Position numbers and translations under genes: made by a program
The notes under the pieces: model-generated
Databases searched by the model: none
Told to the model about the DNA's origin: nothing
The model's input: only the letters and a program-made list of their open reading frames with translations
Origin: Sphingobium sp.
Lineage (GTDB): Bacteria > Pseudomonadota > Alphaproteobacteria > Sphingomonadales > Sphingomonadaceae
DNA: 42,641 nt
NCBI GenBank assembly: GCA_023266635.1
Contig: JAHFPU010000222.1
Location: 1 to 42,641, forward strand
Reading direction: 5' to 3'
In this document: positions 1-42,641 of the stretch, in pieces
How positions within the stretch are numbered: position 1 is the first letter of the stretch
How the letters are laid out: the number at the start of each line of letters is the position of its first letter

Positions 1-2
1 AT

Positions 3-449
3 CGGCTGGGCATCGATTATTCCGGCTTCCTCGACAACCAACTGACCGACGACTGGAACTACGACATCTTCCCCAACATCCAGATGGGCATCCATCCGGA
101 GGGCGTGAGCATGCTCTATTTCCGTCCCCATGCGACGGACCCGCGCAAGTTCGTGTTCGACGTGATCGTCATGATGCATCCGCAGGAAAATCCCGAAATC
201 CTGCCGCCTGCCTATATGGGCCTGCCGGAAGGATGGGACATTAGTGGCAAGGAACCGGCGCAGGTCCAGCATATCGACTGGCGCGAAGGCGGCCTTGGCG
301 AGGTGTTCGATCAGGACAGCGGCCTGTTCGCCGAAGTCCAGCGCGGTATCGAAAGCCTGGGCTTCCGCGGATCGATCCTGTCCGAGCAGGAACAGCGCAT
401 CGGCCATTTCCATGCCGAACTCGATCGTTACATCAACGCCGCCCACTGA
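3..449 (+). CDS. Rieske aromatic-ring-hydroxylating-type oxygenase alpha subunit, C-terminal part (truncated by window start)
   Basis: Open frame from base 3 to TGA at 447-449. C-terminus (GIHPEGVSMLYFRPHATDPRKFVFD...GLGEVFDQDSG...GFRGSILSEQEQRIGHFHAELD) aligns by eye with the C-termini of the two full Rieske proteins downstream. Confidence 0.85.
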   Translation, partial: RLGIDYSGFLDNQLTDDWNYDIFPNIQMGIHPEGVSMLYFRPHATDPRKFVFDVIVMMHPQENPEILPPAYMGLPEGWDISGKEPAQVQHIDWREGGLGEVFDQDSGLFAEVQRGIESLGFRGSILSEQEQRIGHFHAELDRYINAAH

Positions 450-477
450 CCCTGCTGCGATACTGGATATTGATTTG

Positions 478-2601
478 ATGCTTTCCCCGTCCCGCCGCGC
501 CACGCTCGCGGCCGTCTCTCTGCTTGCCCTGCCCTTGTCGGCCTGCACGTCCGGTCCTGCTGCCCCTGAAAACGGGACAGAGGCAAAAGATGCCGGGCCG
601 TCCGGATGGCAGGCGCAACTGACCGACGGCAGCGACGGGCGGGACTGGCCGGCATTCGGCCGCACCTATGGGGAACAGCATTATAGTCCTCTGGATCAGG
701 TCAATACCAACACGGTCAAGCGGCTGGGTCTGGCGTGGTCGCTGGATTTGCCTGCGGGCAATCCAGCGACGGGCCCAATCGAGGTCGATGGCATATTATA
801 TTTCGCATCCGGCTACAGCATCGCCCATGCCGTCGACGTGCGCACCGGCAAGTTGCTTTGGACCTTCGATCCCAAGGCGCCAGAGGCGGCCGGCCACAAA
901 TTGCGCCAGGGTTGGGGCAGCCGCGGCATCGCCTACTGGAACGGCAAGGTCTATATCGGCACGCAGGACGGCCGTCTGATCGCGATCGATGCGAAGACGG
1001 GCAAGGTCGTGTGGTCGACCATGACCATGGGCAAGGACGATCTGCGCTTCATCAGCGGACCGCCCCGCGCCTTCGACGGCATGGTCATCATCGGCAATGG
1101 CGGCGCGGACGAGGCGGCCATCCGGGGCTACGCGACCGCTTATGACGCGGAAACCGGTAAGCAGATATGGCGCTTCTACACCGTTCCGGGCAATCCAAAG
1201 GACGGCTTCGAGAACAAGGCCATGGAGATGGCCGCAAAGACCTGGTCGGGCGAATGGTGGAAATATGGCGGCGGCGGCACGGTGTGGAACGCCATCACCT
1301 ATGACAAGGAAAGCGACACGATATACCTCGGCACCGGCAACGGATCGCCCTGGAACCGCAAAATCCGGAGCGAGGGCAAGGGCGACAATCTCTTCCTCTG
1401 TTCGATCGTCGCCGTGAACGCCAAGACCGGCGAATATAAATGGCATTACCAGATCAATCCCGGCGAAAGCTGGGACTATAATGCGGCGATGGATATGCAA
1501 TTGGCTGACCTGTCGATCGACGGGAAGCCGCGCAAGGTCCTGATGACGGCACCCAAGAACGGCTTCTTCTATGTCATCGACCGCACCACCGGAAAGCTGA
1601 TCTCCGCCAAGCCCTTCGTCACCACGACCTGGGCCAAGAGCATAGATATCAAGAGCGGACGTCCGGTTGAGGAACCCAATGTCCGCTATGAAGATGGGCC
1701 GGTGACCTTCAAGCCAAGCCCGGCGGGCGCGCATAGCTGGACGCCGATGGCGTTCAGCCCGAAGAGCGGGCTCGTCTACATCCCGGCCATCGACCTGGAA
1801 GTCACCTATGACGATAAGGGTATCACGAAGGAGAACTGGAAGCGCACGCCCGGCATGGCGCTCGATTATGGCGTCAATGTCGTGGTGCAGCCCTCCAAGG
1901 GCGCGAATATCTTAAGCTATCTCGTGGCGTGGGACCCGGTGACGCAAAAGGAGGCGTGGCGTCTGCCTACGCCGGGCCATTTTAACGGCGGCCTGATGGC
2001 GACCGGCGGCGGACTGGTGTTCCAGGGGCATCCCGACTCCTCCTTCACCGCCTATGACGCGAAAAATGGCGGCGTCGCGTGGAATTTCGATGCGAAGGCG
2101 CCGGTCGTCGCACCACCCATCACCTACTCCGTCGACGGCAAGCAATATGTGACCGTCATCGCCGGCATGGGGACCAGCGCAGGCCTGTTCGGGCCCCTCC
2201 TCGCCAAGTTCGGCATCGATTATCGCACCCAGACCCGCCGCGTGCTGACCTTCGTCCTCGACGGCAAGGCGACGCTACCGGCGAAGGTACCCTACAAGCC
2301 CCAGGCTGTAGACGATCCTGACTTCAAGGCGAACACCACGGCGGCCAAGGCTGGCGAAAACATCTTCAACGTGCGTTGCGCCGTATGCCATGGCGGCGGC
2401 GCGATCGCAGGCGGCACGGCACCCGACCTGCGTACGTCGGGTGCGATCCTGTCGGCGGATGCGATCTCCGCGATCGTGCATGACGGAGCGCTCGTGCCTA
2501 ACGGAATGCCGCGCTTCGAAGAGCTTAGCACTGAGGATCGGGAGAATATCCGGCAGTATCTGCGCACGCGGGCCGATGATCTGCGCAAGGGGCGACCGTA
2601 G
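478..2601 (+). CDS. PQQ-dependent dehydrogenase with C-terminal cytochrome c domain, predicted lipoprotein
   Basis: Beta-propeller repeats (AYDAETGKQIWRFYTVPG, DRTTGKLISAKPF), heme motif CAVCH, lipobox LSAC after MLSPSRRATLAAVSLLALP. Start placed at ATG 478 rather than the upstream 244 of the ORF track. Confidence 0.9.
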   Translation: MLSPSRRATLAAVSLLALPLSACTSGPAAPENGTEAKDAGPSGWQAQLTDGSDGRDWPAFGRTYGEQHYSPLDQVNTNTVKRLGLAWSLDLPAGNPATGPIEVDGILYFASGYSIAHAVDVRTGKLLWTFDPKAPEAAGHKLRQGWGSRGIAYWNGKVYIGTQDGRLIAIDAKTGKVVWSTMTMGKDDLRFISGPPRAFDGMVIIGNGGADEAAIRGYATAYDAETGKQIWRFYTVPGNPKDGFENKAMEMAAKTWSGEWWKYGGGGTVWNAITYDKESDTIYLGTGNGSPWNRKIRSEGKGDNLFLCSIVAVNAKTGEYKWHYQINPGESWDYNAAMDMQLADLSIDGKPRKVLMTAPKNGFFYVIDRTTGKLISAKPFVTTTWAKSIDIKSGRPVEEPNVRYEDGPVTFKPSPAGAHSWTPMAFSPKSGLVYIPAIDLEVTYDDKGITKENWKRTPGMALDYGVNVVVQPSKGANILSYLVAWDPVTQKEAWRLPTPGHFNGGLMATGGGLVFQGHPDSSFTAYDAKNGGVAWNFDAKAPVVAPPITYSVDGKQYVTVIAGMGTSAGLFGPLLAKFGIDYRTQTRRVLTFVLDGKATLPAKVPYKPQAVDDPDFKANTTAAKAGENIFNVRCAVCHGGGAIAGGTAPDLRTSGAILSADAISAIVHDGALVPNGMPRFEELSTEDRENIRQYLRTRADDLRKGRP

Positions 2602-2615
2602 AAAGGGCATCCTCC

Positions 2616-2700
2616 CCGTTCGCCCTGAGCTTGTCGAAGGGCTGTCTTTCTTTTGGCGTTGACAAGAAGGACAGGGCTTCGACATGCTCAGCCCGAACGG
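2616..2700. repeat. Inverted pair of REP-like intergenic repeats (possible bidirectional terminator)
   Basis: ccgttcgccctgagcttgtcgaagggct (2616-2643) and its near reverse complement agggcttcgacatgctcagcccgaacgg (2673-2700), between convergent genes. Confidence 0.8.
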
Positions 2701-2732
2701 AATAGAATGGCTCTCACTTAAGGCAGAGTACT

Positions 2733-3266
2733 CTATATTTTCCGCACCGGGTCCTTGCCGTCCCAGTTACGCGCCGTTGCCTTGATGCCGTCGAACAACT
2801 CAGTCATCGCCGGAGAGACTTCGATCAGTTCGACCATCGTGCCGGGAAACAGCACATCGGTATCAAGGTAGGAGAAGCGCGAAATGGGCAGTTGTCCTTC
2901 GGCGGCGACGCTGATGCCTGCCGCCCGCGCTGCAGCCATTTGCGCATCATAATCCGTGGCCACGGTGCCAAGGTGATGGACGCCCCGCCGCCCGGCATCC
3001 AGGAACTCGCGATAGGTCGACGGATCGCGCCCCGGCTGGATGATCTCGATCATCGTGTCGCCACTGTAGGACAGGGCCGCGGCGCCCAGGAAATCATAGT
3101 CGGGACCGACTCGTTCCCCCCGCACCTCAAACCACTCCGTCTGTAACGGCACGGGGAACATGAAGAATGGGCCAACCCCCATCGTCTTGACCATATGATC
3201 GATCGCCGACTCCACATCTTCGACGACATAAGCGATCTGAAATACCGGTCCGAATAGCTGACTCAT
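2733..3266 (-). CDS. VOC (glyoxalase/bleomycin resistance/dioxygenase) superfamily protein
   Basis: MSQLFGPVFQIAYVVEDVESAIDHMVKTMGVGPFF...HHLGTVATDYDAQMAAARAAG; methylmalonyl-CoA-epimerase-like VOC pattern. Start at ATG 3266. Confidence 0.8.
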   Translation of the reverse strand: MSQLFGPVFQIAYVVEDVESAIDHMVKTMGVGPFFMFPVPLQTEWFEVRGERVGPDYDFLGAAALSYSGDTMIEIIQPGRDPSTYREFLDAGRRGVHHLGTVATDYDAQMAAARAAGISVAAEGQLPISRFSYLDTDVLFPGTMVELIEVSPAMTELFDGIKATARNWDGKDPVRKI

Positions 3267-3332
3267 TGCCTGATCCTCTCTTGCAGACCTGTTTTTTGCG
3301 CAACCCATGGCGGATCGTGCGAATCTGCTTGC

Positions 3333-3352
3333 AAAACAATCATGCATGTTTT
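3333..3352. promoter_or_regulatory. Putative operator copy 1, AAAACAATCATGCATGTTTT
   Basis: Palindromic (AAAACA-N8-TGTTTT). 19/20 identical on the opposite strand to 7016-7035. Lies between divergent VOC and Rieske genes. Confidence 0.65.
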
Positions 3353-3421
3353 TTTATTGGTGTCGATCCGCATGAAGACGGAAATCATCCAACCCGGGAT
3401 GAACATCATGGAGAGCTGGAA

Positions 3422-4780
3422 ATGAAGTTCGACTTCAATCTGTGGGATATCCACATTGGCACGCCGCATCCGTTCAACGATCGCGCACCCGTCATCGACA
3501 ATGGAACCGCGCGGCCGACCGGCGCGCGCTATCACGACAAAGCATTTGCCGCCGCCGAGTGGGAGAAGGTCTTCGCCCGCAGCTGGCTGGTCGCCTGTCC
3601 CGTTTCCGACGTGCGCGAACCGGGCGACTTCGCCAAGTTCGACATCGGGCCGGAGAGCTTCATCATCGTCCATGGCGACGATGGCCAGATCCATGCCCAT
3701 TACAATGTCTGCCCGCATCGCGGCAGCCAGATCGTCCAGGCCGACACCGGCAGCGTCGGCAAGTTCACCTGCCCCTTCCACAGCTGGCAATTCAGCCTGG
3801 AGGGCGAGAACCTGGCCGTGACCGATCCGGAGACGTTCCGACCGGAAGTCCTGTGCCACGACCACAATATGACGTCCGTCCGCTGTGAAGTGGCCGCTGG
3901 CCTCGTGTTCATTTCCATGGACCCGCATATCGAGCCGCTCAAGCAATGGCTGGCTCCCGTTCTTAAGCATCTCGAGCTGTACGAAATCGACAAGATGAAC
4001 GTCGTCCAGCATCGTCAGTCGGACTGGGGCTCCAACTGGAAAGGCGGCGTCGACGCCTTCGCGGAAATCTATCATCTTCACGCCGTGCATCCGCAGACTC
4101 AGTGCCTGATGGATGACCGCACGCAGATCGACCTGTATCCGGGCGGGATCAGCCGCCAGTTCGTGCCCTTTGCACAGCCCAGCCGGCGCTATGATGACCA
4201 GGAAAGCGTCAATCCGGGCATCGCCATGATGCTGCAGGATGCTGGCATCGACCCGGCCAGCTATGATGGCACCGCGCACGAAACTCGCGCGGCGGTCCAG
4301 CAGGCCAAGCGCGAGCGGTCCGAGAAATATGGCCTTGGCTACGAGAAGTTCAGCGACACGCAGCTGAGCGATTCCACGGTCTATGGCCTGTTCCCCAACG
4401 CGCAGATCGGTTGCCATCCGGAGGCTGTATTCCTGCACCGTTTCGTGCCGCACGCCACCGACCCCAACCAGTTCACCTATGACACCTGCATTCTCTACCG
4501 GCACATCGACGCGCCTGGTTATTGCGCGCCGGCATGGATGGGCTTGGGTGACGAGATTGACCTGACGGGCCGGACCCGCCCCGACATCGTCCATACCGGT
4601 CTTGGTGAGCCTCCCGGCCTTGGCGAGGTTCTGGATCAGGACAGCGACCTGCTGCCGATCGTGCAGGCCGGCGCCCGTTCACGCGGCTTCCGAGGTCCGC
4701 TGTGGAGTGAGCAGGAAGCAAGGCTACGCCATTTCCATGTCGAACTGGACAAGCGCATGGCACAGGGAGACGACGCGTGA
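3422..4780 (+). CDS. Rieske non-heme iron oxygenase alpha subunit
   Basis: Rieske motif CPHRG...CPFHSW (CxH-x17-CxxH); mononuclear iron motif EIYHLHAVH; start MKFDFNLWDI at 3422. Confidence 0.93.
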   Translation: MKFDFNLWDIHIGTPHPFNDRAPVIDNGTARPTGARYHDKAFAAAEWEKVFARSWLVACPVSDVREPGDFAKFDIGPESFIIVHGDDGQIHAHYNVCPHRGSQIVQADTGSVGKFTCPFHSWQFSLEGENLAVTDPETFRPEVLCHDHNMTSVRCEVAAGLVFISMDPHIEPLKQWLAPVLKHLELYEIDKMNVVQHRQSDWGSNWKGGVDAFAEIYHLHAVHPQTQCLMDDRTQIDLYPGGISRQFVPFAQPSRRYDDQESVNPGIAMMLQDAGIDPASYDGTAHETRAAVQQAKRERSEKYGLGYEKFSDTQLSDSTVYGLFPNAQIGCHPEAVFLHRFVPHATDPNQFTYDTCILYRHIDAPGYCAPAWMGLGDEIDLTGRTRPDIVHTGLGEPPGLGEVLDQDSDLLPIVQAGARSRGFRGPLWSEQEARLRHFHVELDKRMAQGDDA

Positions 4781-6129
4781 ATTACGATCCACGCAGTTGG
4801 GCGGTCCATAAGGACAGCAAGCATCCCTTCGATACGCCTGCTCCCTATGTCGATAATGGATCGGCCCGGCCGGATCCGGCCCGCTATAGCGATCCGGCTT
4901 TCGCCGAGGCGGAATGGGAGAAGGTGTTTACGCAGACCTGGCTGCTCGCCGGGCCGTCGAGCGACGTGCGTGAATCCGGTGACTGGATGCGGTTCGACAT
5001 CGGCGTCGAATCCTTCATCATCGTGCGCAAGGATGATGGCGCGCTTGCCGCCCATTATAATGTATGCCCGCATCGCGGTAGCCGACTGGTGATGGACGAT
5101 GTCGGATCGCAGGGCAGCTTTTCCTGCCCATTTCACAGCTGGAAGTTCGATCTGGACGGCAGCAATCTGGCAGTTACCGACCCGGAAACCTTCCGGCCGG
5201 AAGTATTGTGCCACGATATCAATCTGTCGTCCGTGCGGGTCGAGGAGGAAGCGGGTCTCGTCTTCATTTCGATGACCGACGACGTCCCGCCCCTGAAAGA
5301 CTATCTCGGCACGATCCTGCCGATGCTGGAAACATACGAGATCGACAAAATGCATGTCGTGCAGCATCGCCGGTCGGACTGGGCGGCGAACTGGAAGGGC
5401 GGGATCGACGCTTTCTATGAAAGCTATCACCTCCATGCCATCCATCCGCAGACGATGGGCATGCTGGACGATCGCACCCATATCGACCTGTTCGAAAATG
5501 GCATGAGCCGCCAGTTCGTGCCGTTCGGCCAGCCCAACTCGCATTTCCCGGACCAGCAGGGAATCAATCCGGGCATCGCCGTGATGCTCGACGATGCAGG
5601 TCTGGACGCCGAGACGTTTCAGGGCACCGCCTATGAAAGCCGTTCGGCGATCGCGATGGCGAAGCGCGATCGTGCGGCGAAGCTGGGCATCGACTATGAC
5701 AGGTTCAGCGACGCCCAGTTGACGGACGCGACGATTTTCGGCGTATTCCCCAATGCGCAGGTAGGCTGTCACCCGGAGGCGGTTTTCCTTCACCGGTTCA
5801 AGCCGCATGGCGACGATCCCGATCAGTTCACCTATGAAACCACGATCATGTATCGGCATATCGACGTGCCGGGCTATGGCGCGCCGCTGTGGATGGGCCT
5901 TGGCGACGATGTGGACCTGACCGGCGCGACCCGTCCGGAAGTCGTCCACACGCCCCTGGGCGTACCGCCGGGCATGGGCGAAGTGCTGGATCAGGATAGC
6001 GACTTGCTGCCGATCGTACAGGCCGGCGCGCATTCGCGCGGCTTCCGTGGCCCCCTATGGGGTGAGCAGGAGGCGCGGCTGCGCCATTTCCATGTCCATC
6101 TCGATCAATGGCTGGCTGACAAGAGGTAA
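4777..6129 (+). CDS. Rieske non-heme iron oxygenase alpha subunit, tandem paralogue
   Basis: CPHRGSRLV...CPFHSW and ESYHLHAIH motifs; GTG start overlaps the preceding stop (GTGA); closely similar to 3422-4780. Confidence 0.93.
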   Translation: MNYDPRSWAVHKDSKHPFDTPAPYVDNGSARPDPARYSDPAFAEAEWEKVFTQTWLLAGPSSDVRESGDWMRFDIGVESFIIVRKDDGALAAHYNVCPHRGSRLVMDDVGSQGSFSCPFHSWKFDLDGSNLAVTDPETFRPEVLCHDINLSSVRVEEEAGLVFISMTDDVPPLKDYLGTILPMLETYEIDKMHVVQHRRSDWAANWKGGIDAFYESYHLHAIHPQTMGMLDDRTHIDLFENGMSRQFVPFGQPNSHFPDQQGINPGIAVMLDDAGLDAETFQGTAYESRSAIAMAKRDRAAKLGIDYDRFSDAQLTDATIFGVFPNAQVGCHPEAVFLHRFKPHGDDPDQFTYETTIMYRHIDVPGYGAPLWMGLGDDVDLTGATRPEVVHTPLGVPPGMGEVLDQDSDLLPIVQAGAHSRGFRGPLWGEQEARLRHFHVHLDQWLADKR

Positions 6130-6136
6130 CCCCGAA

Positions 6137-6168
6137 GGGGGAGGCGGTCTATGCAGGCCGCCTCCCCC
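6137..6168. terminator. GC-rich hairpin between convergent genes
   Basis: gggggaggcgg (6137-6147) / ccgcctccccc (6158-6168), perfect 11-bp stem with 10-nt loop; no clear U-tract. Confidence 0.6.
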
Positions 6169-6174
6169 GCCCTG

Positions 6175-6933
6175 TCAGAACGGGCGGATCGTCACGCCAT
6201 TATCTACGACAAATTCCGCGCCCGTGACGAAGCGTGATTCATCAGACGCCAGGAACAGGATCATCGCCGCGACATCTTCCGGCGCGCCTGCCGTTCCAGG
6301 CGGCAGCACGCCTGCCGGGATCACATTGGGCTTGCCGGGGCGCCCCTCGGCCAATTGCACCATCGGCGTTTCGATGGAGCCGGGATGCACGGAATTGCAG
6401 CGGATCTTGTAGCCCTTCTCCTGGCACATCACGGCCACCGACTTGGTCATCGCACGCACCGCGCCCTTGGCGGCGGAATAGGCGAAGAAGATGGGGTAGC
6501 CCAGCAGCGCGCCGGTCGACGACATGTTGATGATGGAGCCGCCGTCATTCTTGTTCATCAGCGGAATCGCATGCTTGCATCCCAGGAAAACGCCGTCGCT
6601 CATGATCGCGTTGACCCAGCGATACTGTTCCAGCGTCGTATCCTCGACATCGGCATTCAGCACCACGCCAGCATTGTTCACCAAAACATCCAGCCGCCCG
6701 AACGTCTCGTCGATCGTCTTCATGACATCGATCCACGCCTCTTCGGAGGCGACATCGAGCGCGAGAGCGATGGCGCTGTTGCCGATCTGGTCGGCGACCT
6801 TCTGCGCCGTTTCCAGCTTCACATCGGTCACGACGACACGCGCGCCTTCGCGGGCCAGCGCCACGCAGTCCGCCGCGCCAAGGCCTGAACCTCCACCGGT
6901 CACCAATGCCACCTTGCCAGCCACTCGTCCCAT
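6175..6933 (-). CDS. Short-chain dehydrogenase/reductase (SDR)
   Basis: VTGGGSGLG NAD(P)-binding motif, NNAG, and YSAAKGAV catalytic YxxxK. Confidence 0.93.
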   Translation of the reverse strand: MGRVAGKVALVTGGGSGLGAADCVALAREGARVVVTDVKLETAQKVADQIGNSAIALALDVASEEAWIDVMKTIDETFGRLDVLVNNAGVVLNADVEDTTLEQYRWVNAIMSDGVFLGCKHAIPLMNKNDGGSIINMSSTGALLGYPIFFAYSAAKGAVRAMTKSVAVMCQEKGYKIRCNSVHPGSIETPMVQLAEGRPGKPNVIPAGVLPPGTAGAPEDVAAMILFLASDESRFVTGAEFVVDNGVTIRPF

Positions 6934-7015
6934 TCCACTCTCCTATTGTGGTCCGGCATTTGTCTTGCCGGAGCGTTCCCGCGCAACCTATCTCAACGAT
7001 GGCCACAGTCTATAT

Positions 7016-7035
7016 AAAACATGCACGATTGTTTT
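7016..7035. promoter_or_regulatory. Putative operator copy 2, AAAACATGCACGATTGTTTT
   Basis: Reverse complement of copy 1 with one mismatch; 83-102 nt upstream of the SDR start. Confidence 0.65.
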
Positions 7036-7197
7036 ATTTATTGCGCCGGGATCGGGATGGATGCGCCGTTCGCTGCAACAATTGGGCCGGATGCGTGGCC
7101 TTTATGGTAGCTTCTGCCCTTTGCCTCAGGCCGTGTTGCCGCGAATTAATGTTGATTGCATTGCAGTGCAGCGCCGCGCCGTTTAGGCAGCGGACCA

Positions 7198-7956
7198 ATG
7201 TTTTCCGACCCCTACCGGGATTCGCCCGATCCAGATCGTGCGCCGTTACGGCGTCGGGCCATGGCCATGCTGTTCGCACTGGCGGTGCATGTCCTGATCC
7301 TGCTTGTCCTGCTGACGCTGGCCCCCTCCCTGCCGCTGCCCAAGATCGACAAGATTCCGACGACCTTCACGATGATCCCGGATCACAAGGAAGCCAAGAC
7401 ACAGAAAGAGTCGGGCGAGAAAACCAAGAAGGCCGAAGGCGGCGCCCCGCCAAAATCGCCGGAAAAAGTGACCAAGCCCCAGGTTCAGCCCAAGGAGCCT
7501 ACGCCCGACCTCCCCTTCATCAAGATGAGCAGCGCGGATTTCGCCGCCGCCGACATCTCCAAAATGCCTTCGCATGCCGGCGAGGGGCAATCCGCCGGGA
7601 ATGGTACGGGCAAGGACAGCGCCATGGCCTATGGCCCCGGCGAAGGTCCAGGAGGGGAGCAACTGTACGACGCCGACTGGTATCGCAAACCGACGGACGC
7701 GGAACTTGCGACCTATATGCCGCCGGGCAACCGGCAGAGCGGCTGGGGCCTCGTCGCCTGCAAGACAATCGAGAATTATCACGTCGAGAATTGCCAGGCC
7801 CTGGGAGAGTCGCCGCTGGGATCAGGCTTCGCGCGGGCCGTGCGTTTGGCGGCATGGCAGTTTCTCGTGGTTCCACCGCGTGTCGGCGGACGCGCGCAGG
7901 TCGGCGCCTGGGTGCGGATAAGGATCGACTATATCGAGGGCGTGGTGAAACAATAA
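7198..7956 (+). CDS. TonB-like energy transducer / hypothetical envelope protein
   Basis: N-terminal TM (MLFALAVHVLILLVLLTLA), Lys/Pro-rich linker, C-terminal VENCQALGESPLGSGFARAVRLAAWQFLVVPPRVGGRAQVGAWVRIRIDY resembling a TonB C-terminal domain. Confidence 0.65.
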   Translation: MFSDPYRDSPDPDRAPLRRRAMAMLFALAVHVLILLVLLTLAPSLPLPKIDKIPTTFTMIPDHKEAKTQKESGEKTKKAEGGAPPKSPEKVTKPQVQPKEPTPDLPFIKMSSADFAAADISKMPSHAGEGQSAGNGTGKDSAMAYGPGEGPGGEQLYDADWYRKPTDAELATYMPPGNRQSGWGLVACKTIENYHVENCQALGESPLGSGFARAVRLAAWQFLVVPPRVGGRAQVGAWVRIRIDYIEGVVKQ

Positions 7957-8056
7957 GCCGACGCGATCGGGGTCAGGGAACCAATGTCCGCACGGGCCGT
8001 TATGCCAATGTTGACGGTCGCTCACGCTGACCCCCCGCACAAGGCGCTGTCAACGT

Positions 8057-8094
8057 AAAGGGCCCCGTCGCTTAGGCGTCGGGGCCTTTATTTT
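8057..8094. terminator. Rho-independent-like terminator between convergent genes
   Basis: aaagggccccgtcgcttaggcgtcggggcctttatttt: GC stem followed by T-rich run. Confidence 0.75.
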
Positions 8095-8132
8095 GTCTTT
8101 GGTATGTAGGGTCGCTGACTGCCGGCCTTAAT

Positions 8133-8783
8133 TTAGCCGATACGCGCTAGTATCTCGTCACTTTCCGGGCGATCCAGCCAGTCAGGGCTGACCTGTATCC
8201 ACTCCACGGTGCGACCGGGGCCAATCAGCAGTACGGTCGGCTGCGGCAGTTCCCATGTTCCGGTGCCAGTGACGTCGCCAATCCATCCCGCAGGCGGCGG
8301 TTCGGGCCGATCGTCCGGAACGAAGCTGATGCCAAGCGCGCGCGCAAGGCCGTTGCCGGGATCGCTCGCCACCGTGAAGGCAAGGTTATGGCGATCCTTG
8401 ATATCGCGCAGCTTGTCCGGCGTCTGCGGACTGACAGCGACCAGCCGAATGCTCCTGGCTTTCAGAGCCGGATAGAGCGTGCGATCATAATAAGGCAGCG
8501 CCAGATTGCAGGCAGGACATCCGGCGAAACGGAAGAAGACCAGCAAAGCCCGACTATCTGCAGTCAGGTCATCCAGACTGATGGCATCGCCATCCACATC
8601 CACAAGATCGAACGGCGGCAGGATATCGCCCGACTGAACCGTCGCCGACGGATCAAAGCGATCCGTCAGTGTTCGCCGCTGACCGGCATTTGCCGCAAGC
8701 TGCGCAGGCGACCAGGTCCGCTCCCGTTCTGCCTGAAGCTCCGCATACTGCCCCTTCAAGCTATCAATCGCTACTGTCGCCAT
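8133..8783 (-). CDS. AhpC/TSA-family peroxiredoxin-like (thioredoxin-fold) protein
   Basis: LLVFFRFAGCPACNLALPYYDR (CPAC) and VSPQTPDKLRDIKDRHNLAFTVASDPGNGLARALGI. Start at ATG 8783. Confidence 0.8.
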   Translation of the reverse strand: MATVAIDSLKGQYAELQAERERTWSPAQLAANAGQRRTLTDRFDPSATVQSGDILPPFDLVDVDGDAISLDDLTADSRALLVFFRFAGCPACNLALPYYDRTLYPALKARSIRLVAVSPQTPDKLRDIKDRHNLAFTVASDPGNGLARALGISFVPDDRPEPPPAGWIGDVTGTGTWELPQPTVLLIGPGRTVEWIQVSPDWLDRPESDEILARIG

Positions 8784-8828
8784 CGTAATCTCCTTATCGC
8801 GGCCGCCACGAACCTGCGGCACACGCAC

Positions 8829-10178
8829 TCATGCCGCCGCAAGCTGCTCGGTGGTCTCTCTTTTCCGGTTATCCGGGATCGTCAGCCCCAAGTTGCCACG
8901 CAGCGTACTGGCGTCATAATCCCGCCGGAACAGGCCCCGTTCCTGCAGGATGGGCACCACCTCAGCGACGAACCGGTTGAACTGTTCCGGGTGGCCGAGA
9001 TGGACATTCAGCCCATCAAGCGCGCGCCCCTCGAACCAGCGCTCTATCTCATTCGCGACGGTCTGTGCCGATCCGGTGAACGGACTACCCCGCCCCGCCC
9101 TTTGGCGTTCTACCGCCTCCCGCAGAGACAGACCCTCGGCAACTGCGGCTTCGGTAATCTTCTTTGCCTGCGTGTAGAAACTGTTCCGCGCATGTTCGAG
9201 CGCCTGAACCGGAAACGGCGCATCGACATCATATTGCCGAAAGTCGTGCCAGCCAAAGGCGCGTCCGAACTCGGCCAGCGCCTGATCGAAACTCTGGTCC
9301 AGCCGCCGGTATTTCAGCTCGATCGCCTTGGCGTCCTCGTCCGTATCGCCGACATAGACGAAGAAGCCCGGCAGGATAACGATGGACTCGGGATCACGCC
9401 CCAGACGCGCGGCGCGGCCTTTCAGGTCGGCATAAAATGCCTGTCCCTGCTCAATGTTGGCGGCATGCGTGAAAATGGCGTCCGCGATATTGGCGCCGAG
9501 GTCACGGCCCTGATCGCTATCGCCTGCCTGGAAGATGACCGGTTCGCCCTGAGGCGAGCGCTGGATGTTGAGCGGGCCGACGACCGAGAAGAATTCCCCT
9601 TCATGATCGAGCCGATGAAGCTTGCCGGCGTCCAGGAACTGCCCGGTTGCGCGGTCGCGCACCAATGCGCCATCCTCATAGGACCGCCACAGGCCGCGCG
9701 TGACGTCGAGAAACTCGACGGCGCGCCGATAGCGCGTGTCATAGTCGAAATGCTCAGGCTGGCTGAAGTTGCCCGCCGTGCCGGCGTCTCCGCTGGTGAC
9801 GACATTCCATCCCGCCCGGCCCTTGCTAATCAGGTCCAGAGAAGCGAACCGGCGCGCGAGACTGAAAGGGTCGTTGTAGGATGTCGTCAGCGTGCCAACG
9901 AGGCCAATGTTCTTCGTCGCCACCGCAAGCGCGGACAGCAGCGTCAGGGGTTCGAGCCGATTGAGATAATGCGGCGGCGAATGCGGCGTGATGAATTGGC
10001 TATCTACGATGAAAACCAGATCGAACTTGGCCGCTTCCGCCTGACGCACGATATCGATGTACCAGTCGATATTGACGCTCGCATCGACCGGAATATCGGT
10101 GTCGAGCCAACGATTGCTATCACCTGGCCCGCCGACACCGGTAGGCACAAGGCCGAGCTTGAGTTGACGCTTGGTCAC
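8829..10178 (-). CDS. Flavin-dependent (LLM-class) monooxygenase, NtaA/SnaA/DszA family
   Basis: LKLGLVPTGVGGPGDSNRWLD...AEAAKFDLVFIVDSQF...KGRAGWNVVTSGD...EHFDYDTRYRRAVEFLDVTRGLW...VIFQAGDSDQGRDLGA; GTG start at 10178. Confidence 0.88.
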   Translation of the reverse strand: MTKRQLKLGLVPTGVGGPGDSNRWLDTDIPVDASVNIDWYIDIVRQAEAAKFDLVFIVDSQFITPHSPPHYLNRLEPLTLLSALAVATKNIGLVGTLTTSYNDPFSLARRFASLDLISKGRAGWNVVTSGDAGTAGNFSQPEHFDYDTRYRRAVEFLDVTRGLWRSYEDGALVRDRATGQFLDAGKLHRLDHEGEFFSVVGPLNIQRSPQGEPVIFQAGDSDQGRDLGANIADAIFTHAANIEQGQAFYADLKGRAARLGRDPESIVILPGFFVYVGDTDEDAKAIELKYRRLDQSFDQALAEFGRAFGWHDFRQYDVDAPFPVQALEHARNSFYTQAKKITEAAVAEGLSLREAVERQRAGRGSPFTGSAQTVANEIERWFEGRALDGLNVHLGHPEQFNRFVAEVVPILQERGLFRRDYDASTLRGNLGLTIPDNRKRETTEQLAAA

Positions 10179-10194
10179 GATAATCCCCAAGCTG

Positions 10195-10989
10195 TCAGGC
10201 GTCGAAGCCGGGCGATTCCCGCCGCGCCTTGCGCAACGCCGCTTCCCAGACGAGGTCATAGTGAGACTTTGCGCCCTCGACCGGCTTGCGCTCACGGGAC
10301 ATCTGGCGACGCACTTCTTCCTGGGCTGCTTCCGGCGCGATCAGCACATTCTCCCGACCCACGCTCAAAGAGCGCACTTGCGCCGTACAGGCCGCTTCAA
10401 GATGATAGATGCCGCTAAACGCTTCGCCCGGTGATGCGCCAAGCGCCAGAGTGCCATGATTGCGCAGCAGCATGACCTTCGTATTGCCAAGATCGGCAAC
10501 CAGCCGCTCCCGCTCATCCAGGTTCAACGCCACGCCTTCATAATCATGATAGGAAAGACCGGGGATCAGGGCGAGCGCGCGCTGATTGAGCGGCAGCAAC
10601 CCTTCGGCATGGGCAGACACCGCCATGCCATCGGCGCTATGGAAATGGGCGATATAATGGGCGTCGTCTCGCGCGCCGTGGATCGCCGAGTGGATCACAT
10701 AGCCGGCATAGTTGATGCCATAGTCGCTCTCACCAATGACATTGCCGTCGAGGTCGACCTTGACCAAACTCGACGCGGTAATCTCGTCGAACATCAGGCC
10801 AAAGGGATTGATCAGGAAATGGTGATCCGGGCCGGGAAGCCGGGCGGAGATATGCGTGTAGAGAAAATCGTCCCAGCGATAGAGAGCCGAAAGGCGATAG
10901 AAGGCCGCCAGATCGACACGCGCTTTCCATTCCGCATCGCTGAAGCCCTGCGGCTCGGTCCTTACATCTTTCAGCACGGTTGCCATCAC
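10195..10989 (-). CDS. Class II aldolase/adducin family protein
   Basis: TAHISARLPGPDHHFLINP-type N-terminus (THISARLPG), HYIAHFHSADGMAVSA metal-ligand His, LLRNHGTLALG. Confidence 0.88.
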   Translation of the reverse strand: MMATVLKDVRTEPQGFSDAEWKARVDLAAFYRLSALYRWDDFLYTHISARLPGPDHHFLINPFGLMFDEITASSLVKVDLDGNVIGESDYGINYAGYVIHSAIHGARDDAHYIAHFHSADGMAVSAHAEGLLPLNQRALALIPGLSYHDYEGVALNLDERERLVADLGNTKVMLLRNHGTLALGASPGEAFSGIYHLEAACTAQVRSLSVGRENVLIAPEAAQEEVRRQMSRERKPVEGAKSHYDLVWEAALRKARRESPGFDA

Positions 10990-11068
10990 GATACTCCTTT
11001 GCGGGACAGTCTAGGGGTGCCGTAGCACGCCGAATAACGAGGATTTCTAATCAAGCGCCATATTCCGC

Positions 11069-12046
11069 TCATGCGGGAAACACGGTAGCGTCGGCGATAG
11101 CGGCGACATTAACATGCTTGGGCAATTCGCCATCCGCATAAAAGCGATCGACGACGCGCTGGAGCGGCGCAATGACCGCGTTGTCCGGTGGGACCAGCAA
11201 GGCGTTCTGCCGATCCACCATTATCTTGGCGACGCGTAGATCGACCTTGGTCTGGCGCACGAAGATTTCCGCATAGGTATCCGGGTTGGCGAGAGACCAC
11301 CGAGCCGCCGCCTGGAACCGGGCGAGAATATCGCGCAGCGCTGAACGCTTGTCGGGATCGTCCAGCGCTCCCTGCGACGCCGCAAGTAAACTGTAAGGGC
11401 TGTTGATCCCTTCTCCGTCGCGCACCAACCGCGCACCTGCCAGTTCCGCAGCGATCTGATAGGTGCCGAATGTCGCCCAAATGTCGATACGTCCGGCAGC
11501 GAAAGCCGCAGCGGCGTCATTCGGGAGCATGAAGCCGATATCCACCTTCTTGGGATCGACCTTGGCCTCTTTCAGCGCCTCAAGCAGCAGATAATGCGAG
11601 ATGCTGCCGCGTGCGCTGGACACGATGACGCGCTGGCCGGCAAGGTCGGCAACCTTCCGGACCGACGATCCCTGCCGGGCGAGAATGCCGATATTGCGTG
11701 TAGAGAATTTCATGCCCGCAATAATCTTGAGCGGCGCTCCGGCGGCGGCGGCCAGCACCACAGGAAGGTCGCCAGCCGGGGCGGTATCCACAGCACCGGC
11801 ATTAAGCGCCTCGAGCAATGGCGCTGCGCCGACGAAATTCGCCCATTCAATGTCATAGGGCAGGTTCTTCAGGACGCCCGCAGCTTCCGCCTTGGATTGC
11901 AGGAGATGGACCTGATCGCCAAGGACGAGCTTCGTCCGCCCGCCCTTCTTTGCGCCGCAGGCGGCAAGGCCGAACGCAGGGATTGCCAGTGCGGCAATCC
12001 CTGCGAGCACGCCTCGACGGTTAGAAATCAAGTGCGATCCGTCCAT
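11069..12046 (-). CDS. ABC transporter substrate-binding lipoprotein, SsuA/aliphatic sulfonate-like (SBP 1)
   Basis: Lipobox GLAACG; PLLEALNAGAVDTAPAGDLPVVLAAAAGAPLKIIAG; DLAGQRVIVSSARGSISHYLLLEAL; DIWATF. Start MDGSHLISNRR at 12046, overlapping the end of the receptor gene. Confidence 0.88.
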   Translation of the reverse strand: MDGSHLISNRRGVLAGIAALAIPAFGLAACGAKKGGRTKLVLGDQVHLLQSKAEAAGVLKNLPYDIEWANFVGAAPLLEALNAGAVDTAPAGDLPVVLAAAAGAPLKIIAGMKFSTRNIGILARQGSSVRKVADLAGQRVIVSSARGSISHYLLLEALKEAKVDPKKVDIGFMLPNDAAAAFAAGRIDIWATFGTYQIAAELAGARLVRDGEGINSPYSLLAASQGALDDPDKRSALRDILARFQAAARWSLANPDTYAEIFVRQTKVDLRVAKIMVDRQNALLVPPDNAVIAPLQRVVDRFYADGELPKHVNVAAIADATVFPA

Positions 12047-14585
12047 AATAATAACCGCCTGCGGGGTTGAAGGGCGACGGGCCGTAATAGCCCTGCCCGG
12101 TCTGTGGATTGCCCGGCCCGTTGGTTTCGGGCCGCACGTCGAACAGATTGGTCGCGCCGAAGGACACGGTTGCAAAGGACGTGACCTTCGCGCTGATGCT
12201 CGCGTCGGTGATCCATTTGGCACCGAAGTGACGATCGTCACCCGCCGCAGTCCGCTGCGTATATTTCCCGTAGCGGGTCGTGGTGACGGCAAAGCCCAAT
12301 ATGCCCTTGCTCCAGTTCAGTGTGCCGACCAGCTTGGTATGGGGTTGCAACACCTCAAGTTCACCTTGCTTATCACCGCCAAAGAAGACCGATCCCGCAC
12401 CGAGCAGGGAAGTCCCGTTTGCCGCAAACAGTTGCGACGGCGTATCGACAAGATCGGTGATATGGGTCTTGCTGTAGTTGAAAGCGAGCGTACCCCCTAG
12501 CTTGCCGAGCGCGCCGATATTGGTGCTGTAGTCCGCAACCAGATCGAACCCCTTGGTCGTGGTATCGACGGCATTGATGAAATACTCGGCCTGCTCGATG
12601 TCTGACAGACCATTCGCCGTGAGGATCGCCGTGATCCCCGGTCCGAACAGTCGGCCGGTGCGCGCCACACGGTTCTTGATGCGAATATAATAGCCATCGA
12701 GTGTAAGCGAGAAGCCCTGGAAAGGCGTCGCGACGACGCCCAGACCAGCGTTCCAGCTCTTCTCCGCCTTCAGCGGCTTCGCACCGAGCAGTTGTCCGAC
12801 CGTGGAATCCGCCGTCACCAGCTTGGCGACCGTCGGCCGCAACTCCGTAAGGCCCGTCGCCGCGTTGAAGAAGGACGATGTCCGTCCATCGGTCTGGGCA
12901 TAGCCGATCTGCGTCAGCGACGGCGCGCGGAAGCCTGTGCCTACCGTGCCGCGAAACGCAATGGCCGGGCTGACCTCAAAGCGGCTGTTGAGCTTCAGGC
13001 TGACCGGGCTGCCCGATCCGTCGCTATAATGTTCGGCGCGGGCCGCTACGCCGACATACCACTGGTCAAGCGGATACAGGCCGAGGTCGACATAGCCGGC
13101 ATAGACCCGTCGGCTGATGTCCGCCTCGTCGGCGGGCGACAGAACGATAGCGCCCTGCACCACCGGGGAAGCGATGCGACCGACGTTCCAGTCATATTGC
13201 TGGTCGCCGGGCCGGAACACATAGCTGGCCGGCTGATAGGCGAGCGGGTCGCCGGCAAAGGTGCGAAAACGGTCGAGCCGATATTCCGCGCCGATCGACA
13301 CCTGAACCGGACGAGCAAGGCCGATGTCGAACTGGCGTGTCAGGTCGACATTATGCGTCCATTCCCGGAACTCGAAACTGGCCAGGTTCGGCCATTGCGT
13401 CGGGCTAGTGGGGCCAAGCGATGGCCGGATCGACAAGTCAGAATATTGGTGGCTGTAGTTGCGGCCAAACGACGAACTCACGTCGTAATCCCAGCCGATA
13501 AGGGTGCCTTTTAGGCCGCCGACGAACTGGAAGTCATTCTCGTCGATATTGTTGAGGGGGTAATAGCCATCAGGAAAAAGCGCGGTGAAGTTGGCGGTGC
13601 TGTTGGGCCGGCGGAAGTTGTTGCCGATCACCGCCTTGCGTTCGCCATAGGTGCCGAACGAATAGAGGGTGGCGTTATCCGTCACTGGCAGTTCCGCATT
13701 ATAGGTGAGGTTGAACGCCTTGATCTGCGGGTCGCCATTATGCGCGCCGTCCTTGTTCCACGCCGCATTGCGGGCATTGGCGTCGGCGACGTTTGCCAGC
13801 ACCTGGGCGCGGGACAGTCCGCTGCGCGTCACGACCTGATCCACGGTAACGCCTGCGGGCAATCCGTACAGGTTGGTGTCGGTCGCGGGCAGGTTCCACC
13901 ATGCGCCGCCGCGCTTGCGGATATCACCGCTGACAGTCAGGAAACCGCCGTCGCCGATCCGCGTGCCGTAGCGCAGATTGGCCTTCCAGCTATCCGGCTT
14001 GCCATTGGCGCTGTAGAGGGTGCCGTATGTCGCGTCGCCGGAAATCCCCTCTTTCTGGCTCAACTGGATATTGATGACGCCGGCCACGGCGTCGGTGCCA
14101 TATTGGGCGGCCGCGGAATCCTTGAGGACCTCGATCCGGTCGATCGCGCTGGTCGGAATCAGGTCCAGATCAACAGGATTGACACCCGACGTGTCAGTGG
14201 GGCTGTTGTTGAGGAAAGCGCCATTGTGGCGGCGCTTTCCGTTGACCAACACCAATGTGTAAGCGGGGCCAAGGCCGCGATTGGTGACAGGCCGACCGAC
14301 CGAAAAGACCCCGGCATTGGTCGCGCCGAAATTTAGCGAGGGCAGCAATTTGGTCAGCGCTTCGCCGAATTCGGCAGCGCCGGTCCCCTGCAACTTGTCG
14401 GAACCGACGACGTCGATAGGGGCCGGGCTCTCCAGCACGGTGCGCGGCGTGCCGCGTACGCCCGTGACAATGATGGCGCCAGTATCGCCCGCGTCATCAA
14501 TCGGACCCGTTTGGGCATAGGATGACCCTGCCCAGGCGATCGCCAGTGCAAAAGTCGATATCCCTGCAATGCGATGATATTTCAT
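12021..14585 (-). CDS. TonB-dependent outer-membrane receptor
   Basis: Plug motifs (GAIIVTGVRGTPRTVLESPAPIDVV, YTLVLVNGKRRH, IDRIEVLKDSAAAQYGTDAVAGVINI) and terminal aromatic YYYGRIALDF. Confidence 0.95.
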   Translation of the reverse strand: MKYHRIAGISTFALAIAWAGSSYAQTGPIDDAGDTGAIIVTGVRGTPRTVLESPAPIDVVGSDKLQGTGAAEFGEALTKLLPSLNFGATNAGVFSVGRPVTNRGLGPAYTLVLVNGKRRHNGAFLNNSPTDTSGVNPVDLDLIPTSAIDRIEVLKDSAAAQYGTDAVAGVINIQLSQKEGISGDATYGTLYSANGKPDSWKANLRYGTRIGDGGFLTVSGDIRKRGGAWWNLPATDTNLYGLPAGVTVDQVVTRSGLSRAQVLANVADANARNAAWNKDGAHNGDPQIKAFNLTYNAELPVTDNATLYSFGTYGERKAVIGNNFRRPNSTANFTALFPDGYYPLNNIDENDFQFVGGLKGTLIGWDYDVSSSFGRNYSHQYSDLSIRPSLGPTSPTQWPNLASFEFREWTHNVDLTRQFDIGLARPVQVSIGAEYRLDRFRTFAGDPLAYQPASYVFRPGDQQYDWNVGRIASPVVQGAIVLSPADEADISRRVYAGYVDLGLYPLDQWYVGVAARAEHYSDGSGSPVSLKLNSRFEVSPAIAFRGTVGTGFRAPSLTQIGYAQTDGRTSSFFNAATGLTELRPTVAKLVTADSTVGQLLGAKPLKAEKSWNAGLGVVATPFQGFSLTLDGYYIRIKNRVARTGRLFGPGITAILTANGLSDIEQAEYFINAVDTTTKGFDLVADYSTNIGALGKLGGTLAFNYSKTHITDLVDTPSQLFAANGTSLLGAGSVFFGGDKQGELEVLQPHTKLVGTLNWSKGILGFAVTTTRYGKYTQRTAAGDDRHFGAKWITDASISAKVTSFATVSFGATNLFDVRPETNGPGNPQTGQGYYGPSPFNPAGGYYYGRIALDF

Positions 14586-14666
14586 GAATATTCCCCCAAT
14601 ATAATTGAAGGCTCTCCTAAGTTTTACATATGTATTGGAATAATGATTTAGGCATATTTCTGATGA

Positions 14667-14694
14667 GAAAATAAAAACTCTAATTTTTATTTTC
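14667..14694. repeat. AT-only inverted repeat in the SsuA-TonB receptor intergenic gap
   Basis: gaaaataaaaa-ctctaa-tttttattttc; perfect 11-bp arms (12 counting the flanking a/t at 14666/14695). Confidence 0.75.
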
Positions 14695-14716
14695 TTATCG
14701 AAACATTATCTATCTG

Positions 14717-15670
14717 CTATTCGGAAAATTGCCTGTCGAATGCCTCAGTAACGGAACGCTTGGGATCGATCAGGCCCGCCTTCTGAAAGCGCGCCGTGAT
14801 TTCCTGCTCATGCGCAATGACCTTGCCGTCGATGGGCTGAGAAATGCGATTGTTGCGATCGAAACTGGCGCGGGCGATGTCCAGCGGCAGGCCGGTCTCC
14901 TTCGCCAGAACCTGTGAAAATTCATCCGGATGCGCGCGCGCCCAGGCGACAGCCTTTGCCTCACGGGCAAGGAAGTCCTTCAAAATGGCCTTCTTCGGCG
15001 CAATCGTATCCGCATTGGCGATGTCGATATAGAGCGGAAGCCCGTAATCCTTGGCGTCGACCACAGCGAGCGCGCCTTCCTTGATCGCGACATTGGTATA
15101 GGGCGTCCAAGTCGACCAGGCATCGATCGCCCCGCTATCGAACGCAGCTTTCGCATCGCCGGGCGGAAGGAAGGTCACACGGACCGCACTTGCTGGAATA
15201 TGCGCGCGCTCGAGCGCCTGAAGCAGCAGATGATGACCGATCGAACCGCGCGTCGTGGCGACGGACTTGCCAACAAGGTCCTGCACGCCGCGGATCGGCG
15301 ATCCCTGCTTCACCAGCACTGCCAATGCGTCGGCGGCCTGATGCGCCGGAGCCTGGACCCCGATCGCCTTGACCGGACTGCCGCTCTGATAGGCGAAGAT
15401 GAAAGGCGCGTCAGCAGCGAGACCGAGGTCCGCTGCGCCACCGCCCACCGCCTCAAGCAGGGGCTGCGCCGCCGGGAACTCCGACCATTCGACCGTATAG
15501 GGCGCGCCCTTGAGCGCGCCCGAGGCCAGCATCATCGATTTGACCTGCCCCTTCTGATTGGCGACCCGCAGGACATTTTCAGGCCCGCGAAAGAGCCCCG
15601 AAGCGAATATCCCGATGCCCGTGACGCATACTGCCCCGACAACAATCTTCAGTACCGTCCGTCGCGTCAT
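14717..15670 (-). CDS. ssuA: ABC transporter substrate-binding protein, aliphatic sulfonate SsuA-like (SBP 2)
   Basis: PLLEAVGGGAADLGLAADAPFIFAYQSGSPVKAIG, DLVGKSVATTRGSIGHHLLLQAL, DAWSTWTPY; start overlaps the preceding stop (TAATG). Confidence 0.88.
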   Translation of the reverse strand: MTRRTVLKIVVGAVCVTGIGIFASGLFRGPENVLRVANQKGQVKSMMLASGALKGAPYTVEWSEFPAAQPLLEAVGGGAADLGLAADAPFIFAYQSGSPVKAIGVQAPAHQAADALAVLVKQGSPIRGVQDLVGKSVATTRGSIGHHLLLQALERAHIPASAVRVTFLPPGDAKAAFDSGAIDAWSTWTPYTNVAIKEGALAVVDAKDYGLPLYIDIANADTIAPKKAILKDFLAREAKAVAWARAHPDEFSQVLAKETGLPLDIARASFDRNNRISQPIDGKVIAHEQEITARFQKAGLIDPKRSVTEAFDRQFSE

Positions 15671-16758
15671 TAGCCAGCCAGCGCCAGTTGGGCTTCATCA
15701 CGCGCGGCGACCTTGCTGCGCACGACCGGCAGCAATTCGCGTCCGTACAGGATGCTGTCGCCCAGCGGATCGAAGCCGCGGATCAGGAAATGATCGATGC
15801 CGATATCATAATATTCCAGCATCGCGTCGGCCACCTGCTCGGGCGTGCCAACCAGACCGGTGCTGTTGCCCGCTGCGCCAGTCAGCGCAGCGACGCCGGT
15901 CCACAGGCGCGTATCGCGACGATTGCCCTGCGCGGTGTCGAGCAGACGCAGCGATCCGACATTGGCCGGGCGATGACCCGTGACGGGAAGCCCTGCGGCA
16001 AGACGATTCTCCCGCACCTGCTCCTCAATCTCGTCCGCCTTCTTCCAGGCCGCTTCCTCGGTATCGGCAATCACCGGACGCAAGGACAGCGAGAAGCCGG
16101 GATCACGGCCAAAGCGCGCCGCCGACCGGCGGACCTGGCGAACGGTCTCCCCGACCTGCTCCAGCGTTTCGCCCCACAGGGCATAGACGTCGGCGTGACG
16201 GCCCGCGACCTCGATCGCTTCTTCGGACGATCCGCCGAAGAAGACTGGCAGATTGTCCGGCTTGATGGCGCTGAAGCCTTGCTTCACGTCATAGAAGCGG
16301 CCCTGATGATCGAAGGGCTGCGCCTCGGTCCATTCCTGACGAAGCACGGTCAGATATTCGTCGGTGCGCGCATAGCGCTCAGCCTTGACGCTTTTCGTAT
16401 CACCGTCCCGCGCCATTTCCTCGTCGGCGCCGCCGGTAATGATATGCACGGCGACGCGGCCGCCGGACAGTTGATCAAGCGTTGCGAGCTGGCGCGCAGC
16501 CACCGTCGGCTGGGTGAAACCGGGACGATGCGCTACCAGAAAGCCGAGCTTGCTGGTGAGGGCTGCGGCATGCGCCGCGACGATCTGGCTTTCGGGAGTG
16601 TTTGATCCGAACGGGATCAGCACACGATCAAAGCCACCCTGCTCCTGCGCCTTTGCGGCCGCGTCGACATACTCCTTATCAAGTACCCGGCTGCGAACTG
16701 CCGACTGGGTTTCCGAACCATTGTTGAAGCCGATATAGCCGATGAACTTGACGCTCAT
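15670..16758 (-). CDS. ssuD: FMNH2-dependent alkanesulfonate monooxygenase-like (LLM class)
   Basis: IGFNNGSETQ, FDRVLIPFGSNTPESQIVAAHAAALTSKLGFLVAHRPGFTQPTVAARQLATLDQLSGGRVAVHIITGGADEEMARDGD, YDIGIDHFLIRGFDPLGDSILYGRELLP. Confidence 0.92.
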   Translation of the reverse strand: MSVKFIGYIGFNNGSETQSAVRSRVLDKEYVDAAAKAQEQGGFDRVLIPFGSNTPESQIVAAHAAALTSKLGFLVAHRPGFTQPTVAARQLATLDQLSGGRVAVHIITGGADEEMARDGDTKSVKAERYARTDEYLTVLRQEWTEAQPFDHQGRFYDVKQGFSAIKPDNLPVFFGGSSEEAIEVAGRHADVYALWGETLEQVGETVRQVRRSAARFGRDPGFSLSLRPVIADTEEAAWKKADEIEEQVRENRLAAGLPVTGHRPANVGSLRLLDTAQGNRRDTRLWTGVAALTGAAGNSTGLVGTPEQVADAMLEYYDIGIDHFLIRGFDPLGDSILYGRELLPVVRSKVAARDEAQLALAG

Positions 16759-16786
16759 GATGCGTCTCCTCTTTAAGAATTACTGA

Positions 16787-18049
16787 TCAGATGACGTAGA
16801 AGCCGTGGGTGCCGTCGCGGGCGAGCTGATCGACCAGCCCATATTCCCAATCGAGATAGGCCTGCATCGCCGCAGCCTTGTTGTCCGTGCCTTCATAGGG
16901 CCGCTTGTACCGCCCCTCGGGACCGCGCGGAGACGGCGCGCCATCGGAGCCGGTTGCAAGCGTCACCTGCGTCCAGTCGGCATCCAGTATCGACACATCC
17001 CAGCCAAGCTGGGCCAGCCAGGATGCCGTCATGTCCGCGCGCGGGCCAAGATCATCGGCAACGACGATCCGTGCGCCGCGCACCGGGGCATAATGGTCGG
17101 TCTCCTGCACCAGCTGCCCGCCCTGCGCATTCCGGAAGCCCGGAATGTGCCCAGCTTCATAAGCCTTTGGCTGGCGCACGTCGTAGAGATACAGGGTGCG
17201 GCCCGTATCGGCCTTCAGATGCTCCAGTTCCGCAAAGCCGATGCGCTTCACGCCGGCGCGATAGGATACGGCGCGCGCATTGCCGCGCGCCTCCTCGACC
17301 CCGGCATTGTCGACTTCCGGCGCGATGCGGGTCTGGCCGGTTTCCAGGTCCTGACCCGCCAGCGTCCAACCGATCGTGCCGTTGCGCAGCGCGTAGACCT
17401 TGTTCGGGATGCCCGCATTGACCAGCGACTGCGTGCCGATGATCGATCGCGTGCGCCCGGCGCAATTGACGATGATCGTGGTGTCCGGATCGGGCGCGAT
17501 CGCTCTGGCGCGGAGCACCAGTTCGGCCCCCGGAACGCTAGTCCCGGTGGGGATGCTCATCGTATTATATTCGTCGGTGCGCCGCGCATCCAATATAGCG
17601 ATGTCGGCTTTCTCGCGGATCAGCGCCTGCACCTCTTCGGCGGGGAGCGAAGGCGTGTGGTTGCGATGCTCGACCAGTTCGCCAAAGGCCTTAGAATAGC
17701 TGTTCACATCCTCGAACAGTTCGAAGCCGGCATCGCGCCATCCGGCAAGGCCGCCCTCCAGTTCGCTGACGTCCGTGAAGCCCAAAGCCAGAAGCCGCAC
17801 GGCCGCGCGCTCCGCAAGCCCTTCGCCATTATCGTACACGACGATCGGTGTCGCAATCCGGGGAATGCGCCAGCGCGCTTCATCGTCGATCCGGCGCAGC
17901 GGAATCTGCGCGGCGAAGAGCGGATGTCCCTGCGCGAATTCATGCTCTTCGCGCACATCGATGATCGCGATCTCGTCGCCGGCAAGCAGGGCCGTGCGGA
18001 TCGCGGCAGGTGTCGTCGTATGCGTGCGGTCGAGGGTATCCGTGATCAT
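16787..18049 (-). CDS. Multi-domain rhodanese-like sulfurtransferase
   Basis: Three rhodanese-like repeats (IIDVREEHEFAQGH; AILDARRTDEYNTMSIP with IIVNCAGRTRS; LYDVRQPKAYEAGHIPG); ATGA overlap with the upstream gene. Confidence 0.9.
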   Translation of the reverse strand: MITDTLDRTHTTTPAAIRTALLAGDEIAIIDVREEHEFAQGHPLFAAQIPLRRIDDEARWRIPRIATPIVVYDNGEGLAERAAVRLLALGFTDVSELEGGLAGWRDAGFELFEDVNSYSKAFGELVEHRNHTPSLPAEEVQALIREKADIAILDARRTDEYNTMSIPTGTSVPGAELVLRARAIAPDPDTTIIVNCAGRTRSIIGTQSLVNAGIPNKVYALRNGTIGWTLAGQDLETGQTRIAPEVDNAGVEEARGNARAVSYRAGVKRIGFAELEHLKADTGRTLYLYDVRQPKAYEAGHIPGFRNAQGGQLVQETDHYAPVRGARIVVADDLGPRADMTASWLAQLGWDVSILDADWTQVTLATGSDGAPSPRGPEGRYKRPYEGTDNKAAAMQAYLDWEYGLVDQLARDGTHGFYVI

Positions 18050-18654
18050 TTGGATCTGTCCCAAAGATTGGGGATGACGCTGTTCGCGTATCCGGAGATG
18101 AAGGGTTTTGGCGTGCCGTCCTCGGCAAAGGTCGCACGTTCGACCGCGCCGATATTGGCCCCATAGACGTGAATGCTGACCGACGGCGCGTCAGCGCGGC
18201 CGTTGGATACGCGGTGGATGTCGCCAGTGCGCGGGCTCAGCGCCTCGACAGCGCCCTCGTGAAGATAATCGGTCTCCGCCGCGACAAGCGCGCCGCCTGC
18301 GCCGCGCGTGAAACGCTCGACCTTCTCCTTGCCGCGCAAAATGCCGACCAGCCCCCACACGCGATGATCATGGATCGGCGTGGACTGGCCGGGCGCCCAG
18401 ACGAAGCTGACGATGCTGAACCGCTCGCGACTGTCGCAATGGAGGAGATATTGCTGGTAACGCTCCGGATTTGGGCGGGCAAACGCCTCGGGCAGCCAGT
18501 CGTCCTTGGCGATCAGCCGGGCGAGCAACGCGCTGCCCGATTCCAGGATCGAGCGCTCGTCGCGGGTGCCCGACAAGAGGTCGGCAAATGCTGTGATGAA
18601 CCCGCGCAGCCTTGATGTGTCGACAGGCCGGTCGATAGCGGTAATCGCGTTCAT
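18046..18654 (-). CDS. Cysteine dioxygenase type I family cupin (thiol dioxygenase-like)
   Basis: FSIVSFVWAPGQSTPIHDHRVWGLVGILRGKEKVERF (HxH cupin ligands) and GDIHRVSN third His. Confidence 0.9.
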   Translation of the reverse strand: MNAITAIDRPVDTSRLRGFITAFADLLSGTRDERSILESGSALLARLIAKDDWLPEAFARPNPERYQQYLLHCDSRERFSIVSFVWAPGQSTPIHDHRVWGLVGILRGKEKVERFTRGAGGALVAAETDYLHEGAVEALSPRTGDIHRVSNGRADAPSVSIHVYGANIGAVERATFAEDGTPKPFISGYANSVIPNLWDRSK

Positions 18655-19436
18655 TCGGCGGCCTGCACCAGGGACACGACGTCCTCGCCATGATCGCCGC
18701 CAAGATGGGAGAGCAGCTTCTCGCGCAGGCGCGCGGACAAGCCGCCCCGCTGACCGCGCTCCACACCGATCCGCTCCTCGGCGACGATGCGCCCGCCATC
18801 GAGCACCAATATCCGGTCGGCAAGCGCAATAGCTTCCTCGACATCATGCGTGACCATCAGGACCGCCGGGCGATGGACGCGCCAGAGGGCAAGCACCAGA
18901 TCGTGCATGCGGTATCGCGTAAGCGCGTCGAGGGCCGCGAAAGGCTCATCAAGCAGCAGCAGCTCCGGCTCGCGCACCAGCGCCCGCGCGAGCGCCACGC
19001 GCTGCGCTTCGCCGCCCGAAAGCGTCAGCGGCCATGCATCGAGGCGATGGCCGAGGCCGACTTCATGAAGCGCCTTCTCGCTTCGTTCACGCAGGGCGTC
19101 GCCCTTCAGGCCCAGCCCGACATTCTTCCATACCAGCTTCCAGGGGAGCAGCCGCGCGTCCTGAAACACCACAGCACGCGATCCGGGAACCGTCACATCC
19201 TGACCGCTCACCTCATCCAGCCCGGCCAATGTGCGCAGCAGGGTCGTCTTGCCGGAACCGGAACGGCCCAGCAGCGCGACGAATTCGCCCGGCGCGATAT
19301 CCAGGTCCAGACCGTCAATGATAACGTTCGGGCCAAAGCGCCGCGAAAAATTGCGCAGCCGCACAACGGGCGCTTCATCGGGTTCGGAGGTAAAGGTCTT
19401 GACGACCGAGAAGCCAAGGCGTGCATCCATGATCAT
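18651..19436 (-). CDS. ssuB: Aliphatic sulfonate ABC transporter ATP-binding protein
   Basis: Walker A GRSGSGKTT, signature LSGGEAQRVALARALV, Walker B LLLLDEPFAALD. Confidence 0.93.
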   Translation of the reverse strand: MIMDARLGFSVVKTFTSEPDEAPVVRLRNFSRRFGPNVIIDGLDLDIAPGEFVALLGRSGSGKTTLLRTLAGLDEVSGQDVTVPGSRAVVFQDARLLPWKLVWKNVGLGLKGDALRERSEKALHEVGLGHRLDAWPLTLSGGEAQRVALARALVREPELLLLDEPFAALDALTRYRMHDLVLALWRVHRPAVLMVTHDVEEAIALADRILVLDGGRIVAEERIGVERGQRGGLSARLREKLLSHLGGDHGEDVVSLVQAAE

Positions 19437-20251
19437 TGCTCCACTATGCTAGGGCGCCAGACCAGGGCGCGACGTTCAATGGCGCGCACTCCCCAGTCGG
19501 CGAGGAGGCCAAGGATGGCGTAAACCATCAGGCAAACGACGATGATGTCGGTCCGCATGAAATCGCGGGCATTGTTGATGAGGTAACCAAGGCCCGCCGA
19601 GGCGTTGATCTGCTCCGCGACGACAAGCACCAGGATCGATACGGACAGCGCGTAGCGCAGGCCAACGAGCAAAGCCGGGAACGCGGCCGGCAGGACGACA
19701 TGCCAGATTTGCTCTGCCCGGCTAAGGCCAAAGCTGCGCGCAGCTTCCAGCAAACGCGGATCGACGCTGCGAATGCCGCTGAACAGATTGAGATATACCG
19801 GGAAGATAGTGCCGAATGCGATCAGGGCTATCTTCGGCGTCTCACCAATCCCGAACCAGACGATGAAGAGAGGCGTCAGGGCGAGCGCCGGGATGGTGCG
19901 CTTGATCTGCATGAGGGGGTCGACGATCAGTTCGCCGGAGCGCGACAGGCCCGACACCAGGCCAAGGATCGTGCCGAGCCCGACACCGATGAACAGGCCG
20001 ACCGCCACACGCCCGAAGGACACAAGAAGATTTGACGGAAGTTCGCCCGAGATGATCATCTCGAAAAGGGCGCCCATGACTGCGGAAGGCGCAGCAAGGG
20101 TGCGTTCCGGGATAACCCCAACCCGCGATCCCAGCTCCCAAAGGAGCAGTAGCAGGACCGGAGACAGCCATCTGCCACCGAAGGCAGACAGCGAAAATGG
20201 CTTACGCGCCGTTTGGCCCGCCTTCTGTGCGGAAATGGATAATGCCGTCAT
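19433..20251 (-). CDS. ssuC: Aliphatic sulfonate ABC transporter permease
   Basis: Multi-TM protein with EARSFGLSRAEQIWHVVLPAAFPALLVGLRYALSVSILVLVVAE (EAA loop); ATGA overlap with ssuB. Confidence 0.92.
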   Translation of the reverse strand: MTALSISAQKAGQTARKPFSLSAFGGRWLSPVLLLLLWELGSRVGVIPERTLAAPSAVMGALFEMIISGELPSNLLVSFGRVAVGLFIGVGLGTILGLVSGLSRSGELIVDPLMQIKRTIPALALTPLFIVWFGIGETPKIALIAFGTIFPVYLNLFSGIRSVDPRLLEAARSFGLSRAEQIWHVVLPAAFPALLVGLRYALSVSILVLVVAEQINASAGLGYLINNARDFMRTDIIVVCLMVYAILGLLADWGVRAIERRALVWRPSIVEQ

Positions 20252-20535
20252 GCCGATTGCCTTTTGGTGTCGGCAATAAGCTCAACATGCTTTCTCTACT
20301 GCTTCAATTGAGTTTTCCCCCGCGCACATATTTGGGATTCTCATAAGCAACGCTTCGTCGCTCGCGAAGCCCGGTTTATCAAGAGTTTCAAGGTTTTTTG
20401 TCGTCCAAGCCATGTCCGGATAGCTTTTCCTTGCCCTTTGCAATCTCTACTATTTTGATTGATATATAAGAATGCGCCATAGGCCATCCGTTGTTTCCGA
20501 CAGCGGATCGGCATGTCTATGGTCAAGGGGCGCAC

Positions 20536-21372
20536 ATGCCGGTTAATCTTCCTACGAATCTCCTGCGCAGCTTCGTCGCGATCGTCGAGACGGGCTCCAT
20601 GCTGAATGCGTCCGAACAGGTGTTCGTGACGCAATCCGCGCTCAGTCTTCAGATCAAGCGGCTGGAAGAGCTTGTCCAGCAGACCCTGTTCCTTCGTGAG
20701 GGCCGTCGACTTGCTCTGACACGCGCGGGTACCGTTCTCCTCGATTATGCGCGCCGCGTTCTGGTGCTGCATGATGAGGCCGTGGCTGCGGTCAGCGCCG
20801 GCCGTTTCGTCGGCCCGGCGCGCATCGGCATGGTGCAGGACTTCGCCGATACTTTGCTGAGCGGCCTCTTGTCCCGCTTTGCCGAACTGCATCCCGATGC
20901 ACAGATCTATGCGCGCGTTGCCGGCACGGCTGAATTGCAGGCGCTGCTCGACCGACGCGAACTGGACATTCTCCTGGGATTTGCAGCGCCCAATGATGCA
21001 AGCGCCGTGAGCGTCGCGCCAATGAGTTGGTATGGGGAGTCGACGCTGGTTGATCGCCCCGTCATATCGCTGGCGGTGCTTGAAGAGCCGTGCCGTTTCC
21101 GCGAGGCGGCGATACGCGGCCTTGAGGATGCAGGTCTCAGCTGGCGTATCGCAGTCGAGACGCCGAATCTCGCGACGCTGAAAGCCGCCGTCTCGGCCGG
21201 GCTGGGCATCACCTGCCGCACCCGCCTTTTCCTTGGCGACGATTCTACTTTGGATCATGAGCGCCTGCCGACGCTGCCGAATGTCGCCGCGATCCTGCGC
21301 ACCAGCGATCAGTTGGACGATGCCGGGTCGCGGCTCGCGGAACTGGCGCGCGAAACCGTCCTGGCCTTGTGA
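20536..21372 (+). CDS. LysR-family transcriptional regulator
   Basis: N-terminal HTH LLRSFVAIVETGSMLNASEQVFVTQSALSLQIKRLEELVQQTLFLREGRRLALTRAG. Confidence 0.93.
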   Translation: MPVNLPTNLLRSFVAIVETGSMLNASEQVFVTQSALSLQIKRLEELVQQTLFLREGRRLALTRAGTVLLDYARRVLVLHDEAVAAVSAGRFVGPARIGMVQDFADTLLSGLLSRFAELHPDAQIYARVAGTAELQALLDRRELDILLGFAAPNDASAVSVAPMSWYGESTLVDRPVISLAVLEEPCRFREAAIRGLEDAGLSWRIAVETPNLATLKAAVSAGLGITCRTRLFLGDDSTLDHERLPTLPNVAAILRTSDQLDDAGSRLAELARETVLAL

Positions 21373-21379
21373 CCGACTC

Positions 21380-22324
21380 TTAGTAGCCGCGCACCGGATC
21401 AACGATGTCGCTGGGGTCTTCTCCTCGCGTGAAGCGGGACAGGTCGTCCGTCACCTTGTCCAGCAGGCGATGACGCACCAGCGTATAATTGCTGGAGATA
21501 TGGGGCGTCAGGCGGACCTTGGGATGAGTATATAAGGGGTGACCTTCCGGCAGAGGTTCCGGCTCCGTGACATCCAGCGTCGCAAAGCCAAGCCGCCCAC
21601 TGTCCAGGGCACGGATCAGCGCCTCCTGATCGAGCACCGAACCGCGCGCCACATTGATGAGATGCGCGTCCGGCTTTGCATGCGACAGCAAAGCGTCATC
21701 GATCAGCAGGCGCGTCTGCGGTGTCGCAGGCAGGGCAACGACAATATGATCGGACTCGGCCATCAGTTCGCGGATGTCCGACACCAGCGATATGCCCGGA
21801 ATATGGCTCACTGTTGAAGAACGCCTGACACCCACGACCTGTGCGCCGAGGGCGATGGCTCGGCGACCGACGGCGTTACCGATCGCGCCGAGACCCAGGA
21901 TGCCGACGGTCGTGCCGGACACCCGACCAAGCGGCTTTTGCACCCATTGCTCACGCGACCGGGCGGTTACCGCCTCAAGATTCTTCGCATGGGCATAGAT
22001 GGCCGCGATGACATAGTCGGCAATCTCTTCCGACGCCACGCCTCGCCCGCACGTCACCAGCGGCGCTTCGAGCAGCCAGGGCGGGTAGAAATCTATCCCC
22101 GCCGAGGCGCTGTAAACCCATTTGAGCCGACCGGGCCAAGCCCCGGGGCGTCCTTGCGGCGACTGCCGCCAGGCCAGGGAAGGACGAATAAGCAGAACGT
22201 CCGCTTCACTCGCTGCGGCCCAGGGCTCTTCTTCCGAAACCGAAATCAGCCTTGGTCGAGATGGATGCTCTTCAAGGCTGCGGTTGAAATCGGGTTCCAT
22301 CTGGCTGGCAATGACAAGCGACAT
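21380..22324 (-). CDS. D-2-hydroxyacid dehydrogenase (NAD-binding)
   Basis: VGILGLGAIGNAVGRRAIALGAQVVGVRRS, INVARGSVLDQEALIRALDSGRLGFATLDVTEPEPLPEGHPLYTHPKVRLTPHIS. Confidence 0.92.
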   Translation of the reverse strand: MSLVIASQMEPDFNRSLEEHPSRPRLISVSEEEPWAAASEADVLLIRPSLAWRQSPQGRPGAWPGRLKWVYSASAGIDFYPPWLLEAPLVTCGRGVASEEIADYVIAAIYAHAKNLEAVTARSREQWVQKPLGRVSGTTVGILGLGAIGNAVGRRAIALGAQVVGVRRSSTVSHIPGISLVSDIRELMAESDHIVVALPATPQTRLLIDDALLSHAKPDAHLINVARGSVLDQEALIRALDSGRLGFATLDVTEPEPLPEGHPLYTHPKVRLTPHISSNYTLVRHRLLDKVTDDLSRFTRGEDPSDIVDPVRGY

Positions 22325-22329
22325 AGAGG

Positions 22330-23508
22330 CTAATTCCCCAGGCCCGCACGACCGGCCGCAACCAGGATCGTGTCCGTCTGTGGCGAATGAATGCGGCTGC
22401 ACAGCACATCCCGATAATGCCGCTCTAGCGGATTTTTCCTGCTGATTCCGGGATTACCGGTCAACTCCAGGCCGATTTCCACGGCCCGAATGGCGTTCGC
22501 CGTCACGATATATTTGATATTATTGACCTCGACGCCGCCCGGTGGCGTACCCGCATCGCTGCGCGCCGCCGCCGTATCGATAAGGGTGCGGTTCACCTGC
22601 AGCAGCGCCTCAATCTCTCCGAACTTCTCCTGCACGCGCGGCAGCGTCGCGAGGGAAGAACCCAGATTCGTCGGGACACGATCGTTAAGGTAGAAGCGCA
22701 GCCAGTCGCGCGCCGCGCGGGCCACCCCATTATAGATTGTCGAGATCGCCAAGGCGTTCCAGGTCGCCTGGGATGGATCGCCAGCGACCGACCACTCCTC
22801 CAGCTTGCGGACATCGACGGCATGGTCGAACGGCACCGGCGTATCGGCAAAATGCACGGCATGGCTGACGGTCGCCCGCATGCCCAGATGATCCCACTCC
22901 GGCTCGATCCGGATATTCGGACTGTCAGCACGCACCAGGAAATTGCCGACGCGCGGGCTATCCTCGTCCGTTTTCGCCCATACGGCGAACCAGTCGAGGC
23001 CGGTGGACCCGGTGGAATAGATTTTCGTGCCCTCGATCAGCCAGCCGTCGGCCGTCCGACGGGCAATCGTGGCAGGCAAGCCACCGCGAACCGGCGTTCC
23101 CAACTCCGGCTCGACACGAAGCCCGCCGATCAGACCCTTGCCTGCCACGGCGTCTCGCGCAATGCGCTCGTAAATGCCTTTGGGCCAGTTTCGGGTCTTC
23201 GCCGGCGCCGCATGATAGGCATAGGTCATGAAAAGGATCAGCGCGGTGGAGGGTTCGCCCTTCGCGACCGCGCCGAGCACGCGCAGTGCCTGCGACAGGG
23301 ACGCGCCTCCGCCACCATATTCCGGCGCGACAGTCAGGCCAATCAGCCCTTCGCGCGCGAGCAGATCGAAATTGGCGCGCGGGAATTCGGCGGTTCGGTC
23401 ATAATGCTCCGCCGTTTCGCCCAGCAGGCGGCTGATATGATCGAGTTGATCGTTATGAGAAATGGAAACCCCTCCGGTCACGGAAGCCTCGGCGAATTGC
23501 GTTGCCAT
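22330..23508 (-). CDS. Acyl-CoA dehydrogenase-fold protein, SfnB/DszC-like
   Basis: FDLLAREGLIGLTVAPEYGGGGASLSQALRVLGAVAKGEPSTALILFM; DGWLIEGTKIYSTGSTGLDWFAVWAKTDED. Confidence 0.85.
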   Translation of the reverse strand: MATQFAEASVTGGVSISHNDQLDHISRLLGETAEHYDRTAEFPRANFDLLAREGLIGLTVAPEYGGGGASLSQALRVLGAVAKGEPSTALILFMTYAYHAAPAKTRNWPKGIYERIARDAVAGKGLIGGLRVEPELGTPVRGGLPATIARRTADGWLIEGTKIYSTGSTGLDWFAVWAKTDEDSPRVGNFLVRADSPNIRIEPEWDHLGMRATVSHAVHFADTPVPFDHAVDVRKLEEWSVAGDPSQATWNALAISTIYNGVARAARDWLRFYLNDRVPTNLGSSLATLPRVQEKFGEIEALLQVNRTLIDTAAARSDAGTPPGGVEVNNIKYIVTANAIRAVEIGLELTGNPGISRKNPLERHYRDVLCSRIHSPQTDTILVAAGRAGLGN

Positions 23509-23512
23509 GCTG

Positions 23513-24490
23513 TCAGACCTCCTTGAGGATTATATCGTTGAAACGGTTGTCCCACAGGGGGCGCACATCGACCGGCTTGGGCAGAAGGCCGGCCTTTTGA
23601 AACACGTTGGCGACCTCTTGCTGCGACGCGATCGTCTCTTTCGTCACCGGCTGAAGCGAATAGGGCGCGGTGCTGCGACGGAACTGATCGACGACATATT
23701 CCTTGGGCACGCCAATGTCGGTCGCAATGATCCCGGCCCACTGATCGCGATTTTCGACGGCCCAGGCAAACCCCTTCTTCAGGAGCGTAAGATACTCGCC
23801 GATGATCTTCACCCTCGCCGGATCGGCGAGAGCATCGACATGGGCGGCAACCAGATAATTGCCTGACAATATGCCGTTCGCCGTGCGCAGGATGCGCGCG
23901 CCCTCGGTCGCGATGGCCCGTTGTATGGGAAAGCCGTAGATCGCCCATGCATCGAGTGCGCCCTGGGAGAAAGCAGCCGCGCCGTCCGAAACGCCCATGG
24001 CGACCGGGACGATATCGTCCCAGGTCAAACCGACCTCTTCCAGCATCCGGATAAGGAAATATTGCGCCGTCGTCGCGCGGACATAGCCCACGCGCTTGCC
24101 CTTGAGATCGGCGATGGACCGAGCCGGCGAACCCTTCGGCACCAGCACGACCTGGTTATTCACGTCGCCATGCAGCACTGCGATCTGCTTGAAGCTCTGG
24201 ATCGTGGACGCGGCCGCGAAAATCGGCGGTATCTCGCTCATCCCGCCATAGTCGAGCGATCCGCCGTTCAACGCCTCAACGACCAGATGTCCGGAAGCAA
24301 ACTCGCTATATTGGACCTCGAAGCCCTCCGGCGCGAGGTGCGCGGACTTCAACAGCAGGCGGGTGTCGCCCTCGCCCTTACCCGTTACGGAAGCGCGCAG
24401 GCGGGGTATGGCCTTCTTTTTCGAACCACAGCCGGCCAGGACCAGCACACCAGCCGCGGCCGAACCCAAGAAAACACGTCGGGAAAACAT
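23513..24490 (-). CDS. ABC transporter substrate-binding lipoprotein, SsuA-like (SBP 3)
   Basis: Lipobox VLVLAGCG; VVEALNGGSLDYGGMSEIPPIFAAAS; DLKGKRVGYVRATTAQYFLIRMLEE; DAWAIYGFPIQRA. Start MFSRRVFLG at 24490. Confidence 0.88.
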   Translation of the reverse strand: MFSRRVFLGSAAAGVLVLAGCGSKKKAIPRLRASVTGKGEGDTRLLLKSAHLAPEGFEVQYSEFASGHLVVEALNGGSLDYGGMSEIPPIFAAASTIQSFKQIAVLHGDVNNQVVLVPKGSPARSIADLKGKRVGYVRATTAQYFLIRMLEEVGLTWDDIVPVAMGVSDGAAAFSQGALDAWAIYGFPIQRAIATEGARILRTANGILSGNYLVAAHVDALADPARVKIIGEYLTLLKKGFAWAVENRDQWAGIIATDIGVPKEYVVDQFRRSTAPYSLQPVTKETIASQQEVANVFQKAGLLPKPVDVRPLWDNRFNDIILKEV

Positions 24491-24639
24491 CAACGCGCGC
24501 CAGCCACTTCGCGAGACGTCGTGGCCTCGGACTCCGGCCGATACTCGAACAGGATAACGTCGGGGTCGCGCAGAAGCTCTTTCTTCAAGCCGGCCAACGT
24601 CCTCTTCAGACGATCCCCACCGCGTTTCAACCAAGCCAT
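24490..24639 (-). CDS. Small ORF (49 aa), translationally coupled to the downstream SBP gene
   Basis: Manual translation: MAWLKRGGDRLKRTLAGLKKELLRDPDVILFEYRPESEATTSREVAGAR*. Purine-rich aggaaaggg upstream of the ATG; TGATG stop/start overlap with the SBP start. Below the ORF-track size cutoff. Confidence 0.6.
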   Translation of the reverse strand: MAWLKRGGDRLKRTLAGLKKELLRDPDVILFEYRPESEATTSREVAGAR

Positions 24640-25223
24640 AGCAAGCCCTTTCCTGACCTCAGGAGGATTTATCTATTCATTTGGTCGAGAATTGTCTGTC
24701 AAGCTTTGCTGGCAGACCCATTAGAATAACTTGAACCGCTCGAGACCCGCCCGCGATGCGGGCCGCTATGTCCCTCGGCTGTTATGAGTATCGCTCAACA
24801 TATGAGCCATTTCCGAAAGACATAGAGCAATCACAATTAGATCGATCGCGAGAATTTGTTACGCCCTGTTGTCTGCATGACGCCAAGAGCGGCGTTGCGT
24901 GATCGTCCTTCTTGTTTTGAGGCGCTAATCGATGATCAGGATAGCACGACCAAAGGGGTGGGGCATGGGCGGACGGCCCATGATATTCAACGCCCGGGTC
25001 AATGCCAGTGACGTGGAAATCATCGTACCAAAGGGCATGTGGATGAGAGCGCTGCGGGACAGCGGTCAGGACAGTGAAGATACTGGCATCGGTCTTGAGC
25101 CGAGGGCTGCATACCGCCTGATCGAAGCAGCCGCATCGCACCAGCTTCATTGCGGAAACATCCCGTCCGGATCGACACTCGCGCTTCGATGAAGATTATG
25201 CAGACCTGCGCAACAAAGGCGAC

Positions 25224-26576
25224 TTAAAGCCCCTCGCCGCCCACCCAATGCGCGGCTGACAGCCAGCGCGCCAGATCCCAGCTCTGATGCCGCAGGTCGG
25301 GCACGGCGACAATTTCCCAAAATGCGCCGCGCGTCATCGGCCCGACCGCATAGAGGCCATCATTCACGCCGCCGTCGCGCCCGATAACACGGCCGGCCTG
25401 ATCCACGTCTATGCCCAGGTTCAGCCTGTCGGGGCGGATCAGCCCCTGATCGACCATGTTTTTAAGCAACGGCTCTTCGGTGCGCAGCAAATCGCCCTGC
25501 GGTCCGGTGCAGTTGATGATTCGTGACACCGTCAATCGGTTCGCAACCGACGCGCCTCTTGGCCGCCAGTCAACGCAACAGGCGCGTTCCACCGAAAGCA
25601 CTCGTTCGATCTTCCCGGCGGCAAAAGTCAGCCGCCCTTCGGCCTGCATCGCCGCTACACGCTCGGCGATGTCGGGGGCGAGCCGGTGGCGATGCACATC
25701 CCAATAGGGGCGCAAATGCCGAAGGAAACGGCGTTGCTGGTCCTCGCTCGCGCTGCGCCAGATATTCTGGGTGTGAGGCCGCAGCTCGTCCACGGCCAGC
25801 CGCCAGCCCAATGTCTCGGCCCGCCGACGCACATGCGCGACGAGCGCCGATCCCGAATATTGCGGTTTGTCGAGCGAGTGCGGCGGAGGCCCGCCGGCGG
25901 CGTGCGCACGCGGCGAAAGACCCCGGCGGGACAGCGCAACGATCCGACCGGTGAAACCGCTGGCGTCAAGTGTGAGCGCCACATCGACCGCCGTCAGCCC
26001 GGTGCCGATCAGGACGATTATGTCGTCCTCGTTCAGGTCGCGTGTTACGTCGGTCGCCCATGGGTCGGCCATGAACACCGGCTCCCCCAGGCCTGCGAAT
26101 TGCGGCAATTCATGCGGCGGCAGATTGCCCTGCGCCAGCACCCCGGCATCTGCAACGATCGAACCGCCATCTCGCAAGGCGATGCGGATGCCCGCCCCTT
26201 CCTCACGAACGCCCACGGCTTCGGCATGCACCATCCGCAGCCGGTCCGGCGCGGCGCTCATCGCCTCCGTCAGCAAATCCGCAAGATAGGTTCCGTAAAC
26301 CGACCGCCCCACAAACCCGCGTTGGCCCTGCACTCCCTGCGCATCCAGCCAGCGGATGAAATGGTCCGGATCGTCCGGCAGCGCGCTCATGTTGGTCGCG
26401 CGGACATTGAGCAGATGCTCCCGCCGCGCGGTGCCATAGGCAACGCCCCGCGCCACCTGCCGCGCCCGCCGTTCGATCAGGGTGGCGTGCGGCCCTTCAT
26501 GCCGCAGCAGATTGATCGCCAGCAACGAACCGCTGAATCCGCCGCCAATGATCGCGACATGGTCGCCGTTCAGCAT
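25224..26576 (-). CDS. FAD/NAD(P)-binding protein (flavoprotein monooxygenase-like)
   Basis: VAIIGGGFSGSLLAINLLRHEGPHATLIERRARQVARGVAYGT; second dinucleotide-binding motif IVLIGTGLTAVDVALTL. Confidence 0.85.
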   Translation of the reverse strand: MLNGDHVAIIGGGFSGSLLAINLLRHEGPHATLIERRARQVARGVAYGTARREHLLNVRATNMSALPDDPDHFIRWLDAQGVQGQRGFVGRSVYGTYLADLLTEAMSAAPDRLRMVHAEAVGVREEGAGIRIALRDGGSIVADAGVLAQGNLPPHELPQFAGLGEPVFMADPWATDVTRDLNEDDIIVLIGTGLTAVDVALTLDASGFTGRIVALSRRGLSPRAHAAGGPPPHSLDKPQYSGSALVAHVRRRAETLGWRLAVDELRPHTQNIWRSASEDQQRRFLRHLRPYWDVHRHRLAPDIAERVAAMQAEGRLTFAAGKIERVLSVERACCVDWRPRGASVANRLTVSRIINCTGPQGDLLRTEEPLLKNMVDQGLIRPDRLNLGIDVDQAGRVIGRDGGVNDGLYAVGPMTRGAFWEIVAVPDLRHQSWDLARWLSAAHWVGGEGL

Positions 26577-26807
26577 GCAAGAGCGCTACAGGTGAAGAAG
26601 GCACAATGCATAAAGGCCGTTTCCATCCGGTGGAGGTTCCCCGGTTCGACTTGAGTGATGAGCAATATCGGCTGGCCTGGCGTGGTCACCTCGGCGCTCG
26701 TCTACGCTGTAACTGGCGCTCGTGACGCCCATGACACGGCCTATGATCTTGCCACATGACGCCCGAGGACGGCAAGCCCGGCTTACCCGAACCCTGCCAA
26801 AGCTTGC

Positions 26808-29393
26808 CTACTCGGCCGACTCTCCGGCAGAGAAGAGCAAGTCGTCCATCGCCCGCGCCACATTTTCCAGCGTGTAAGGTTTCTGCACCACCGGTCTGCC
26901 GCGATGCTCCATCGGCAACTGGGCCTGTTCGCCATAACCCGTTGCAAACAGGAAAGGCACGCCCAGGTCCATCAGGCGATCGGCAATGGCGAAGCTGGTC
27001 CTGTCCCCCAGGTTGATGTCAAGCATAGCGACCGAGGGCTGATGCGCATCGATCGAATCCAGCGCTGCTTCGACCGTTGCCGCCGTCGATACGGTATCCG
27101 CTCCCAGCCGACTGACAATATCCTCCGCATCGAGTGCGATGATCAGGCTGTCCTCCACAAGCAACAGGTCCCGTCCGGCGAGCATCTTGCCCGGCGGCGT
27201 CTGCGGATGGCCCATCGAGGCGCGTGGATACTTTATTGCTGGCCCCGCAAAGGTGCGTGGTTCCGACACATGGCGAGCGGGAATGCGAAACTCCGCTTCG
27301 ACGCCGCTGGGCTTGTATTCAATGCTCGCCGATCCGCCGAGATCATAGGGTACGGACCGATCTATGATCGTCGTGCCGAAGCCCTTGCGGGTCGGGGCCT
27401 TCACTGGCGGGCCGCCGCTCTCGCACCATCGCAGAATCAGGTCGTTGGCTTCATTGCGCTGCCAGCTGATCGTCACCTGCCCGTTTGGCACTGAAAGGCT
27501 GCCATATTTGGTCGAATTGGTGACCAGTTCATGCACCACCAGGGCCATGGTCGAATAAGCCTGCGGGTTGAGCAGGATGGGTACGCCCTCGGAAATCACG
27601 CGTTCGCGCTCGTCGACAAACGCCGCCGCCTCGGCATCGATCAGGGCCTGCATCGGTGCGGGTCCCCAATGATCGTCGGTGATCTGGTTGTGCGCCCGCG
27701 CCAGGGCATGAATACGCCCGTCGACCAGCTTCACGAAGTCCTTCACCACCGCTTCGGATGGTTGCGATTGCCGGATGAGACCCCGGATCACGCCCAGAAT
27801 GTTACGCACGCGGTGATTAAGTTCGGCGATCAGCAATTCCTGCCGCGCGCTTGCCTGTTGCCGCTCGGCGGACGCCTCATCGGCCAGGCGCAGAACCACC
27901 TCGATCAGCGTGGCGCGCAGCGTTTCGGCGACACGCAACTCCGAATCCGTGAAGGGCTTGGAATGACCTTCGACAAGTTGCTTCCATTCCGCAAAACTCT
28001 CTCGCGGCGTCAGGCGCGGCCCATTGGGCCCATAGGCTATCGGCTTGTGCGGGTCTCCCGCCCAGCGGACCGACCGCACCAGTTCCGATCGGAACAGCAC
28101 GACATAGTCGCGCGGCGATCGGGAAATCGGGATGGCCAGCATCCCGGCGACCGCAGACGCAAAGCTCTCCGCGCCGGGCACCAGCGACGCGATATGATCA
28201 GTCGCGAAGACCTTGCCCGCGGCCGTACTGTTCAGCGCGCGGACGATTTTGCGGAAATCATCGATCGACGGTGTGGTGCCGGAAAAGGCGAAGTTGCCGG
28301 CGATCCACACGCCCACGCCATCGGCGCTGATGGCGTTGGTCAATATATCGCCGAGCCAGTCGGGATCCTTGAGCAGCGTCTCGTCGGACGCAACCGCACC
28401 CAGCAGCTGGTCGGAAATATCGCGCGCGCGCCGCTCGAAATTGACGGTTTCCTCGCGCTCACGGCTCTCCAGCCGCATCGAGAACATCTGCGCAAACAAT
28501 TCGCTGACCGATCGCCGCTCGAAGGTCGGGCATCGCGCCGCATAATGGTGGCAGGCGAACAGGCCCCACAGTCGCCCCTCAACGATGATAGAGATCGACA
28601 TGGACGCGCCGACGCCCATATTCTTGAGATATTCGATGTGGATCGGCGACACCGACCGCAGCACCGACAGCGACAGGTCCAGCGGCTGGCCCGCCGCGTC
28701 ATATTGCGGCACGACCGGCACCGGCTCTGCATTCACATCGGTAATCATACGCAGCAGGTTGCGCCGGTACAGTTCGCGCGCCTGCGCAGGAATGTCGCTC
28801 GCGGGATAGTGCAGGCCCATAAACTTGCCGATGCCCGCCTTGCATGCTTCGGCCACGACCTCGCCCGATCCATCCGCAGCGAAGCGATACACCATCACCC
28901 GGTCGAAGCCGACCAACGCCCGCACCTGACGCGCGCCCTCCTTGAAGAAGGTGGCGAAATCCCCGCACTGATCGAGGCGCGTGATCATCGACCGCACCAT
29001 GCCGGTGGCGTCGCCATGCTCGCCCGAGGCCGGCTCCGCCTCCAGCACGACCTGCCCGCCGGAAAAATGGATCGCGATATCGAAACCCGGCGCGCCTGGC
29101 ACCAGCGTACAATCGAAAAGCCGCTCGACCGCATCCGGTCCGCGCAGCATTGCCGTGCGATTGCGCAGATCATGCACGGCGCTCTGCGGCAATATTTCGG
29201 CCAGGGGCTGGCCGATCAATTCTTCTGGCGTCCGCCCGATGAAATCTGCGACGTTCGCCGAGACCCGGGCGACGATCCAGTCGGCCGTCAGCGCAAACAG
29301 GAAACCGATGGGCTGGATGCCGCCCAAGATGTGAATGGGTTCACGGTCGCAGTTGGTAAGATCGACCGTTGCTTCTATATCTGCCAAACTCAA
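26808..29393 (-). CDS. bphP: Bacteriophytochrome, PAS-GAF-PHY with HWE-type histidine kinase and C-terminal receiver domain
   Basis: TNCDREPIHI (N-terminal Cys), GLHYPASDIPAQARELYRRN, PRESF tongue motif, ELNHRVRNILGVIRGLIRQ, WCESGGPPV, receiver VAMLDINLGD...VQKPYT. Confidence 0.94.
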   Translation of the reverse strand: MSLADIEATVDLTNCDREPIHILGGIQPIGFLFALTADWIVARVSANVADFIGRTPEELIGQPLAEILPQSAVHDLRNRTAMLRGPDAVERLFDCTLVPGAPGFDIAIHFSGGQVVLEAEPASGEHGDATGMVRSMITRLDQCGDFATFFKEGARQVRALVGFDRVMVYRFAADGSGEVVAEACKAGIGKFMGLHYPASDIPAQARELYRRNLLRMITDVNAEPVPVVPQYDAAGQPLDLSLSVLRSVSPIHIEYLKNMGVGASMSISIIVEGRLWGLFACHHYAARCPTFERRSVSELFAQMFSMRLESREREETVNFERRARDISDQLLGAVASDETLLKDPDWLGDILTNAISADGVGVWIAGNFAFSGTTPSIDDFRKIVRALNSTAAGKVFATDHIASLVPGAESFASAVAGMLAIPISRSPRDYVVLFRSELVRSVRWAGDPHKPIAYGPNGPRLTPRESFAEWKQLVEGHSKPFTDSELRVAETLRATLIEVVLRLADEASAERQQASARQELLIAELNHRVRNILGVIRGLIRQSQPSEAVVKDFVKLVDGRIHALARAHNQITDDHWGPAPMQALIDAEAAAFVDERERVISEGVPILLNPQAYSTMALVVHELVTNSTKYGSLSVPNGQVTISWQRNEANDLILRWCESGGPPVKAPTRKGFGTTIIDRSVPYDLGGSASIEYKPSGVEAEFRIPARHVSEPRTFAGPAIKYPRASMGHPQTPPGKMLAGRDLLLVEDSLIIALDAEDIVSRLGADTVSTAATVEAALDSIDAHQPSVAMLDINLGDRTSFAIADRLMDLGVPFLFATGYGEQAQLPMEHRGRPVVQKPYTLENVARAMDDLLFSAGESAE

Positions 29394-29929
29394 TCTGCCT
29401 TGATTTTCGCGTGACCACTCCGCTCGAAGACACCGAAGACATTTCGGGCGGCGGCGACGGCATCGCCGATTTCCTCTTCGGTTCGCAACCGGTCGTCAAG
29501 TAACTGGATCAAGGTCCGCCAGGCTCCCGCAGACCCGCTGGTAAGGAAATGCTTCGGAAAATCGGAGGGGACGGAGCGTGCGAGCATCGCCCCGCCCAAC
29601 CGCGATCCTTCAAGGACATAGATGCCGCCAAGCACGGCGGCGGGACTTGTAAAACGGGGACCGGCCTCATGCTCCGGCGTGCCGAGGCCAAGCGCCGCAA
29701 GGTCCGACCGCAGAGCATCCGAGCGCTTGCGCGCCGCCCAGTCCGGCAAAACCTCCCCGGCTCCGGCTTCGTCAAGCGCCGCCTCGCAAGGAAGGAAAGC
29801 GTTCGCCTGCGCCAGCAGAAACCGTCCATAGTCGGCCCGATCACTCAGTCGAAGGTCGGAAAAAAGCGCATCCACACGGTCGTGATTATCGCGTGTTTCC
29901 TGTCGTAAAATGGAACGAGCCGTCACCAT
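29390..29929 (-). CDS. bphO: Biliverdin-producing heme oxygenase
   Basis: ILRQETRDNHDRVDALFSDL (candidate proximal His), GGIYVLEGSRLGGAML; ATGA overlap with the phytochrome gene. Confidence 0.9.
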   Translation of the reverse strand: MVTARSILRQETRDNHDRVDALFSDLRLSDRADYGRFLLAQANAFLPCEAALDEAGAGEVLPDWAARKRSDALRSDLAALGLGTPEHEAGPRFTSPAAVLGGIYVLEGSRLGGAMLARSVPSDFPKHFLTSGSAGAWRTLIQLLDDRLRTEEEIGDAVAAARNVFGVFERSGHAKIKAD

Positions 29930-30175
29930 AAACCCTGCATTGGATTGAAGACGCCCGATTGCGCTCCAACGGCGGGATTGTCGACAGATTATCTTTCGTC
30001 CGCCACCCAACACCCGCCAAAGGACAAAAATCGACAAACGCTGCAAATGTTCCCGGAACGCAACAAAGCTCTTCCCCTCCTTTTCCTCTTGGCTGAACAA
30101 TGGCTGCACAGGCGGTTCAGCGACGTGCCATCTGCGTTCAGCAATGTGTCCTTACCGACAGTGAGGAGACTGGAG

Positions 30176-30544
30176 ATGACGACGAAATTCTGGAAGTTGG
30201 CGATGGCGGCCGGTGCGGCTGCCGCAACCCTGATGCCTCTGGCAGCGCAGGCCCATGGCGACGGCCGCCACCGGGGATGGAACGACCGCGGCGGATATCA
30301 TGAACGCGGATATGATCGCGGCTATCGCCCAAGCGCCTATCGGGGCGGCTATGACGACCGGCGTTCCTATCGTGGTCGGGGATGCAAGACTAGCGGCACG
30401 ACCGGCCTCGTCCTTGGCGGCGTAGCGGGTGCCCTTTTGGGCCGCAGCGTCGATCGCTATGGTGACCGTGCCCCCGGCACCATCATCGGCGCAGGCGCAG
30501 GCGCGCTCTTGGGCCGGGAAATCGACAGCAAACGGCGTTGCTGA
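30176..30544 (+). CDS. Secreted glycine-zipper 2TM domain protein
   Basis: Signal peptide MTTKFWKLAMAAGAAAATLMPLAAQA, Arg/Tyr/Gly-rich middle, GLVLGGVAGALLGRSVD...GTIIGAGAGALLGREID. Confidence 0.85.
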   Translation: MTTKFWKLAMAAGAAAATLMPLAAQAHGDGRHRGWNDRGGYHERGYDRGYRPSAYRGGYDDRRSYRGRGCKTSGTTGLVLGGVAGALLGRSVDRYGDRAPGTIIGAGAGALLGREIDSKRRC

Positions 30545-30815
30545 TCTCATTTGCGGGCGGTGCATGCCGCCCGCACCAACCTGACAGAAGCATACCTATT
30601 TCTTTTCCGAGTGCCGGTGCGGACAGGTGGGGGATATGCCCGCCTCGCACCGCCGCCGGTCCTTCTTTCAATGAACATCAAATATAGGCGCGCGGCCATA
30701 GCCGAAGGAGAGGTTGATGATCCGCATCACAGGCGACGGGATTAACGGCCATACCGCCCCGGCAGAATCCCCTACCCGATAAGACCACCTTCCCTTTTTC
30801 TGTCAGGAGCATCCC

Positions 30816-31115
30816 ATGCTGATCATCGCAGGCCATATTCGCACTGACCCCTCGCTCGTGGAATCCCTCGCCGCCGATCTTCGGGCGGGCCGGGAGCGCA
30901 CACGCGCGGAAGATGGCTGCCTTGCCTATAATTTCGCGCTGGATGAGGCGAATGAAGGCAGCGTGCTCGTCTATGAGCGCTGGCGAGATCAGACCTCGCT
31001 GGACGTGCATCTGGCGACACCGGAAGTGGCCGAACTGATGGGCGGCTGGGTCGAGAAGATCGAGATCGCCGTCAAGATCTATGACGTCTCGGCCGAACGC
31101 GACATGGGCGTCTGA
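30816..31115 (+). CDS. ABM-type (putative quinol/antibiotic biosynthesis) monooxygenase
   Basis: MLIIAGHIRTDPSLVESLAADLRAG...EDGCLAYNFALDEANEGSVLVYERWRDQTSLDVHLATPEV. Confidence 0.88.
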   Translation: MLIIAGHIRTDPSLVESLAADLRAGRERTRAEDGCLAYNFALDEANEGSVLVYERWRDQTSLDVHLATPEVAELMGGWVEKIEIAVKIYDVSAERDMGV

Positions 31116-31329
31116 GACCCTATCCTTCTTAGTGCAGGCTGGGCTGCTGGCGATCGCTCTCGCGGGTTCGCCTTCCCTTGCGCTGACCATCTCGCGCGCA
31201 GCGCTATCCGTGCTGTGTCGCACACCTGAATAGCGCGCAGCGCGCATACCATCTTCGCAGTTGCACCGGGCCTAACGCCAGCCCGTCATAGTTAATGATC
31301 CGCATTCTCGACAGTCAGTCCAAAATGGC

Positions 31330-31360
31330 GGGATTCTGTGCATTTTCGGTACAGAATCCC
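31330..31360. promoter_or_regulatory. Perfect 10-bp inverted repeat upstream of the acyltransferase gene
   Basis: gggattctgt (31330-31339) / acagaatccc (31351-31360), 11-nt spacer, no trailing T-run. Confidence 0.6.
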
Positions 31361-31455
31361 ACTCTGGATTAACAATTCGTCACTTTTCACGACGCCGCGA
31401 AAAGCAGATTATTCGACTCGAAAAGGTCGTGGATTTTGCACTTGCGGGGGTGTCG

Positions 31456-32664
31456 ATGAAACTGGGGGTTTTCGAGGCGCAAAGCCTGGATCAGGTCATG
31501 GCCGCCCGGAAAGGGCATACGACGGGTTTTGATTATCTGCGTATAGGTCTGTCACTGGCGGTTCTGTTCGTGCACTGCCTTTGGATATCCGACGTCGCCG
31601 GCTGGCAATGGTTGTGGTCGTCATGGACCGGGCCGGTCGAACGGTCGATCCTGCCCGCCTTCTTCATCCTCTCCGGCTATCTCGTCGTCGGCAGCCTGTT
31701 TCGTAACAGCATGCCCCAATTCGTCGCCCTGCGCGTCGTCCGGCTGGTGCCGGCGCTTGCGGTGGAGATCGTCCTGACGGCCCTGGGCTTGGGCCTCGTC
31801 TTTACGACCCTTTCGACCAGCGACTATCTGCGCTCACCGGAATTTCACGCCTATTTCCTGAACATCATAGGCTATATCCATTACACGCTTCCCGGCGTGT
31901 TCGGCGGACAGCAACTCAATGTCCAGCTTTGGACGATTCCCTATGAGCTCGAATGTTATGTGCTGATTGTTACCCTGGCGTTGCTTGGCCTTGTCCAGCG
32001 CCGGAAGCTGCTCCTTTCGTTGCTGATATTCGGCGCGGTGGCTGGCGCCGCACTCTCGTACCGCAACGGCTGGCCGACGCTGCAATCGGTGGTCTCAGGC
32101 CGCGTGCTGGTGCTGGGTTTCCTCGCCGGCATGACCATCTACCAGTTCAGGGGCCGCATCCCCTACAACAAATATGTGTTCCTTGCGTCTTGTGCAGCAA
32201 CCTACATGCTGTTCGCTATCCCCCACATGAATTTCCTGGGTGTGATCCCGCTGGCTTACGCCACCGTCTATTTCGGCACGCTCAAACTGCCGAAGGTGCC
32301 GTTCGGCGCCCTTTCCTACGGCGTCTATCTGTTCCATTTCCCGATCGCGTTCACCCTGTACCAGGTATCGGGAGGCGCGCTTGCCTGGTGGGAACTGACC
32401 CCGCTGGTGATCGCGATCACGGGTCTGTTTGCAATGGGGTCATGGACGCTGATCGAGCATCCGACGCTCAAGCGCAAAAAGCAGGTTCTTGCATTCGTCG
32501 ACCGCGCCATGGCTACCCTCATGCCGCGTAACCGGAAAGCCCGACAGGCCCCTCTTTCACCATCCAACGCGCGCTGGGTCGCAGTAATGGCCGCCCCCGC
32601 CAAGGCCGCCAACGATGCCGAAAGTCCGGCTCTGCACCTGGTGGACACGGCCGACATCGCCTGA
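31456..32664 (+). CDS. Acyltransferase family 3 (OafA/YrhL-like) membrane protein
   Basis: GFDYLRIGLSLAVLFVHCLWI, FILSGYLVVGSLFRNSMPQFVALRVVRLVPAL, QLWTIPYELECYVL. Start could be ATG 31456 or GTG 31429. Confidence 0.88.
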   Translation: MKLGVFEAQSLDQVMAARKGHTTGFDYLRIGLSLAVLFVHCLWISDVAGWQWLWSSWTGPVERSILPAFFILSGYLVVGSLFRNSMPQFVALRVVRLVPALAVEIVLTALGLGLVFTTLSTSDYLRSPEFHAYFLNIIGYIHYTLPGVFGGQQLNVQLWTIPYELECYVLIVTLALLGLVQRRKLLLSLLIFGAVAGAALSYRNGWPTLQSVVSGRVLVLGFLAGMTIYQFRGRIPYNKYVFLASCAATYMLFAIPHMNFLGVIPLAYATVYFGTLKLPKVPFGALSYGVYLFHFPIAFTLYQVSGGALAWWELTPLVIAITGLFAMGSWTLIEHPTLKRKKQVLAFVDRAMATLMPRNRKARQAPLSPSNARWVAVMAAPAKAANDAESPALHLVDTADIA

Positions 32665-32679
32665 CGGTATGCGTAACCC

Positions 32680-32755
32680 GTCATCCCAGCGAAGGCTGGG
32701 ATCTCAGGCCCAACGGCGCATCATCTCCTGAGATGCCAGCCTTCGCTGGCATGAC
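32680..32755. repeat. Inverted REP-like repeat pair (possible terminator)
   Basis: gtcatcccagcgaaggctgggatctca and ctgagatgccagccttcgctggcatgac in opposite orientation between convergent genes. Confidence 0.8.
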
Positions 32756-32958
32756 AACTCATGATCCTTCACCAACCTTCCGCTGTCCTACAGCCCGGTC
32801 CCGCCATACAATGCAGATCGTTCTTTCCCATCGTCAGCCAGCCCCTACGCCTTTTGCAATAGGATCATGCCGACGCAATAAAATGTCGAGTTACGCGGGA
32901 AAAGAGGGAAGCGAATGACGATGATCGGTGGCCCCAATCGGAGGCTATGCCTCCCGCC

Positions 32959-35346
32959 TCACCGCTTCGGTAGCGCATAGGCGACAACATAATCGCCCTT
33001 CGTCGTGTGCAAATGGTCGTCGCCGCCCGACACCATCACCAGGAATTGCCGCCCACTCGCCGCCGACAGGTAGGTCATCGGGATGGCGCTGCCGCCGCCG
33101 GGCAACTTGGCTTTCCACACTTCCTTGCCGGTCGCCGTCTCATAGGCGCGCAGATAGCGGTCCTGCGCCGCCGCGATGAAGGCGACGCCGCCCCGGCTCA
33201 CCGACGATCCCCCCTGGCTGAACGTGCCCAGCGTCACGGGCAGGTGCGAGCGCACCCGCAACGGGCCGATCTCCTCGGCATTGCCGAACGGTTTGCTCCA
33301 GATCAGCTTGCCCGACACCAGATCGATCGCGCTGACCCGGCCATAGGGCGGCTTGGTGCAAGGAACGCCCAGCGGCGACATGAACATGCTGGTCAGCACG
33401 CCATAGGGCGTATTGCCCTGCGGCGCCTTTTCGCTGATCTCGATCTGACCAGCATTCTTCGCGGTGAAGGGCTTAAGGCCGATCCTGTCTGCCTGATCCC
33501 TTTTGATCAGCTTCGTGTAGACCGGCATATAGTTGGAATTGACGACGGCGATATGCCGCTCGGGATCGACCGACAGGCTGCCCCAGTCGATACCGCCCAT
33601 ATTGCCCGGATATTCCAGCGCCAGGGAGAGGCCCGGCGGCGTCATCGGCCCCTCATAACGCGCCTTGCGGAACCATATCCGGCAGAGCATCTGGTCGATC
33701 GGCGTGATTCCCCACATGTCCTGCTCGACCAAATTGGCGCCGCGCAGCGACGGCATGCCGGTGGAGAAGGGCTGCGTGGGCGAGAGGCGGTCGTCAGGCA
33801 CCAGCCCCGCCTGCGGAACCTTGCGCTCCTCAACAGCCTTGATCGGCTTGCCGGTCGCGCGGTCCAGCACGAAAATCTCGCCGCGCTTGGTCGGCTGGAT
33901 CAGGGCATGGCGGACACCGCCCGGCGTAGGCAGGTCCACCAGCGTCGGCTGTGATCCCACATCATAGTCCCACAGATCATGATGCACGGTCTGGAACGCC
34001 CAGCGCGGCTTGCCGGTAGCCGCGTCGATCGCCACCACGGAGCTGGAATAGCGATCATCGAACGCGCGCCGATGCCCGCCAAAATAATCGGGCGGGGAAT
34101 TGCCCGTCGGCACATAGACCAGCCCGAGCGCCTCATCCGCGCTCATCGGCGCCCAGGCATTGGGGGTGGACTTTGTATAAGTCTCGCCCGCTCCCGGCTC
34201 CGTCTGCCGGTCCGGCCGCCCCATGTCCCAAGCCCAGGCGAACTTGCCGGTCACCGCATCGAACGCCCGCACCACGCCGGACGGCTCACCCCAATATTGG
34301 TTGTCGGCAACCCAGCCGCCCAGCACGACCTTGCCTTTGATCATCGTCGGCGCGGATGTCGTGTAATAATAACCCGGCGTCACCTCACCCATGCCGGTCA
34401 GCAGCGATGTCTGCCCGTTCGTGCCGAAATCGCGGCAAAGCTTTCCGTCATGCGCGTCCAGCGCGATCAGTCGCGCGTCGATGGTGTTGGTGATAATCCG
34501 CTCGGCACAGGCCCCTGTCAGGCCCGGCGCCCGGTAATAGGCGACGCCCCGGCACACGCGCTGCGGCATCTTGGTCGGGTCGACATGCGCGTCGAAACGC
34601 CAGAGCTGCTTGCCGGTTTCCGCGTCGAGCGCGATCACGTCGTTGACCGTCGAGCATAGATACAGGCTTTGCCCGATCTTCAGCGGCGTCGCTTCCAGAT
34701 GCGTGCCGCTATCGCCAACCTTGTACGACCATGCCGGCTGCAGTTTGGCTGCCGTCTCCGGCGTGATCTGCCCCAGCGGGCTGAACCGCATGCCGCCGGC
34801 GTTATTGCCGAAATGCACCCATTCGCCATCGCCCGGCTGGCGGGCGATCTCTGCCTTGCCCGGCTCCGGCGCAGCGGCCATGCCGCGCTCAAAGGCAGGG
34901 TCCGCAGGAGAGGGTGGCGGCGCGAAGGCGTGCAGCGCCGTCCCCGCCCCGATCGCTATAACAAGGCCCGCAATACCCGACAGCAACGGCCGAACCACGC
35001 CGCCCGCCTGCAATATCCGGCGGATCCAGGGCAACAGCAACACGCACCCCAGCACCAGCGGCGCGACGATGCGCGGCAACAGCGCCCAACCGTCGAACCC
35101 CGCTTCCCACACCGCCCACACCAGCGTTGCCAGCAGCATCAAGCCAAACAGCGTCGCCCCCGCCCGGCGGCGCATCCACAGCAACGCGCCGCTCGCCAGA
35201 ACGGCAGCGCCGCACAGCAGATAATAGGCCGATCCGCCCAACGTCAGCAGATAAACGCCGCCACACAAGAGCGTAATCCCGATCAATAAGAGCACGGCCG
35301 CATAGGCGCGCAGTACGAAAAGCCAAAAACGGTTTGGCGCAATCAT
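32959..35346 (-). CDS. gcd: Membrane-bound PQQ-dependent glucose dehydrogenase-like
   Basis: Five N-terminal TM segments, then propeller: WVHFGNNAGGMRFSPLGQITPETAAKLQPAWSYKVGDSG, WRFDAHVDPTKMPQRVCRGVAYY, VHHDLWDYDVGSQPTLVD. Confidence 0.92.
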   Translation of the reverse strand: MIAPNRFWLFVLRAYAAVLLLIGITLLCGGVYLLTLGGSAYYLLCGAAVLASGALLWMRRRAGATLFGLMLLATLVWAVWEAGFDGWALLPRIVAPLVLGCVLLLPWIRRILQAGGVVRPLLSGIAGLVIAIGAGTALHAFAPPPSPADPAFERGMAAAPEPGKAEIARQPGDGEWVHFGNNAGGMRFSPLGQITPETAAKLQPAWSYKVGDSGTHLEATPLKIGQSLYLCSTVNDVIALDAETGKQLWRFDAHVDPTKMPQRVCRGVAYYRAPGLTGACAERIITNTIDARLIALDAHDGKLCRDFGTNGQTSLLTGMGEVTPGYYYTTSAPTMIKGKVVLGGWVADNQYWGEPSGVVRAFDAVTGKFAWAWDMGRPDRQTEPGAGETYTKSTPNAWAPMSADEALGLVYVPTGNSPPDYFGGHRRAFDDRYSSSVVAIDAATGKPRWAFQTVHHDLWDYDVGSQPTLVDLPTPGGVRHALIQPTKRGEIFVLDRATGKPIKAVEERKVPQAGLVPDDRLSPTQPFSTGMPSLRGANLVEQDMWGITPIDQMLCRIWFRKARYEGPMTPPGLSLALEYPGNMGGIDWGSLSVDPERHIAVVNSNYMPVYTKLIKRDQADRIGLKPFTAKNAGQIEISEKAPQGNTPYGVLTSMFMSPLGVPCTKPPYGRVSAIDLVSGKLIWSKPFGNAEEIGPLRVRSHLPVTLGTFSQGGSSVSRGGVAFIAAAQDRYLRAYETATGKEVWKAKLPGGGSAIPMTYLSAASGRQFLVMVSGGDDHLHTTKGDYVVAYALPKR

Positions 35347-35483
35347 CAGCTTCCCCCCGGAACGGATCAGGCGTTTGCCCGGAAGCCTGATCGGCTGCCT
35401 CTGCCCTGTCAACGGGGTGCGCGGGGCGGATTATGCCCAACAGTACGGCAATGATACAGCTTGGCATTATCTGCCCGCCACGA

Positions 35484-35879
35484 TCACTCCCTTTTCGCCT
35501 GCTCCGCGAAGCTACGCACGGTTTCGGCCAGGGTCAGCGGATCGAACGGCTTGGCTATGATGCCCAGAGCGCCGGCCTCGACAAACCGATCGATATCTTT
35601 CTGCCACGCGCTGGCGGTCACGAACACGATCGGGATATTGGCCGTCCATCCCCGTTCCCGCAGGGCCGCCATCACGTCGGTCCCGGTCATGCCGGGCATC
35701 AGCATGTCGATCAACGCAAGGTCCGGAATCCATGCACCCTGCTGCAGCATTTCCAATACATCCTGCCCAGAACTTGCAAGGCGGACCTCGATGGCGGGGT
35801 CGAGCGCGAACGCTATCTCGACAATCGTCCGGATGTCCGGCTCATCATCGACATAGAGAATCTTCAACTTCTCAGCCAT
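35484..35879 (-). CDS. Single-domain response regulator (CheY-like)
   Basis: KILYVDDEPDIRTIVEIAF, DLALIDMLMPGMTGTDVM, VTASA, IAKPFDP. Confidence 0.92.
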   Translation of the reverse strand: MAEKLKILYVDDEPDIRTIVEIAFALDPAIEVRLASSGQDVLEMLQQGAWIPDLALIDMLMPGMTGTDVMAALRERGWTANIPIVFVTASAWQKDIDRFVEAGALGIIAKPFDPLTLAETVRSFAEQAKRE

Positions 35880-38352
35880 CAAAGCCCCCGCGCCCCTGAC
35901 GCTCAATGATAGCCATCACCGTTTCGACAAGATTGGGTAATGACCTCTTCGATTTGATAAGAACCGCCTCGACATTCGCGACGTCGCTATGCCGGAAATC
36001 ATGGGCGGAATAGATGATGACCGGTGTAGCAGGCGCATGGGCGGGCGACAGATCGGGAAGGATTTCAAGTCCAGACCCATCCGGCAGGTCAATGTCCACG
36101 ATAGCGATATCGACTGCATTCTCCGCCAGGAACGCCCGCGCAGATTGCAGATCGGTGGCCCGGGCGATCCGGGCCAGATCACCCAGCGCCTTGGCGGTGA
36201 TTTCCAACGTATCGCTGTCGTCGTCGATGTGCAGAACCATCGGCATCGGCGTCGTACCGCGCGCTATAGCGGCGTTTACCGCATCGTTCAGGCGCGCCTC
36301 GCGAACCGGCTTGGGAATCCAGTCGATTATATCGAGCGCAGCCATCTCGGCTGCCTCAACCGCCGGGTCCGAGGAGGCGATCACAATCACGGGAACAGTT
36401 CGCCCAGCCGGATGCGCGCGAATAGCCTGGATCATGGCCATCGCATCGCCCTCATGAGGCTGGAAATCGAAGATCACTGCCAGATAGGACCTGTCCCCGA
36501 TCGCCAGCAAAGCCTCTTCGCGCGATCGCACCACGTCGATCCTAATGGCCTGCGCCGAGAAACCCTCGCCTATCGCCAGCGCTTCCGCCTCTTCCGCATA
36601 GATCAGGAGCCGCGGGGCGCCCTGCATCTCCTCCTGGCCCGTCACGGCATTCCAGAGTGGCACGGCAAAGGCAAAGACGCTACCACCGCCATCGCCATCC
36701 TCGAACCAGATCCTGCCGCCATGATTATGGACGATTTCGCGCGATATGGAGAGGCCTATTCCCGTACCCGATACCGCCTTGTCAGAGTTTCGCCGCGCCT
36801 GGGCGAAGCGGCCAAACAGCCGTTCGCGCAGTTCCTTGTCTATGCCCGGCCCCTGGTCGCGGATCGCAACGCGAACCTCATCCTTCCGCACCTCCAATGT
36901 GAGCGTGACGGCAGCGCCCGAAGGTGAGAATTTGATTGCATTGGACAGCAGGTTGGTCGTGACCTGAACCATCCGATCCATATCGCCACGAACCATGGCC
37001 GGATTTTCCCCGGCAATCATGCTGAGCGTCACCGCGTGGGTATCGGCCAGAGGCCGCGCGCCCTCCAGAGCCTGCTGCGCCGCGGTCCGCAAATCCATCG
37101 GCTGGAAATCGAAACGCATTTCGCCCGACTGCATCTTTTCGACATCAAGCAGGTCGTTGACGATGCGGATCAGGCGGTTCGCATTATTCTCCGCTATCAC
37201 GATCAAGCGCTGCGCCGTTGCGGGCAGGTCGTGCGTCGCGCCACCGCGCAGCAGGCCAAGGGACCCGACGATGGAGGTAAGGGGTGTCCTCAACTCATGA
37301 CTGACGGTCGACAGGAACTGATCCTTGAGTTGCTCGACCTTCTCGCGCTCCGACACGTCGCGGAAAGATGCGACGATGTGCATCCCATCCTCCTGCGGCA
37401 TCAGACCAAGGGTAACGTCCACGGGCACCCTTTCCCCATCCGCGCGCCGCGCCTTCACCTGCGTACGTTGCGGTTCCGCAAGCCCCTGCGGAGTTAGGCC
37501 CAATCGATCCAGGAACGGCCCCTCGCCAGGGGCAATGTTCGCGATCATGGCAATGTCGCGGCGCACCAGCGCGGTCTTGGGGTAGCCGAACAGCTTTTCG
37601 GCCGCGCCGTTCATGACCTCGATCCCCCCACTGGGATTGATCAGGATCACCGCGTTGAAATCGCTTTCGAACAGCGCGATTTGCCGGTTGTGCGCCTCCG
37701 TCGCGGCGCGGGTCGCAATATATCGGCCTCGCCGATTACTCCAGACGATATAGGCGAGGGAAAAGCCGATGATCGAAACGACCGTCACCATGCTCCAATA
37801 GAGGATATTGGCCATATGGGACCGACCTTTGGCCTGCTCCTGATTGCGCGCGACCTGATCGTCTTGCCGGCGGGCCAGCTTGCCGACTTCCGTTTCGATG
37901 CCCTCCATCAGGGACCGTCCGTTCCCTGCGGCCACCATCTTGCCGGCCGCCGCAAGCCCGTCGCGATCACGAACGTTTATAACCGCCCGCATCTCGGCGA
38001 ACTTCGCCTGCGTCAACTGATCCAGTTTCCGCAAAGTTGTTTGTGTCTCGTCATCGCTTGCTGAAGCGAGGCGATCGAGCGTGGACAGTTCCCGCGTCAT
38101 CCCTGCCTCAATCCGATTGAAAGGCGTCAGGAAAACGGGGTCGCCGGTCAGCGCATAACCACGCTGGCTTCGCTCGGCATCCTTGATGTCCGCCAGCAAG
38201 GCTTGCGCTGCATTTACGCGCCGAAGCGACTGGGATGCGTCATTGAGATTGCGCAGGTTCCGCTGATAGGCGGCCGTCAGGGACAGGCCCAATATCGTCA
38301 AGAGTATCGGCAATATCGCGGCTACCGCCACGCTTCGCCAAAGCTTGGGCAT
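35872..38352 (-). CDS. Hybrid sensor histidine kinase (CHASE3-like, PAS, HisKA, HATPase, two receiver domains)
   Basis: CHASE3-like AERSQRGYALTGDPVFLTPF, VSHELRTPLTSIVGSLGLL, NLLSNAIKFSPSG, receivers LAVIFDFQPHEGDAM and VLHIDDDSDTLEI...IAIVDIDLPDGSG. Confidence 0.92.
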   Translation of the reverse strand: MPKLWRSVAVAAILPILLTILGLSLTAAYQRNLRNLNDASQSLRRVNAAQALLADIKDAERSQRGYALTGDPVFLTPFNRIEAGMTRELSTLDRLASASDDETQTTLRKLDQLTQAKFAEMRAVINVRDRDGLAAAGKMVAAGNGRSLMEGIETEVGKLARRQDDQVARNQEQAKGRSHMANILYWSMVTVVSIIGFSLAYIVWSNRRGRYIATRAATEAHNRQIALFESDFNAVILINPSGGIEVMNGAAEKLFGYPKTALVRRDIAMIANIAPGEGPFLDRLGLTPQGLAEPQRTQVKARRADGERVPVDVTLGLMPQEDGMHIVASFRDVSEREKVEQLKDQFLSTVSHELRTPLTSIVGSLGLLRGGATHDLPATAQRLIVIAENNANRLIRIVNDLLDVEKMQSGEMRFDFQPMDLRTAAQQALEGARPLADTHAVTLSMIAGENPAMVRGDMDRMVQVTTNLLSNAIKFSPSGAAVTLTLEVRKDEVRVAIRDQGPGIDKELRERLFGRFAQARRNSDKAVSGTGIGLSISREIVHNHGGRIWFEDGDGGGSVFAFAVPLWNAVTGQEEMQGAPRLLIYAEEAEALAIGEGFSAQAIRIDVVRSREEALLAIGDRSYLAVIFDFQPHEGDAMAMIQAIRAHPAGRTVPVIVIASSDPAVEAAEMAALDIIDWIPKPVREARLNDAVNAAIARGTTPMPMVLHIDDDSDTLEITAKALGDLARIARATDLQSARAFLAENAVDIAIVDIDLPDGSGLEILPDLSPAHAPATPVIIYSAHDFRHSDVANVEAVLIKSKRSLPNLVETVMAIIERQGRGGFDG

Positions 38353-38536
38353 TCCTCGACCGGCTGGGGTCGTTAAAGGCGCTGTACTCTCCAGGATATC
38401 GGCTCTCTCATCCAGGGACGAACGACCTCGTTCGAAGACTGAACCTGTCCGACCTCAATGTCGAGTACAATGGCAACTGGAACCGTTACGAACGCTTCCT
38501 CTACTATTTGGTCAGGCAATCCGATCCAAATTCATG

Positions 38537-39025
38537 TCAGAGAGCCCTTGCCTCCAAATCCAGCAAGGCCTGCTTCGCGACAAGCCCGCCCGCGAAGCCC
38601 GTGAGCCGTCCCGTCGATCCGATCACCCGATGGCACGGCGCAATGATGGAAATCGGATTTTTGCCGTTCGCAGCCCCAACGGCACGGGAAGCGGAAGGCT
38701 TGCCAATCTGATGGGCGATCTCACCATAACTGCGGGTCTGGCCGAAAGGAATGGTGAGCAACGCTTTCCAGACCATCTTCTGAAAGTCCGTTCCTCGAAA
38801 ATCGAGTGGAACGGTGAACGCCTTGCGATCGCCAGAGAAATAGGCGCCCAACTGACGCTCCGTCTCCTGAAGGATCGCGTGATCATCCTCGTCTCTAACC
38901 GCGCCGAGCCGCACCCGATCTGGATTATCGTCCTGCCAAAGGATCGCAGCCAGTCCTTGCTCGCTCGCTACGAGCGTAAGCTCACCCACTGGTGAAGCCA
39001 TTTTCTTGCGCACATAAGCCATCAT
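38537..39025 (-). CDS. ogt: Methylated-DNA--[protein]-cysteine S-methyltransferase
   Basis: PCHRVIGSTGRLTGFAGGLVAKQALLDLE and RSYGEIAHQIGKPSASRAVGAANGKNP. Confidence 0.95.
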   Translation of the reverse strand: MMAYVRKKMASPVGELTLVASEQGLAAILWQDDNPDRVRLGAVRDEDDHAILQETERQLGAYFSGDRKAFTVPLDFRGTDFQKMVWKALLTIPFGQTRSYGEIAHQIGKPSASRAVGAANGKNPISIIAPCHRVIGSTGRLTGFAGGLVAKQALLDLEARAL

Positions 39026-39157
39026 ATATCTCCTTCCAGCGATTGAGACGGACTAAGCCCGCCTAAATCACGATCTAGGAAGGGATATGGCGCAAGCAGA
39101 CAACGCGCGCATCCCGATGCTTGCTGTCAAAAAGCAGCTTAAGCGCCAATTCCGGTA

Positions 39158-39958
39158 TCAGTGGACGAACCGCGCCACGACATCCCGGTAGGACCGGCTG
39201 ACCTTCACCTGCGCGCCGGATTCCAGCACCAGGAAACATTCGCCATTGGTGTGCGGCTTCACCTGCCGCACCTGCGACAGGTTGACGATGGTCGAGCGAT
39301 GAACACGCTGGAAATTGCGCGGGTCGAGCCGCTTTTCCAGATCCTTCATCGTTTCCCGCAGGATCAGCGAATTGTCGGCGGTGTAGATGCACATATAGTC
39401 GCCCGCCGCATCGATCCGCTCGATGGAATCCACGTCGACGCGGAATATCTGGCCGCGATCCTTGATGTTGATGAGCTTCTCGAAGCGACTGGAGGCCGGC
39501 GTGTCCTCCTCCGTCACGAAGTCACTCATCGCCTGCGGCGCGACTTCGGCCAGCACCTCGCGCAGACGCTCTGCTTCCTGTACCTGCCGCTTCTGGCCCA
39601 GCCGCTGGCGCACACGGTCAAGCGCATCGGCCAACCGGTCCTGCTCCACAGGCTTCATCAGATAATCTACGGCCTGCGCCTCGAACGCGCGGATGGCGTG
39701 GTCGCTATAGGCGGTCACGAAGATGAACAGCGGCGGCTCGATTTCCATCATTCCCTGCACGACGGAAAAGCCGTCAAAACCGGGCATCTGGATGTCTAGG
39801 AAGACAAGGTCTGGCTTGTGGGTCTTGATCGATCGGATGGCTTCGCGGCCGTTCATACAGGTGTCGATGATCTCGACATCCTCATGCGCCTCAAGGCGCA
39901 GTTTCAACCCCTGGATGGCAAGGCTCTCATCATCCACGAGGATCGTTCTGATTGTCAT
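39158..39958 (-). CDS. LytTR-family (LytR/AlgR) response regulator
   Basis: TILVDDESLAIQGLKLRLEAH, DLVFLDIQMPGFDGF, LytTR domain FQRVHRSTIVNLSQVRQVKPHTNGECFLVLESGAQVKVSRSYRD. Confidence 0.95.
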   Translation of the reverse strand: MTIRTILVDDESLAIQGLKLRLEAHEDVEIIDTCMNGREAIRSIKTHKPDLVFLDIQMPGFDGFSVVQGMMEIEPPLFIFVTAYSDHAIRAFEAQAVDYLMKPVEQDRLADALDRVRQRLGQKRQVQEAERLREVLAEVAPQAMSDFVTEEDTPASSRFEKLINIKDRGQIFRVDVDSIERIDAAGDYMCIYTADNSLILRETMKDLEKRLDPRNFQRVHRSTIVNLSQVRQVKPHTNGECFLVLESGAQVKVSRSYRDVVARFVH

Positions 39959-41052
39959 GCGGCCACTTTCGTTGGTTCTTCCATTATCAGCGGCATTTCT
40001 ATGGTTACAGAAAAACCGCCTCCAGGCGTGGAACGCGCATCGAAGGAATGTCGTTCCCCATATGCCTGGAACAACCGGTCCTTGATGTTCGCCAGGCCCA
40101 CGCCTGTTGACAGGTTCGGCCTGACATTGGCTTCGTTCAATCCCGGACCCGTATCGGACACGACGATCCGGACGTTTTCACCGGCAGACTGCGCCGTAAC
40201 CGTGATTTCAGCGCCCTCCTCCTTCGGCGCAACGGCATATTTGATGGCGTTTTCGACCAGCGGCTGCAGCAGCAGGGAGGGAAGCCTTGCCTGCGAAACG
40301 GTGGAATCAATGACGAACACCGACTGGAGCCGATGCTCGAAACGCATCTTCTCAATCTCTAGATAGAGCTTGAGCGTTTCCACCTCCTGCTCAAGCGTCA
40401 CCTGCGCCGTAGGCTCATTGATCAGCGTATATCGCAGGAAGGACGACAGGCGGGACAGCATGGCGTTCGCGCGGTCGGTTTCCTTCAGCAGGACAAGCGT
40501 AGAGATACTGTTCAACGTATTGAACAGGAAATGCGGGTTGAGCTGATAGCGCAGCATCGCAAGCTGCGCAGAACTTGCCTGATTTTCCAGATGCAGCAAC
40601 TGGTCCGCCTGCTCCTCGACCGTCAGGTAGAAATTGATCGCATAATAGAGCGCCGACCATGCGCCGAGCAGGGTTGTGCTGAGATAGGCTGCGCCCAGAA
40701 ACAGCTGCAGTCCAGCGGTGTCGCTCGTGCGGTTCTGGGTTGCGAAGACCCAGGAATCGATAAAGGCGCACATGCCCGCCGCGCCCAGCACCACCAGGAT
40801 CGACACGCCCCAGGTAACAATAGGGCGCTGGCGCAACAGCAACCGGAATATGACCGCCATCAACAGCGTGACCGAATAACCGGTGACCGTCGAAATCAGC
40901 ACCGGCACCAGGCTGGACAGCGGCTGACCATTGGCGACGGTCGACGACGCGCGCAACAGAAATGCCCCCAGCCAACCCACCGTCTGCAGGTTCCAGAATG
41001 CGCGGTTCTTGTCCGCAAAAAAGGGTTCGGCTTGAAGGGGTTTTACCGACAT
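39955..41052 (-). CDS. LytS/YehU-type membrane histidine kinase
   Basis: LRYQLNPHFLFNTLNSISTL, LLLQPLVENAIKYAVAP, VVSDTGPGLN; overlaps the response regulator start by ATGA. Confidence 0.94.
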   Translation of the reverse strand: MSVKPLQAEPFFADKNRAFWNLQTVGWLGAFLLRASSTVANGQPLSSLVPVLISTVTGYSVTLLMAVIFRLLLRQRPIVTWGVSILVVLGAAGMCAFIDSWVFATQNRTSDTAGLQLFLGAAYLSTTLLGAWSALYYAINFYLTVEEQADQLLHLENQASSAQLAMLRYQLNPHFLFNTLNSISTLVLLKETDRANAMLSRLSSFLRYTLINEPTAQVTLEQEVETLKLYLEIEKMRFEHRLQSVFVIDSTVSQARLPSLLLQPLVENAIKYAVAPKEEGAEITVTAQSAGENVRIVVSDTGPGLNEANVRPNLSTGVGLANIKDRLFQAYGERHSFDARSTPGGGFSVTIEMPLIMEEPTKVAA

Positions 41053-41114
41053 CGCGCAGAGACTAGCGGCTTTTCAGATCATGGTGAAGTGCAAGCGGGG
41101 ATATTGCGGCACGA

Positions 41115-41594
41115 TCAGGCCGCGATTTCTTCCACTCCACCGACCGGGGCGATTTCGTCCGGGTAAATCCAGACCAGATCGCACAGGCCCAGCGCACGGC
41201 CATCATGCGAAAGGATACGGATCTGCTGGATCGGCTGACCGTCGCGACGATCGGCAAGGGTCGGGACGGACGGCACGCCGCATTCCCATTTCTCGCCCCA
41301 CTGCCGCAGCGCGATCATCACCGGGGCGAGTTCATTGCCCTTTTCTGTAAGGCGATATTCCACCTTGCGTCGGTCACAGCTCATTGGCTCGCGCACCATG
41401 ATGCCCTTTTCGACCAGCCGCGCCAGACGGTTGGCCAGGATATTTCGGGCGATGCCCAGCGTGGACTGAAAATCCTCGAAATGCCGCGTACCGGCAAGCG
41501 CGCCCCTCAGGATCAGGAACGACCATTTCTCGCCCATCGCCTCCAGCGCACTGGGAAGGCCGCATGTAAGCGCACAGGGAAATTCGTCCAACAT
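41115..41594 (-). CDS. HxlR-family winged-helix transcriptional regulator
   Basis: MLDEFPCALTCGLPSALEAMGEKWSFLILRGALAGTRHFEDFQSTLGIARNILANRLARLVEKGIMVREP. Confidence 0.92.
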   Translation of the reverse strand: MLDEFPCALTCGLPSALEAMGEKWSFLILRGALAGTRHFEDFQSTLGIARNILANRLARLVEKGIMVREPMSCDRRKVEYRLTEKGNELAPVMIALRQWGEKWECGVPSVPTLADRRDGQPIQQIRILSHDGRALGLCDLVWIYPDEIAPVGGVEEIAA

Positions 41595-41797
41595 GACTCC
41601 GCAATTACTCCAATTCGCGCCCTGTTGCAAAATTGTGAAACGCGCACGAAACAGCCTGGAATATAGGTTTAAAAACAAAACGTATCAAGTGTTCGGACAA
41701 AGGCGAGTGTGGCAGGGAAACCTAGGCGCGCAGCCAATTTCGCCTGACAGCCCTTTTTTGTTGCATGGCGGCAAAAATCCCCCACATCGGTATTCAT

Positions 41798-42641
41798 ATG
41801 TTGCGCCAATATGAACTTGTTGAACGTGTAAAACGGTACGACCCCGATGCGGACGAGGCGATGATCAACCGCGCCTATGTCTTTTCCATCCAGAAACATG
41901 GCAGCCAGAAGCGCGCCAGTGGCGACCCCTATTTCAGTCACCCGATCGAGGTGGCCGGCATCCTGACGGACCTGTATCTGGACGATCAGACCATCGTCAC
42001 GGCGCTACTGCATGACACGATAGAAGATACGCTGGTCACGCATGAAGAGATTGAGAGCGTGTTCGGCAAGGATGTCGCGCGCCTCGTCGACGGCGTGACC
42101 AAGCTCAGCAAGATAGAGGCGCAGTCCGAAACGGAACGCGCGGCCGAAAACCTGCGCAAATTCCTCCTGGCTATGTCCGACGATATTCGTGTCCTGCTGG
42201 TGAAACTGGCGGATCGGCTCCACAATATGCGTACGCTGCATTTCATCAAGAATGAGGACAAGCGCCGCCGCATCGCCCGCGAGACGATGGACATCTACGC
42301 CCCGCTCGCCGAGCGGATCGGCATGTATGATTTCATGCGGGAAATGCAGCTTCTCGCCTTCCGCGAGTTGGAACCCGAAGCCTATGACAGCATAACCCGG
42401 CGGCTTGAGCAGCTGAAGGAGGGCGGTGGCGACAAGGTCGCGCGGATCGCCTCCGGCCTGCAGATGCTGCTCGGCAATGCCGGCATCAAGGTCACCGTGT
42501 CCGGCCGCGAAAAGCATCCTTATTCCATCTGGCGCAAGATGCAGGAGCGGCACATCAGCTTCGAGCAGCTGACCGACGTCATGGCGTTCCGCGTCATCAC
42601 CGACAGCACGGAAGATTGCTACCGCGCGCTCGGCATCATCC
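41798..42641 (+). CDS. RelA/SpoT-family (p)ppGpp synthetase/hydrolase, N-terminal part (truncated by window end)
   Basis: Manual translation from ATG 41798: MLRQYELVERVKRYDPDADEAMINRAYVFSIQKHGSQKRASGDPYFSHPIEVAGIL...LHDTIEDT (HD motif)...DRLHNMRTL. Confidence 0.95.
   Translation, partial: MLRQYELVERVKRYDPDADEAMINRAYVFSIQKHGSQKRASGDPYFSHPIEVAGILTDLYLDDQTIVTALLHDTIEDTLVTHEEIESVFGKDVARLVDGVTKLSKIEAQSETERAAENLRKFLLAMSDDIRVLLVKLADRLHNMRTLHFIKNEDKRRRIARETMDIYAPLAERIGMYDFMREMQLLAFRELEPEAYDSITRRLEQLKEGGGDKVARIASGLQMLLGNAGIKVTVSGREKHPYSIWRKMQERHISFEQLTDVMAFRVITDSTEDCYRALGII

Follow-up and report, generated by a model that had tools for sequence, protein, structure and literature searches.

Genes and putative operators at the locus

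The window, which is the whole stretch of DNA analysed (42,641 nucleotides, contig C237), belongs to a Sphingobium sp. genome of 3.0 Mb, assembled in 243 contigs and 78% complete. Its beginning carries the catabolic genes listed in Table 1, whose assignment to the Rieske, VOC and SDR families by an earlier note, made from the letters alone, agrees with Pfam. The two full-length Rieske genes are presumed to share one transcript; next to this tandem (3422-6129), the window showed no gene for a beta subunit, a ferredoxin or a reductase.

Table 1. Features of the window and the regulator gene on contig C4
Feature	Position	Strand	Remarks
Further Rieske oxygenase, 3' end only	3-449	+	truncated at the contig start
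PQQ-dependent dehydrogenase with cytochrome c domain	478-2601	+	syntenic in L045 and RAC03; lacks its own operator in the window
VOC-family protein (Glyoxalase_4)	2733-3266	-	putative target of operator 1, transcribed divergently; 28 genes of its cluster are preceded by an operator
Candidate Rieske promoter	3329-3357	+	TTGCAA (3329-3334), 17-bp spacer, TTTTAT (3352-3357)
Operator 1 (putative), AAAACAATCATGCATGTTTT	3333-3352	+	VOC/Rieske divergent intergenic region; motif score 35.2
Rieske oxygenase alpha subunit A	3422-4780	+	PF00355, PF00848; putative target of operator 1
Rieske oxygenase alpha subunit B	4777-6129	+	4-bp overlap with A; 67% identical to A
SDR oxidoreductase	6175-6933	-	putative target of operator 2; operator upstream of 8 genes of its cluster
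Operator 2 (putative), AAAACAATCGTGCATGTTTT	7016-7035	-	5' of the SDR gene; motif score 31.4
TetR protein, 222 aa	C4 28574-29239	+	TetR_N at C4:28682; also L083:6575-7243

Both 20-mers lie where the earlier note had placed them and are the sole matches with up to three mismatches in the window, 100 dinucleotide shuffles of which gave none. The distances proposed with them are also correct: operator 1 lies 67 bp from the VOC start (3266) and 70 bp from the Rieske start (3422), and operator 2 lies 83 bp 5' of the SDR start (6933). The symmetry that had been described as a dyad AAAACA-N8-TGTTTT is real, with 8 of 10 symmetric pairs in operator 1 and 7 of 10 in operator 2, but this description was too narrow: the motif common to the relatives, AAAACANTCATGANTGTTTT, is a 20-bp near-palindrome centred on CATG. 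The orientation of such a site carries little information, so that the argument drawn from the same orientation of both copies is weak. The view that both sites serve divergent promoters holds for operator 1, which has a conserved gene on either side; at operator 2 the SDR side alone is conserved. The rightward gene beside operator 2 (start 7201 or 7261) forms its own cluster among the loci and has no Pfam match.

Two other regions of the window are worth mentioning. The genes at 8133-18064 (minus strand), beside the regulon and devoid of operators, probably serve organosulfur use: they encode two luciferase-like monooxygenases and two NMT1-type binding proteins, as well as a rhodanese protein and a TonB receptor. 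A bacteriophytochrome with an HWE histidine kinase and a weak C-terminal response-regulator match is encoded at 26808-29387 (minus strand).

Conservation of the motif

A motif model of 20 bp, with overlap removal, was built from the window, contig C4 of the same genome and 75 Rieske loci, which had been retrieved in a search for relatives of the first Rieske protein. At equal threshold, 253 sites were found in 78 loci (1.18 Mb) and 2 in the reversed sequence; the model having been trained on the same loci, the fair tests are this reversed control and a search with a fixed pattern. All but four of the 253 sites are intergenic, though 85% of the DNA is coding (binomial p ~3e-197). An earlier model of 24 columns, refined in four rounds, was discarded, since it had drifted to shifted, AT-rich matches.

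A counterpart of operator 1 is found 5' of the Rieske gene in 49 of the 72 loci with sufficient upstream DNA. In a Novosphingobium group lacking this Rieske-proximal site, a pair of operators is followed by a TonB-receptor gene and then by the Rieske gene, and the pair appears to head an operon that includes the latter. Operator 2 is identical in Sphingobium phenoxybenzoativorans (L045:12020). The motif is thus kept in orthologous clusters, and the conservation is restricted to the operator and short promoter flanks. Both 20-mers are regarded as putative DNA-binding sites common to a widespread Sphingomonad degradation cluster.

In the genome of the window, the consensus occurs with up to three mismatches at six places, namely the two operators of the window and positions 15372, 17445, 28434 and 28529 of C4, without any stray match elsewhere; the same pattern read backwards gave none at this limit. 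The motif model adds two C4 sites, C4:33659 and C4:35237. Contig C4 carries more of the window's catabolic cluster. In an alignment to locus L084, the tail of C4 falls at 21881-23164 and the start of the window from 26756 onward; the two contigs probably adjoin across a gap that holds a TonB receptor. This split would explain why no regulator had been visible from the window.

Intact relatives give a continuous picture. In S. phenoxybenzoativorans SC_3, the genome from which locus L045 comes, the consensus was found with up to three mismatches at 14 places genome-wide, 11 of them at 61006-115742 of one contig and three elsewhere. The same contig carries a TetR protein gene (C4:74444 in the SC_3 numbering), 94% identical in its product to that of the present genome, and it combines with the 11 operators within 55 kb; the counterparts of both window sites are at 111616 and 115723. 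Plasmid pBSY17_1 of Sphingobium sp. RAC03 likewise displays 11 operators across 50 kb, all intergenic. Further RAC03 operators are found at a ferredoxin gene and at another TonB receptor (L084:33044 and 33756).

Extent and content of the proposed regulon

The idea that one regulator controls all the transcription units between 3333 and 7035 is strongly supported by the confinement of the sites to the window and C4 and by their retention in orthologous clusters. The proposed regulon stretches well past them. Putative targets that recur among the loci include the TonB receptor, with 44 genes, the TetR protein (30 of 38), SDRs, VOC proteins, an AMP-dependent ligase, a SnoaL-like protein and a second Rieske group. 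In S. phenoxybenzoativorans, the counterpart of the partial Rieske gene at the contig start is located 3' of a TonB-receptor gene preceded by an operator pair.

A steroid or bile-salt pathway was considered on two grounds: the clusters hold many SDRs together with a CoA-transferase, a SnoaL-like protein and a thiolase with a ChsH2-like OB protein, and locus L033 belongs to a MAG classified as Novosphingobium sp. Chol11. This substrate was not adopted. No KshA chain is named among the 33 matches of the Rieske protein to solved structures, the closest named relatives being a carnitine monooxygenase and ring-hydroxylating dioxygenases. Other regulators and other palindromes have been proposed for the bile-salt clusters of sphingomonads (PMC12882949). 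Lignin-dimer and terpenoid leads were also followed, with no matching cluster in the literature.

A TetR-type regulator encoded next to the sites

The earlier note had seen no obvious regulator in the window, and the putative operator-binding protein is most likely the TetR-type repressor encoded on C4. That this protein is a TetR-family member is established by sequence (PF00440, TetR_N, 43.3 bits against a cut-off of 24) and by predicted fold: the structure model of its orthologue in locus L074 (pLDDT 87.5) comprises ten helices and finds TetR-type regulators as its best fold matches, with the whole TetR fold covered for 3pas (Maqu_1417). A weak match of a TetR orthologue to TetR_C_31 stays under the cut-off. 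Orthologues, most of them 55-71% identical, are present in about 37 Rieske loci, about 30 of which have a site upstream of the gene, and their recognition-helix region (consensus AGLSRGAMxHHF) is almost invariant. Several loci with a TetR about 55-58% identical have no site directly 5' of its gene.

The C4 sites 28434 and 28529 lie directly 5' of the TetR gene, and two operators occupy the same position in SC_3 and RAC03. Among the recurrent gene clusters annotated, this TetR is the only regulator adjoining the sites. A scan of viral contigs for it yielded nothing useful.

The association was also followed in 151 genomes of the family with the fixed pattern AAAACANNCATGNNTGTTTT (up to one mismatch), TetR being counted at E values up to 1e-30. 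The motif is present in 11 of 11 genomes carrying TetR and in 4 of 140 without it (Fisher p 8.5e-14, uncorrected for phylogeny), the latter four having single or double matches; the reversed pattern gave none. The 11 genomes span 10 genera, and two genomes of the same genera lack TetR, Rieske gene and motif alike. Identical coordinates suggest that locus L007 derives from one of these genomes, G085. The Rieske orthologue occurs in the 11 TetR genomes and in one more, and the five plasmids with a Rieske orthologue at least 75% identical are exactly the five with TetR. The cluster is inherited or transferred as a whole, so that co-occurrence alone would fit any of its genes. The case for TetR rests on its being the regulator adjacent to the sites.

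Paralogues of the cluster TetR (46-56% identical) were observed in some of the same loci, at L029:15231-15878, L031:15844-16515 and L007:12200-12769; two of the three have an operator variant of their own, AAAGCATGCAAGCATGTTTT, and they are possibly a second regulator of a sub-branch.

Proposed mechanism and alternatives

Operator 1 fills the spacer of the candidate Rieske promoter. This context is conserved in 26 loci as CTTGcaAAACAaTCATG..TGTTTTTT.aT, and the flanks, CTTGca and TTTTTT.aT, look like -35 and -10 elements. The SDR operator appears to lie directly 5' of a TATATA-like sequence, with no clear -35 element in the promoter scan. The TonB-receptor promoters and several TetR promoters have paired sites, 77-128 bp apart.

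We infer that the 20-mers are operators of an autoregulated, ligand-released TetR repressor encoded on C4 and controlling a catabolic regulon, with a probability of about 0.87. The repressor, presumed to be a dimer, would bind AAAACANTCATGANTGTTTT in the promoters of a scattered regulon comprising its own gene, Rieske oxygenases, VOC, SDRs, an AMP-dependent acyl-CoA ligase, the TonB receptor, and SnoaL-like and TIM-barrel proteins. When bound to operator 1, it would shut down transcription from the Rieske promoter and probably also that of the divergent VOC gene. Binding of the substrate or a pathway intermediate, possibly a CoA thioester, would then release it, switching on the pathway together with the synthesis of the regulator itself. 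Repression rather than activation is suggested by the protein family and by the position of the site.

Could the sites belong to a different regulator, of another TetR, IclR or LysR type, the cluster TetR being just one of its targets? The genome of the window encodes 14 TetR_N proteins, and in some genomes a paralogue 46-61% identical to the cluster TetR occurs, so that the two might share sites. We consider this improbable, given the doubled operators directly 5' of the cluster TetR gene, the absence of any other regulator family recurring beside the sites, and the co-occurrence of motif and cluster TetR across genomes. The chances are equally slim that the cluster TetR does bind but activates, or acts as a dual regulator at the paired sites: a spacing of around 100 bp would fit cooperation or looping, but the site of the Rieske gene occupies the presumed -35/-10 spacer, and the TetR proteins studied are mostly repressors. 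As for a repeat without regulatory meaning, either a mobile or repetitive element or an AT-rich chance match, it could be invoked from the AT-rich flanks and the matches in a few TetR-negative genomes, but it is already refuted by the reversed controls, both in the loci and in the 151 genomes, by orthologous positions conserved in many genera and by a conservation limited to operator and short flanks; its probability is negligible.

Beyond the ligand-released TetR repressor itself, we would give even odds to a broader picture: an undescribed TetR family and its operator across Sphingomonadales, with weaker sites in distant MAGs, governing a multi-Rieske regulon in which the paired operators of TonB receptor and regulator act cooperatively and uptake is coupled to catabolism. 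The operator makes it possible to mark, from sequence alone, which scattered operons form one pathway across many Sphingomonads, and its analysis names a testable regulator. A reporter with one operator would be a handle for finding the substrate of this widespread multi-Rieske cluster, and possibly a new biosensor part.

Comparison with known systems

Open-access papers, also when searched for the operator sequence as text, yielded no account of this motif or regulon; subscription journals may contain such work. One of the closest parallels is EdcR of Caenibius tardaugens, a TetR repressor of oestradiol degradation with the operator TnnCnnTACnAnTnGTAnnGnnA (PMC8700777). Both are Sphingomonad TetR proteins associated with palindromic operators at several promoters of a single catabolic cluster, which in each case has a TonB receptor among its genes, and both are probably autoregulated. 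However, the EdcR operator is unrelated to AAAACANTCATGANTGTTTT, the cluster genes differ, and EdcR has a TetR_C_11 C-terminal domain, whereas the C4 protein matches TetR_N only. Phenanthrene degradation in Sphingobium sp. SHPJ-2 is repressed by PheR (PMC13273656). PheR is also a Sphingomonad repressor tying uptake to aromatic catabolism, but it is of the IclR family and its core motif is GCAACG.

KstR and KstR2 of mycobacteria are autoregulated TetR-family proteins that control many scattered operons for the catabolism of hydrophobic substrates, with an operator different from the present motif. They resemble the C4 protein in family, in its probable autoregulation and in the scattering of catabolic operons, and differ in phylum. 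A large regulon is attributed to KstR (PMC1995591). Among solved structures, the best sequence match is TtgR (E 4.9e-11, residues 30-136), in the DNA-binding domain, and the similarity does not run through the ligand domain. TtgR controls drug efflux. Maqu_1417 (3pas), the best fold match to the model of the TetR orthologue, is only 18% identical. The present system probably works like other autoregulated TetR repressors of catabolism.
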